Positions 1-64,000 of a DNA stretch of 64,000 bases are shown here, piece after piece. The stretch comes from Sinohyriopsis cumingii. Lineage: Eukaryota; Mollusca; Bivalvia; Unionida; Unionidae. How positions within the stretch are numbered: the stretch's first letter is position 1; the number at the start of each line of letters is the position of its first letter. The stretch spans positions 26,322,590 through 26,386,589 of the forward strand of contig CM068842.1 in assembly GCA_028554795.2 (NCBI GenBank). Reading direction: 5' to 3'. The notes beneath the pieces were generated by a model. It worked only from the letters and a program-made list of their open reading frames with translations. It was not told where the DNA came from and did no database searches. The position numbers were made by a program, and so were the translations under genes.

Positions 1-1185
1 TAAACCCTTCTGCAATGAAGAATCTCAGAGACACAAAGATATACACTTGTGTCATTTTTCGATCCATATAAGTATTTTGTCAAATTTGTACTTTTTCCTC
101 CATTAACTTGCTTTGGAAGTTAATTGTATCAACTTTCCTATAACCATTTTTAAGCCACTCAAGATGATCTGTTTTTTACAATTTATGGATACCTAAAGAA
201 ACAAGTTATACTTTCCAAACACTCAATCCTAATTTATAATCACAATCTTATTTTAACATTATTTTAAAAAGAGATATTTTACACATATTGTTCCTTCTGG
301 CCCCCCATCCTGTGGACCCCAAATCCACCACCCAAAATCAAAAACAACTGCACAGAAATGCAGGAGATGAAGACACTTTTGAAGCCTAAAAATGAGGTAT
401 GGGGCTGACATAACACAGGGGCAGCAGAATGAGAAAAAAAGTATAAGTACAATCAACAGAACCCAATTTCTCTAAATACTTAAACAAATTTCTTTCTCAA
501 ACTGAAATGTTTTAACAGTTTTACTGCTTGGCTGGAAACAATGAAATGTTCACTTAATGTATAGCTGGCATAAATGAATGAAACACAATCATTACAGTTT
601 GGATTTTCCTGAAAACTTACAAGTCGAGTCAAGTGTGAACTGTTCAGAACCAGATCTGCCATCGCATAATGTGTTGGCAGATCTGGGTCCATGCAGTTTG
701 TTAGGAGTAATTAATATAAACAGGCCCTTATCTCCCAGCACATTATGTGACAGTTGATCACGGTTTATGCTTGCAGCTGGACTTATAAGTGAATATAGAT
801 CAGGTATTGTTTTATCATTGAAGTAAATTGGATAACTTTTTCAAATCTGACAAATTCCTCAACTTTTTTTTGTCAAGAACAAAAATTTCTAAGTGTATAA
901 TTTTACTTATTTATCCTTTCTATCTTGTTCTTTTGGACAGCAATTTCCAATCTGTTGAAGTATTGTAAGCAAGGCAATATTAAATCTCAATGTGACGAGT
1001 CGAAAAGTGTGCGAAACAAGGGCTTATTATTCTAACAATTAAGTTTGACATTTTTTGCTAGAGTTTTCATCTATTGAATATGAACTGGATGGAGGAAGTC
1101 AGTAGTGGTATTTAATTAGATAAGAAAACAATTAAATTTTTAGAAATGATTTGAATCATTTCTTGATTTATTTTTAAGCACCTAC
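1..1185. other. Intronic or 3' flanking DNA of the CFAP119-like gene
   Basis: No convincing exon is visible. A possible minus-strand splice acceptor (TTGCAG, positions 15 down to 10) sits at the very edge, so one more 3' exon may begin at position 9 and run out of the window, but three codons are too few to test. Positions about 610-700 resemble part of the short inverted-repeat element that is more complete at 12,631-12,801 (same AAGTCGAGTC-type end and neighbouring sequence). The rest is AT-rich with nothing I recognise. Confidence 0.4.
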
Positions 1186-1302
1186 CAGTGGTGTAAAGGC
1201 ATACTTGTACATTTTAAAATGGCGGAAGTAGGTATTAACTGTGTACTCTTTAATCATTCGCACATGGTCTGCTGTGAACAGCTCAATACTGTGAGGTGGC
1301 CG
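1186..1302 (-). CDS. CFAP119: CFAP119-like exon 6
   Basis: 117 bp, phase 0 at both ends, 39 codons (residues about 131-169). The acceptor reads TTTATTTTCCAG and the donor GTAGGTGC. The peptide starts RPPHSIELF and ends KMYKYAFTPL, the most conserved stretch I recognise for this family. Confidence 0.8.
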
Positions 1303-4300
1303 CTGGAAAATAAATGAACAAGTTGCTCCAGTTATTCTTAAGTCCATCTTAAGTAACTTCTAGAACCTTAGGAAACAGGACACTTCAGATCATGAACATC
1401 GCAAACAAACTGTGTGACAACTATACATCACTTGAAGGATAACTTGTCCCATGCAATATTATTTTAGACAACTCGGAGCCATTTGACTCTAAAAAAAAAT
1501 CATAAATATTACTTTGCATTTGTTTTTTTCTGTTTGATTTAAAATGTCAAAATATAGTTAAGTAAGACTTGTGTTCAATGTAAAACAGTTGAAATAATTT
1601 TTCAAGAAGGTATACACAGGTTTCCTCACTGAAAAATAGAGCTTGACTAGGCATAAAATGGTTGCAAAACACATCAAAATAGTAATCACGGACTTAAATG
1701 GTAGGTAGGTCTGAGAGTGTATGTTGATGTTGTTACATTGATTTCTGTGATAATAAAAGACTATTTTTTGCTGTTATCCATTGGATAAAGTAGCTTTAAT
1801 ATAAAGTAATGTATTTTCCTATTAACACATTAACCCCTGGTGACAAGTTTACGTGGCAGGAGGTAGTAGCCTACTGCCAAGCTCTGTAGCGTCAAGGTCA
1901 TGTATGATACACTAAAGTTGGTTGTATTATAGAAAGGTAGCCAGATGTAGCTGTACAATGATACAAAAAATCGGGAAGTTCTAGTTGCACTACAAAATAC
2001 AGAGGGATCCAAAAAAAATTCCACCCAAAATTCGCCGGTGGTTGGAATCTGATTTTGTGTCTGGATATCAACTGCAAACAGACAGATGAACCTTATAAAA
2101 AAGTAGGATAAGATGGGCATTCGGAATAAAGAGTGGTCTCAATACGAAAATAATGGGTCTGTTAAGCAAAAAAAAAAAAGGAAAGAAAGAAAAAGAACTC
2201 CAACTTTTACCCTTCTGCTCATGTGCAAGCCAAACAGCCAATGAAAAATGATGTTTCTAACACAACTAGGCATTACGTTATTGGAAAATCACCTGGAAGT
2301 TGATTTATTAGGATTTATTCAGAAATAGCTTTCAAAATGTGTTTCCTACTCGAATTTCAGGCGAAAATGACAAAAACCTCCTGGGGTTAATTTGTTAATA
2401 AAACAGATCTGATGTGCCCTTAATATCAAGCGATAGTAAATGCAATCCATTTCTTGTGTAATGGGATCATATGGGTCATCTCAAAATGTTCTCTCTCTTG
2501 TGAAAACCAATATAATTATAGGAAGAGCCTTCTGTCTATTTATTTGATGGTAAAGATGGAATCAGGGCTGACATCAATATATATTCAACTAAGTTTAATA
2601 TCATCAGTGAAGACGGCACATAAGACCTTACAAAGAGATAACTTTTTGTCTTAATTATAAAGATTGTATAGTACAAGACAAAATATTGTTTCTGACATAA
2701 ATAAGATACAAGACTCCAATATAAATTTGTTACATGTTATCAGCTTATGTTAAGTAAAATAAATAGTATCAGATCCATTAGTTGTCAAGAATGTATCAAG
2801 ATCAGGACAAACTTTAGTTAAGAAAAACAAAACATACGTCATTTTTTATATAATATATATATATATGTCCCATGTGTGTCTGTCATGAATGAGTGAGTGT
2901 TCGATCACAGTGCATGAAGCACAGGAAGGGCTGCAAATGTTGATTCTCTGCCAACTAACAAACGCCCCTGACACTTCTCATAGCTTTGAATGGACAACAC
3001 TTTACTCATTCTACTCCTGATATAGTGATACTTATAATTTGAGAGAAATGTACCATTTGTATATTTTGAGTCTTCATGTCTGGTAACATATTATTTATAT
3101 GTTAGAGAGCTGACACACTGAGATACCGTCGTACAGGTTGTGTATCATATCTGTCTCATTTGTAGTATTGTATATTAAGTATTCATTGTTTTGTTTTAGG
3201 TTTATCACATATGTTTCCTGTCTGTTAATAAACCCCATGACCAGTGAGGGTTATAGTCATATCAATAGAAAGCCTGACTTTTTCTCTCTACGCATTTTAT
3301 TGAGCTCCTGAGACAAACCTAAAACTCCTTAGAGAGAATGAAGAATTTATTAAGTTCTGAACAATATTCCACTTTTCATTTCTTGAAAATTATATAGCAT
3401 GCAAGACATTTAGAGACAAGGTGCGAAATGACATCAAAATCTGCACAAAATCTACATCATGAAGGGAATTCCCACTTAAATCGGTTTTAAAATAAAATAC
3501 TTTTTTAAATTATTGTCATCATATTAAACATATTCATATTTGAAGGAAATTGTGTTAGCAAAGGAACCTAGACTCAGTTGTCTGATATATGAAGGGAATT
3601 CTGTAACCAAAAGAATCTAGACAGCTTGGACTCAATAGAGGTGCCAGCATGTTGTGCTGTTCAGTTGTTTTCTTTTCTAGCTTTTTCAAACTAAATTTGA
3701 TGAAACTGCACAGATGCAATTGCACCTCACCTGGCTATTTTGATCTCTTTCTCATAAAACTAGAGTTGTTAACGAGTAGGAGCTTATAAGACAACCTCCA
3801 TTTCTGTGACACCAGTCAGTATGTTTGGGAGTGTCCAATTAAATAAAGATTGTGTGTCACAACAACCCAGTTTTGGTGTGTGACAAATGATTCCTATATA
3901 CTTTACATGCACATTTGGAAGTAACAGGTCAAAAGGTTGTTATAATTTGAGCACCTACACCATCTATTGGTAGTGTTTCAAAATTCTGGATATGAGTAAT
4001 AATCTTTTAATTCTATTACGCATTCTGAGCGTAAATTTTATGGCAATATGTGAAGAGGTAATGAAATTTAAGCCAATAATAGTTCTCTGTACTTTTCTGT
4101 TCTAAACAGTAAGACATAGTGACAAAATGTTGGTGTGCAACACATAACCATTCCATCCCAAGATACATGAAAAAGTAAGTTTAACTTCAACAAATGTAGT
4201 GGACTAAATCATGTAGTTCTGATAGGGAGGATGGACACATTGTTTTTATTTCAATTTTGGAACACATCCTGAAAAGTAAGCTATAGTAACCCAATTTTGG

Positions 4301-7300
4301 TCTTAAACATGCCTATCCTAAACTACACTCGCAGTAAAAGTCTGGTTACAAAATGTGTTAGCATTATAGCGTAGATACCAATTCTTTGCAATTGTTCATT
4401 AATTCTGGAAAGAAAGGTGCAGTAACCCAGTTTTTGAGTGTAACATCATTCTAATGTAACCACACAGTGCAAGTTTTATGTGAATATGTTTAAATAAATA
4501 AGAGTTACAACCCTGACAGGAAGGATGTCACAATTTTTAAGCAGTTTTAATATATCCTGGAAATCAGGTCACAGAAATCTAGCTCTGGTAAGCAACACAT
4601 ATTCATCATAGGATGCATCTTTAGTCCAAGTCTGGTGGCAATAATACCTATTGCCAATAATACCTATTTGGCAGGAGAAAATATTTGCTCATTGACAAAC
4701 GGGTGGTGGAGATTATACAAAAGCAACACTCTCTGGGTTTCTATTCATGGCTGTTCCTTACCAAAAGGCCACTGTCACAATGAGACCAATCACAGACCTG
4801 AGTTTAAATATGCATGCAGTAATGTCTGGTAATAAATGATTAATACAAATTTCAATGTTAAGTGAGTTTCAACCTAGCCTCAGTCTAGCATGCATGGTCT
4901 GGGCAGGGATCTCTCCCTGGCAGTAATGTGCTGATACCTTTACTGAGCCTCTGTTAAAATGTTTTGAAGAAGTAAACAAATGGTTATTCCTGATCTCTGT
5001 TGGTTGATGGTTTTAAAAGAAAAGAGAGTTTCGATATATGTTGGTCCTGGCAAATGGTGTTTTTACCATCACAGAGTTGTCTATGGCATTCAGTGGTTCT
5101 CAAACTTTTTTTCATGGGCCCTTTTAGCATTGCTGAGGGTCAGCACTTAATATTATCAAGCTGATTATACCATTAACAAACTATTGTACACCTTTCCACA
5201 GACCACCTGAATGGAGCTTGCATATCACTGTTGGTATGTATACAGAAAACCTCTGGTCTACAGCTTACCTGTAGGATACTTGAATGGACCAAGGCTTGCA
5301 AGTAGTTTAGAGCTATGCCATGGTACATTCTGACACTGGCCAACATTGTATGTTATACTGTCTGCTGGAGTTTTTCTCACTGTAAAGTTTGTTTCAACAA
5401 TTTTAAGTGGACTAAGCCATTCCACAGTTAATCCTCCTGTATTGGCTTGTACATTTTCAATTTCATCTTTTTCATACTGACATCAATAGTCCCAAATCAC
5501 AGTGCTCCCTCACTATAAGTTCCTTCATTATATCACCATTCCTTTTATAAGGCAGGTATGGTCATGGACCCTTTAAACAAAGTTGTACTAAAATTGTATG
5601 TATCATGTACTTCATTATAAAATGGTCTCACTATGTGGTGGTATAATGTATGACTCAGAGGGACAGAATTATAATGAGGGAATACTGTATCTTGTATTTC
5701 ATTATAAGGTATACTGTATAGCTCCCATGGACAGCATTATATTTAGGGAATACTGTATACCTCCATATTCCAAAAGAGGTCATATCAAAGTAAAATAAAC
5801 AATTTCTTATGATTTCCTATTTACTCTACAGAATATTAATCCTTTTCTATACTATTAATGTTACTTCCTGAATACATGTACATAAACATCAATTTAGAAT
5901 TTTCAGGAGTTAAACCTATTTACTTGTGGGAAGTGAAGGTCTTGATATTAACGTTGTTCTTAAAGAGTTGTCACTGAAATACCAGATCATACTGTTGAAG
6001 AAATAATCATAGATTTAGTTTTGTCTGAGTTAAAATTCACAATCTTATCAGCCCATGATTGATTTTCGTGCAGATTTTCATTCAAGACACATCTAACATA
6101 CATAAACATATACTAGTAACATGTCTGTGATCATATTCTTCAATGTTGAAGGTATTTGATAGGGAATTGAATCTAAAAATACTGGATCTCAAAAACCTGC
6201 CCATATCCCATATAATGTAATTTGGTCATCTAGTGAACCTGCCCATATCCTATATAACAGTGCTTCCCAAACGTTTTGGGCCACGACCCCAAAAAATATT
6301 AATTCTGTGCCTCATGACCCCATTTCTACATTTGTATAAGTTTTTTCACCCTCCAAACAAAACCTTGGCAAGCCTCCAGAATGTCTTTGCGACCCTGATT
6401 TGGGCTGCAACCTGGGGGTTGGGAACCACTGCTGCATAATGTAAAATGGTCTTGCAGTAAACCTCCTATATCCTGTATAACATAAAATGGTCATGTAGTA
6501 AATCTGCCCATAACCTGTATAATGTAAAATGGATATGAAGTAAATCTGCCCATTCAATTATAATGTCAAATGGTCATGTAGTAAACCTACCCATATCCTG
6601 TATAACATAAAATGGTCATGCAGTAAATCTGCCCATAATCTGTATAATGTAAAATGGTCAATGAGTGAACCCACCCATATCCTGTGTAATGTAAAAGATG
6701 ATGGAATTATGTACTGAATATAGGAAAGATGCCTCCAAAATGAAAAGGCCTGCAAGAGGTTACTGGTTCATAGTGAATTAGTTGATACTCACATTAACAG
6801 CATGGCATAGTACCAGCTCCTTGAAATAGTTAAATGTCTGATCAACATTCCCAAAAGGAGTTTCTGAAATGGGAGAAAAACATTCTATATTCTGCACCAG
6901 CCTACAACAAAATAGAATGAATAAAATAAATTTGTGTTTCATGATGAAATGAACATGTTATATGGAAACTTTGTTTATCTTAGATCTAGTGTACACAAGT
7001 TTTAAACAACTGGCAAGCACTCCTTATGCCTCAGGTGTTGACCTTCGATGATAATTTGATGATATATAAAGAGAAGGGAAACAGATTATGAAGGATACAA
7101 GGAATCTTGGATTGGATAAGTGATCTGAGTTGATCCTTCCAACAGAATGTTTGTTCAGGATCTGCAGTGATCTCACTAGAATCTAGCTAAGGAAAAGTTA
7201 CAGAATCTTTGCATATTCAAGTGACATCCTGGTTGGTTTTCCCAATTGGAAAAAAAGATAATGACAGGATTTTGGGCCTCTGGATTGGATCAAACTTGAA

Positions 7301-10300
7301 AAAAGAACTGGCATCGCAAAGAAGAAAAAAATGAATATTTACAAGGAACCTTGTTTCTTTATATAATTGAAAAGTAGCTCAACACCACTTCTGTACTGTA
7401 AAATGAACAACCGTGTCTGAAACAAAATTTTAAAAAAATATGAACAGTTTTTATGTACATAAAATCCTGCATCTACAACTAGGATCCCACTCATTTCACT
7501 GTGATAAACGAAATCCCATCATTAACTGAAGATGGTATAGTCGGAATCCCTTTGGGATGCTGATATTCTGGCTGGATTTCTTTATTCGACTGGTTCAATG
7601 ATGGGATTGTTGGGATCCTGATGAAATTATATGGTGCCTGGTTAAATGAGGTTTTCACAGTGGCTCAAACAAGGGTGGGGATTGATTTATGAACCTCAAA
7701 TAAAGGTAATTTAAATATAATACAGAAAACTATATAGTTTAATTTGAACTGGAAGGAAACATGATGCTAAATACTGCTTATTAATTAATACAATGAAAAC
7801 CTGCTCTGGTCTCCACTTTATGACAAGAAATGTCATTACAAAGAAACATGCCAATACTTTTGATGGCAAATTATAGCTCTATCACTGCTGTGGCCTTCAA
7901 TTTTATTTTGATTTATTTCAATTTTTATTCTTTTACAGAGAAATATCCCAATCCTACAGCAACATATTATTTCCATTTTTTGCTAGAGATTAAAATTTCT
8001 AGATCAGTGTTCATGATACCACCAATACTTCCCAGGTACACTTCCTTTCTTATCAACTACATGTGACTTCAGTCGCAGGTTTTCTCCATGCTACTGGTTA
8101 TACTTTACAATACAACCCGTCATGATTACAAGGATTATAGTGGTCTCTAATTATAAAGTGCCTCATCAGGATACTGTCCCTGATTTAACACGGGTATGGT
8201 CAAGGATTCAGTTATACTATTTTAATCATACTTTCTATATATAATGTACCCCAATTTAAAGTGACTTCACCTATATCATGAAACATCTGTATGACTTCTC
8301 TAAACATCATTACAATGGATGGCCTCAGCTATTATATTAACAACATGTTTCAAAGTAAAATTTGCATTTCCCTATAAATGGGACTATTTTAACTAATGTC
8401 TGAATATATGAATATATGTCCCTACTTAATTTGTCAAGCACACATTTTGGGGGTTCACATTTAGTGTATCATCACAATATCCATTGGTTGGGTTTCCCAA
8501 ATGGGGGGGTCTATTCCTCAGTATTATGAACCAGTGTGCTAATGCACATACTGGAATGTGGGGAGAACCTCTGTGGTGGCAACAGGCACCCGCTATTTTA
8601 AATGCCATAAGAGAGGTCTTTTACCCACACAGGGTGTGACTCTTCCTGCACAGGAAATTGCTATTTAACATCCCATTCTGACAGGCAGAACACTATTTAT
8701 CATTATAAATGTGAATGAGGCACTGTAATCTCTCACAAATTTTATATTAATTTCAAGGCTAAAGGGAATATTTTGTAGCATTTCCAAGGTGTGACACAAA
8801 AAGACCTCTTATCATATTTAGTCTTTCAAATGATATGCATACAATAAGATTACATCTGTGTGTATTACTGTAAATCCTATCTTTGAGGAAACAGACAACC
8901 AAATCTCTTTGATTCAATACAACTGATATGATGTCATACCACAACAAGAGCTTTACAACAGACAAACACAACTCTTGGAAGCAATACAACAGCTATGCTG
9001 TCATACCAAAACAAGAGGCTTGCAACAGGCAAGCACATCTCTTGGAAGCAATACAACCATACAGGTTATGTATTAGACAAATTATTATCGAGATTTCACA
9101 CACACACACCGTTTCCTATGCGTACGTACATTATCAGTTGACCCCCCCATACGCAAGTGTATGCATCTGGGTTAACCCCCCCTCCACCCTCCATGCATAC
9201 TTACTAAATGGATGGCCCATATGCTGTTATACCACAACAATAGGTTAGCAACAGACAAACACATCTCTTGGAAATGATACAGCTGATATACTGTCATACC
9301 ACAACAAGAGGCTTGCAGTCTCTCACTGATTAATACTAGTCTATGAGCCATTGTAAAAACCAACTGGCAAGGTCATTTTGGTTGAAAGGCATTTTTCATC
9401 AAATTTATAAGGAAACCAGACAGTTGTTTGGGAGACATCTAAATGGTCAACCTTGGCAGAACAGTTAAAGCTAATAAAAAATGGCTCTGGTACAACACAC
9501 CCCAAATAACATTCCCATCAAGTTTGATCAATTAAGCTCAGTAGTTTTGGATGGGATACTGAAAATACATGATGCACATGGTTGCTTTGGCTGTGGCTGC
9601 AAAGGAAGCCATTCAAAATGCAATTGTCAAGAAAATGTCACAATAAATAATCCTTCAAATCTTGACCAAAAACAGCTCAATAGTTTCCAAATTTCATTAT
9701 AACCAAGGGTAACAATTAAAATATGAAACTCTGGAAGGGACCTTGCAATGTATTTTCTTATTTATAACATTTTGTTATGCTGTTGTTGTTGTTGTAGGGT
9801 TTAACACCATTTTTCAGCACACGATAGGCTATACATGGCAGCCAGTCTTAATGGTGGAAGAAGAACCCAGGAAAACCCAGAAAGAACCACTGACCCTCGA
9901 GAAGCTACTGGCAAACTTTCTCACATACCCACCTTGGCCGCATTTTGTTATGTATGATTTCATTATACATGGAATTTACTGTGTACAAATGGCACCTATC
10001 AACCCTTGTACTACCTATGCACACATCATGTGTTTTCTTTATGATAGAGAAAAATGTAGAGGTCTGTTCTTTAGAGAAGGCGTTGTCACGGGCAAACTGC
10101 AGTGTGTAGTAATACAAATCCATCACAATCCCTGTCTTCAGATTTTCTTTGTAATCATCGAGGTGAAAGATGTCTGCCAGAACCCTGGAAAGTACACAGA
10201 CTAGTTTTTAATATGACCTTCAAACTACTCAAACTTGTTAAATATCTCACATTCTGGAGTTTCTGCAGTTTATATATATTGTTTGAATTTAGTCTGATGA

Positions 10301-10358
10301 ACCATTAAGGGGATACCGGTCACACATTCTACATATTGGTGTTGTTTATTTTTTATTT

Positions 10359-10424
<66 letters not shown>

Positions 10425-13400
10425 TCCCACTATGATAGGCAGTGGGGACATATTGTTTCACTGCTTTTCTGTAAGTGTCACTAATTTTGGACTAATTAAA
10501 GAAAAACTATTTGAAGAAGATGAATTAAATGTCATTGTCATGATTATATGAGTATGTAAATAACATAGAATAATTTCACCCATAATACTAAATTCTAGAC
10601 TTAAGCTTCAGTCCTTAATTAAGCAATCTGATTGGTTAAAATTAAAGTCTGACCCAAATTTGATCAATCTTTGGGCATGCTGGTGAAATTGGGGACTGAT
10701 AAGATTTTCATGCTTTGTTCACTTTTTGAACTTAAACCTTTTTAACATTATTATTCAGAAACTGAATAACCCAATTAAGATTACCTGATTAACCCATGCA
10801 TATTAGATTACCTGATTAACCCATGCATATTAGACTACCTGATTAACCCATGCATATTAGATTACCTGATTAACCCATGCATATTAGACTACCTGATTAA
10901 CCCATGCATATTAGACTACCTGATTAACCCATGCATATTAAGATTACCTGATTAACCCATGCATATTAGATTACCTGATTAACCCATGCATATTAGACTA
11001 CCTGATTAACCCATGCATATTAGATTACCTGATTAACCCATGCATATTAGACTACCTGATTAACCCATGCATATTAGATTACCTGATTAACCCATGCATA
11101 TTAGATTACCTGATTAACCCGTGCATATTAAGATTACCTGATTAACCCATGCATATTAGATTACCTGATTAACCCATGCATATTAGACTACCTGATTAAC
11201 CCATGCATATTAGATTACCTGATTAACCCATGCATATTAGACTACCTGATTAACCCGTGCATATTAAGATTACCTGATTAACCCATGCATATTAGACTAC
11301 CTGATTAACCCGTGCATATTAAGATTACCTGATTAACCCATGCATATTAGATTACCTGATTAACCCATGCATATTAGACTACCTGATTAACCCATGCATA
11401 TTAGATTACCTGATTAACCCATGCATATTAGACTACCTGATTAACCCATGCATATTAGACTACCTGATTAACCCATGCATATTAGATTACCTGATTAACC
11501 CATGCATATTAGATTACCTGATTAACCCATGCATATTAGACTACCTGATTAACCCATGCATATTAGATTACCTGATTAACCCATGCATATTAGATTACCT
11601 GATTAACCCATGCATATTAAGATTACCTGATTAACCCATGCATATTAGACTACCTGATTAACCCATGCATATTAGATTACCTGATTAACCCATGCATATT
11701 AGATTACCTGATTAACCCATGCATATTAGATTACCTGATTAACCCATGCATATTAGATTACCTGATTAACCCATGCATATTAGATTACCTGATTAACCCA
11801 TGCATATTAGATTACCTGATTAACCCATGCATATTAGACTACCTGATTAACCCATGCATATTAGACTACCTGATTAACCCATGCATATTAGATTACCTGA
11901 TTAACCCATGCATATTAGATTACCTGATTAACCCATGCATATTAAGATTACCTGATTAACCCGTGCATATTAGATTACCTGAGTAACACATGCATATTAG
12001 ATTACCTGATTAACCCATGCATATTAGATTACCTGAGTAACCCATGCATATTAGATTACCTGAGTAACCCAAGCATATTAGATTACCTGAGTAACCCATG
12101 CATATTAGATTATCTGAGTAACCCATGCATATTTAGATTTTCCTAAATAACCCATGCATATTAGATTACCTGATTAATCTATGCATATCAGATTACCTGA
12201 TTAATCTATGCATATAAAATTACCTAATTAATCTATGCATATTAGATTACCTGATTAATCTATGCATATTAGATTACCTGATTTTAATAGCTGATTTAAT
12301 GCTGTTTCCTTTTTGCAATTTTTGGACATGAACTTACATCAAAGTAAAGCTTTTTCACACATGTATTGATAAACTACTGGACCACTGCAAATGAAGCAAA
12401 GCATGCCTGTAAACGTCATTACATGCAAAACATTACAGTGGATGAAATGTTTACATGTAATGATGTTTAAGAAATGTTTTCTATTTTGTATCAGTCTTTT
12501 ACAGTTTTCAGTCTCTGACATGCATTTTGTGCTGAAAACCTTGTCAATACTAACTGCTCTGAAGCATTTAGACTAATGCAGACTAATTTAGTTTGACTGT
12601 TTATGTATATACATAGCATATATTCTTGCTTGTGAGTCGAGTCCAACTGCAAGTGACATTGCATAATGTGCCAGCAGATCAGGGTCAATGTTGTTTCTTC
12701 TACTGATTGCTCTGAACAAACTGCATAGACCCAAATCTGTCAGTGTTTTATGCAACAGCACATCTTGGTCTGTGCAGTTTGTAGTTGGACTCGACTTATA
12801 ATCAGTTAGTTCTCTTCGTCCCTTCTGGGACATATGGCTGCAACTATCTTCCATCATCTAGGTCAGTCTTGAGCAAAGGCTTTTAAAGTGAATATAAGCG
12901 GTACTCAGGACTTACCTTTGATGACAATGAAATAAGTATAGCATGTACTATTGCATATTTTTGTTGGTAAAGGATATACTGAACTGTTTTTTTTCTTCTA
13001 TTGGCATTGGGGAAATGTGTGTTTCAAAAAAATAAAGTTAGTAATTGTTTCTAAGCTAAGAAAACAGATTATTAAAATTATAGTATAAAATGTCATAAGG
13101 ACTTATTTGTTACTTTTACTGACTCTTTACATAAATGGAAAAAATGTGCAAAACTGGACCAAGTGTCTTACTAAAGACATATTTAAGACAAACTGGTTGC
13201 TCCAACAAAGGATGTGTAATAAAATGGGGCCATACAATGAATTTTCTTTGCCTTTTGCATATCCAATAAATAGCTACATTAACCATATCAAGTATTTCTT
13301 TACGTTTTGAGCGACAAGTCACATAATACTCCAAGAATTTTGTGTGAGAAGCAATAATTAAAGATTTCCATGCTCTTTTAATTTCCTTGTGATCTTCTGA

Positions 13401-16400
13401 CTGGGGCAATGTCAGTTACATGTTCTTGACAATGTAAACAGTTCAGGGTCTATTCCAGAATGCAATATTGCAGGATTCACTCTAAGTTTGAAAATAACTA
13501 TGCATAAAAATTAACTGAATGCTAACTATCATGCATTATATTTTCAAGCCATGCATTTAAATCTTTAATATATTCCTCCTATATTCAGACCATTATTCTC
13601 CTCTTTTTTTTTTAAATGGGGGGGGGGATTCCCACCCCGATAATTTTCAGTTCTTAATCCTCAGTCAATAAAATACCTTTTTTAAATTCTTATTGCATTT
13701 ATGATGCCTGAATTTCATTTGAGAAGATAATAAATTAGCTTTTTTATTATTTTTAGAATAAAATTTTATAACATTGTAAATATTCTTCAACCTGAGTTAT
13801 CTCATATTTTATATATAATAATTATGTCCTTAGGTGCACAAATCATTTAAATTTTTTTTAAAAGAGCACAAAGATTTTTCAATTAAACAAATATTCTTTT
13901 TTCCAATATTCCACTCAATGGCTCTATTATTTCACTTAAATAAAAAATTAAATTACAGTTTAAGTTTTAACTTAAACTTTTTTTTTAATTTAAGGATTTA
14001 TTAATTGTAATCAGGAAGTATTTCTGATTACAGATGAGTTTTACTTAATTATTTAATTTTATAAATTTTATAAATTGGGTATTATTCTGCATTTGCATAA
14101 CAAAATCAACAAAAACAGAAAGAAACGAACTGCTGCAAACATACTGCTTTATGTGGTCTGCATTGAGAGATTCATTTACTCTGTCTAGATCATCTACAGT
14201 CAGATCTGCCCTGAAAAAATAAAAACAGTAAAAAGGAATTAATTACGGATTAGCTACACTAATCATTTCATATTACACCTCTCCCTTAATAACTCACGAG
14301 TGATGGGGTTCATAAACATTTACAGCGAGAGGGTCTTAAATTTTACTTAACAAATGGGAGAAAGATCAGTGCGATGCAAAAAACTTTTGTTGATGCATGA
14401 GAAGTATAATTTCCACTGTCTGTCACAATTATTCTTCTAATGTATTTTAAAATGCATGAATATTAAATACAAAGAAGTCAATTAAAGTCAATCAACTGAT
14501 GACAGATATGTAATATCAATCAAGCTGGCATGCAGGACTAACAAATTTGTGTACGATTAAAGTTCAAGTTGTTTCTCTTTTAAGGTCAGAACCTATGCAT
14601 CTATTGTAAGCAAACACTAAAAATCTTCATAGCTAAAATTACAGTCATGAACTGCCTGTTTGCAACCAATTTGGTTATTTTAAATGTCACTAATTACACT
14701 TCTTCATTGATAGCACAGGGCAGTTGCTGAAAACAACCCCAGAGTATTTGTACACACTAAAAAAAAAATTGGCACATGCAGCGAAACTGAATTACCAGTA
14801 ATAAATAAAATTAAAATATGAATTTCACATTATAAAACTTAGTTGATAGTTTTTGGGCACAGTGTTGTCACCAATATACATTTCCAAATTTTTTATTCTT
14901 CTGTTTTGCATTATTTAATGTGAAGATATTTTTGTTCAAGAAAATCTTTGCAAAATGTATGATCTCTTATTTAAAAAAATTAATTTTATGATGATTCCAT
15001 TTTTTGCATACTTAACACCATAACATTATTTTCAATGATAAAACCTCCAATATACAAAAACTTTAAATTTAACATTTTATCACAAATTTTATTGTTAAGC
15101 AATTTTCAGTCTATTATTTACTTTTCTAAAAGAATAAAAATTGGCCTCCACACTTGCCTCCACTTGATCAGCAAGTCTGTGAGTTACCAGGGTAAGCTAA
15201 AAGAAGGAAGCTGTGTACCTCCAAGGCTTCAATGCTGACCATGACAAATTTATGTGGGTGTGTTACATGCGGGTAAAAAAAATGTTTTCATTTAAATCCA
15301 TGGAAAAAGTTTTTAAAACTGAAAGCCAAATGCAAAATATCAGTGCAATCAAATATGTTAAGTATAAAATTTAAAGGAATTGTTTTCTATAATTATGTCT
15401 ATAAAAATCTCTAATCCACAGGTAAACACCATGGAAAGTTTAAATGAATAATGTAATGAGATTGTGATCAAATGATATCCAATGTAACATTTTAAGGAAA
15501 ATTATACTAAACACAAAAAGATAGCTTCTTGTATCCTGATGTCTTTCTCCTACATAAACATTTTATGCTCAAATGGATATGCAAGTTATTCATAGACTAT
15601 AATGGAAAAAAAATAATACATACCAAACACACACTTTGGCTTTGTGGTCTCTTGGCTGAAAAAGAAGTAAATGAACAAATCAGGTGGTACATATTTTTCC
15701 AAATTAAGATGTAAATGATTTTAAAAAATTATAACATTTTATTTTTCTCACAAGATCTGTTTTCTTATACACTACCATATATACTCACTTATAAGATGAG
15801 TCCAACTGCAAACTGTATAAACTTTTTTCCCAAGGCAGAATATATGAGAAAACTAAAGAAGTCTTAAGAATATAACCTGTCCCTAAAGCACCCTTTTGTT
15901 ATAGATGCATATTTTGGGAAAATTCATGTTTACGTACACTTGATGATGTTGGAGGTTTTGGTAGTTAAAACTCCTGTTTTTATTTGACATACCATGAACT
16001 GAGAGGTATGCTTACCCCTACCAGTTCCATGTAAACATGTTAACTTTATCAATGTATTTTAAAACTAAAGCCTTGAAAATTGGTACAAGTGTATGAAAGG
16101 GTTTTAATTATCAATAAATTCAAGCATCTCTAAACACTAATGATCATTTCAGAAAAAAGGGATTGGGGTCAGAAACCACCTATTTTAAACTATAGACTGT
16201 GTGAACCATATCTCCACTCTTTAATCTGGAATAGCCCTGAGTAAATAGTCCTTTTGTTCAACAAACAATATCTGATTGGTTACAACATAGATGGTTATAT
16301 TACACATAAATAATTGATACAACAGGCTCATACAAAATTACTTGAAAATGCATGTTAAGAAACTGTTATGAGCTCTGAAAGATATAAAAATCTGCAGTGA

Positions 16401-19400
16401 TAATGACTCAAAATTGGAATTTAATTTTACTAACTTCAGATAATTCAGTACTATAGCTCATGCTATGAGTAGCATCCCTTACGTAGGTAGGCCTTTTATT
16501 TAATTCTGCTCTGGTTGTTCCCCTTGTTTAAATGGAGATTCCTTTGGCTGCCAGATTGCAACACTGAACATAGCAGAGTGAGAGAAAAAATATCCAATGC
16601 TTATGGTCTTCATTACATCGAGACTACACAATAGGGGGTTTCACGATTACAACGGAGTTACTTATCGTAGCGCCTAAAATTACCTCCCTTAGCTCAAATG
16701 CGCATGCCCACAAAAATTTTCCAGTTCCAGATAGTTCACCATTCTACAGTTGGTAAGCAAAACACAAAGTCAACAAAGGAAGGTATCTTAGCTGTACTAC
16801 AGATCATTATGGCTAAACCAATGAATAAATTATATATGTCAAACATCTTTTGTTCATACTAGGAGAATAATTATAGACATTAAATCAGATAATCTGATTC
16901 AGTGTCCATACTTACATTATATCAGATTATTAAATAATATTAACTTTCCATACTTAAATGATATCAAATAATTAAATTAAATACACTGTCCACACCTGAT
17001 AATATAAATTCATTATCCATAATTTCAGATACATTTGTAGGAACATTTTACTCTGCTCTCCGATTTTAAACATTTATTGCACATTTTTGGTTATATAACC
17101 TTAACGAAAACATTCTCAACAATCTGCATTTTTCATATGTTGATATATCCTTCTTTCTCAGTTATTTTCGCAAGGCTAATAGTTTGTTTATAATAGAAGT
17201 TAAGAAAGTTATAACACAAGTTTGGTAAGAAAATTATAACATGAATGCGATACGCAAGCTGATTTGTAATGCTGAATATTTTAAACCAGATTTTTTTTTT
17301 TTTAAAAAGAGGAACACAGTATTTTAATGTATTCAGAGGAACTTAACAAAGTAATAATTACATTAGCTATCATAACGATAAATGAGTGTAATTAATGCAG
17401 AAGGAATATTTATTCATATTTGGGTGTAAATATCGTACAATATTCAGATTAAATAACATGCCCAATGACGTTTGTTTTTTGTTGTATCATTTTCTTTTGA
17501 CTTTTGAAACATCAAATATCAGACGGTACATGCAATAACTTTCAGCATGATTTTTCTTTGCTTATGCTGACACGTAATAACTCTCAAATTTGCTGGGTCT
17601 TTAGACAACATTTCTGATTGCCACCGGTAAATTCATCTACAACAGCCTTCTTAAAATTAGTTTAATTCTGTTTAACTTTCCTTGCATCAGGTATGTAAGC
17701 TTTAAAGATCCAATTATTTCACAGATTCCGTCATATTACGTTGGTTCGCCTTTTAGATCAATATTGGTCCATGTGACCGGATGTAAAATTGCAAACAGTA
17801 TGATTTAAGAAAGAGACTGCTTGTTAAGAACATACTCTACAAGTCAATAATAAATGAATACTCACAAATATTCATATTTGTTGTCTTTATCTATCAGTCG
17901 CTTTTTCTAACTTAGCATCATTTTATACTCATTTTTAACGAGAAGTATGTTTATGTAATATACGTAGGCGAACACACTTTCATTTGAGGATATACATACC
18001 CATGCACCTGATGAAAGAAGACAGACATACAGACAGACAGACAGATAGATGACAGCCACAAATGTCCTATACATGCATAGTGTGTCTAACATCGATATTT
18101 CTCCAAATTGTATACTCTAAAATTTCCAACTGTTCAAGGAAATAGAATTAAAATAATCATCAAGGAAACTCGTATGTGCGCCTGCCTGTTCAAGCGTGGT
18201 TGACATTTGTGCATTTTGAAAAAAACTCAAGTTAGTTCATGAAAAATATAATGAACATTAATAGAAACGCAACAGTCTAAATCAATAATTAAAAAACCTA
18301 AAGAAGTTAGAATTTTTTTTCTGATTGAAGCTGTACAAAATAAACATATTTTCATTATTCTTCAAGCGAGATAAATTGCAAGAACTTTTTATGCATCGAT
18401 ACACTTTCACACAATCAAATAATACAAACTAGAGCATAAGGTAGTAATGGAAAGATAATGAAGTTTTGAAATAGGCAGATAATATTTATTTGAAAGCTGT
18501 TAGCACTGCAAGTTAGTGAAAAAATAAAAGATGTAAAAATAATTGATCAAATATTGATATCATTTCTTTTTAAGATAGTGAGATATCGATCATGCTTGTA
18601 TAATGTGAGGGTCTGTCACATTTTCTTAATCTACATCTGACATCTTAATTGATTGAACTATCTGGAAGTGAGTTGCACCGATATACCCTCTGGTGTTTTC
18701 AAGGGGAGATACTAACCGTGAAACCCCCTATATTTTTATGACAGATCTGTATGAATTCCAGATATTAAAGTTTCATGTTTGACGTTATTTTCTATATCTA
18801 ATCACAATAATGTTTCTCCAGTAAGTGTTGCTGAACAAAAACAACAAAAAAAGCAAGAAAGGTTAATCTGTTATGATTTCTTTCCCGTCAAGCCCATTAA
18901 GCTGATGCATCTGCCATATGGTACTAGAAGCTTTCTGGTGACACAATAACCCATTTGTTTGTTGCCTGTTTATGAGAAAAATCTCATTAGGTGTAATAAA
19001 TAATTTGGTCATTTTCACGGGCACTACAATTCTAAGAGAAAACATACCATTAGAACATTATGCAAAATCAATGTTAAAGTCTGTGGATAATTTTTTATAT
19101 GATCAACTTAAAAGTATGATCCAGTACAAAATGGATTGAATGTCATGCACTGTGATATCACAACAAAAGCTACTCATATTGAAAATTAAAATTCATACCC
19201 CTTAGTCCTACATGTCACCCGATATTTTTGATCTGGGGGGGTGATGGGTCTTGCTGCCTAACTAACGGCGCTGTGTAGCGTGTTTTGATGACGAAAGTAA
19301 AATTTTCAGGAATATCACACACAACTGGCAACCAATAACAACTCTTTTCTACAAGTAAAGATATAATGTTTTTGCCAGACTTTGCTTACCCTGATGTCTT

Positions 19401-21848
19401 TTCTCTAATAAACTAAAATTCTCACCAAAAATATGGACCTGTTTTCAAGTTTCGTTTGCCTATATTTCAGTTCGCTGGAAAGCGATGAAAGCCGGGAATG
19501 CCGAAATTGGGTCAAGTTGAAATATTATTCTTTAACAAAATGAATAAAAAAATATATTATGCCTATTGGAACTGTAAGCAACATTTTGTTTCATTCAAGA
19601 AACATATCCTCCATATGAACCTACTTAAACATACTTCGGCATACCTCGACTACCGTTCCATTGCAACAAATTCAAATGTATGTCAGTGGAACATGGAAAT
19701 GCGTCCATTTGCTAGTGTCATATTTTCATTCCACCAGGATAAAGACAGCACAGTAAATACATTAAATACACATAAATTAATGGAAGAGTGCCAATATAGG
19801 TGGCCAAGTGTGTGACATATTCCTGAAACTTTGACTACTCATTCCAATGTCAACCAACATCAGAACAGGCTATACAAGGCCATTATATGGGAGTAACACA
19901 TAGCACTAAAACAAAAACATGTGCTATGTCTTACATTGTAGGACTATCATACCACACTGTTATTTTTTATGAGAAACCCAATACCTTCTTTTAATGACAC
20001 AATTTAGTACTTTGCCATCAATGTAAACGTCCATAGCAATCAAAAAATGTCTGAAAGTTTCTTGATAAAAGCTATGGTGCAGAGCATTCAACAATCTGGA
20101 TTGAATATTTTGGTTAAACTATATTATGGATTATGGACGTTTCGCCCCATGGACGTTTCGGCCCAGGACGTTTCGCCCCACTTCAATGGGCATTTCGCCC
20201 CACTTCAATGGACATTTCGCCCCACATGGTACATGGACGTTTCGCCCCATGGACGTTTCGGCCCATGGACGTTTCGCCCCACATCATTGGAAATATCGGA
20301 CATTTATAGAAATTCACAAGCATTACACCATTATCTTCATTTTACTTTAGGGGCCTGCCATTATGATTTAATTTCATGCCCCATAATCCCATCACTCTCA
20401 TCCATTTCAATTACATTCAGCGTGCCGTTATATCAGACAATATTTTCCTTTTTTTTTTCTTCATTTATGTAATAAGATCTGTCGTTAAACTTTTTTTAAA
20501 TGTTGAACTTTACTCATTTTTTTTCAAGCTCGGGTTAATTAACTTTTTATCTCCTGCCATTTATTGGCATTGTTACTTTGAATTTTGTAAAACTAGCTAT
20601 AAATCGGGTCCTAATTACTCGACTGAATTGCTGACAGAAACAGTCCAAATTAATGTATTTCATTTCTATAGCCCGATCGTTATACATTACATCTTTTCAA
20701 AGCTGTGCACAGAATAGCCCGACATATCGCGAGCAATGAAAAGACAGGAGGAGGGGCGAGGAATGTTAATTGTAATTAACAATAAAGAGATATAAAAATG
20801 GTTTCAGAGATTTATATTTTTGAAATATGAAGCATGTATTTGCATTTTTAAATAAAAACACATCACTAATCAAAATTACATCTCATGACAAGGTATAGGT
20901 GTCAAATTATGATGTGCAAAAGTATACTTCTAAACAGCAACTATCTATGATTTCTTTTTTAATGCATGAAGTTACCTGGATGTAATTAAGTCATATTAAC
21001 ACTTGCTGGGAGCAATAGTGAACGCCAGAACATTTGTTTTCTTTATGGCACCAGACAGATACACCCCTCCTTATAAAAAAAAATAAAGTTGTTTTATATG
21101 TGTATGTTTTCCCCAAAGGTATGAGATTTGTTTGCTTTATAAAAGATTTCTGAACAAAAAAATTCAAAATTTTGTCGGGGTATTTATGTATTTCCCTAGT
21201 GTAATATATAGGGTTGTTAATCCTAGTCCGGTTTTTATTTTAAATTTAGTTTAGAATTTGGGTGAATAAATAGTGTATTATATTTAAACGACAAATAAAC
21301 CATATTGTTTTGTATGATTGATGATGTGTGTCGTTTCTCGCATTACCATTATACTGAGACAGGCTGTACTCGAGTGAGGGTTCATACTTTATTTAATGTG
21401 GGGCGAAACGTCCATGGGCCGAAACGTCCATGTACCATGTGGGGCGAAATGTCCATTGAAGTGGGGCGAAATGTCCATTGAAGTGGGGCGAAATGTCTTG
21501 GGCCGAAACGTCCATGGGGCGAAACGTCCAGGTACCCTATATTATTAGTATTACATTTGCAACCACATTTAATATTTAAGATGAGTAAATGCGCCAACAT
21601 AACCAAGCTAACCTACATTTTACTACTTTGCAAAAAACCTCCGTGTATACAGGCATTCCTATATGCATGGGGCAACGATCTGTTGAATTTACCAATCATC
21701 GAATATAGGTACCGCGTTGACACTGATTACTCTCGGAGATGCGCGGAATGTTCTACACGCATTTTATAGGACAAAAATTAAACATTTTGGTATATACCTG
21801 TATAATTTTAGGAACTTCCTGCACTAACGGATTTTCTGGAAGAATCAT
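1186..21848 (-). CDS. CFAP119: CFAP119 (CCDC189)-like cilium-associated gene, six exons seen
   Basis: This is a host gene spread over 20.7 kb. I found six minus-strand exons: 21,848-21,798, 15,655-15,624, 14,210-14,145, 10,184-10,015, 6,863-6,793 and 1,302-1,186. Each is bounded by a CAG acceptor and a GT donor, and all five junctions keep one open frame (phases 0, 2, 2, 1, 0), which is strong evidence that the set is real. They encode about 169 residues, mostly helical, with features I associate with CFAP119/CCDC189: DLYYYTLQFARD, SKEQTSTFFSIIKKTH and YFRHFKMYKYAFT. The family is linked to cilia and sperm flagella in animals; the molecular role is poorly known. The 3' end probably lies left of the window. 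Naming is from memory of the family, not from a search. Confidence 0.75.
4000..4660. repeat. Strongly decayed tandem repeat
   Basis: Several diverged copies of a unit of roughly 200-300 bp share the words 'gacaggaaggatg', 'tcctggaaa', 'cagtaaccca' and 'caagtctggt' in the same order. Copies are too diverged to fix borders by eye. No coding signal. Confidence 0.35.
5091..5250. repeat. Possible hAT-like terminal fragment
   Basis: The stretch opens with CAGTGGTTCTCAAACTTTTT, which looks like the outer end of many non-autonomous hAT elements. I do not see the matching opposite end nearby, so at most one end is left; the right limit is a guess. Confidence 0.3.
5500..5687. mobile_element. MITE with pogo/Tigger-like ends
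   Basis: The ends are inverted: CAGTGCTCCCTCACTATAA on the left and TTATAATGAGGGAATACTG on the right, about 188 bp overall with no coding potential. The CAGT(A/G)CTCCCTC...TTATAA pattern is that of pogo/Tigger-type non-autonomous DNA transposons. A similar end recurs just downstream (about 5,690-5,780, GGGAATACTGTATA), suggesting a second, partial copy. No clear TA target duplication is seen. Confidence 0.45.
6197..6693. repeat. 42-bp minisatellite, about 8 copies
   Basis: The unit reads approximately CCTGCCCATATCCTGTATAA then TGTAAAATGGTCATGTAGTAAA. Copies are diverged but keep register; one is interrupted by the hAT-like element at 6,258-6,431. Lies in intron 5 of the CFAP119-like gene, about 100 bp from exon 5. 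Confidence 0.75.
6258..6431. mobile_element. Non-autonomous hAT-like element (MITE)
   Basis: 174 bp with inverted ends CAGTGCTTCCCAAAC and GTTGGGAACCACTG, typical of hAT elements. The 8-bp flanks CTATATAA (6,250-6,257) and CTGCATAA (6,432-6,439) match at six of eight positions, as expected for an old 8-bp hAT target duplication. It sits inside a copy of the 42-bp minisatellite, so it came after the array. No coding capacity. Confidence 0.7.
6793..6863 (-). CDS. CFAP119: CFAP119-like exon 5
   Basis: 71 bp; acceptor TCCCATTTCAG, donor GTGAGTATC. It takes two bases to finish a split Glu codon, then 23 codons beginning TPFGNVDQTFNYFKEL and ending CHAVN, phase 0 out. The frame runs on into exon 6 (RPPHSI). 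Confidence 0.8.
8923..9320. repeat. Minisatellite, unit about 75 bp, interrupted
   Basis: Copies share GTCATACCACAACAAGAGGC, then 'ttgcaacagacaaacacatctcttggaagcaatacaac' in pieces. Two copies lie before and one and a half after a non-repeat stretch (about 9,065-9,215) rich in CA and CCCCCC, which looks like a later insert or a replaced unit. Confidence 0.6.
9779..9940 (-). mobile_element. Truncated SINE (3' half), same family as 43,645-43,894
   Basis: From the (GTT)n tail at about 9,780 through AGGGTTTAACACCATTTTTC to the central 'ggcagccag...ggtggaagaag' domain, the text matches the complete SINE at 43,645-43,894 in order and orientation. The tRNA-like head is absent, so this is a 5'-truncated copy. 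It ends about 75 bp from exon 4 of the CFAP119-like gene. Confidence 0.75.
10015..10184 (-). CDS. CFAP119: CFAP119-like exon 4
   Basis: 170 bp; acceptor CTGTGTACTTTCCAG, donor GTAGTACAAG. One base completes a split Gln codon, 56 codons follow, and one base is left for exon 5. The peptide begins VLADIFHLDDYKENLK and includes DLYYYTLQFARD and EQTSTFFSIIKKTHDVC, the core helices of the family. Confidence 0.85.
10361..10422. repeat. (TA)n microsatellite
   Basis: About 31 uninterrupted TA units. The (IY)n open frames read through it on both strands are artefacts of the repeat. Confidence 0.95.
10780..12283. repeat. 27-bp satellite array, about 55 copies
   Basis: The unit is ATTACCTGATTAACCCATGC followed by ATATTAG. 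Variants are GACTACC for GATTACC, a 28-bp unit with AAG for AG, and CCGTGC for CCATGC; they recur at scattered places, which suggests spread by unequal exchange or conversion. The inner array is nearly homogeneous. The right edge decays (GAGTAACCC, then AATCTATGC variants from about 12,000 on). Each unit holds the palindrome ATGCAT. There are no unique spacers, so it is not a CRISPR-like array. Confidence 0.95.
12631..12801. mobile_element. MITE with AAGTCGAGTCCAACT ends
   Basis: Inverted ends: GAGTCGAGTCCAACTGCAA on the left and, read on the other strand, AAGTCGAGTCCAACTACAA on the right, about 170 bp apart. A related end lies at 15,786-15,825 (AAGATGAGTCCAACTGCAAA) and a decayed piece at about 610-700, so it is a family. 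No coding capacity; superfamily unclear. Confidence 0.55.
14145..14210 (-). CDS. CFAP119: CFAP119-like exon 3
   Basis: 66 bp; acceptor TTTTTATTTTTTCAG, donor GTATGTTTGC. One base completes a Trp codon begun in exon 2, then 21 codons (ADLTVDDLDRVNESLNADHI...), and CA is left over to make Gln with the first G of exon 4. Only this frame is open. Confidence 0.75.
14211..15623. other. Intron 2 of the CFAP119-like gene
   Basis: AT-rich, no repeats with clear borders and no further exon seen. The plus-strand frame at 15,035-15,238 has no family resemblance. Confidence 0.55.
15624..15655 (-). CDS. CFAP119: CFAP119-like exon 2 (32-bp micro-exon)
   Basis: 32 bp between acceptor TTTACTTCTTTTTCAG and donor GTATGTATT. 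It gives PRDHKAKVCV plus two bases (TG) that make Trp with exon 3. The phases fit exon 1 (phase 0) and exon 3 (phase 2) exactly, which is the main support for so short an exon. Confidence 0.7.
16632..18730. mobile_element. Candidate non-autonomous DNA element bounded by 18-bp inverted repeats
   Basis: TAGGGGGTTTCACGATTA at 16,632-16,649 is repeated inverted at 18,713-18,730 (17 of 18 bases). The 2.1 kb between is AT-rich and without a gene. The G-run plus TTTCACG is not low complexity, so chance pairing is unlikely but not excluded; no clear target duplication is seen and the similarity does not extend inward. Confidence 0.3.
20128..20284 (+). repeat. Left terminal repeat of the Mutator-like element
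   Basis: Eight to nine units of a 15-16 bp word (GGACGTTTCGCCCCAT and GGACGTTTCGGCCCAT) with two ACTTCAATGG-spaced units in the middle. The inverted partner is 21,396-21,536. Frames through it read WTFRP repeats and are artefacts. Confidence 0.8.
21396..21536 (-). repeat. Right terminal repeat of the Mutator-like element
   Basis: Inverted partner of 20,128-20,284, one or two units shorter, ending GTCCAGGTACC before the target duplication. Confidence 0.8.
21798..21848 (-). CDS. CFAP119: CFAP119-like exon 1 (coding part)
   Basis: Starts at ATG (21,848-21,846) and reads MILPENPLVQEVPKIIQ, 17 codons, then donor GTATATACC in phase 0. Exon 2 (phase 0 in) continues the frame. The start is the first ATG of the open frame and lies next to a divergent gene start, as expected for a 5' end. 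Confidence 0.75.
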
Positions 21849-21901
21849 GCTGAATTTGTGTTTAAGAAAATAAATTTGATCCCAGTTCTCTCGACAGCAA
21901 A
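21849..21901. promoter_or_regulatory. Probable bidirectional promoter / 5' UTR overlap
   Basis: The two start codons face away from each other with only 53 bp between them, so the core promoters must overlap or lie within the opposite gene's 5' region. I see no TATA box and no clear RFX X-box, the motif expected for many cilium genes. Inferred from layout only. Confidence 0.5.
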
Positions 21902-21993
21902 ATGGCGTCGTTGTCAAGGAAGTCGCTGTTATGTTCGGATTGGAAGGAAGTTTTTTCTAGTTCTGACTCCGATACCGATATGCCTACAGATAC
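21902..21993 (+). CDS. First coding exon of an unidentified divergent host gene
   Basis: The ATG lies in AAAATGGCG, a good animal start context. The frame MASLSRKSLLCSDWKEVFSS then has an acidic Ser/Asp tail and a GTGAGG donor after 92 bases (phase 2). I could not find the next exon; it may lie beyond the transposon cluster or the window. Product not recognised. Confidence 0.6.
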
Positions 21994-22879
21994 GTGAGGG
22001 AAATTTCATTCTTCAATAATAAAAAAATATTAATAAATAAATAAAAATAACAATAACAATGCGAAATTCAAGTTGTTATTATCACAAGATAATTGGATTC
22101 TGGTATAAACTGTGGAAATGATAAGAACATTTCTGGATTATTGGGCTGAACTGACAAGTGAATGTAAATCAGTAATTACCCCGTAAGTTAGATCAACAGT
22201 TAAATCTCCACTTCGTTTTTTTTTCTGACATCGCTACCGGTAACGTAGAAGAAAAAACCCAACAGATATCTACTTGTTGGTCTACCGGTAAGTATACATT
22301 TAATCGAAAGTTTGTGTAATAGAAGGAAATGTCAGAATTGCATTTCCGAGCTAACTCTTGTTATGCACTTGGCATTAACTGCATTCTTTTTAAGTTTATA
22401 AACACGCACACACATACACACAATAGCGAAAAAATTAGCAAATCTGCGTACAAAATGAACCCTTTTCCCAATTCATATTCTCCTTTGTCTCCATTTTCGA
22501 CATTGTATCCATAGACTCTATCTTGAACGTTTCACCTACACAGAAATAAGTCCATTACACTTGTTTTAGGGAATGTCTATGTTGTTTTGTTATATATGTT
22601 GTTGTCTTTATATCGTAAAACATAGCTGGGCGATCATCGCTATTACTTTTCATTATCATTCACTAACACGAAAAAGTTTCGAATCGTATAAAAGTGGTGA
22701 ATGTACAACAAAGAGGCATACACTCGTTCAAGGGAAAGAAAAGAGTTAAACATATGGAGGAGATTTACAGCCATAATTCGTAGTATATATTTTCTGTTAA
22801 TATATGAGCTGAGATTAGCATACAGGCGGATTGGAAACTACCTATCTTGTTACTAAATACGAAGTTAGAAAACGGACCT
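21994..22879. other. Presumed intron 1 of the divergent gene
   Basis: AT-rich, with a short CA-rich run (22,402-22,425) and no exon I can support. An acceptor-like TTGTTTTAG at about 22,561-22,570 is followed by an early stop in the required phase, so it is not used as an exon here. Confidence 0.4.
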
Positions 22880-23300
22880 GGGTACTCTGAAGCAAGAAGC
22901 TAGTGGCTATCCTACTTGGTGCCTGACCCCAAAAGACAAAGACGAATTCAATGAGCGGTATCGATCCTTAGAAGGCATTACCATGGAATACGTGAAACAG
23001 AACGAAGCAAGACGAGCGTTTGCAAAAGTCATGCTGAAATGTTTGTGGGGAAAACTAGCTAACATCCGGAATTTTAAAAAATGGAATACTTGGTAGATCC
23101 AAGTCAATGCTTTCAACTCGTCAATGATACAGTAAAACTCATTATATATGCGGAAATCGTACGTGAAGAATTCATGTTGATAAATTATGAAAAAGCTCTA
23201 GAACTTGCACAAAACACCAAATTTGTAATGTCATCATTGCGGCATGCGTGACAACCAATGCCTGTTTAAAATTTCACTCCGCTTCGTAACCTTTAGGAGA
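22880..23300 (+). pseudogene. Polinton DNA polymerase B, fossil fragment
   Basis: A short relic of a Polinton protein-primed family B polymerase. It matches in order the part of the better preserved copy at 56,482-60,539 that begins KQEASGYP.WC and includes the motif B region (FAKVML.CLWGK) and the following VREE/LINYE segment. It is a partial, broken and clearly old copy. It is independent of the copy at 39,940-40,617, because the two cover overlapping parts of the same region. Neighbours on the right are further virus-like remnants. Confidence 0.75.
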
Positions 23301-23835
23301 CTGTGTCCATTATTTCGAAGGAACAACAAAAAATTTTACAAAATTACTTCAGATTACCGTCATGACCCGTTCTGACATAACACCGTGTCTATCATACTTT
23401 GTAAGCAAATTCCAAAAACTTCGTCCCACGCTTGACCCTCGATTTCCTTCTTCTATTTCCGTCTTTGACGGTACACGACCTATGGCTTATATTACTCCTG
23501 ATATATTTTTCTATTCATCAAGCCATAATTGATTTTTCTGAGTGAAACCAAACTGAAGTTACGGGCCCGCAACGTATGAATTTTGAGAATTATGTCTGCT
23601 GCAACAAAGTTAAGCAGCTCCTGTGCAACGAGTTCAATTTTACTGAGAGATAATGTATTTACATTCCTTCATTAATCTGATAACAGTGGTAAATGCAAAA
23701 GTATCATCCTACTTACCATTAACTCGATTCAACTTTATGAATTCTGTCCTATAGATCTTAAGTACACACAAATCCAATACATGTTACATTTATTTTCAAA
23801 ACACCTCGTCCATGCGGCACACACGTTAACGGTGA
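23301..23835. other. Unassigned stretch
   Basis: Between the polymerase relic and the 23.8 kb inverted repeat I see no gene, repeat or RNA signal I can name. Confidence 0.4.
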
Positions 23836-23915
23836 AATATGATTGGCTCAAAGGGTACTACTTAAATAACACCCATGCATCTGGTTCATGATGTTACTTT
23901 TGAGCCAATCATATT
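23836..23915. repeat. 17-bp perfect inverted repeat carrying CCAAT boxes
   Basis: AATATGATTGGCTCAAA (23,836-23,852) and its exact complement (23,899-23,915) flank 46 bp. Each arm holds ATTGG/CCAAT. It lies just beyond the 3' end of the minus-strand relic, so it could be a terminator-type hairpin or a promoter pair of the old element. Confidence 0.5.
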
Positions 23916-24902
23916 ACGCTAAACAGGAGCGTACCTTTGTCCTGGTTTTTCATTCCCACAAGTACCATCTCAAACTCATCCATGCCAATCGTTTTATCCT
24001 CGATAGCCATGGAGTATAAGTTTAATAATCGTCCTGAGACTCCTTGTTGACGCCGTGAGAAGTTCTGAATGAGCGGGTATTCACGAATGCTAATATAGGG
24101 AAGTTATTCTGCAGGCACCGTTTGCAACACCGGTTACTACTGATATATCTACGAGAGCAAATCCGGCCGGCGTGCCCATTATAGTTGCTGAAGTTACAAT
24201 ATCATCAACACCAAAGCCAACACTGCTGGTTATACGGAATCTAATCTACATTTTCATGGACGCACCAGCTGATCCGTAATCATCCATGTATCTGACAGTC
24301 CGAGAAGCATCGCAAAAGTGTCAACGTTCTTGAGAATTACTTCTATTTCCTCTCCATCGTCATGATGCCGTTGCTTACAAATCCAATCGGAGAATTGAGA
24401 GTCGGTAATTAGTATTGACGCCCTGTACCAGTTTTCATTAAAAAGACCTCATAGTGAAGAAACGGTCTAGATGTGTTTTGCACTTTTACTTCTTTTTCAA
24501 TGATAGGGGTTACATGCCGGGTACAAATACTACTGAAAGTATCGGACACTACTATATGTAACACAGACTCAAATACGGTATCGGGTGGAACTTTGAATTG
24601 GGCCATTTTTTATACTTATACAATAGCTTTTACAACCGTAATCTGCTTCCCATTGCCAGATTCGGTATCATGGAATAGGCTCTACTTTGTTCGGCTTCAG
24701 TCATCATTCTACATACCGTGCAAGAATTGTAGCTGTAGGTTGAAGCGTAACTGTTTCTGGTGGTGTCCGAGTTACGGCTGGTTATAGTAGATCTCGAATT
24801 TACTGCACCATCTGTGACTTCTAATTTTTCAACCGTTCCGCAGCAACGCTTTTGATGCTATTAACGACTCCAATTGCAACTTGTTTACCGATTGGTGCAA
24901 TA
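23916..24902 (-). pseudogene. Remnant genes of an older virus-like element, left of the palindrome
   Basis: Pieces of minus-strand frames remain. The end nearest the palindrome reads APIGKQVAIGVVNSIKS, a style seen in small basic virion-type proteins of Polinton-like elements. Further left a hydrophobic Ala/Gly stretch is followed by a conserved-looking C-terminal part (AIEDKTIGMDEFEMVL), a layout I have seen in uncharacterised proteins of animal virus-like elements. It is broken in several places. The first frame is cut by the palindrome, and what looks like its upstream part lies at 39,281-39,430. Family assignment is tentative. Confidence 0.4.
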
Positions 24903-25143
24903 GCAGCAGGGGGGGCGAATCGGACATTTTGTCCAATCGTTATTTTGCTTAATTATTACTTTCTGCACTCAACGATCTAGTGTCGTCAGCGCCTGGTAAA
25001 AAAAAAACGACGACGTCGTTGGGGGATCGTCCAAACGTCATTTGGTTTAATTAACACCTTCTGCGCGTCGATCCCCAGCGTCGTCAGCGTCCGGTAAGCA
25101 CGTCGACGACCGCGTCGATGTCATTGCCCCCCCCCCTGCTGCT
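24903..25143. repeat. Outer terminal region of the left arm
   Basis: It starts GCAGCAG plus a G run and ends with a long C run plus TGCTGC, so the 241-bp block is itself bounded by short inverted repeats. Inside are two diverged direct copies of about 95 bp: GTCCAATCGTTATTTTGC... and GTCCAAACGTCATTTGGT..., each continuing to a (C/A)GTCGTCAGCG(C/T)C and a GACG(A/T)CG-rich end. Such a layered end is typical of a replication or joining terminus. Mirror copy at 39,041-39,280. Confidence 0.7.
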
Positions 25144-25175
25144 AAGTGGTTATTTACAATGAAAATTATTTACAA

Positions 25176-25634
25176 CTAACCGAATATTTGGTCAAGTCCG
25201 ATACGATATCGTGTCCGAGGATCATGTAAATTTATCGTTACAAATCCATGTGGGGTCGACTGAGCATGACTAAAAAAGTTTCGAAAAACATTAAAGTCCA
25301 TGTCACCGCCGCACCATGTCTGCCAAATATTTCGTAGCGTGTGTGTATCAACACCGTTGAACACAGCAAGAATATTACAGTTGTCTCTAATTACTTTTGG
25401 AATCTGAGTGTATCGTTGAGTGACATATATCACGTCAGTGTTTTTATGCCTGCCTCTGGAAAATATCCTAGCTGGGTTTTTTTGATTGTCTAACATAACA
25501 TCATCGTACACGACTAGATTGTTAACGTCGCCATCAATATCATCAATACCCGGTGCATCATTGATATCCGTAATAAACTCAATAACATTTTTTTTAGCGA
25601 TCGCTGATGCATTCTCGTTGAAATCTTTCAACAC
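25176..25634 (-). CDS. A32-like packaging ATPase, C-terminal part
   Basis: 152 residues. LVVYDDVML (about residues 41-49) is a Walker B-type strand and DVIYVTQRYTQIPKVIRDN (about 68-86) has the sensor-strand style of the FtsK/HerA-type packaging ATPases of poxvirus A32, other large DNA viruses and Polintons. The family pumps viral DNA into capsids. The nucleotide-binding N-terminal half is not part of this frame, so the gene is partial as seen. It is the outermost gene of the arm and is divergent from the HTH gene, with a 48-bp module between them. Family call is from motifs by eye. Confidence 0.65.
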   Translation of the reverse strand: MLKDFNENASAIAKKNVIEFITDINDAPGIDDIDGDVNNLVVYDDVMLDNQKNPARIFSRGRHKNTDVIYVTQRYTQIPKVIRDNCNILAVFNGVDTHTLRNIWQTWCGGDMDFNVFRNFFSHAQSTPHGFVTINLHDPRTRYRIGLDQIFG

Positions 25635-25648
25635 CTCGTAGCATCGAT

Positions 25649-25696
25649 GGGGAAACTGTCCTAGTTCATATAAATAATTATTATGACACTTTCCCC
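25649..25696. repeat. 48-bp inverted module (left arm, copy 1)
   Basis: GGGGAAACTGTC and GACACTTTCCCC face each other across 24 AT-rich bases containing TATAAATA. It lies in the 165-bp gap between the divergent ATPase and HTH genes. Mirror copy at 38,488-38,535. Confidence 0.85.
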
Positions 25697-25799
25697 ATGT
25701 GTGGCAGGTCAGTTTTGTAAAACAATTCCTTCATTACTCTGCCATGGGTCATTGTTGTTGTTGCTGTTGTTACAAAATAAAAATTTTTTTTATTAAATA

Positions 25800-26606
25800 A
25801 TGCCCCATCGGCGGTTTTTAACCGACGAGGATACCAATGAAATAATAAGACTCCGTGGGAAAACACCAATATCGGAAATAGCAGATCGATACAAAATCAG
25901 TTACCAGCGCATTTACAAGATATGGAAAAATGAGCCCGACAATGATATCAGAATGATTGACCTCAGCATCGACGATGAAATAAACCAGATTGTTGATACA
26001 CCCAGTGATGCGAATTCATCCATGGACGCCATCGTGGATAAACAGACCATTCAGGACTTGCAATGGCGGCTAAATAATTTGACCAACGAGAATAAATCAT
26101 TGCAACGACAACTCAAACACGTGTCAAGCACGGCCGATTATAATCGAGTACAACGGCGTTATGATTATTTGCAACAGCGTTATGATGATTTACAACAGCG
26201 ACACGATGATATGCAACGGCGTCACGATGATGCGCAACGGCGTAACGATGATGCGCAACGGCGTCACGATGACATGCGACGCACCATTAGTGGGCTTCAG
26301 CATGAACTCGGGAGTGTTCGGAAGGAATTGAATGAAGCGCAACACGATAATGCGCTACTGATTCAGCGAATCACCGAAATGACCGCAGTCCCCAGCGAGC
26401 CGGAAATAATCAGAAAAAAGAATAAATCCCACGAGGTTTATCCTCGTGCGGACAAATCTCACGAGAATAAATCTCACGAGAATAAATCTCACGAGAATAA
26501 ATCTCGTGAGGATAAATTCACGATCAACGAAATCCCCGGTGTGGTATCTCGCAGCGATATTAGGTTTGTGAACCGCATGGACAGGGTGCTTCAAGATAGC
26601 GACTAG
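25800..26606 (+). CDS. HTH-coiled-coil protein with heptad DNA repeats
   Basis: 268 residues. Residues about 8-45 look like a helix-turn-helix of the transposase/resolvase type (DEDTNEIIRLRGKTPISEIA, then ADRYKISYQRIYKIW). Residues about 80-190 are a long coiled coil; part of it is seven-residue repeats (QQRHDDM, QRRHDDA) encoded by a 21-bp repeat. Near the C terminus KSHEN is repeated four times from a 15-bp repeat. A DNA-binding head on a rod suggests a structural or regulatory role at DNA, perhaps holding copies together; this is inference. Its end overlaps the end of the 88-residue gene on the other strand by 4 bp. Mirror copy at 37,578-38,384. Confidence 0.7.
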   Translation: MPHRRFLTDEDTNEIIRLRGKTPISEIADRYKISYQRIYKIWKNEPDNDIRMIDLSIDDEINQIVDTPSDANSSMDAIVDKQTIQDLQWRLNNLTNENKSLQRQLKHVSSTADYNRVQRRYDYLQQRYDDLQQRHDDMQRRHDDAQRRNDDAQRRHDDMRRTISGLQHELGSVRKELNEAQHDNALLIQRITEMTAVPSEPEIIRKKNKSHEVYPRADKSHENKSHENKSHENKSREDKFTINEIPGVVSRSDIRFVNRMDRVLQDSD

Positions 26607-26869
26607 ACTTTTCGTTCGGTAATTACGTCATGGTTTGGAAACATTTTTTCATATTCTCGTTGGTAATATTTGTCGCGGAGACATAACCGAGCTTTTGCTG
26701 AACGGCTTTCAAATATCATACAATCGTATTTATCCCCGCTGGGAAATTTCTGAACTGCATGATACTTTCCGTTCTTGAATTTTACACTGATTGGCGTTCT
26801 CGGGCAGGATTTTTTATATTCGCTGATGACGCTGTCGAATTTCACCGGGTGATATTCCAACAACGACAT
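26603..26869 (-). CDS. Small uncharacterised basic protein
   Basis: 88 residues, basic, beginning MSLLEYHPVKFDSVISEYKK, with Tyr/Lys-rich segments (YHAVQKFPSGDKYDCMIFES). No family recognised; the strand-rich look of residues 27-50 would suit a small nucleic acid binding fold, but that is a guess. It is convergent with the HTH gene (4-bp overlap of ends) and divergent from the NUMOD1-like gene with only 34 bp between start codons, so those two likely share a promoter. Exact conservation of the mirror copy (37,315-37,581) supports a real frame. Confidence 0.6.
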   Translation of the reverse strand: MSLLEYHPVKFDSVISEYKKSCPRTPISVKFKNGKYHAVQKFPSGDKYDCMIFESRSAKARLCLRDKYYQREYEKMFPNHDVITERKV

Positions 26870-26903
26870 TATAATTAAAGCCGTTATTTAATTAATTATT
26901 AAA

Positions 26904-27626
26904 ATGATATCAGGTGGACGATCCTGGATGAACAGTTGTGCCGAAAACTTTTCCAGACAAGCTAGTCATTTCGTTGATGATGTTGCTTCGGGGCGAATTA
27001 AACTAGCACCACCGAAATTACCATTATTTCGGTACGACAAAACCAGAATAATTTCTCCGACGAAACAACTTTACAAGGACACTAGAGTCAATACTATCTG
27101 TTTAAATATCAACGAGAAAAAGATCATCGAATTTGATTCCACCGCGGAGACGTGTAAATGGTTCAACCTCAGCCCGGACACAATTCAACAACCCTTTTTT
27201 CAGGCACGAGATGGAGTATTATGGATCGTGCTGCGCGGTGATATCGACGCGGAAAAGCGGGCTTGGTTTGATGACATTGATACTCTATTCGATAACGCGA
27301 TTAATAGTCTTCCAGAAAAACATCGGCTGCGGGTCAATTATTTACTCGAGTCCGGAGAAAACAAAACGAAATACGGCCTCAACCCCAAAATACCCACTGT
27401 TGCCGTTAATTTAACTAAACGAACAGTCCTGCGATTCAGTTGTATCAACGAAACGAATAATTACTTCCGTGTCTGCACGTCACGAAAGTCGTTTTTTAAG
27501 TCAGCGGGGGATTATTGGATTGTAATTCGCGGTGATAAAAAACATTGTACCACCAAAGAGATAATTTCCGACGCGATGAAGAATTTAACGCCCGACCAGA
27601 AAAACGCGATGAAGGAACTGTCCTAG
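26904..27626 (+). CDS. Protein with two NUMOD1-like repeats
   Basis: 240 residues. Two repeats are visible: residues about 62-116 (NTICLNINEKKIIEFDSTAE... WIVLRGD) and about 162-212 (PTVAVNLTKRTVLRFSCINE... WIVIRGD). Each has the strand, 'xIxEFDS', helix pattern of NUMOD1/IENR1-type DNA-binding repeats common in homing endonucleases and viral genes, each closing with W-I-V-x-R-G-D. No nuclease domain is seen, so a DNA-binding or regulatory role is more likely. It is convergent with the primase-helicase gene, with modules filling the 236-bp gap. The frame ends inside module-like sequence (GGAACTGTCCTAG). Mirror at 36,558-37,280. Confidence 0.65.
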   Translation: MISGGRSWMNSCAENFSRQASHFVDDVASGRIKLAPPKLPLFRYDKTRIISPTKQLYKDTRVNTICLNINEKKIIEFDSTAETCKWFNLSPDTIQQPFFQARDGVLWIVLRGDIDAEKRAWFDDIDTLFDNAINSLPEKHRLRVNYLLESGENKTKYGLNPKIPTVAVNLTKRTVLRFSCINETNNYFRVCTSRKSFFKSAGDYWIVIRGDKKHCTTKEIISDAMKNLTPDQKNAMKELS

Positions 27627-27862
27627 TTATTATGACACTTCCTTCATCGATGGAGGAACTATTGACACTTTCCCCACTATCGGGAAAACCATCCATTACT
27701 CTGACCAGCCCTTCATTGATGGAGAAACTGTCCTAGTTCATATAAATAATAATTAGGACACTTTCTCCACTATCGGGAAAACCATCCATTACTCTGACCA
27801 GCCCTTCATTGATGGAGAAACTGTCCTAGTTCATATAAATAATAATTAGGACACTTTCTCCA
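27627..27862. repeat. Module cluster between convergent genes (left arm)
   Basis: Two full 48-bp modules lie at 27,721-27,768 and 27,814-27,861, repeated at a 93-bp period together with their flank (CCATCCATTACTCTGACCAG). A degenerate, compact version sits at about 27,612-27,680. In these copies the stems read GGAGAAACTGTCC and GGACACTTTCTCC. Both neighbouring genes stop inside module-type sequence. Mirror at 36,322-36,557. Confidence 0.85.
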
Positions 27863-30800
27863 CTATCGGGAAAACCATCCATTGACCGACCACACATGGA
27901 ATCGTAACATTGTAGTGTGTTCGTCCGTCGCGGTAATATTCCCTCCAGCGAATCCAACATCATTGATGACCTCGTTGATCCACGCCGGATTGTCTACAAA
28001 ATCAGATTTGGGCCAGTCGGGATAATACAATGTGTAGTTAGATCGCTCAGCGTGTTTGACATTATCGGATATCAATCGACCGCCGAATCCCTTGTAAATC
28101 GATTTGATTTTTTCAATGATGTGTCTCGGCGTCAATTTACCCCTTCTGAACTTCATGTCCGGAAATATATCGCCGAAATGTTTCAACAGCGCGTTGTACT
28201 TGTCAAGTCGGTCTGGTTGCGCTAGCATCTCAGATACGCTATTGATTAACCCGGCGCGACTCACGGGAACGCTCTTCACATCGAGTCGATCCGGAACCAC
28301 ATCGGGGAGACTCAACGCGCCAAGAACGTTTCTAACGATGTTAAGTTGTTGCCGGGGGTTGATTTTATCGGATCGACACGGCGTCGTTGCCACAGCGCTA
28401 CCGTTATTATGCTCGTCGACGAGAACGCGCTGATATCGCTGCAGCCGCGAAACGTTCTTATTCAGATGTTCTATCCGGTATTTATCTAGTTTTCTTACAT
28501 CGGTCTGGAATACGTAATTGAGATACGTCAACGCCTTTTCATATGGCTCTAGCCGCTGTTCGGGGTCGTATTGGTAGTATTTATCACCGATTTCATCACC
28601 AGTGATTTCATCACCAGTGATTTTATCACTGTCACTATTAACCGCGGCAATTCTCTCTCCGACGGACGATTTTAAAAAATCATCTACGCGTGGATCACTA
28701 TTGAGTACAGCGTCGCTGACTCGTTTCTGCTTTTGTTGTTTTTTTTTCTTCCATATTTCGTATTCATCTGGTAATTCCCATTCAACTGAATAACCGGTTC
28801 GTTTCATCATTTCAACGAGTCTGCACGTGAAATAACGTTTTGAATTGTTCTCGTCAATAATCGTGCTAATAAACATGTATCCGTAACCGGTATGTACATC
28901 ACAGCGGTTGGGCGTTCTAAACAGTAACTCCGTCGACGATAAATCCCTTTCATGTGATTCGATTGCGGAAATAATATCATCGCGGGTCAGTGGGAGCTCT
29001 GTGCGACTCCGTTTTGTTGCTGAATAATGTATTTCCGAAATATTTCTGAAACGATGGATGGCTTGTTTGGTAGCCTCTACAGACCCTAATTCCTCGGAAA
29101 ACACCGTCATGTACTTGAATCGCGGGTCCACAATGGATACCCCGGCCTCGACGGTATAATTGTAGATCACCACGTCGATGTTTTCAAACGCCGCAGTGGT
29201 ATCAGCGAAATCTCGTTGTTTTTCGGCCGGGTCAGTGTCCGCATGATAGTACTTTACTCGGTATCCTAATTGCTGTAATAATTTGGCAAGTGTTTCCACA
29301 GAATAATTTCCGCGTTGTTTATTGTGCGCGAATACAACTACACGATTTCCTCGTCGTAACATGTCCAGCAGTTTACTGTAGTTGTCTCGGTGAGACTGTT
29401 CCACAATAAATTTTTTACCATGATCGGGCCGATATTCGTTGGTGATGAATTTCATGTCCGGGCGATTCAAGTATTTCCTGAATAATTCCAAGTCGTCATT
29501 GTTAGCGTCCGCGTCAAGTACAATTACCCGTTTCGCGGATGAAATCAGCCATGTCAGTGTTCCCCAAATCTGTTTACCGCGTCTTGATGAGACTATCTGT
29601 CGAAGGATTCCGTGCCACTCATCCAGCAATAGAACATCGGGAATTCCCCCGACCCGTACAATTGATTCTATTTGTGAAATGACTTTACGAGGCTTTTTAA
29701 CGTTGAATATAATGTCTCCATGAATATTTTCGTACGATTCAAGATTATAGTCGATGGCGGTCTTTCTGGTAAATGTCTTTCTGTACGATACGCACAACAC
29801 AGACTGATCATCTCGTATTGATTTCCACGCCGACTCTGACTTGCCGAGTCCACAGTGGGATCCATCCATGTAGTCGTCGTTGAGAATGATTTTGCATCCG
29901 CGTCCACCTTCATGAACGGGTGACTCGTGATAAGTATAATCGGGAGTCCTCTTGGGAAACTCGCCACTGTAGTCCTTGCGGCGATAATTAAAACTCCTTA
30001 CATACCTTTCGTAGAGGGTTTTATCGTCACCAGTGATTTTATCACCATCACGCTGTATTATTATCTTTTGCGTGCTTCTGTAACAACCGATCACAAACTG
30101 ATCAGAGTAAACACGCACAAATGCGTCAATGGCCTTTCCCTCAATGAATCCACCGATCTCATTGTACCCGTGACGTCGCTGACATATGCTGCAAAATGAG
30201 CCTGCAACTCGCCGTAGCGACACTATGTTGCCGAGCCGATTTGTAGTCCCGGTTATTTGATCGGGTTGTCCGGACAACAACGTGGAAAATTGTCGAATTT
30301 GTTCAGCGGTGATTTCATCATCAGTGATTTTATCACCAGTGATTTTATCATCGGTGATTTCAGGTTTCAGTTGTTCGTAACACGGCTGAATAGAGACCGG
30401 ACAAGATAGCAGCGTGCTGGTGAATCCAACAGGATAAATCAATCGCTTATCAACGCTATTTGGTCTTGCCGACCTGGTTCCGGACAATTTGATGCTATAC
30501 AGTCCAGCTTGCGTATCAACATTCCATGTTGGTCTATCCGCGGCGACTTTCTTCAACAGCGATTGATGTTCCTCGAAATCTACCGGGATCGTTTTCAACA
30601 TGATGTGATAACCGCCGCTGGTTTCAAATACCAAAACATCGTTGATAGAGTCAACTAACTCATGGAAATACGACAACAACTCGGCCAGCGATGGCGTCTT
30701 GGAATCCACGTCGATGGTAGGATATCTGCACCGGTGTTTCGGAATAATTTCATTAACAGCGGAATGTCCCTGAAATTCCTTTATATCCGGATCATCTACG

Positions 30801-31048
30801 AATACATAGAATTTCCCCATTTGCTGGATGATTACTCCACGAATTTGATAGTCCGCAACGGTGAGAAGATCAATTGCGGATTTTTTACTGGAAACACTCC
30901 AGGATGGACCCAAATGCCTTCGGTAGTATTCTCGCACGTCGTGATACGTTTCCGGGGACGTAAAAAATTCATCCGGGGACTCCTCGTAGTAAGATGTTCC
31001 GCGCCCCAATGCGTCGATGAAGGTGTTATTGGAATAATGATTATCCAT
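27863..31048 (-). CDS. Primase-helicase: AEP primase fused to herpes origin-binding-type SF2 helicase
   Basis: 1,061 residues. The N-terminal archaeo-eukaryotic primase has the metal motif TIDVDSK (about 111-117) and SGGYHIML (about 144-151), followed by a zinc-type CSICQRRHGYNE (about 286-297). The helicase has a Walker A-like GSHCGLGKSES (about 396-406), DEAD-type LLLDEWHG (about 473-480), an SF2 motif V region (VEAGVSIVDP) and motif VI QAIHRFRN (about 662-669). Together this is the layout of the Herpes_ori_bp (UL9-like) family seen with primases in large DNA viruses. It would open origins and lay primers. Asp/Lys-Ile-Thr-Gly repeats interrupt it at three places. Central gene of the arm, divergent from the zinc gene with 53 bp between starts. 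Mirror at 33,136-36,321. Confidence 0.8.
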   Translation of the reverse strand: MDNHYSNNTFIDALGRGTSYYEESPDEFFTSPETYHDVREYYRRHLGPSWSVSSKKSAIDLLTVADYQIRGVIIQQMGKFYVFVDDPDIKEFQGHSAVNEIIPKHRCRYPTIDVDSKTPSLAELLSYFHELVDSINDVLVFETSGGYHIMLKTIPVDFEEHQSLLKKVAADRPTWNVDTQAGLYSIKLSGTRSARPNSVDKRLIYPVGFTSTLLSCPVSIQPCYEQLKPEITDDKITGDKITDDEITAEQIRQFSTLLSGQPDQITGTTNRLGNIVSLRRVAGSFCSICQRRHGYNEIGGFIEGKAIDAFVRVYSDQFVIGCYRSTQKIIIQRDGDKITGDDKTLYERYVRSFNYRRKDYSGEFPKRTPDYTYHESPVHEGGRGCKIILNDDYMDGSHCGLGKSESAWKSIRDDQSVLCVSYRKTFTRKTAIDYNLESYENIHGDIIFNVKKPRKVISQIESIVRVGGIPDVLLLDEWHGILRQIVSSRRGKQIWGTLTWLISSAKRVIVLDADANNDDLELFRKYLNRPDMKFITNEYRPDHGKKFIVEQSHRDNYSKLLDMLRRGNRVVVFAHNKQRGNYSVETLAKLLQQLGYRVKYYHADTDPAEKQRDFADTTAAFENIDVVIYNYTVEAGVSIVDPRFKYMTVFSEELGSVEATKQAIHRFRNISEIHYSATKRSRTELPLTRDDIISAIESHERDLSSTELLFRTPNRCDVHTGYGYMFISTIIDENNSKRYFTCRLVEMMKRTGYSVEWELPDEYEIWKKKKQQKQKRVSDAVLNSDPRVDDFLKSSVGERIAAVNSDSDKITGDEITGDEIGDKYYQYDPEQRLEPYEKALTYLNYVFQTDVRKLDKYRIEHLNKNVSRLQRYQRVLVDEHNNGSAVATTPCRSDKINPRQQLNIVRNVLGALSLPDVVPDRLDVKSVPVSRAGLINSVSEMLAQPDRLDKYNALLKHFGDIFPDMKFRRGKLTPRHIIEKIKSIYKGFGGRLISDNVKHAERSNYTLYYPDWPKSDFVDNPAWINEVINDVGFAGGNITATDEHTTMLRFHVWSVNGWFSR

Positions 31049-31101
31049 TATACTGTATGCTTTTTAATATTTAATTGAATGTTTAATAATGGTTAATAAT
31101 A

Positions 31102-31485
31102 ATGGTTAATCCGGCGCTTGCTGTCAATAAATGCAAATGGCTTCCCCAGGGATCAGGAGTTCCATGCGGAAAAAACTGCTACGGTGAGTTTTGCGGGGTG
31201 CATAATAGTAGATCGAAACAGGGGAGCAAGAACGGTCCTCAGCCCTGTCTCAGATGTGGAACGGGCGTCCGAGGAAGGATTAAAATTTGTATCAGCTGTG
31301 GAAGCCCCCAGTATCGGTCCGCGGTAGAATACTGCCAACGAAAGAATAAACCGATACCATCCCCGGAAGAATTCTTAAAATCACGATGGGGCGACCCGTC
31401 ACTGTCCACCTGTCGCACATGGTTAAAACATCAGACCGATGAAGGAAGTGTCAATCAGTTCCCGATAATGGGGAAAGTGTCATAA
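31102..31485 (+). CDS. Small zinc-binding protein
   Basis: 127 residues with two cysteine clusters. The first spans residues about 11-34 and ends GEFCGVH. The second begins CLRCGTG (about 50-56) and continues as a CISCGSP pair (about 69-75), like a zinc ribbon. The C-terminal third includes SPEEFLKSRWGDPS. The last dozen residues are encoded by the start of a 48-bp module, which also gives the stop codon. A nucleic acid binding or transcription role is plausible; no family recognised. The mirror copy (32,699-33,082) differs at one residue. Confidence 0.65.
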   Translation: MVNPALAVNKCKWLPQGSGVPCGKNCYGEFCGVHNSRSKQGSKNGPQPCLRCGTGVRGRIKICISCGSPQYRSAVEYCQRKNKPIPSPEEFLKSRWGDPSLSTCRTWLKHQTDEGSVNQFPIMGKVS

Positions 31486-31917
31486 TTATTATTTATATGA
31501 ACTAGGACAGTTTCCCCATCAATGAAGGAAATGTCAGTCCCAGATAGTGGAGGAAGTGTCATAATTATTATTATATAGGAACTAGGACAGTTCCTCCATC
31601 AATGAAGGAAGTGTCATAATTATTATTTATAAGAACTAGGACAGTTTCCCTACTGATGAAGGAAATGTCAATCAGTTCCCGATAATGGGGAAAGTGTCAT
31701 AATTATTATTTATAAGAACTAGGACAGTTTCCCCACTGATGAAGGAAATGTCAATAGGAATTCATCGGCGGAGACTGACTAGAACAGTTTCCTCACCAAT
31801 GAAGAAAATGTCAATTGCAAAACTGACCTGCCACACATGGGGAAAGTGTCATAATTATTATTTATAAGAACTAGGACAGTTTCCCCATCAATGAAGAAAA
31901 TGTCATTGCAAAACTGA
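31470..31917. repeat. Inner module array, left arm
   Basis: At least four full inverted modules (31,470-31,517; 31,549-31,597; 31,687-31,734; 31,839-31,886) and two or three partial ones, joined by TCAATGAAGGAAATGTCA-type linkers. Spacing inside each full module is constant (12 + 24 + 12, one has 25). Stems vary together: GGGGAAAG...TTTCCCC in three, GGAGGAAG...TTCCTCC in one. Ends 156 bp short of the palindrome centre. Mirror at 32,267-32,714. Confidence 0.9.
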
Positions 31918-32266
31918 CCCACCACATCACCATTAATAATGATACTACGATTGTAACAATTATAATTACCTATCGCGGCGATGAATTACAAAAAAAAAAT
32001 ATCGCGGCAATAATTACAATTAATTTTTTTCTTCATGGTAAAATATATCAGTTGTTTTTATTGTTGTTGTTATAGCAAGGTCACTACTAATAGTAACTAC
32101 TTAGGGGTCAATAACAACAACAATAAAAACAACTGATATATTTTACCATGAAGAAAAAAATTAATTGTAATTATTGCCGCGATATTTTTTTTTTGTAATT
32201 CATCGCCGCGATAGGTAATTATAATTGTTACAATCGTAGTATCATTATTAATGGTGATGTGGTGGG
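31918..32266. repeat. Palindrome centre and its AT-rich flanks
   Basis: No genes. Both sides carry TATCGCGGCGATGAATTAC / ATATCGCGGCAATAATTAC and (GTT)n/(AAC)n runs. The unpaired 37 bp at 32,074-32,110 contain GTCACTA-CTAA-TAGTAAC, a short stem with one mismatch and a 4-base loop. This is where a hairpin end would have been copied through if the palindrome is a replication dimer. Confidence 0.75.
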
Positions 32267-32714
32267 TCAGTTTTGCAATGACATTTTCTTCATTGATGGG
32301 GAAACTGTCCTAGTTCTTATAAATAATAATTATGACACTTTCCCCATGTGTGGCAGGTCAGTTTTGCAATTGACATTTTCTTCATTGGTGAGGAAACTGT
32401 TCTAGTCAGTCTCCGCCGATGAATTCCTATTGACATTTCCTTCATCAGTGGGGAAACTGTCCTAGTTCTTATAAATAATAATTATGACACTTTCCCCATT
32501 ATCGGGAACTGATTGACATTTCCTTCATCAGTAGGGAAACTGTCCTAGTTCTTATAAATAATAATTATGACACTTCCTTCATTGATGGAGGAACTGTCCT
32601 AGTTCCTATATAATAATAATTATGACACTTCCTCCACTATCTGGGACTGACATTTCCTTCATTGATGGGGAAACTGTCCTAGTTCATATAAATAATAATT
32701 ATGACACTTTCCCC
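32267..32714. repeat. Inner module array, right arm
   Basis: Mirror of 31,470-31,917. Full modules at 32,298-32,345, 32,450-32,497, 32,587-32,635 and 32,667-32,714. Confidence 0.9.
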
Positions 32715-33082
32715 ATTATCGGGAACTGATTGACACTTCCTTCATCGGTCTGATGTTTTAACCATGTGCGACAGGTGGACAGTGACGGGTCGCCCCATCG
32801 TGATTTTAAGAATTCTTCCGGGGATGGTATCGGTTTATTCTTTCGTTGGCAGTATTCTACCGCGGACCGATACTGGGGGCTTCCACAGCTGATACAAATT
32901 TTAATCCTTCCTCGGACGCCCGTTCCACATCTGAGAGAGGGCTGAGGACCGTTCTTGCTCCCCTGTTTCGATCTACTATTATGCACCCCGCAAAACTCAC
33001 CGTAGCAGTTTTTTCCGCATGGAACTCCTGATCCCTGGGGAAGCCATTTGCATTTATTGACAGCAAGCGCCGGATTAACCAT
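32699..33082 (-). CDS. Small zinc-binding protein (right-arm copy)
   Basis: Mirror of 31,102-31,485. It is 127 residues with the same cysteine clusters and one residue different near the second cluster (Ser against Cys), one of the very few differences between the arms. Its 3' end overlaps the innermost-facing module of this arm. Confidence 0.65.
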   Translation of the reverse strand: MVNPALAVNKCKWLPQGSGVPCGKNCYGEFCGVHNSRSKQGSKNGPQPSLRCGTGVRGRIKICISCGSPQYRSAVEYCQRKNKPIPSPEEFLKSRWGDPSLSTCRTWLKHQTDEGSVNQFPIMGKVS

Positions 33083-33135
33083 TATTATTAACCATTATTA
33101 AACATTCAATTAAATATTAAAAAGCATACAGTATA

Positions 33136-36100
33136 ATGGATAATCATTATTCCAATAACACCTTCATCGACGCATTGGGGCGCGGAACATCTTACTACGA
33201 GGAGTCCCCGGATGAATTTTTTACGTCCCCGGAAACGTATCACGACGTGCGAGAATACTACCGAAGGCATTTGGGTCCATCCTGGAGTGTTTCCAGTAAA
33301 AAATCCGCAATTGATCTTCTCACCGTTGCGGACTATCAAATTCGTGGAGTAATCATCCAGCAAATGGGGAAATTCTATGTATTCGTAGATGATCCGGATA
33401 TAAAGGAATTTCAGGGACATTCCGCTGTTAATGAAATTATTCCGAAACACCGGTGCAGATATCCTACCATCGACGTGGATTCCAAGACGCCATCGCTGGC
33501 CGAGTTGTTGTCGTATTTCCATGAGTTAGTTGACTCTATCAACGATGTTTTGGTATTTGAAACCAGCGGCGGTTATCACATCATGTTGAAAACGATCCCG
33601 GTAGATTTCGAGGAACATCAATCGCTGTTGAAGAAAGTCGCCGCGGATAGACCAACATGGAATGTTGATACGCAAGCTGGACTGTATAGCATCAAATTGT
33701 CCGGAACCAGGTCGGCAAGACCAAATAGCGTTGATAAGCGATTGATTTATCCTGTTGGATTCACCAGCACGCTGCTATCTTGTCCGGTCTCTATTCAGCC
33801 GTGTTACGAACAACTGAAACCTGAAATCACCGATGATAAAATCACTGGTGATAAAATCACTGATGATGAAATCACCGCTGAACAAATTCGACAATTTTCC
33901 ACGTTGTTGTCCGGACAACCCGATCAAATAACCGGGACTACAAATCGGCTCGGCAACATAGTGTCGCTACGGCGAGTTGCAGGCTCATTTTGCAGCATAT
34001 GTCAGCGACGTCACGGGTACAATGAGATCGGTGGATTCATTGAGGGAAAGGCCATTGACGCATTTGTGCGTGTTTACTCTGATCAGTTTGTGATCGGTTG
34101 TTACAGAAGCACGCAAAAGATAATAATACAGCGTGATGGTGATAAAATCACTGGTGACGATAAAACCCTCTACGAAAGGTATGTAAGGAGTTTTAATTAT
34201 CGCCGCAAGGACTACAGTGGCGAGTTTCCCAAGAGGACTCCCGATTATACTTATCACGAGTCACCCGTTCATGAAGGTGGACGCGGATGCAAAATCATTC
34301 TCAACGACGACTACATGGATGGATCCCACTGTGGACTCGGCAAGTCAGAGTCGGCGTGGAAATCAATACGAGATGATCAGTCTGTGTTGTGCGTATCGTA
34401 CAGAAAGACATTTACCAGAAAGACCGCCATCGACTATAATCTTGAATCGTACGAAAATATTCATGGAGACATTATATTCAACGTTAAAAAGCCTCGTAAA
34501 GTCATTTCACAAATAGAATCAATTGTACGGGTCGGGGGAATTCCCGATGTTCTATTGCTGGATGAGTGGCACGGAATCCTTCGACAGATAGTCTCATCAA
34601 GACGCGGTAAACAGATTTGGGGAACACTGACATGGCTGATTTCATCCGCGAAACGGGTAATTGTACTTGACGCGGACGCTAACAATGACGACTTGGAATT
34701 ATTCAGGAAATACTTGAATCGCCCGGACATGAAATTCATCACCAACGAATATCGGCCCGATCATGGTAAAAAATTTATTGTGGAACAGTCTCACCGAGAC
34801 AACTACAGTAAACTGCTGGACATGTTACGACGAGGAAATCGTGTAGTTGTATTCGCGCACAATAAACAACGCGGAAATTATTCTGTGGAAACACTTGCCA
34901 AATTATTACAGCAATTAGGATACCGAGTAAAGTACTATCATGCGGACACTGACCCGGCCGAAAAACAACGAGATTTCGCTGATACCACTGCGGCGTTTGA
35001 AAACATCGACGTGGTGATCTACAATTATACCGTCGAGGCCGGGGTATCCATTGTGGACCCGCGATTCAAGTACATGACGGTGTTTTCCGAGGAATTAGGG
35101 TCTGTAGAGGCTACCAAACAAGCCATCCATCGTTTCAGAAATATTTCGGAAATACATTATTCAGCAACAAAACGGAGTCGCACAGAGCTCCCACTGACCC
35201 GCGATGATATTATTTCCGCAATCGAATCACATGAAAGGGATTTATCGTCGACGGAGTTACTGTTTAGAACGCCCAACCGCTGTGATGTACATACCGGTTA
35301 CGGATACATGTTTATTAGCACGATTATTGACGAGAACAATTCAAAACGTTATTTCACGTGCAGACTCGTTGAAATGATGAAACGAACCGGTTATTCAGTT
35401 GAATGGGAATTACCAGATGAATACGAAATATGGAAGAAAAAAAAACAACAAAAGCAGAAACGAGTCAGCGACGCTGTACTCAATAGTGATCCACGCGTAG
35501 ATGATTTTTTAAAATCGTCCGTCGGAGAGAGAATTGCCGCGGTTAATAGTGACAGTGATAAAATCACTGGTGATGAAATCACTGGTGATGAAATCGGTGA
35601 TAAATACTACCAATACGACCCCGAACAGCGGCTAGAGCCATATGAAAAGGCGTTGACGTATCTCAATTACGTATTCCAGACCGATGTAAGAAAACTAGAT
35701 AAATACCGGATAGAACATCTGAATAAGAACGTTTCGCGGCTGCAGCGATATCAGCGCGTTCTCGTCGACGAGCATAATAACGGTAGCGCTGTGGCAACGA
35801 CGCCGTGTCGATCCGATAAAATCAACCCCCGGCAACAACTTAACATCGTTAGAAACGTTCTTGGCGCGTTGAGTCTCCCCGATGTGGTTCCGGATCGACT
35901 CGATGTGAAGAGCGTTCCCGTGAGTCGCGCCGGGTTAATCAATAGCGTATCTGAGATGCTAGCGCAACCAGACCGACTTGACAAGTACAACGCGCTGTTG
36001 AAACATTTCGGCGATATATTTCCGGACATGAAGTTCAGAAGGGGTAAATTGACGCCGAGACACATCATTGAAAAAATCAAATCGATTTACAAGGGATTCG

Positions 36101-36321
36101 GCGGTCGATTGATATCCGATAATGTCAAACACGCTGAGCGATCTAACTACACATTGTATTATCCCGACTGGCCCAAATCTGATTTTGTAGACAATCCGGC
36201 GTGGATCAACGAGGTCATCAATGATGTTGGATTCGCTGGAGGGAATATTACCGCGACGGACGAACACACTACAATGTTACGATTCCATGTGTGGTCGGTC
36301 AATGGATGGTTTTCCCGATAG
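33136..36321 (+). CDS. Primase-helicase (right-arm copy)
   Basis: Mirror of 27,863-31,048, identical over all 1,061 residues as far as I can see, with the same primase (TIDVDSK, SGGYHIML), Walker A (GLGKS), DEWH and QAIHRFRN motifs. Identity over 3.2 kb means that the two arms separated very recently, are kept alike by gene conversion, or are one sequence placed twice by assembly. Confidence 0.8.
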   Translation: MDNHYSNNTFIDALGRGTSYYEESPDEFFTSPETYHDVREYYRRHLGPSWSVSSKKSAIDLLTVADYQIRGVIIQQMGKFYVFVDDPDIKEFQGHSAVNEIIPKHRCRYPTIDVDSKTPSLAELLSYFHELVDSINDVLVFETSGGYHIMLKTIPVDFEEHQSLLKKVAADRPTWNVDTQAGLYSIKLSGTRSARPNSVDKRLIYPVGFTSTLLSCPVSIQPCYEQLKPEITDDKITGDKITDDEITAEQIRQFSTLLSGQPDQITGTTNRLGNIVSLRRVAGSFCSICQRRHGYNEIGGFIEGKAIDAFVRVYSDQFVIGCYRSTQKIIIQRDGDKITGDDKTLYERYVRSFNYRRKDYSGEFPKRTPDYTYHESPVHEGGRGCKIILNDDYMDGSHCGLGKSESAWKSIRDDQSVLCVSYRKTFTRKTAIDYNLESYENIHGDIIFNVKKPRKVISQIESIVRVGGIPDVLLLDEWHGILRQIVSSRRGKQIWGTLTWLISSAKRVIVLDADANNDDLELFRKYLNRPDMKFITNEYRPDHGKKFIVEQSHRDNYSKLLDMLRRGNRVVVFAHNKQRGNYSVETLAKLLQQLGYRVKYYHADTDPAEKQRDFADTTAAFENIDVVIYNYTVEAGVSIVDPRFKYMTVFSEELGSVEATKQAIHRFRNISEIHYSATKRSRTELPLTRDDIISAIESHERDLSSTELLFRTPNRCDVHTGYGYMFISTIIDENNSKRYFTCRLVEMMKRTGYSVEWELPDEYEIWKKKKQQKQKRVSDAVLNSDPRVDDFLKSSVGERIAAVNSDSDKITGDEITGDEIGDKYYQYDPEQRLEPYEKALTYLNYVFQTDVRKLDKYRIEHLNKNVSRLQRYQRVLVDEHNNGSAVATTPCRSDKINPRQQLNIVRNVLGALSLPDVVPDRLDVKSVPVSRAGLINSVSEMLAQPDRLDKYNALLKHFGDIFPDMKFRRGKLTPRHIIEKIKSIYKGFGGRLISDNVKHAERSNYTLYYPDWPKSDFVDNPAWINEVINDVGFAGGNITATDEHTTMLRFHVWSVNGWFSR

Positions 36322-36557
36322 TGGAGAAAGTGTCCTAATTATTATTTATATGAACTAGGACAGTTTCTCCATCAATGAAGGGCTGGTCAGAGTAATGGAT
36401 GGTTTTCCCGATAGTGGAGAAAGTGTCCTAATTATTATTTATATGAACTAGGACAGTTTCTCCATCAATGAAGGGCTGGTCAGAGTAATGGATGGTTTTC
36501 CCGATAGTGGGGAAAGTGTCAATAGTTCCTCCATCGATGAAGGAAGTGTCATAATAA
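36322..36557. repeat. Module cluster between convergent genes (right arm)
   Basis: Mirror of 27,627-27,862; full modules at 36,323-36,370 and 36,416-36,463 with the same 93-bp period. Confidence 0.85.
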
Positions 36558-37280
36558 CTAGGACAGTTCCTTCATCGCGTTTTTCTGGTCGGGCGTTAAA
36601 TTCTTCATCGCGTCGGAAATTATCTCTTTGGTGGTACAATGTTTTTTATCACCGCGAATTACAATCCAATAATCCCCCGCTGACTTAAAAAACGACTTTC
36701 GTGACGTGCAGACACGGAAGTAATTATTCGTTTCGTTGATACAACTGAATCGCAGGACTGTTCGTTTAGTTAAATTAACGGCAACAGTGGGTATTTTGGG
36801 GTTGAGGCCGTATTTCGTTTTGTTTTCTCCGGACTCGAGTAAATAATTGACCCGCAGCCGATGTTTTTCTGGAAGACTATTAATCGCGTTATCGAATAGA
36901 GTATCAATGTCATCAAACCAAGCCCGCTTTTCCGCGTCGATATCACCGCGCAGCACGATCCATAATACTCCATCTCGTGCCTGAAAAAAGGGTTGTTGAA
37001 TTGTGTCCGGGCTGAGGTTGAACCATTTACACGTCTCCGCGGTGGAATCAAATTCGATGATCTTTTTCTCGTTGATATTTAAACAGATAGTATTGACTCT
37101 AGTGTCCTTGTAAAGTTGTTTCGTCGGAGAAATTATTCTGGTTTTGTCGTACCGAAATAATGGTAATTTCGGTGGTGCTAGTTTAATTCGCCCCGAAGCA
37201 ACATCATCAACGAAATGACTAGCTTGTCTGGAAAAGTTTTCGGCACAACTGTTCATCCAGGATCGTCCACCTGATATCAT
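36558..37280 (-). CDS. Protein with two NUMOD1-like repeats (right-arm copy)
   Basis: Mirror of 26,904-27,626, 240 residues, same two W-I-V-x-R-G-D repeats. Divergent from the 88-residue gene with 34 bp between starts, as in the other arm. Confidence 0.65.
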   Translation of the reverse strand: MISGGRSWMNSCAENFSRQASHFVDDVASGRIKLAPPKLPLFRYDKTRIISPTKQLYKDTRVNTICLNINEKKIIEFDSTAETCKWFNLSPDTIQQPFFQARDGVLWIVLRGDIDAEKRAWFDDIDTLFDNAINSLPEKHRLRVNYLLESGENKTKYGLNPKIPTVAVNLTKRTVLRFSCINETNNYFRVCTSRKSFFKSAGDYWIVIRGDKKHCTTKEIISDAMKNLTPDQKNAMKELS

Positions 37281-37314
37281 TTTAATAATTAATTAAATAA
37301 CGGCTTTAATTATA

Positions 37315-37581
37315 ATGTCGTTGTTGGAATATCACCCGGTGAAATTCGACAGCGTCATCAGCGAATATAAAAAATCCTGCCCGAGAACGCCAATCAGTGT
37401 AAAATTCAAGAACGGAAAGTATCATGCAGTTCAGAAATTTCCCAGCGGGGATAAATACGATTGTATGATATTTGAAAGCCGTTCAGCAAAAGCTCGGTTA
37501 TGTCTCCGCGACAAATATTACCAACGAGAATATGAAAAAATGTTTCCAAACCATGACGTAATTACCGAACGAAAAGTCTAG
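37315..37581 (+). CDS. Small uncharacterised basic protein (right-arm copy)
   Basis: Mirror of 26,603-26,869, 88 residues, identical. Ends overlap the HTH gene's 3' end by 4 bp. Confidence 0.6.
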   Translation: MSLLEYHPVKFDSVISEYKKSCPRTPISVKFKNGKYHAVQKFPSGDKYDCMIFESRSAKARLCLRDKYYQREYEKMFPNHDVITERKV

Positions 37582-38384
37582 TCGCTATCTTGAAGCACCC
37601 TGTCCATGCGGTTCACAAACCTAATATCGCTGCGAGATACCACACCGGGGATTTCGTTGATCGTGAATTTATCCTCACGAGATTTATTCTCGTGAGATTT
37701 ATTCTCGTGAGATTTATTCTCGTGAGATTTGTCCGCACGAGGATAAACCTCGTGGGATTTATTCTTTTTTCTGATTATTTCCGGCTCGCTGGGGACTGCG
37801 GTCATTTCGGTGATTCGCTGAATCAGTAGCGCATTATCGTGTTGCGCTTCATTCAATTCCTTCCGAACACTCCCGAGTTCATGCTGAAGCCCACTAATGG
37901 TGCGTCGCATGTCATCGTGACGCCGTTGCGCATCATCGTTACGCCGTTGCGCATCATCGTGACGCCGTTGCATATCATCGTGTCGCTGTTGTAAATCATC
38001 ATAACGCTGTTGCAAATAATCATAACGCCGTTGTACTCGATTATAATCGGCCGTGCTTGACACGTGTTTGAGTTGTCGTTGCAATGATTTATTCTCGTTG
38101 GTCAAATTATTTAGCCGCCATTGCAAGTCCTGAATGGTCTGTTTATCCACGATGGCGTCCATGGATGAATTCGCATCACTGGGTGTATCAACAATCTGGT
38201 TTATTTCATCGTCGATGCTGAGGTCAATCATTCTGATATCATTGTCGGGCTCATTTTTCCATATCTTGTAAATGCGCTGGTAACTGATTTTGTATCGATC
38301 TGCTATTTCCGATATTGGTGTTTTCCCACGGAGTCTTATTATTTCATTGGTATCCTCGTCGGTTAAAAACCGCCGATGGGGCAT
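37578..38384 (-). CDS. HTH-coiled-coil protein (right-arm copy)
   Basis: Mirror of 25,800-26,606, 268 residues. The 21-bp heptad repeats and the 15-bp KSHEN repeats have the same copy number in both arms, notable because such short tandem repeats change quickly. This is further evidence that the arms are very recent or artefactual. Confidence 0.7.
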   Translation of the reverse strand: MPHRRFLTDEDTNEIIRLRGKTPISEIADRYKISYQRIYKIWKNEPDNDIRMIDLSIDDEINQIVDTPSDANSSMDAIVDKQTIQDLQWRLNNLTNENKSLQRQLKHVSSTADYNRVQRRYDYLQQRYDDLQQRHDDMQRRHDDAQRRNDDAQRRHDDMRRTISGLQHELGSVRKELNEAQHDNALLIQRITEMTAVPSEPEIIRKKNKSHEVYPRADKSHENKSHENKSHENKSREDKFTINEIPGVVSRSDIRFVNRMDRVLQDSD

Positions 38385-38487
38385 TATTTAATAAAAAAAA
38401 TTTTTATTTTGTAACAACAACAACAACAACAATGACCCATGGCAGAGTAATGAAGGAATTGTTTTACAAAACTGACCTGCCACACAT

Positions 38488-38535
38488 GGGGAAAGTGTCA
38501 TAATAATTATTTATATGAACTAGGACAGTTTCCCC
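38488..38535. repeat. 48-bp inverted module (right arm, copy 1)
   Basis: Mirror of 25,649-25,696, between the divergent HTH and ATPase genes. Confidence 0.85.
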
Positions 38536-38549
38536 ATCGATGCTACGAG

Positions 38550-39008
38550 GTGTTGAAAGATTTCAACGAGAATGCATCAGCGATCGCTAAAAAAAATGTT
38601 ATTGAGTTTATTACGGATATCAATGATGCACCGGGTATTGATGATATTGATGGCGACGTTAACAATCTAGTCGTGTACGATGATGTTATGTTAGACAATC
38701 AAAAAAACCCAGCTAGGATATTTTCCAGAGGCAGGCATAAAAACACTGACGTGATATATGTCACTCAACGATACACTCAGATTCCAAAAGTAATTAGAGA
38801 CAACTGTAATATTCTTGCTGTGTTCAACGGTGTTGATACACACACGCTACGAAATATTTGGCAGACATGGTGCGGCGGTGACATGGACTTTAATGTTTTT
38901 CGAAACTTTTTTAGTCATGCTCAGTCGACCCCACATGGATTTGTAACGATAAATTTACATGATCCTCGGACACGATATCGTATCGGACTTGACCAAATAT
39001 TCGGTTAG
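38550..39008 (+). CDS. A32-like packaging ATPase, C-terminal part (right-arm copy)
   Basis: Mirror of 25,176-25,634, 152 residues, identical, with LVVYDDVML and the VTQRYTQIPK segment. Partial in both arms in the same way, so it was already partial when the palindrome formed (inference). Confidence 0.65.
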   Translation: MLKDFNENASAIAKKNVIEFITDINDAPGIDDIDGDVNNLVVYDDVMLDNQKNPARIFSRGRHKNTDVIYVTQRYTQIPKVIRDNCNILAVFNGVDTHTLRNIWQTWCGGDMDFNVFRNFFSHAQSTPHGFVTINLHDPRTRYRIGLDQIFG

Positions 39009-39040
39009 TTGTAAATAATTTTCATTGTAAATAACCACTT

Positions 39041-39280
39041 AGCAGCAGGGGGGGGGCAATGACATCGACGCGGTCGTCGACGTGCTTACCGGACGCTGAC
39101 GACGCTGGGGATCGACGCGCAGAAGGTGTTAATTAAACCAAATGACGTTTGGACGATCCCCCAACGACGTCGTCGTTTTTTTTTTACCAGGCGCTGACGA
39201 CACTAGATCGTTGAGTGCAGAAAGTAATAATTAAGCAAAATAACGATTGGACAAAATGTCCGATTCGCCCCCCCTGCTGC
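39041..39280. repeat. Outer terminal region of the right arm
   Basis: Mirror of 24,903-25,143. The inner G run and the A run differ slightly in length from the left copy, as expected for homopolymers. Ends CCCCCCCTGCTGC at 39,280. Confidence 0.7.
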
Positions 39281-39430
39281 AATGCGTAAGGTCAGGACCC
39301 TTTTGAATAATCCTCTGACAACATCACCGAGACTATTTCAGTAATATGTCACATAAACGGGTTTTCTTACGTTGACTACGCTCACGGGTATCATATGTTC
39401 ACCTATGGGCGTCATTTTATCTAAATGTCG
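39281..39430 (-). pseudogene. Other half of the frame split by the palindrome
   Basis: On the minus strand a short frame beginning MTPIGEHMIPVSVVNVRK, with a basic SLGDVVRGLFKRVL-type segment, runs up to the palindrome edge. The style (short Gly/Leu/Arg-rich start of a small virion-type protein) resembles the small gene at 46,190-46,557 of the Polinton on the right (GLGDMLKSVF). With the remnant at 24,902 and below it suggests that the palindrome entered an older virus-like element. Old and broken; tentative. Confidence 0.35.
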
Positions 39431-39939
39431 GGTGACAACTAATGTTCTTTTTTATTTTGTCAAGGTCTCTCCGCGAAGATCGAACACATGCGGGTTCCGA
39501 CAGGGCCGACAAAGGGGGGGGGGCAACCGAGGCTTGGTCCTTAAGGGGCCTGGGCCGAAAAACACTATTTAATTTTATAAAAGAAAAGTTTTGTGTGAAC
39601 AAGAAATAGGAGAGGCACGGGTGTTTCTTATCACAGGGCACGTGATCGCTCTCTACGGTCCTGGGTTCCGATACACAAGGATTAAACGATGGTGAACCAT
39701 CACGGGATTTTGACATGCAAAAGACATTGGCATCTTCGGAGTAATTTAAAGCAAGTGACGGGATGGGGGAGGGACAATGTCCGGGAGAACCCAAACAATA
39801 TGAAACTCGAGAGGCTAATAGTGTGCTGCCAATGGTGGTGTCTCAGTCAGACTAACCCAAATTGTGCGATATAATACATTGAACCCTCTAGGTCCTACAC
39901 CTAATATTCATTTGTCATCATGAATTTCTTTAATATCTC
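39431..39939. other. Unassigned stretch
   Basis: Contains a G run (39,516-39,525) and no gene I can support. The 125-codon minus-strand frame (39,417-39,794) is Ser/Pro rich without family resemblance and is taken as chance. Confidence 0.4.
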
Positions 39940-40617
39940 CAGGACAACCGAGAACCATGAAATACGTGAATACGTGGATGTCCTTCGTGAAGACTTGAGC
40001 TTAGTCAATTACGAAGAAGAACGGGACTTTGTATGAGCTGACGAATTTGGAAATGTCATCATTGCGGCCTATGTGACACCCCATGCTCGCTTAAAATTGT
40101 ACGAAGCGTTACACCAATTAGGAGATCGTGTGCTGTATTTTGACACGGACCGTTGAATCTAAGTCGATCGCCTCGGTCACTGTCACTCTAATATCGAACG
40201 AGGCTGTTTTGGTGCCTAGATGGACGAGTAGCCCGAAGACAAAATTCTAAGTTTTGCTTGTGTCGGTCCCAGAAATTACTTCTACGAATACCGGGATGAA
40301 CTATGAGAAATGCACACCGAGTGTAAAGTCAAAGGATTGACTCTCAATTACCGTACCAGTCAAGTGGTGAACTTTGTGGTATAGAAAAAAGCCTCGCAGT
40401 CTGGAGAGGATCAACATTTTAAAGTGGCCACCTACGAACCTCACAAGATTGTACGTTTAGCTATACACCAAATCATCAGTCGACCTTTAGAAAAACTGTA
40501 CAACTTCCAACCACTTCACTTTACCGTGAGGACACGTCGATATTGGTCCGCATATACAAAAAGGAAAACGTCCAAGATCGAGAGTTCATTGTAACTACCA
40601 TTGCCAAGCGAAAAAAA
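39940..40617 (+). pseudogene. Polinton polymerase B, C-terminal part
   Basis: Matches the C-terminal third of the polymerase at 56,482-60,539, including the catalytic YFDTD region and the following GECKVKGLTLNYR-like segment and tail. Broken in several places. First recognisable part of the Polinton. Confidence 0.75.
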
Positions 40618-40808
40618 TGAATTCTTTTAAACAGACACCCTTCCAGTTCGGTGAATCTGAAGTGGAGTGCGATGTTGTGTCTTGCGATTGCGGGGATGCC
40701 GTACGCTGTGACCTCAGCGATTCACTAGGACATCATGGGAACTTCGGTTTGACTACTTCAGCAGGACATCATGGGAACTTTGCTATGTCGACTACTACTA
40801 CTGCATGA
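40617..40808 (+). pseudogene. Short Polinton frame with GHHGNF repeats
   Basis: 63 codons directly after the polymerase end, acidic/Cys-rich start (VECDVVSCDCGD) and two GHHGNF repeats from a 36-bp DNA repeat. No family recognised; may be chance. Confidence 0.25.
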
Positions 40809-41256
40809 ACCATGGAAAGTAATGTACTGCATGTCAAAACTGGTCGATGCAAAAGCGATGCCACTCGTTATCGTACACCTCTTTACTTTACTGGTTTTCA
40901 CTGGCAATGTCATCCTGAGCAAACTCCCGCGGATTACACAATACGCACATCCAAATGAACCTGTGTTAGAAGAATATTCTTTCCCTGTGCATTTTCCTGA
41001 ATACTGCGACTTTGATAGTCGATTCCAAACCTTCCAAGGAAAATGGTCTAAATATCTGGGAGGATCTACCCTTGAAGAATTAGTCAGAGCCGGATTTATC
41101 TACTTGGGCGAATGGAATCAAGTCAAATGCTTCAGTTGCGGTGTGTCACTTCATCAGTGCGAGCAGAAACATTCAGCTTACGTAGAACATGCTCGATGGT
41201 CTCCGCACCCACTGTCACTACCTACCTTTAGTGGGACCCTAGTAGTCTCTAGATGA
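40771..41256 (+). CDS. BIR-domain (IAP-like) protein carried by the Polinton
   Basis: 161 residues. Residues about 78-150 read as a baculovirus IAP repeat: an Arg-Phe-x-Thr-Phe start (SRFQTFQGKW), then LVRAGFIYLGEW, then the zinc signature KCFSCGV followed by YVEHARWSPH. BIR domains bind caspases or their activators; IAP genes in viruses block host cell death. A hydrophobic stretch precedes it (about 32-50). It lies among Polinton genes in the same orientation, so it is most simply cargo captured from a host. One of the better preserved frames of this fossil. Confidence 0.75.
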   Translation: MGTLLCRLLLLHEPWKVMYCMSKLVDAKAMPLVIVHLFTLLVFTGNVILSKLPRITQYAHPNEPVLEEYSFPVHFPEYCDFDSRFQTFQGKWSKYLGGSTLEELVRAGFIYLGEWNQVKCFSCGVSLHQCEQKHSAYVEHARWSPHPLSLPTFSGTLVVSR

Positions 41257-41690
41257 ATACCATACAAGAGAACATTCGTGGTTTGCCCGTGGAGTTGAGA
41301 GAACGCATATACCGAGATTTTGTCAAAATACAAGTGAAATTCAAAGATTAATTGCATTTTTTATGTCACTGATGTTTAAACCACTGGTACCTGAATGCTA
41401 TAAGAGGAATGATTCTCATGAAAGTGTTTTAGTGGTCAGACATTGAACAACTAGACGTGGGTGAGAAGGATTGGTAGACTTAATGCAACGAATTCCAGAA
41501 GAAGAGTTAGAGGGTTACCAAAATCCTTTACACAATGTAATCTTAGTTCAAGAGGAAACTTCTGAGCAATGTGTGATGTGCAAGTTAATGTCTAAACAAT
41601 TTAGATTCTCCACTGGAGTACGATCAGTTCTGTGCAGAAAGTACACGTATTGTCTCAAAAAAGAAAGACATTGACGTGAATGTCTAGTTT
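41254..41690 (+). pseudogene. LPxELRERIY gene, first tandem copy
   Basis: A decayed copy of the neighbouring frame at 41,684-42,192: both begin with a leucine-rich LPxELRERIYR segment like the start of an F-box, and share a WYLN-AI-G segment and LVQEETS...KCEL-type C-terminal block. Broken. A Polinton accessory gene of unknown role. Confidence 0.5.
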
Positions 41691-42192
41691 AGAAGTGTAC
41701 TTTCACAATCTGCCTCTGGAACTGAGGGAACGCATTTACCGATAGTTTGTCAAAATGCAAGTCCAACGCAAAGAACAATTACATCCGTTACGTCACCGAT
41801 GTTAGAACCACTGGTACCTGAATAGTATAACAGGACTGATTCATTTGAAAGCGTTCCATTGGTCAGACATTGATGAATCACGTGATATTCATACAGTTTT
41901 GGATGCCACTCAGTCTACTTACAAGGCGATCATAGTACACAAATTTCCAACGGACGAGTTAGAGGATTACCAAACTCTGTTACACCACCAAATCCTAGTT
42001 CAAGAGGAAACTTCTGTGCGACGAATGAAGTGTGAGTTAGTGACCAAACATGTGTGGTCCGGTACTGAAAAAACCGATTTGGTTAAGAAAGTACGTGTAT
42101 TACCTTACACCAAAGAGGGTTTAAAAACTGGCTACCAAGCCACGGCCTTTATCATTAGCAATACAACGACTGCCGTGGAAGTAAATCAATGA
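41684..42192 (+). pseudogene. LPxELRERIY gene, second tandem copy
   Basis: The better preserved copy of the pair, ending in a 115-codon open stretch that includes FHWSDIDESRDIHTVLDATQ and LLHHQILVQEETS. The LPLELRERIY start resembles an F-box helix; F-box proteins recruit targets to ubiquitin ligases, which would fit a virus-like cargo gene beside a BIR gene, but the match is short. Tandem duplication happened within the Polinton. Confidence 0.5.
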
Positions 42193-42680
42193 CAATATTC
42201 AGACAGTGGAGGCTTACCAACGCTTTTTGACGAAAATTGTATCTCATGAATTTGGGTCTTCGTGTGGTGTGTGTATCTTAGTGACTTGCTTTCTGGGATT
42301 TCATTTAGCAGCCGATTCCTTGTGGACTCTATACGATCTGTACAACATAGTACCACCAAAACCTTTAAATGTCCGTGAGTGATTCATTCTGTTAAAAGCC
42401 TTGCGCTTTCATCTCGATGCTTCTCAACCTCTAGGGGGAAAAAGATTCGTCAACTTTTAGGCACTGAAGATGTTTACGACGATGTGTATGTAGCTTGTGA
42501 CTTGCACCCTCACTGGACAGACGTACGTGACTGGAAATGTTTTGGTTTTGAGGCTTGGACAAAATAAGTGGCTGACTATGCCCAAGATTTGTGATATTAA
42601 ATTCAAACGTCCAGTGAAAAGAGTAACTTTGAAATCTGTGCTAACTGTAGTGCCAGAAGAAGAAGAACTCGACATTTAAG
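42193..42680 (+). pseudogene. Unidentified Polinton gene
   Basis: Short frames with FGSSCGVCILVTCFLGFH near the start and a charged end (VVPEEEELDI). The Cys-rich hydrophobic segment recalls the end of a cysteine protease but this is too weak to call. Broken. Confidence 0.3.
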
Positions 42681-42842
42681 AAAACCAATCCATTCAGGAC
42701 AGGACTTCCATTGCCATGGACATTCCCGAAAAGCCATTCCAGTAGGACCCATATGTGACCGTGCCAAATGTAGAGACTATAAGAACATTGCACACTGTCC
42801 CTAGGACACCACGCACACCTTGGTCACCAAAAATGTTGTACA

Positions 42843-43512
42843 GTGACTTGTTTATATTACACTTTGATAGTTTTTATGTGTAATTTATCCATGTACTTCA
42901 CCATTTGGCTTTTATATACTTTTGTCTTTCGTGTTCCAATTTTCGCAAGAACAACAGACCCCGCTTTTACCCCCCAATCCTCATTTGACCGACTTGTCCC
43001 AGTTGCAGCACAAACTGCAATCGAAAATGGATCGTAGCGATGATTTGTCAGAAACGGAAAAATCGCAACGGCAGCGACTTAAACTCTTTCACCAGAAAGC
43101 TTTAGACGAAACACCTCGACTGGCTCTAAAAGATTTTAAGACCCTGATGAAAACTCCATCACCATCACCACCACTCCCAGTCACCAAGACAGACGCAGCC
43201 CCACGGATGTTAGAGGAAGAAGGCATAAGAAAAGTTTTTCAAACACCGCCAGCGGCTCCCATCCTTAAGATTCCAGCGATAACTCAATGCTTGGAATTAA
43301 AAGATTATGTCTACCCCTCCTTCGACAGAAGTGAAGAAGTGAAAAAGAAAGAAGGGAAACCAGAAGTGAAAAAAGAAAGCAAGACCAAAGCCATCCCATT
43401 ACCACAACCACCACCACTCCCATCGACTTCTACTCCCGTGGCACGTCGAACAAGTAAAGTCGTTTACGAGCCACCATCTCGCCCCATCCAAATTAGCATC
43501 AGTGACGAGTGA
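42843..43512 (+). CDS. Proline-rich, disordered Polinton protein
   Basis: The 196-codon frame (42,922-43,512) begins after a hydrophobic stretch and is rich in Pro, Lys and Ser, with poly-Pro segments (PSPSPPLPV, PLPQPPPLPSTS). Low complexity and no fold expected. It directly precedes the integrase gene. Role unknown; may be a scaffold or adaptor. Confidence 0.45.
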
Positions 43513-43529
43513 GTGACTTATTAAAAATG

Positions 43530-45010
43530 GAGGTGTTAGCCAGCATTTACTACGATCCATCCCATCTTGCGAGTTACGGAGGAGTTCAGAAATTGTATCG
43601 TGCTGCCAAAACCCGACTGAAAAGTGTCCGTTTACCTCAAGTGCTTGTTGTTGTAGTTGTTGTTGTTGTAGGGTTTAACGCTATTTTCAGCACACGATAG
43701 GCTATACATGGCGGCCAGTATTAATGGTGGAGGAAGAACCCGGGAAATCCCCGGAAAGAACCATCGACCCTCGAGAGGCTACTGGCAAGCTTTCTCACAT
43801 ACTCACATTGGCCGATTCCGAGACTCGAACCCACGCAGACACAGGTGAGATGGCAGTGATCCGTAACGGAGAGCGCTTTAGACCACTCGGCCACTTACCT
43901 CAAGTGCAACGACGGATACAAGAACAAGCCAGTACACCTTACACAAACCCATTCGACGAAAATTTTCAAGTCGCACCCAAGAGGAGGGCATCAATTATCA
44001 ATGGCAAGCCGATTTAGCCGATGTCTCTCATTTGGCCACCTACAATTGTGGCTACAAATATTTGTTTTGTGTCATCAGCGTCTTTTCCAAATATGCCTTG
44101 GTCGTGCCATTGACTTCCAATTCGAGAACTGAGTTGGCGCGAGCCCTCAAACTGGTGTTGAAACAAAGTAATCGTCGCTTTCTTTGATGTCAAACCGACA
44201 AAGGCACCGAATTTCTGAACTAAGCTTTCCAAAAAGAATTAAAGGAACGATACATTCACTTTTTTCTCCACCGAGAATCCAGAAACCAAAGCTAGCATCT
44301 TGGAACGTTTCAACGCACCTTGAAAGAATGAGTGTGGAAATATTTTACGCATCATCACACTCTCAAGTACATCGACGTCTTACAGCACCTGGTCCAAGCG
44401 TACAACCAATCTTACCATCAGAGCATCGGATGTGCTCCACAAGAAGTGACTCCTGACAACGAAGTGACCGTCTTAGAGGGCCTGTTTGGTACGTCCCCGA
44501 AGGTGGTTGTCCCCCAAAAAGGGGGAGTGTTGACGTCTGGAGATTAGATGCGAATTGGAAAAACCAAACGCACTTCGATAAAGATTACTTACCCAACTGG
44601 ACCACCGAATAGTTTTATGTCACTGGACGATTGCGTGGCCGTCACCATGCGGTCTATAAATTGGAAGACATGAATGGAGAGGTATTAAAAGGAACTTTTT
44701 ACTTGCCCGAGTTACAACGCGTGACCATAAAAGAAAACGAAGTGTACGATATCGAAAGCATTCTCGATCAAAGAACCCGAAAAATGGGAAAACATCGTGT
44801 TGAAGTAGTCAAAGTACGTTGGAACGGATATCCATCCAGTTTTTACTCTTGGATCGACGCTTCGCAAATCATTGACTATACAAAATATGTGACCATCATA
44901 CCTTTCAACACAGCCTCAACCACCAGTGACCACTCCTTCGCAGAGTTCTTCTCTAATAGATCTACAAAAGCAACCCTTGTGGGTGTGGTGTGGAGAACGT
45001 CTGGCTAAAA
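43530..45010 (+). pseudogene. Polinton retroviral-type integrase with chromodomain-like tail, split by a SINE
   Basis: Recognisable parts in order: an N-terminal helical segment (DPSHLASYGGVQKLYRAAK), the DDE core near 44,000-44,440 (ADLADVSHLATYNCGYKYLF, SVFSKYALVVPL, QTDKGTEFLN), a basic linker, and a C-terminal chromodomain-like block at about 44,750-44,890 (YDIESIL...KVRWNGYPSSFYSW). This is the integrase layout of Polintons. A complete SINE lies inside (43,645-43,894) with its target duplication. Broken in several further places. Confidence 0.8.
43645..43894 (-). mobile_element. Complete tRNA-headed SINE inserted in the integrase
   Basis: On the minus strand: a tRNA-like head with A box TGGTCTAAAGCG and B box GGTTCGAGTCT, a central domain that includes CCCGGGTTCTTCCTCCACCA, and a (CAA)n 3' tail. 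Perfect 13-bp target duplication TTACCTCAAGTGC at 43,632-43,644 and 43,895-43,907. The central domain resembles the conserved domain shared by mollusc and other invertebrate SINEs (from memory). It entered after the Polinton. A truncated relative lies at 9,779-9,940. Confidence 0.9.
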
Positions 45011-45309
45011 CGCAAATCGTCTTTTTCTGCCAAATCTCTGTGGTGTATTGTGTCAGCGGTGCTGCCATTGCCAATTTGAGTTCGCAACAAGGAGACAAAC
45101 AATTGTGTACCATTTTACTGAGCAGTTACATTGGTTACCTTCTCCCCAGTCCTTCCCAGAAATACTCTAACGGTCACAACAGGAGCATTGCGGCCAACAC
45201 CAGTCACTCTCCCAATAGTCACCACCCAAACATCCACAACAACCCTCTTTTAGACACATCTTTAACCTCAGCGACCCCTAGGACAGCAGAACTGTGCAAT
45301 TATGAATAA
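45011..45309 (+). other. Unassigned Polinton stretch after the integrase
   Basis: A 127-codon frame (44,926-45,309) is Ser/Asn/Thr rich at its end and shows no family signature. It may be the tail of a gene or chance. Confidence 0.25.
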
Positions 45310-46180
45310 CCAATTTTACTTAACGTTACCCAGTTTCAGTTCCATGGATGTATTACCCTACAATACATCATGCTATTTCACGGCCAGATTACCTCAGTCC
45401 ATCCAATTGGATCACTAAGTCCATTGAGAAGTGTCTTTGGTCGAAATGATTCACCCTACACAAATGAAAAACATCACTGAGCGACCAAGTGAAACAATAC
45501 TTGAATGAAAACGAAACTATAGATGCCTCTTTGAAACGACAAGTGTCCCCAGATACTCCACGGTACATCTATCGGTTGAAAATTCCTGCAGGCTTTTTAT
45601 TTTACGGTCAGGATCTGGTGGACACGATTACTGCCAGATTCAATGCGCTGTTTAGCAAAGCCATGTATAAAACCAAATGAAATGTCACCATCGACTACCA
45701 TAAAGTGTCGCGTCGCCTACTGATGAAATTTTCGGATGGCTAGACGTTGTCCATAACATTTTGTCCTCAATTGTTTGACATTTCGGATGGAGACCTCAAG
45801 ATGGTCAAAGGTCCACTTATACCAACCATCGCCAACAACTTGACTTTTGCGAGTTTTTTTTCGATCCCCAGTAGAACTTTACCAAGGATTAAATTTGATC
45901 TTTGTGTACTCCGATGTGGAGTTCAACGTGGGAAACACATCCGTACCGTTACTACGAGTCATTCCTTTCAAAGTGGATTCTGCCGGGGCTTATGACGAGG
46001 AAGGTTGAAACACATATCACGTTCACCGCGAATTGGTACATCCTCATTATTTACCCGTCAGTAAGTCGTATTTCGACTGTGTCAACATTGCTACAAAAGG
46101 AAATATCGTGAAAAATATTTCTTTCATAAAACGGAAAGTTACAGTGAAATTCCATTTTCGAAAACGATTCTATAACGACT
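45305..46180 (+). pseudogene. Polinton capsid-associated (minor capsid-type) protein
   Basis: The start (FYLTLPSFSSMDVLPYNT, with a WEVSLVEMIHP-like segment) matches the N-terminal pattern of a widespread Polinton protein that I associate with the penton/minor capsid gene. Several short frames continue over 0.9 kb. Broken in several places; lies just upstream of the other virion genes, as usual. Confidence 0.6.
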
Positions 46181-46189
46181 TTTAAGTCA

Positions 46190-46557
46190 TGTATCATGCG
46201 TACCGAGGAGTCACTCGACAGCGAGGACATGGTTTAGGAGATATGCTGAAATCGGTGTTTCTTTAACTGTTCCCCGTTTTGAAACCGATGGCGAAGCGAG
46301 GATTACACGCCTTAAAGGATGCCGCTTTGACGCACGGCAAAGAATTTCTCCAAAATGTCATCATCGACAAACAAAACTCCAAAGAAGCCTTCTTGAAAGC
46401 AGGCAGAAATGTCTTGCTTCAAACGGGCAAAGAGATTTTGGTTCGACGAGAAACTCTTATAAATGCCCTGGGTGCTGATGAGCCAGGCATTCCTGCTTCC
46501 CTGACTTCCCAGCAAGGACAAGGCAGAAAGAAACGACGAAGGCAACCCTCGAGATGA
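46190..46557 (+). pseudogene. Small basic Polinton virion-type protein
   Basis: It begins with an Arg/Gly-rich segment containing RGHGLGDMLKSVF, then helical repeats (KPMAKRGLHALKDAAL) and a basic tail (GRKKRRRQPSR). This style is typical of the small Gly-start proteins encoded between minor and major capsid genes of Polintons and may be membrane-active or core-like. Broken once or twice. Confidence 0.55.
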
Positions 46558-46639
46558 CTTCACACCCCCATAGCTAGAAAGACGAAGAAAAGAAAAACTG
46601 TCAGAGAATTAGACGTTTTTGATTATTAAACAGAAAAAA

Positions 46640-47928
46640 ATGATGCACCGAGAGTCTTGCGAATGTTCCAAGTCGGAACTGGATCTGTTTGCCATGCCAC
46701 CCATTATGATGATGATGCAAGAATCCCAATGGGTAGAATTTCATCCAGTCTCCCCCATCGAATTAAAATAAAGGACAACCCGAAGATTATATCGATCTGA
46801 ATAGCAATTACTTGTACCTGAAATTCAAAGTGATCAAAACGGACGACACCTCTCCGGAAGCCGATGATATAATAGCTCCCTTCAACAAGCTTACGCATTC
46901 CTTGTCCTGTGAAGTGGCTCTGTATTTGAATAGCAAACTCGTCCTCTGCAGCATGGATACTTACCCTTACCTACCGTACCTGGAAATCGCTCGACGTATG
47001 GGACAGATGCCAAGAATACTCATCTGGATGATTGCGTGGTATGGAAACCTGACACAGCAGGCGAAGACTAGTTTAATGACACAGCCGTGACAGCCGCTGA
47101 CGATCCTCGCAATGTGAGCTTTAACGACCGTCGAAAGAAAATCCTGCAGGGACGTAGTTTAGAACTGATGGATCGTTTGCATTTGGACATGTGTTTGCAA
47201 GAAAAGTATTCGCTGAATCTCAGCAGTACCATTCTCCATTTGATGGCCCATGCCAACGAGTACAAAACCATCATCCAAGAAGCCAGACTCAACGTGCGAC
47301 GCGTGAAAGTGTTACATAAAGTGGGAAACGACATTAGTCAGTCTTTGAGCAGAACGACTGCGAAGTAAACGATACGACTCGTTGAAGTGAAACCCTTCTC
47401 CATTGCCGCTTGACTCCGATCTAAGATCGAAGATCATCTGTTCCAGGGACAGTTACCCAAACGTTTAATCGTTGGTGTAGTCAGTAACGAAGCCCTCTAT
47501 GGAGCCGTCACTGCTAATCCTTTCGAGTTTAAGCACTACAGGGTGTCCAAGACCGCAGTCAATCGCGATGACAAAACCTTGTGTATCAGACCCTTCGAAC
47601 CTAAGTTTGCCGAGAACAATTATTTGAGATCGTACTTGTCCTTGAACAGTTAGGGACCAACATCAGCCACGGCGTTTTGTACGACGATTGTGAAGGCGGT
47701 TACGCTTTGCGGGCCTTTGATTTCACTCCAGACCAAGGCAGTGAAGAGGGACATTTCAGCCCTATAAAATCAGGCCAACTGCGTGTGGGACTTCAGTTTT
47801 CAGAAGCGCTACTCAGCACCGAGAACGTCATCTTGTATGCCGAGTTCGACAACACTCTAGAAGTCAACAGCTTGAGAGAAGTTATTCTAGACTATTATAA
47901 ATTATGGAAAACTCTTGTCCCTCTTTGA
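46640..47928 (+). pseudogene. Polinton major capsid protein (F54H12.2-like, double jelly-roll)
   Basis: Recognised by the family's opening (HRESCECSKSELDLFAMPP, SQWVEFHPVSPI), the YLYLKFKVIKTD and LYLNSKLVLCSMDTYPYLPY strands, and the closing LRVGLQFSEALLSTENVILY-AEFDN segment. These are hallmarks of the F54H12.2-like proteins, which are Polinton major capsids with two jelly-rolls. Length of the region fits a full gene. Broken in several places. Confidence 0.8.
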
Positions 47929-48010
47929 ATGGTGAACGGAAGTATAACCTCGTGGAAGCAGAATCGAAATACAAAAACGAAGAGGTAATGGTCGTGTCCA
48001 GATGGCCAGA

Positions 48011-49773
48011 ACAAGAACAACAGTAAGTCTCCTGTTTTGCCAAACACGTGGCGAAAACAAATTACAGAGTTGACCAAAAAAGATTGGCATGCTGCATTTT
48101 CCTTCCATTCCATTAATTTCCATTCCGTTGAGCAAGAGGACGGTGACCAGATAACATCGGAAAGCACTGCACCTTGGTGTCCGCTTGGCGGCTATGTATT
48201 GTATCACGAAGACTGATGAAATGACGAGCCACCAGCCAAACATGGACAGATATGTTTGCCCGGGACGACCAAGTGTAGTGCAGAATAACTTCGCTGGAAA
48301 GCTGCCTTTACTGAATCATTCACTTTAGCGACCTTGAAGGAGTAACATCAGAGCCCTGGATGGTATCTTGACGGAGTGGTATGTGGGTGCGTGGAAAACA
48401 TGCTGCAAATGCGGACACAGGGATCCACAGAATTGTAGAAGAAGAAAGACAGAAGTCAGGTAAATACCTGCATATCAACGAGTCTCCTGCTATTGAATAA
48501 CAGAGGAGGGTACTGCTGTTGTTAAAAGGAAACTTTACACTTCAGTATGCAAGCAAACTAACAGCTGGGATGTTAGCAGTCCAATGGAAGGCTGACCCAT
48601 GTGGACTGACGATAGCAGCGCTGAAAATCAGGTGCTGACTTGCCTTCTGATGACCCCGGTATCTCGATATTGAAAAGGTCGAGGAACATGCCAAAATTGC
48701 TTAAGTGAATTATGCAGTTTCCATTTTGGCTGGAAACTGCTTTTATTAATATCTCTATTTTTTATTATCCTAATTTGATCCGTTTGGTTACCACCATCAA
48801 GACTTGTATTCACTAATTTTTATTAAGAGTGATACTAACTATTCATAAGTCATTTTGACTTTACCGATTGGTATATAATTAGTATATCGAATGTACACTC
48901 TGTACACTAAATCCCAACTTTAATGAATGAATCATTTTCAAAATTTATGAACAACTGCACAGGTGGCTTACACATTATTGTCATTTTTTTTGTCCATTTA
49001 TATAACTGGACTAAATTTGAAATAAGTACGGGCTGGTTTTTTGGGGTGTACACGACATCCATGGCCGGCTTGCCGAGTTCCTTGCCTCTCCTGCCTCTCT
49101 CGGACATTCGAAAATGGACGTAGATGTGTAACAATTTCCACCCGTCCAAAGCTGGGTGTCCCGATATGACGTCATGGTGGGCGACCAATCTCTACTGGCG
49201 TCACATACTGCTTTGGTTGACACCCTAGCTCAGTTCTGGCAGACTGTAATTCGTCTTTGAACATGAGTGTGTGTTGGGTCCATTCCCACTCATGACGGCC
49301 CTTCAATCAGGTCGTTAAGGACTTAATAATTATACGACCTGACGGCCTAATTAAATAGTGTTCTATGAACACATAAATGCCTGGGGGATGAGGCACTAAT
49401 TCCTTCCCCTAGGAGTAATTAAATAGCCAGCCGTGCTGGCATAAATCGTCGTACATGCCCTAGCGGGCGAACACGACGTTAATTCAACACAGATAGAGAC
49501 AGTCTGGTCTGGCGCAAAACTCCTAAAACAGGTTCTAAGAATCATAGTATAAAACCTGGACAGAATCCCAGCACGTTCTCATGCTCTAGAAAACCTCTGC
49601 ATATATTTTCTGTTCTAAGAGAATAACGCCAATCTAGTAACAATACTTAAATAAAATAACACCTTGTCTTCTAAAACCATATCTAGTAAATGACTCAATA
49701 ACGATATATAAAAATTATTACAAAAACGTATAAGTTAACTAGATCAATCACAATAAACATCCTTCTATTGGTG

Positions 49774-49855
<82 letters not shown>

Positions 49856-49929
49856 AAAGTAATTTAGATAATTAAATAGCCTAGGGCCAAAATGACCATA
49901 GAAAGAAAAACAAACAAAACGGCGCTTAA
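48011..49929. other. Region between Polinton and LINE
   Basis: Weak frames directly after the capsid gene may be Polinton tail. Positions about 49,080-49,350 contain GCCCACCATGACGTCATATC-type sequence (minus strand) and a CGACCTGA/TCAGGTCGT repeated word (49,305-49,350) that could be the LINE's 5' region. A long (TA)n follows at 49,776-49,852. No host exon seen. Confidence 0.4.
49776..49852. repeat. (TA)n microsatellite
   Basis: About 38 TA units just upstream of the LINE's first frame. Frames through it read (IY)n and are artefacts. Confidence 0.95.
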
Positions 49930-49943
49930 CGCTAGAAAGAGTA

Positions 49944-51520
49944 ATGTCAGGAAATTCAACATTATCAAAGAATGCCTGCAACAAACCAACCATAAATTCT
50001 CATCCAAACCCTAGCAATTCACCATTGCGCACAGGACAATTGGAGACAAGTGTTAATCCAACAGTCAAACAAATAAACCAAACCAAACTAAACTTCACAA
50101 CTAGCTCACCATCAAGTCTGATAAATGCAGCAGCTCAAAATTTAAGTGCAGAATCACGAATTACTTTCAAAGAACCCAACAAGACCTATGAGTATGAAGA
50201 ACTAGATGACACAATTCCCACACTCTGTGTGAATAAAATATTCACCAGCCCCCCCCCCCCATCAAAATGTGAGAAACAAAAACCACCCACCCACCAACGT
50301 TCCAATTATTAGAACTAACCCAAATAAAACGCCTGATTGGTCATAAAATAACGAACAAAAGGGATACTAACACAACCCCAACACAAATACAACCAAAGCA
50401 AGACCAAATAAATAACACAACAATCAATCCAAAAGAAACATTGCAACCAAACCATGTCCCTGCTACCCACCCACCATCTAACTCAACAAAAACCAATAAA
50501 TCAGAAGCAAAAGAGAGCCCAATCAAAATCATACCATAATAGTAAAATTCCCGGCCCCTTAGGGATCACATCAGGGGGTTCTAACAGCAACCCACAAAAA
50601 GATAAGACCATAAAACCATAATCTCACACAATTATGGATAACTACAAAGAAAGCACCATCTACATAGGTAAAGGAAAACTCCCCATGAAAACAAAAACAA
50701 CAACCAACAGCATCGGGAATAACAACTTTCAGAGTAAAAACCATGAAAATAAACCAAATTACCACTACCCAGAACACACCCTTTATATAAGCAGCAGAAA
50801 CAGCCAACTACTTAATCTAAGCCACAACAGCATTACAGGGGCCCTGTTCAGAGTACACCAAGGGCAATTCAAACTCTTTAGACCCAATACAAATTACATA
50901 ATCATTCAGTGCAGCACGCTAAGTCAGGTAGAAAATATACTACAAATGGAAACCATAGAAGACATCTAAATAAAAGTAGAAAGGCATTACAAAGTCCTAA
51001 GGAAAACAAATAATATTACCACTCAGTAATCCAGCCACCCCAAACCATCAACCGCAACTAAAAGCGGAACCAGTTATAAACACCCAACCCCCGAAACAAA
51101 AAAAAAAATCAAAGTAGTCTTAACACTAAAATGACATAACAAGGATAATTGGAAATGGAACAAAAGCAGAGAAAGTTTACAGAATCAGAGATCGCAAAGG
51201 GCAACTAACAACAAAGGCTGTAATAGAAACAACAAGCCCTCTCTCAAGTTATGCCTCTACAGGGCATACCAAAAATAAGAACAGTTCATTAACAAACCTC
51301 GGTTCTGCACAAAATGCCAACATTGGGGGTACTATGTACTCAAATGTCGATTCAAACCAAGATGTGAACACTGTGAGGGGCAACATGTGGGATCTTGCAA
51401 CAAACAAAGCGGAAAATGCCCTAACTGCCGAGAACCACACCATCCCAGAGCAGCCGAATGCCCCTGCAGAATTAAAGAAAAACTAATCACAGAGTTCACG
51501 AACTCCGAAAAAAAAAATAC
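49944..51520 (+). pseudogene. LINE ORF1 (gag-like, CCHC knuckles)
   Basis: Low-complexity Asn/Ser/Thr-rich start (49,944-50,312), an RNA-binding-type middle (50,634-50,969: HSITGALFRVHQGQFKLFRP) and three zinc knuckles at about 51,300-51,470: CTKCQHWGYYVLKC (Tyr replaces the usual His), CEHCEGQHVGSC and CPNCREPHHPRAAEC. Split by at least three stops or frame changes. Such ORF1 proteins coat the RNA. Confidence 0.75.
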
Positions 51521-51944
51521 ATAGAAGCAAAAAAAAAAGTGAACAAAACTAAACAAAAATCCAGCATTCCAGAAATAGACAACCCCAACAACCCAAACGC
51601 CACCAAGGCAGCTAAAGATGCATATCAATCTCCACACACACACAAAAAACACACCCACATAAATGAACTTAAAACCGAACTTAAACCAACAACCGCTCAA
51701 ACAAAATCAACCCAGTAGACAATTAACAGAGAAACACATTAACACTGCAAACACAAAAAATACATTCCCTTATTAAAAAAAAGGTAGCAAAAACAAATTA
51801 ACATGGCCGGTGCTGCAAGAACTACTTACAAAAGCTTTAACAGCACAAACCCACCAACAACAGAAAACGTAATAATAAGCCTAAATCAAATTCTACCAAA
51901 ACACCTTTAGGACAACAAAAATTTTATTAATTTATTAGTTTAGT

Positions 51945-54110
51945 ATGCCCACAATGGATAACACAGCCAGAAAAGATCTGACAATTTGGCAATGGAACTA
52001 CAGGGGATTGACTAAAAACCTCCCTGAACTAATATTCCAGATCAGTCATTCAACCAATAAACCGGATATAATCTGCCTCCAAGAAACACATTTACCGGAA
52101 AATCCAAAACACCTACCAAAGATCCCAGGATATTCACCCGGTATATTCTAAAACCGCACTAATGGGAAAAAAAGGAGGATGACGAGCAATTTTTCTACTT
52201 GACACTCTACAGTACACCGAAACTATAACAGTACCAATGTCACTTGACACCAGCGATCCTTTTGAAATGCATACTGTCCAGGTCGACACTGGATCAACTA
52301 ACATACAAATAGTCAATATATACGACCCAGGAAGAAAAGATAACCCAATCAACATAAATACCTACCGTCAAATCTCCCAAAATCAAACAGACAACCTAAT
52401 CATCTGTAGAGATTTCAATGCACACAATGAACTATGGGGGGTGGTGGGTGGTGGGGGGAACAGATAGAATATTAGAGACAGGTTTGTAGAGGAATGGGCT
52501 GAGGAATCCAATCTTAACATCCTAAATGATGGGTCGAAAACCAGGCTAAACCCGAGGATGGCTCTCTCACAGCAATTAAACTAACCATATGCACACTCAG
52601 ACTCGCATAAATAACTAACTGGTGGGTGGACCAAGAAAACACATTAGGCAGTGACAACTTCCGTATCATCACTACCCTCCAGATGACAATGCAACACAAC
52701 CCCATTGAAACCACAACTAGATGGAAATATGATAAAGCCGATTGGGACAAATTTTAAAATGTTATAGCTAATATAAACAACAAAGAATTAAAAAACTCCA
52801 ATATCAACATCTACCATGATAATGTTATTAACGCCATACAAGAAGCAGCAAAAATGAGTATACCTAAAACCGGCAAAACTCGAACTAAACAATCAGTACA
52901 TTGGTGGAAGGACCAATGTAAAAAGCTCGTAAAGATAAGAAAAAATAAGCCCTCAATAAGTGTAAACATATGGGAAAGTGTAGACTTTAAACAATATAAA
53001 GATAAGTAAAAAAAACACTAAAGCAAACCACCAAACAAGCAAAAGAACAATCCTGGCCAAATTTCTGTTATAAATTAAACATCAAATCAAATTTCAAACA
53101 AGTATGAGATAAAATCAAATTAATCCGAGGGAAAAACATTTAACCTAACCCCAAAACTAAGAGGTGCAAAAAATAACCCAAAAAAAGCAAATATGCTCGC
53201 CAATCACTTCTATGACATGAGCAGCAATTCAAATTACACCAAGAACTTTCAGGAACACGTTAAAAGTACAAATTACCCATAATCATTTCTATAAAGACCT
53301 AGGAACGAAAGAATCAAATTAAAATAGTGAAATCTCCTTATATGAATGGGAATTAGCATTGGAATCGAAAAAAAGAAACTTCCCCCGGTAAAGATTAAAT
53401 TGGCTACATAAAATATAAAAACCTCGCAAACAACTTTACAACAATCAATATTAAACTTCTCAACAAAATCTGGAATAGTGGAAAACTACCTGACAGCTGG
53501 AAACAAGCCATTGCTATTCCGATCCCTAAACCAGGCAAAGACCATGTTAATATAAACTCATACCGACCCATCTCCCTCACTAATAACATCTGCCAACTAA
53601 TGGAAACAATCTTGGCCAATATATTAAAACACCATCTTGAAAGCAACAACATACTGTCGGAAAATCAATGTGGCTTCCAAAACATGCGATCCACCACTGA
53701 CCAGCTATTAAGATTAGAAGCGGATATAAAGCTAGCACTCAGCTCAAAAAGGAAATCAGATAGAAACCATATAGCTGTTTTCCTTGTCCTAGAAAAGGCA
53801 TTCGACCTAGTCTGGACAAAAAGATTGCTTGCCAAACTAAAACACTTCAGGATTACGGGACGCATGTTTAACTGGATTGAAAACTTCCTCACAGGTCGAA
53901 CAATTATTACTAGAGTAGGGAGCACTCTTTCGGAAGAATACCCCTTTTGAAAATGGTGCCCAGCAAAGGAGCGTTCTCAGCCCTACACTCTTCAATATCA
54001 TGATCAACGACCTAGATAAAAACATCGCCTCTAAAAAAGTTAACATCTCACAATTCGCCGACGACAGCGGCATCTGGAGGTCAGGCAACCCACCTAGCAA
54101 CCAAATAATT
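51945..54110 (+). pseudogene. LINE ORF2: APE endonuclease and reverse transcriptase
   Basis: The endonuclease starts at 51,945 (LTIWQWNYRGLTKNLPEL, then DIICLQETHLP) and has the ICRDFNAHNELWG motif near 52,410. The reverse transcriptase lies at about 53,500-54,090, with NSYRPISLTNNICQLMET, LSENQCGFQNMRSTTDQLL, a motif A region (AVFLVLEKAFDLVW) and the FADDS catalytic box near 54,055. At least five stops or frame changes separate these parts (for example after 52,151, 52,467 and 53,950). Confidence 0.85.
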
Positions 54111-54515
54111 AAAGGAAGTTAACGGGTCCATCAAACCACATAAAGTAAACAGCTTGGACCAAAAATCATTAATTGTATTATGACAGGCAAAACAAAACTA
54201 GCTGGCAGTTTTGGTAAACATCTAGGACCTAAACCCGCAAACATAAACTGCTACCATTGACATATCATAGAGGACCTCCATCATGTATTCAATAGCTGCA
54301 CTAAATATCAGACGGCAAGAACCAATTACAAAAGGCACAAAAAAAGACTGGAATCCCTATCACATTCCAGGAAATCATAAATAATAACGACCCCAATATA
54401 AACATAACTTACCAAAATATTTTAAATTTCCTACACGAAACCAGGCTCAAAGAAAAAATAAAACATTCTACCCTGTCAGGCATTAACCAGAAAATCCAAA
54501 ATAAATAAACTATCT

Positions 54516-54800
54516 GAAGAACGGTATCTTTGATATGTCTTAGATGACCTGTAAACACAGCATAGATACCCGCCTCTAAATATAAAAAACTACCAAACAG
54601 AAATAAAATCTATGCTTGAAAATCAAAACCCGTAACAATTCCTCTCCATAAAATGTACCACACCAATCCAGGAAAGATAATTTAAAAAAATGAGGAACGG
54701 TATCTTTGATAAGTAATACATGACAAGTAAACACAGCAAAGTTATCCACCTCTAAATAGAAAACTCCCAAATAAAAATAATATATATCCAAAAAAGCACC
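54516..54800 (+). repeat. Tandem repeat in the LINE 3' region
   Basis: GAACGGTATCTTTGATA occurs at about 54,519 and again at about 54,693, each followed by 'gacaagtaaacacagca' and 'cacctctaaata', a unit near 174 bp with the second copy shorter. Duplicated 3' UTR segments are common in this LINE group. Confidence 0.6.
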
Positions 54801-55720
54801 ACTCACAAATCTTAGTTAAAAAAGAACACAAAAATTATTTTTAAAAATATTTTTAAATAATGTTTTCTCCTCTACACCCTCACTTATCCCCAATCTTTCA
54901 ATTAACAGTAGTATATGGGGTCACCCTAGCGTCATGGGGACTTACCATGCAAAAACAGTCGATGCACTCTGGCGTCAAGTGGAATTTAACATGGGAAATT
55001 TTAACATGGATGGAACTGTAGAGCGTCAAGGGGAATTGAACATGGAAATTGAACAGGACCGTTACTTTAACGTCAATTGGACTTTAACGTTAAAATATGG
55101 GGTTTGCACTTTGTCGTCAATGGAAATTGAACATGGGAATATCACCTGGATATCAATGGGAATTGAACTTTGGGTGACGTCATGAGGTTTATAGGGTCAA
55201 AACATTTTATAGGGATTTTAATGTATTTGTAAGGACAAAAGGTAGATAGGGACAAACATACAAATACATATTTAAACATACAGAAAAGACGACAGAAATG
55301 TTCTAAAACAAACCTCACAGAGAGAATAGAGGCTCAAAAAAGAAAAGTCTATTGTATGGGTTCAAAACATTTATTCAAGTATATACATGGGCTCTATGGC
55401 CTGTGCTTTGGTCTAAGCACTATCCATTTAATACATAAGCATTTCTACATCAAACAAACCTATTTACTAGTTATTTAGTTCTTGGCTCTAGTAAACCTGT
55501 TTACGTTTAATGTTCATTTATAAGAAAAAGCTAACACAAAACAAGTAACATGCAATCAAATAGGACAAAGTTCATGTTTCTCTCTCTCTACTCGTCTCAC
55601 ACGTTGTTAAAAATCTGGTCAGCAAGCACTTGTGTCCCAGCGTAGATATTTCCCATCACTTAATCCGTTTCATTCGTAAATCGGCTGTTATATCCATCGT
55701 GCTAGGTACACTTATCAGTA
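54801..55720. other. Spacer between LINE and Polinton polymerase region
   Basis: Positions 54,960-55,190 hold irregular repeats of GGAATTGAACATGG-type words (TGGAAATTGAACATGGGAAT). No gene seen; the open frame at 54,934-55,185 is a by-product of the repeats. Confidence 0.4.
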
Positions 55721-55726
55721 AGCAGA

Positions 55727-56269
55727 TCAAGTGCAGTCATCGTCTTCTTCCCATGGAGGTGCAATGTATACCATATGAATGGTTACTTTTCCTTCATTGA
55801 TGTCAAATTTTTCTCTCATCGACTGCACGTCTTCAATAGCCCTAAAAAGTTTGGAAGAAGTTATTTCTGCAGGTGTGCTAAATCCGAGAAATACAGGTGA
55901 GTTCAAACTGTCGTGATACATAGATAGGCTCAAACGATCTCGATCTTTGACTTGGCAATGACATTTGAGTTCCTCTAACAGTGAGTCAAGTAGGTCCGTA
56001 ATGAAACCTGCTACTTCCTCGGCTGAAATGTCAGACGCGAAGTCTCTAAATTTCACCGTGTAGGTGTAAGTTGTCGTTCTAAATTTTCTTGAGGTCGCTG
56101 TCTGAGTCATTTGGATGCTAAAATACTCCTGTAGGTCTACTGAATCCTTTCCCTTCTTGGACGCACTTTGCTGTGACGGTATGGTAGTGAAAGAGGTCAA
56201 TGATGTTTGTTCCTTCTCTTTTTTCATCTGCGTAGAGTGATTCATCTTTCTCGTTGCTTGTCCTCGCAA
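55727..56269 (-). CDS. Free-standing paralogue of the Polinton polymerase N-terminal domain
   Basis: 180 residues. Residues about 60-168 match the N-terminal domain of the polymerase at 56,482-60,539 position by position: SRKFRTTTYTYTVKFRDF, then DRLSLSMYHDSLNSPVF, then a KFDINEGKVTIHM block. It carries no exonuclease or polymerase motifs. It lies immediately downstream of the polymerase in the same direction, and the DNA between them repeats the polymerase's tail (see 56,270-56,480), so the pair looks like a duplicated polymerase gene reduced to its first domain. Role unknown; the domain may act in protein-priming or DNA binding. Confidence 0.65.
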   Translation of the reverse strand: MRGQATRKMNHSTQMKKEKEQTSLTSFTTIPSQQSASKKGKDSVDLQEYFSIQMTQTATSRKFRTTTYTYTVKFRDFASDISAEEVAGFITDLLDSLLEELKCHCQVKDRDRLSLSMYHDSLNSPVFLGFSTPAEITSSKLFRAIEDVQSMREKFDINEGKVTIHMVYIAPPWEEDDDCT

Positions 56270-56480
56270 TGAAGTGTCGTTCTTGGAAGTCGTCCCTTTT
56301 TATACTGGGTGATATTAGTATGTCCATAAGGCAAAGTTTTGTGGTCTGGAAGTTTCACTGGTTGCACGTAGTTTGTCATGGCGTTAGTACATAAATAACT
56401 AAGATCTGTTACTGCATTGGTGATGTGATAGTGAGGCAAAGAATCACACCCGAGTTTCTCGTTGGACTTGAGTCTTACGC
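56270..56480 (-). repeat. Second copy of the polymerase C-terminal tail
   Basis: The minus strand reads KLPDHKTLPYGHTNITQYKK, closely matching RLPNHFTLPYGHISIGQHIK at the end of the polymerase gene next door, followed by similar RTxxxxxTK-type text. It is therefore a duplicated tail, placed between the polymerase and the free N-terminal domain. Confidence 0.6.
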
Positions 56481-56481
56481 T

Positions 56482-59400
56482 CTATACTTGCTGTTTGAAG
56501 GGATTCATTTTTTCTCGATTGGTCTTAGTAGTGACAATGAACTGTTGGTCTTGGACGTTGTCCTTTTTTATATGCTGACCAATACTGATGTGACCGTACG
56601 GCAAAGTAAAGTGGTTGGGAAGTCGCACTCGCTTCTGGTACACGATTTGATAGACTTTTTCCAAGGGTCGACTGACGATGTGGTGAGTGGGTAAACGTAC
56701 AATCTTGTTCGGCTGGTAGGTGGTCACTTTAAAGTTTGCATCCTCTCCAGACTGCAAGGCTTCTTTCAATACGCCAATGTTGACCACACGACTGGTACGA
56801 TAATTCAGAGTCAATCCTTTCACTTTACACTCTGTGTGCACTTCTCCTTGTGGGTCCCGGTATTCGTAGCCGTAATTTTTAGGACCGCCACTCGCGAAAC
56901 TTAGAATCTTGTCGTCAGGATGTTCGTCTGTCCAGGCTCCTAAACGGTCTCCTTCGATGTTAGGGTGTTGCTGACCCGGTCGATCGATGTAGATGCAACT
57001 GTCCGTGTCAAAGTACAGGACGCGATCCCCTAACAGTTCTAAAGCTTCGTACAGTTCTAAGCGAGCATGAGCTGTCACGTAAGCCGCAATGATGACATTT
57101 CCAAATGCGTCGACTTGTACAAAGTCCAGATCTTCTTCGTAATTGACCAAGATCAAATCCTCGCGAACGACGTCCACGTGTTTGATGAATTTGGTTTTGT
57201 CGTGAATCATCTGGAAGTAGCGGAAATGTTCTGTCAAATATTCCGTCTTGGGTAAACACGGTCGTCGTGCCATTTTTCCCCACAAGCAATTTAACATCAC
57301 TTTGGCAAACGATCGCCTGCCTTCGTTTTTCTCTATGTGGTCTAAAGTGATGCCTTCTTGTTCCCGGTATTTCTCTTTGAATTTTATTTGGTCTTCGGGA
57401 GTGTGACACCAGGAAGGATAGCCGCTGGCTTCTTGCTTCAGTTTCAAAAAGGCATCCACGTAGTCTGCGAAAATGCCTTTCTGAGTGGGGTCAGCCTTGT
57501 GGTATTGTTCTGTCTTGGGAAAGTGGCAAATTTCGAAAACTTCTAACAGTTGGTATCCCATGTCCATAGCTTTGAACAATTTTACGCTGTCCCAGGTTCC
57601 CGTCAAGGCCCGTTCTTCCTGGGTGTGCTGACAAGGCTGATCTTGGTTGCACGTTTCGGCACAAGTACGCACAAGGGAAACGTCAGTTTGCCTTGACAAT
57701 GGTGAGGTAAGACGGGATGGTATAGGTTCGTGGGAGGCAAAACTTTGCACTTGATCAAGCCTTCGTATTGTCGAATGTTGACCAGGTCGATGTGTTCCGT
57801 CAGCAATCGCGAGTGCCCTGTAGGAAAGTGACAATATTTTCACACGTAAGGATACAGCGAACACACATCCAAGTATTTGATTTCTTCTCCTTTCTCTTCG
57901 TCGGCTTGGTACAGCAAGCAGGTGGCATTGGTCCTTCCTCCGTGCAAACTATCCCTCGGGTTCAGGGGGTCCATCAGCTTGTAACTTTCCACGACACGTT
58001 TAAACTCGGGATCGATTTTCAAACGGTGATCGTATTCGTGTTCCCACATTTCCACCACTTGGTATCCTTCCTGTTCTAACTTCAAGCGTCGCTGACAAGT
58101 GTCCTGGTACAGGTCTTCCATGGTCCGTTGTAAAAACTGATTTTTAGTGTCACGATCAGGGTAGCAGACGGGACATCCGTGAAATAAGCAACCGTTAAAC
58201 TCATACACGATCTTGGGGTTTTCTAAGTCCCAGCCATCGACCGAATACGTTCCGATGGTCTTTTTGCCTCCTCCGTTGCGGGCATGCTGAATCCATTTGC
58301 CTTCCTTGTCGCACAAGTAATGTAACCAGCGTAGGGCTTTGACCGAGTATTGACGTTTGACATAGTTGGTCGTTTGAGGACTGATGACAGCCACTGTGTT
58401 TTCAGGCATGAATCGTTGCCGGTACACTAAGGAACACGCTTTGGCAATGGTGCAAGCTTCTTTCAAAGGATCGACCCCTCCGTGTTCCATGAACAGTTCT
58501 CGAAATTTTCCACAGCATCGCCGTAAAATGTCCACGTCGGAACGACAATACTTTAGCATTTCTTCCTGAAAGTCGAAAGGGTCGGAGGCGTGAGCCTGGT
58601 ACCAAGCGTAGAAAGCTTCTCGTTGTTCGGTACGCATGTTGTCGGGGTCGTAATAGTGAGCCTCAGGCAAATGGGGTAGAACGGCATGTTGATTGGCTTC
58701 CGTATTGAAAAAGTGAGGAAAATAACCTTTAGCCATTTCTGTCATTCCAAACGTTTTAGGCATTCGACTCAAAGGCATGGCCAAGTAACTCATCGAATCT
58801 TTAAACTGCACTTGTCCCACTTGCATGAAAATGATTTTGGCTCCGTTCAAAGTGACTTTAGGACGCTCGGTGCCATGTTCCGTATAGTACCTCAAAAGAA
58901 ACTGTCCATCGTATCCGGAGAAATTGTGAGCCATCACTGTGGCATGGCGATGACAATCTCGGTAACGTTCGATGTCCTCTTTGCTCCATGTCTTGTCGAT
59001 GGGGTCTAAGACCCATTTGGCAAAATCGTCTAGCGTCTTTGGTCCTCGAAAGATTTTTTCACGCCCTCCAGGAATTTTGCTGCAGTGAGGGCAATAACTG
59101 AAGATAGGTTCTTGAATACACTTCTCGCACGCTCGATGAGCCACGCAGAAATTAGGAATGTGAATGCCAGTCTCTTGCATGCATTCGAAATCGAAAAAGA
59201 TGAAATTGCCTTTCTTCTTCTTCTTGTGACCGTCATCTTCCTCTTGTTGGGGTTGGTATTTTTGCATGTAACATTGATGTTCCAAGTCCACGATGTGGTG
59301 ACAAATGTGACATTTTTTCTTTCCTGAACATACGTGTGCCTTGGCACTATTGGTACGTATGCCTTGTCCACACGCGGGGCACAATCTCAGCAGTTGACAA

Positions 59401-60539
59401 GCGCATTTCTTCTGTGAACCTTGTGTTTTCAAATGTTGTTGGTAACAGGTAGGACTGACAAACGTGCGCTGACAAGCTGGACAATGCACTGGTTCTTGTC
59501 CTTCGTCCAGACAGGGTTGAGAGGCCAAACATCCTGAGCATTTCGATCCACAATGTTTGTGTTGTTCTCGATTTTTATGGCCATAGTCACATTTCTCACA
59601 ATAATAAACGTATCCCAGGAATCCAGTGATACTGGTAATGGTATCGAAATGTTCATCGTGATGATAAAGGTGAATGTCTTTTCCATCCTTAAAATCTTGG
59701 CCTCGAAACAACAGAGGCCCACGCACTTCTTGAGGGTGCACTTTCAAGGTGTAGCGTGGAGCTAGGACATCTTGCAATTTTTGCATTTCAGGAATGCCAC
59801 AGGGTGTGTCTTTGGACAGGCCAGCTTGTTGCAACAGGAGTTCTGCTTCGTTTCGTTGTTTGGCTCGGTCCGATTGTTGAATAGTTTTCCAGGCTCTTTT
59901 CCATTCTGCCGTGTCGTTCTTGTTGGCATAGGTTCGTCCCACCACGATGGCTCGGGCTAAGCACATCTGGTCTTGAGGATTGTTAATTTGGACGAGACTC
60001 TTTTTGGTGCTGCGAAGGTCGTTCACCAATAAGACCTTTTTGCGTCCTGTCCCTTGAGGAAGAGAGACGTGAGCCATTTTCAGTGTGGCTTTACCATCGG
60101 TGATGTCAAACTTGTCATTGGATTGTTGCACCTGTTGTATCTTGTCCATGACTTTGGAAGGGGTCAGTTCTGCGGGTCTGCTAAACTCGATCCAAACAGG
60201 GGATTTCAAGCTGTCGTGTTGTATGGATAGTGTCAAGCGATCGTCTTCTTTGGGTTGACATTGTCGTTTGAGTGTGGTGAGCAAAGAATCCCACATCTCG
60301 GTGATGAACCCTTCTGCTTTCTCCAACGGTACGTCGGACTTGAAATCTTTAAACTTCACCGTGTAGGTGTAAGCCGTGGTTCTAAATTTTCTAGAGGAGC
60401 GCTTTTCCGTCTCTCGAATGTGATAGTACTTTTCAGGGTTGACTGGTGAACTTTGGTTTGGAGTAGACTCTCTCTGTCTGGTCGCAGACGTGGAAGGTGT
60501 TGGTTCAGGTTCACTCATGTCTTCTATTTGAGTGAACAC
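56482..60539 (-). pseudogene. Polinton protein-primed DNA polymerase B, nearly whole
   Basis: About 1,350 codons. N-terminal domain (residues about 1-175), a region with many paired cysteines (about 310-435: CEKCDYGH, CPACQRTF, CPACGQG, CHICHH), a 3'-5' exonuclease (FFDFECMQ, then AHNFSGYDGQFLL, then YCRSDVDIL) and the polymerase core with DVCSLYPYV (motif A), FAKVMLNCLWGK (motif B) and YFDTDS (motif C). This is the Polinton enzyme that copies the element from a protein primer. It looks nearly whole, with perhaps one break, and is by far the youngest of the polymerase copies here. Its start lies 218 bp inside the end of the inverted repeat shared with 62,309-64,000. Confidence 0.85.
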
Positions 60540-60757
60540 TTCTTTTCGTGTGTGAGGCGATACGTCACTTCGCTGCCTCTTACGTTCTTCTTCTCTCTCA
60601 CTGAAATCGTGCGATCATTTCATCTCGATTGCTGATTCAGAAATGATTTAACCAAGTTCATTCTTTCCATATATACCCTCTCTACCTCTCGTTGTGACAA
60701 TGACTTGGTATATTTCACAAGGCAAGTGAAAGCCAAGCATATAGGAACCCAACGACA
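59066..60757 (-). repeat. Left arm of the polymerase-end inverted repeat
   Basis: Pairs with 62,309-64,000 (positions sum to 123,066) with only scattered single-base differences. It covers the polymerase N-terminal half, its 5' region and an outer 218 bp. The true outer limit is hidden because the right arm is cut by the window end. Confidence 0.9.
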
Positions 60758-62308
60758 GCGTTGCGTCTTAAACACCTCATGCATCTTGACGACCCTTCGA
60801 TTCAAACCCTACCACGAAAGAAAATAGTTGCAAGAAAAATAAAACAGACAGTTGGTGTCTTCAAGAGAGCTAGAGACGGCACTGTGTCGCTGGGACACGT
60901 ACGTACTCCAGAAAACTACGCTACTCGACAACGTGAGTGTGCTTGTCAAAATCTTTGAATAAATTTTAAAATGTTTGTCAGTTTCAAAACGCGAACCAGT
61001 GCTGTGGCCGTTTAATATTTGATGTGGCAAGAAGAAATGGTACAATACGCAACAAAGGGTTTGTACGTTTACACTCCAATCTGTCTGTACTGCAATGGTA
61101 ACAGCGCTCTTGCGTTGGCATTATTTTGCCACACTACCTTTTAAAAAAAAACAAAACAATGCACCACTCATCATAAACGATTTCATTGGCTATACTTAAT
61201 TTCTTACCGCTTTCGCTTCGAATTGACTTCAGTACCTTTTCGCACAGCGACAAGATCGGACGTGTTTTTTTATTCTGCGTCTGGTCGCTACACTACTTGC
61301 CCTGAATTTACAACCAAACAATGTGTTACACATTGTAAGTGACTTCATTGGCTAACCGATATTTTACACTTCTGTCTCTATTGATGTGAGTGTGCTTGTC
61401 AAAATGTTTGAATAAGATTAAAATTGTTTGTCAGTTTCAAAACGCGAACCAATACTGTGGCCGTTTAATATTTGACGTGGCAAGAAGAAATGGTACAATA
61501 CGCAACAAAGGGTTTGTACGTTTACACTCCAATCTGTCTGCACTGCAATGATAACAGCGCTCTTGCGTTGGTATTATTTTGCCACACTACTTTTAAAAAA
61601 AAAAACCAGTGCATCACTCATCATAAACGATTTCATTGGCTATACTTATTTTCTTACCGCTTTCGCTTCGAATTGACTTCAGTACCTTTTCGCACAGCGA
61701 CAAGATCGGACGTGTTTTTTTATTCTGCGGCTGGTCGCTACTCTACTTGCCCTGAATTTACAACCAAACAATGTGTTACACATTGTAAGTGACTTCATTG
61801 GTCAGTCGATATTTTCCACCGCCTTAGCTTCAAATTGGTTTCACTTGTTATTCGCACCGTGAGATGATCAGACACGTTTTTCTGTACCTGACCATTAGTC
61901 ACTTCACAAACAATAAAACTAAAACACAAATGATCACGCCATGAGCGGCTCATGGAAATTATGTTAGTCATTATGTTATGGCACATTTTCCTTATGAAAG
62001 TTTCAAAGAAACACTCATTCCACTTACATAAGATAAGATAAGAATTCTTTATTTCAGACTACATAGTCTATACATCTAAATTAAAATATAGATATAAAGT
62101 AAAATCACTGAAAACATAAAAGAGCATATAGAACATAACACAATCACATGCATAGAAAAAATGCACCCATTAAAAAAAATATCAGAAGAGTGAACTGAAG
62201 ACGCATGTAATTAAAGAGTGACCACAGAAAAGTACATCCAAACAAGTCGTGCTATATTTCGTAACATGACAAACATAATTTCCATGAGCCGCTCATGGCG
62301 TGATCATT
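60540..62308. other. Upstream region and spacer between head-to-head polymerase ends
   Basis: Holds the putative polymerase promoter side (60,540-60,757), a 453-bp direct duplication (60,933-61,385 and 61,386-61,805), a third diverged part-copy (to about 61,910), a palindromic word pair and an AT-rich insert (about 62,025-62,215). No gene seen; Polinton terminal repeats are the likely content. Confidence 0.5.
60933..61805. repeat. 453-bp direct duplication
   Basis: GTGAGTGTGCTTGTCAAAAT begins both copies (60,933 and 61,386), which then match to CATTGTAAGTGACTTCATTG (61,333 and 61,786) with small differences. Inside, TTCATTGGCTATACTTA... and the following TTCATTGG(C/T) block look like a further older duplication of about 150 bp. 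Nested repeats of this kind are common in terminal regions of Polintons. Confidence 0.8.
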
Positions 62309-62309
62309 T
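61926..62309. repeat. Inverted 45-bp repeat around an AT-rich insert
   Basis: AAATGATCACGCCATGAGCG... (61,928) recurs inverted ending at 62,308. Each arm holds the near-palindrome CCATGAGCGGCTCATGG. Between them an AT-rich segment starts TAAGATAAGATAAGAATTCT and looks like a separate short element. The right arm abuts the polymerase repeat directly. Confidence 0.65.
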
Positions 62310-64000
62310 GTCGTTGGGTTCCTATATGCTTGGCTTTCACTTGCCTTGTGAAATATACCAAGTCATTGTCACAACGAGAGGTAGAGAGGGTATATATGGA
62401 AAGAATGAACTTGGTTAAATCATTTCTGAATCAGCAATCGAGATGAAATGATCGCACGATTTCAGTGAGAGAGAAGAAGAACGTAAGAGGCAGCGAAGTG
62501 ACGTATCGCCTCACACACGAAAAGAAGTGTTCACTCAAATAGAAGACATGAGTGAACCTGAACCAACACCTTCCACGTCTGCGACCAGACAGAGAGAGTC
62601 TACTCCAAACCAAAGTTCACCAGTCAACCCTGAAAAGTACTATCACATTCGAGAGACGGAAAAGCGCTCCTCTAGAAAATTTAGAACCACGGCTTACACC
62701 TACACGGTGAAGTTTAAAGATTTCAAGTCCGACGTACCGTTGGAGAAAGCAGAAGGGTTCATCACCGAGATGTGGGATTCTTTGCTCACCACACTCAAAC
62801 AACAATGTCAACCCAAAGAAGACGATCGCTTGACACTATCCATACAACACGACAGCTTGAAATCCCCTGTTTGGATCGAGTTTAGCAGACCCGCAGAACT
62901 GACCCCTTCCAAAGTCATGGACAAGATACAACAGGTGCAACAATCCAATGACAAGTTTGACATCACCGATGGTAAAGCCACACTGAAAATGGCTCACGTC
63001 TCTCTTCCTCAAGGGACAGGACGCAAAAAGGTCTTATTGGTGAACGACCTTCGCAGCACCAAAAAGAGTCTCGTCCAAATTAACAATCCTCAAGACCAGA
63101 TGTGCTTAGCCCGAGCCATCGTGGTGGGACGAACCTATGCCAACAAGAACGACACGGCAGAATGGAAAAGAGCCTGGAAAACTATTCAACAATCGGACCG
63201 AGCCAAACAACGAAACGAAGCAGAACTCCTGTTGCAACAAGCTGGCCTGTCCAAAGACACACCCTGTGGCATTCCTGAAATGCAAAAATTGCAAGATGTC
63301 CTAGCTCCACGCTACACCTTGAAAGTGCACCCTCAAGAAGTGCGTGGGCCTCTGTTGTTTCGAGGCCAAGATTTTAAGGATGGAAAAGACATTCACCTTT
63401 ATCATCACGATGAACATTTCGATACCATTACCAGTATCACTGGATTCCTGGGATACGTTTATTATTGTGAGAAATGTGACTATGGCCATAAAAATCGAGA
63501 ACAACACAAACATTGTGGATCGAAATGCTCAGGATGTTTGGCCTCTCAACCCTGTCTGGACGAAGGACAAGAACCAGTGCATTGTCCAGCTTGTCAGCGC
63601 ACGTTTGTCAGTCCTACCTGTTACCAACAACATTTGAAAACACAAGGTTCACAGAAGAAATGCGCTTGTCAACTGCTGAGATTGTGCCCCGCGTGTGGAC
63701 AAGGCATACGTACCAATAGTGCCAAGGCACACGTATGTTCAGGAAAGAAAAAATGTCACATTTGTCACCACATCGTGGACTTGGAACATCAATGTTACAT
63801 GCAAAAATACCAACCCCAACAAGAGGAAGATGACGGTCACAAGAAGAAGAAGAAAGGCAATTTCATCTTTTTCGATTTCGAATGCATGCAAGAGACTGGC
63901 ATTCACATTCCTAATTTCTGCGTGGCTCATCGAGCGTGCGAGAAGTGTATTCAAGAACCTATCTTCAGTTATTGCCCTCACTGCAGCAAAATTCCTGGAG
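62309..64000 (+). repeat. Right arm of the polymerase-end inverted repeat
   Basis: Inverted copy of 59,066-60,757, still matching where the window stops, so the shared block is longer than 1.69 kb. Confidence 0.9.
62549..64000 (+). CDS. Polinton polymerase B, second copy, N-terminal part (runs out of window)
   Basis: Starts with MSEPEPTPSTSATRQRE in the same place relative to the repeat as the copy ending at 60,539 (the longer start with MFTQIED lies 24 bases upstream at 62,525). It continues through the N-terminal domain, the cysteine-rich region and the first exonuclease motif (FFDFECMQ) to the window edge. The two copies differ by only a few bases. It looks intact as far as it can be seen. 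Confidence 0.8.

What the first reader, a model, noticed from the sequence alone, without database searches (positions are those of the whole stretch)
24903..39280. 14.4 kb near-perfect palindrome made of a virus-like element
Two 7.17 kb arms mirror each other around 37 bp, including short tandem repeats with equal copy number. The arms carry a primase-helicase and a packaging ATPase, so this is a virus-like unit rather than a host duplication. DNA elements with hairpin ends make head-to-head dimers when the fork turns round the hairpin; an integrated dimer would look like this. I know of no described animal element with this gene set in this form.
Basis: partly seen in the sequence, partly recalled or inferred. 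Interest (0 to 1): 0.92.

Follow-up and report, generated by a model that had tools for sequence, protein, structure and literature searches.

The report
Mirror-image satellite of a mussel virus
A 14.4 kb piece of DNA in what is probably a freshwater mussel genome is a near-perfect mirror image of itself, and it is one of about sixty such mirror-image elements that carry their own replication gene but borrow the ends of a much more numerous virus-like element, so they look like a hitch-hiking parasite whose two halves are copied from one another.

Summary
The palindrome is in the sequence as described: arms 24903-32073 and 32111-39280 differ at 3 places in 7171 around a 37-bp loop. An assembly fold is very unlikely: an arm-specific 55-mer occurs 61 times on each strand of the 2.9 Gb assembly, and the 100 of 122 places listed form 48 facing pairs. 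Copies differ from each other by 4-10% near the centre (one identical pair excepted), yet the two arms inside a copy are nearly identical, share the same substitutions, and usually hold the loop at their exact midpoint. So the arms are copied from each other before insertion. The tips (terminal repeat plus a truncated packaging-ATPase gene, 747 bp) are those of a ~14.4 kb polinton-like virus; an end 35-mer occurs about 1000 times per strand. Both kinds make 5-bp target duplications. In the palindrome no integrase or capsid gene was found, but its primase-helicase (AEP-like plus UL9-like SF2) is under purifying selection (dN/dS 0.16), and it has repeated modules built like herpes OriS. Best reading: a palindromic satellite of the virus, moved and perhaps packaged in trans, its mirror form renewed by replication that turns round at the centre.

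The parts
24902..39278 (.). palindromic element, termini AGCAGCAG...CTGCT, arms 7.17 kb
24897..24901 (.). left target site duplication GCAAT
   Evidence: read by eye; 5-bp duplications in 9 of 9 other palindromes with both ends found
39279..39283 (.). right target site duplication GCAAT (right terminus one CTG unit shorter than the left)
   Evidence: read by eye
24903..25144 (.). left terminal repeat shared with both ends of the polinton-like virus
39040..39278 (.). right terminal repeat, mirror copy
25176..25634 (-). truncated A32-type packaging ATPase (C-terminal part); with the terminal repeat it is the only stretch found shared at DNA level with the virus (arm 1-747, 92-98%)
38550..39008 (+). 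mirror copy of the ATPase fragment
25650..25695 (.). OriS-like module: inverted boxes around an AT-rich spacer; six more in the left arm start at 27613, 31471, 31551, 31606, 31688, 31840 (spacers 24 bp in five of seven, 25 bp at 31551, 11 bp at 27613)
25800..26606 (+). 268 aa, resolvase-type helix-turn-helix plus coiled coil; mirror 37578-38384 (-)
26603..26869 (-). 88 aa ORF, unknown
26904..27626 (+). 240 aa protein with an internal repeat (by eye), unknown; mirror 36558-37280 (-)
27863..31048 (-). 1061 aa primase-helicase: AEP-like N-terminus (by motif), UL9-like SF2 helicase (PF02399; CyRepA1-like)
33136..36321 (+). mirror copy of the primase-helicase
31102..31485 (+). 127 aa cysteine-rich protein, 46% identical over 87 aa to the one beside the virus's replication gene; mirror 32699-33082 (-)
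31964..32073 (.). inner end of the left arm, alignable to L035 at 93% where the neighbouring stretch is not; mirror 32111-32220
32074..32110 (.). 37-bp asymmetric central loop, 49 places in the genome at up to 3 mismatches

Best explanation
The element is a palindromic satellite (a long-established defective-genome lineage) of a polinton-like virus. It has lost, or never had, integrase and capsid genes. It keeps the virus's terminal repeat plus about 500 bp of the ATPase-side end, probably the cis signals for replication, packaging and integration, at both tips. It brings its own replication initiator, a primase fused to a UL9-like helicase, which probably acts at the repeated OriS-like modules. 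During replication a displaced strand folds at the central loop into a 7.2 kb hairpin with one virus-type end; copying that hairpin from its tip round the loop restores a full palindrome of about virus length. This makes the two arms identical in every cycle. The virus's integrase then inserts the product with a 5-bp duplication. Shown: the palindrome family, shared tips, 5-bp duplications, mirrored substitutions and indels, selection on the primase-helicase in one pair of copies. Inferred: dependence on the virus in trans, packaging, the snap-back step, the function of the modules.
For: About 60 copies: 55-mer 61+/61- (counts are lower bounds); 48 facing pairs and 4 singles in the 100 of 122 places listed; loop within 5 bp of the midpoint in 29 of the 37 pairs with a loop hit although pair spans vary. 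Mirrored substitutions: all 12 listed pairs with a mismatch have the same mismatch in both arms, five different ones in all; the 14-bp inner arms are mirrored at all 42 listed centres (read by eye; 8 of 8 by script). Within a copy 0-1 substitutions in 1514 for 6 of 8 centres, against 42-98 per kb between those six, one identical pair excepted. Second copy read whole: 11 substitutions and one gap in 7273 between arms, 88-90% to the window over the long aligned parts. Tips shared with 9 of 9 virus copies fetched; in the ATPase part palindromes and viruses are 0-6% apart and interleaved, with weak support; dS 0.045 there against 0.17-0.27 in four interior genes. 5-bp duplications in 9 of 9 palindromes with both ends found. 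Primase-helicase dN/dS 0.161. Modules: 7 in the window arm, 3 in L035, 0 in 126.8 kb of virus halves. Lengths: eight palindromes 13.6-14.7 kb; 45 presumed virus copies, median 14.6 kb, range 12.9-20.6.
Against: No free molecule, transcript or particle was examined. Palindrome lengths vary by about 8%, so a packaging limit is only suggested. The truncated ATPase at the tips could be plain history rather than a cis signal, and its low dS could reflect constraint instead of exchange. 2 of 8 centres (L012, L014) and 8 of the 14 fetched are not symmetric, or not fully, in the piece read; late deletions would explain most but were not proven. In 8 of 37 pairs the loop is off the midpoint. Selection was measured on one pair of copies. 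The OriS comparison is architectural; binding was not tested. The whole-genome search for non-palindromic elements with this primase-helicase did not complete.
Confidence: 0.7

Rival explanations
1. The replicating form is a 7.2 kb linear molecule with one covalently closed hairpin end (the central loop) and one virus-type end; the palindrome is its head-to-head dimer, and only dimers integrate.
For: The loop is conserved in 49 places at up to 3 mismatches, and about 110 bp of arm next to it are alignable between window and L035 where the next stretch is not, as expected of a terminal hairpin.
Against: No integrated monomer was recognised among 52 loci, though not every single was examined. 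One mirrored copy (L063) has a 108-bp loop that shares no 20-mer with the nine sequences compared, and another (L059) has a 153-bp loop largely made of sequence found in L035; both have 0 substitutions between arms over 473-496 bp, so a specific hairpin end seems not to be required.
Confidence: 0.2
2. The palindromes inserted once as such and their arms are kept alike afterwards by gene conversion in the host chromosome.
For: Large palindromes do convert in other genomes (recalled).
Against: Copies at dozens of loci would need full conversion, indels included; differences do persist (3 of 7171 in the window; 11 substitutions in L035/L036), and copies with broken symmetry are not repaired.
Confidence: 0.06
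3. Assembly artefact: a read or contig folded back on itself.
For: A second large inverted repeat lies in the same contig; reads could not be examined.
Against: Different flanks on both sides with a 5-bp duplication, as at 9 of 9 other palindromes with both ends found; arms carry differences; 48 facing pairs at other loci with copy-specific mirrored variants.
Confidence: 0.01
4. An autonomous transposon with very long terminal inverted repeats (fold-back type) that is not dependent on the virus.
For: Structure is formally two 7.2 kb inverted repeats around a short middle; the 268 aa protein has a resolvase-type HTH just above Pfam's cut-off.
Against: No recombinase catalytic domain was recognised in its six larger ORFs, while tips and duplication length equal those of an integrase-bearing element.
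Confidence: 0.08

Closest known systems
Tlr1-type polinton-like viruses (rve integrase with a pPolB-SF1 helicase fusion)
   Same: Tips, ATPase and duplication length of the palindrome are those of such an element in the same genome; gene order of the left half is parallel (ATPase -, gene +, replication gene -, cysteine-rich gene +).
   Different: Palindrome lacks a recognised integrase, the 1163 aa SF1-helicase protein and capsid genes and has another replication protein; both halves are the early half. Description of the Tlr1 type from passages of PMC11071308.
Meldvirus Meld19810 (animal-dataset virus contig with primase-SF2 helicase)
   Same: A primase-SF2 helicase gene in an adintovirus-like setting.
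   Different: Has virion genes and a tyrosine recombinase; no palindrome is mentioned in the passages and legend seen (PMC11071296). Sequences not compared.
[quoted passage not shown]
   Same: Same domain pairing (passages of PMC10962738).
   Different: These are full viruses; sequences not compared here.
Cyanobacterial plasmid replication protein CyRepA1 (NF042913)
   Same: Helicase part matches at 2.9e-31.
   Different: Score 109 is below the curated cut-off of 200; residues 1-396 not matched.
Snap-back or palindromic defective genomes of adenoviruses and parvoviruses
   Same: One genome end duplicated head to head around a short loop (recalled).
   Different: Those are, as recalled, by-products; here a lineage of about 60 diverged copies with its own selected replication gene.
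Transpovirons
   Same: About 7 kb linear parasites of larger viruses with terminal repeats (recalled; pPolB-SF1 helicase in passages of PMC11071308).
   Different: Not palindromic dimers (recalled), other replication protein, giant-virus hosts.

Membership tests
[quoted passage not shown]
   L030:1993-3432, PF21738 4.5e-17; one copy annotated
Polinton-like virus (for the partner element) | A32/FtsK-type packaging ATPase | tested here: met
   L029:575-1246, PF04665 5.8e-12
Polinton-like virus (for the partner element) | rve integrase, terminal inverted repeats, target duplication | tested here: met
   PF00665 6.8e-9 in one copy; repeats of 241-268 bp in 9 of 9; 5-bp duplication in 8 of 9 by script, the ninth has an altered terminus
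Polinton-like virus (for the partner element) | pPolB palm domain in the 1163 aa protein | tested here: inconclusive
   SF1 helicase clear; no PolB profile hit; palm-like motifs seen by eye only
Polinton-like virus (for the palindrome itself) | capsid protein and integrase genes | tested here: not met
   six ORFs of the arm (88 aa and longer) against Pfam, none; shorter ORFs not searched
Polinton-like virus (for the palindrome itself) | complete packaging ATPase | tested here: not met
   only the C-terminal part, in window and L035
Satellite of a virus | shares cis ends and insertion hallmark with the helper | tested here: met
Satellite of a virus | needs helper proteins to multiply | not testable with these tools
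   needs experiment
AEP-SF2 (UL9-like) replication proteins | UL9-like helicase | tested here: met
   PF02399 2.7e-10, above curated cut-off
AEP-SF2 (UL9-like) replication proteins | AEP catalytic motifs | tested here: inconclusive
   D113, D115, G146-Y147-H148 invariant in 3 sequences; motif meaning recalled; model too poor to use
Herpes OriS-like origin | inverted initiator boxes around an AT-rich spacer | tested here: met
   layout only; OriS layout from passages of PMC12543377
Herpes OriS-like origin | bound by the element's own UL9-like protein | not testable with these tools
   needs binding assay

The most novel reading that the evidence does not exclude
A stable class of selfish element whose genome is itself a palindrome: a former defective genome that acquired a plasmid- or herpes-like replication initiator, parasitises a polinton-like virus in an animal, renews its mirror symmetry at every replication, and can shift its turn-round point. 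The mirror form doubles a 7 kb genome to the length the helper's capsid takes and puts the helper's packaging end on both tips.
Probability: 0.45. Interest if true: 0.93.

Novelty: new variant of a known kind. Interest (0 to 1): 0.86.

Why it matters
Palindromic defective genomes are known (recalled) as by-products of virus growth. A lineage of them, with dozens of insertions and a selected replication gene, would show that the form can be a way of life. The arm differences act as a clock like the two LTRs of a retrovirus, the loops may record turn-round points, and the tips record exchange with the helper, so replication by snap-back becomes readable from a genome. It also shows a virus-and-satellite pair at high copy number in an animal germ line.

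Tried and rejected
Rejected: assembly fold (independent loci with duplications); simple host duplication; reading the GCAGCAG edges as hairpin ends (they are the virus's terminal repeats); reading the repeated motif as promoters only (copies also sit between the convergent 3' ends of the 240 aa gene and the primase-helicase gene).

Led nowhere: five viral-contig scans found no relative; profile search with A1 returned only P0001; PDB sequence search with the primase-helicase found nothing; the AlphaFold model had mean pLDDT 37.9 and was not searched. Paper searches for a palindromic polinton satellite and for mussel Mavericks listed nothing whose title or abstract start describes this; only listings were seen, so absence from print is not claimed beyond these searches. 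A count with the ATPase-HTH junction pattern and a whole-genome search with the primase-helicase protein did not complete, so non-palindromic elements that carry this primase-helicase may exist unseen. Corrected on checking: BLAST had given 19 mismatches between the L035/L036 arms, but that alignment ran through the asymmetric loop; without the loop there are 11.
Full report
Observation. Self-comparison shows an inverted repeat from 24900 to 39283 at 99.8% with itself. Aligning the two arms gives one homopolymer indel and two substitutions in 7171 positions, and a 37-bp loop at 32074-32110.

Genes. Each arm carries a truncated A32-type ATPase, a helix-turn-helix/coiled-coil protein, an 88 aa ORF, a 240 aa protein, a 1061 aa primase-helicase and a cysteine-rich 127 aa protein. 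The primase-helicase has a UL9-like SF2 helicase (PF02399, 2.7e-10; CyRepA1 2.9e-31 but below its curated cut-off) and an N-terminal part with AEP-like motifs recognised by eye. Two relatives were found among the 7994 candidates scored: P0001 (68%) and P0002 (29%).

The family. The window lies on contig C19 of a 2,904,868,851-base assembly. An exact 35-mer from the tip occurs 1019 times forward and 1018 reverse (control 0). The 100 places listed, all on C1, form 46 facing pairs, most 14-16 kb apart, and 8 unpaired places. I fetched ten of these copies in two pieces each. Nine of ten are not palindromes: their ends are inverted repeats of 241-268 bp and one side holds the ATPase end. One of the nine, L029/L030, was annotated: full ATPase, rve integrase, a 1163 aa protein with SF1 helicase, an HNH nuclease, a double-jelly-roll capsid protein, a weak protease hit (0.0075) and further ORFs without a clear family. 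A second, L017/L018, has similar ORFs, several of them broken. The other seven were not annotated. The tenth, C1:120748795, is a palindrome (L035/L036).

What is shared. At DNA level the window arm matches the nine viruses only over arm positions 1-747, the terminal repeat and the 3' part of the ATPase gene, at 92-98% (pieces over 100 bp). Both palindromes read whole break off at the same base of the ATPase gene. In the ATPase part of that stretch (495 bp; only 197-411 bp for four of the six palindromes) six palindromes and nine viruses are interleaved, 0-6% apart, with weak tree support. Synonymous divergence between the two palindromes is 0.045 there, on 3 changes, but 0.20 in the primase-helicase and 0.17-0.27 in the other three genes. 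The tips are therefore younger than the interior, or held back by a cis function.

Concerted arms. A 55-mer from the primase-helicase has 61 forward and 61 reverse places (the tool calls such counts lower bounds). The 100 listed places form 48 facing pairs and 4 singles; 47 pairs are head to head and one is reversed. In 37 pairs the loop was also found, and in 29 of these its centre lies within 5 bp of the midpoint, although pair spans differ between copies, so insertions and deletions are mirrored. The other 8 are off by 7.5 to 850 bp or, in one copy, by a long insertion. All 12 listed pairs that carry a mismatch carry the same one in both arms. The inner 14 bp at all 42 listed centres are mirrored (by eye), including a subfamily with a changed base in each arm. 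In 8 three-kb loci around centres (L011 is the window itself), arms differ by 0-1 substitutions in 1514 in six; two are rearranged near the centre. Between copies those six differ by 42-98 substitutions per kb, except two identical copies on C16. In L035/L036 the whole arms differ by 11 substitutions and one gap in 7273.

Other centres. For 14 copies with no loop hit or an off-centre one I read 1.1 kb at or near the midpoint. Six of them (L059, L063, L064, L066, L067, L068) are symmetric throughout. L064 and L066-L068 have variants of the usual loop. L059 has a 153-bp loop of which 77 20-mers occur in L035; L063 has a 108-bp loop that shares no 20-mer with the nine sequences compared; arms outside have 0 substitutions in 473 and 496 positions. 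Four (L058, L062, L065, L071) are symmetric outside an altered middle. The remaining four (L060, L061, L069, L070) showed no long mirror in the piece read. L059 and L065 can be read as new turn-round points or as deletions across the centre.

Insertion. Palindromes show an exact 5-bp duplication next to AGCAGCAG...CTGCTGCT in 9 of 9 copies whose two ends were found; 11 were examined, and in 2 the ends were not found in the pieces fetched. The viruses show it in 8 of 9 by script; the ninth has an altered terminus that the script misplaced, and by eye ATATA stands on both sides. The window copy has GCAAT on both sides if its right tip is one CTG unit short. An element without a recognised integrase that makes the same duplication with the same tips as an integrase-bearing one is most simply mobilised in trans.

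Replication modules. The arm contains inverted boxes of the form RGGAAA[C/G]TGTC around a spacer of 82-88% A+T: seven in the window arm (spacer 24 bp in five, 25 and 11 bp in one each), three in L035, none in 16 virus halves (126.8 kb) or in the rest of the window. Herpes OriS has Boxes 1 and 2 inverted around an AT-rich spacer (passages of PMC12543377). As the element encodes a UL9-like protein, these are good candidate origins; this is inference.

Mechanism. The early half of a polinton-like genome, with the replication gene exchanged, has been mirrored in place of the late half. Lengths (13.6-14.7 kb in eight palindromes; median 14.6 kb, range 12.9-20.6, in 45 presumed virus copies of which nine were looked at) fit a size set by the helper, weakly. 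A displaced strand that folds at the loop and is copied from its one virus-type tip gives a full palindrome with identical arms each time. After insertion the arms drift apart, which makes them a clock: 2 substitutions in the window, 11 in L035/L036.

Known kinds. The partner fits the Tlr1 type of polinton-like viruses as described in passages of PMC11071308, except that a PolB palm was not proven. [quoted passage not shown] Palindromic defective genomes are recalled; the search for them listed nothing specific among the ten rows shown. I found no description of a palindromic satellite of such a virus in the searches named in Tried and rejected.

Noticed in passing
window 54902-60757 and 62309-64000 (continuing to 68162 in L057): A second large inverted repeat in the same contig: 5.86 kb arms at 99.4-99.9%, spacer 1551 bp with a 450-bp tandem repeat, carrying a polinton-type PolB (PF03175) split over two ORFs; edges look like TTAA on both sides, by eye.
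   Followed up: partly
window 22887-23261 and 39969-40634: PolB-like fragments on both sides of the palindrome, 67% and 78% identical to the PolB at 56-57 kb.
   Followed up: no
L029/L030 (C1:13959574-13974537): A polinton-like virus in an animal genome with an SF1-helicase replication protein and an rve integrase; its end 35-mer occurs about 1000 times per strand.
   Followed up: partly
C7:112300114-112320669: A palindrome whose left arm seems interrupted by about 16 kb, perhaps a nested virus copy.
   Followed up: no
C9:81533223-81539961 (L069): The only pair in reversed orientation, with a loop hit between; no long mirror in the 1.1 kb read.
   Followed up: partly
L035:100-435: The flank of this palindrome holds an ORF that resembles, by eye, a late ORF of L030, so it seems inserted in another copy.
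   Followed up: no
window 40771-41256: ORF that looks like a BIR domain of an apoptosis inhibitor (by eye).
   Followed up: no
window 10778-12283: 27-bp satellite, 55 copies.
   Followed up: no
window 20134-21530: 1.4 kb element with 132-bp inverted ends at 96%.
   Followed up: no
window 28574-30365 (-): 15-bp repeats inside the primase-helicase gene at three places, giving KITGDE-like linkers.
   Followed up: no
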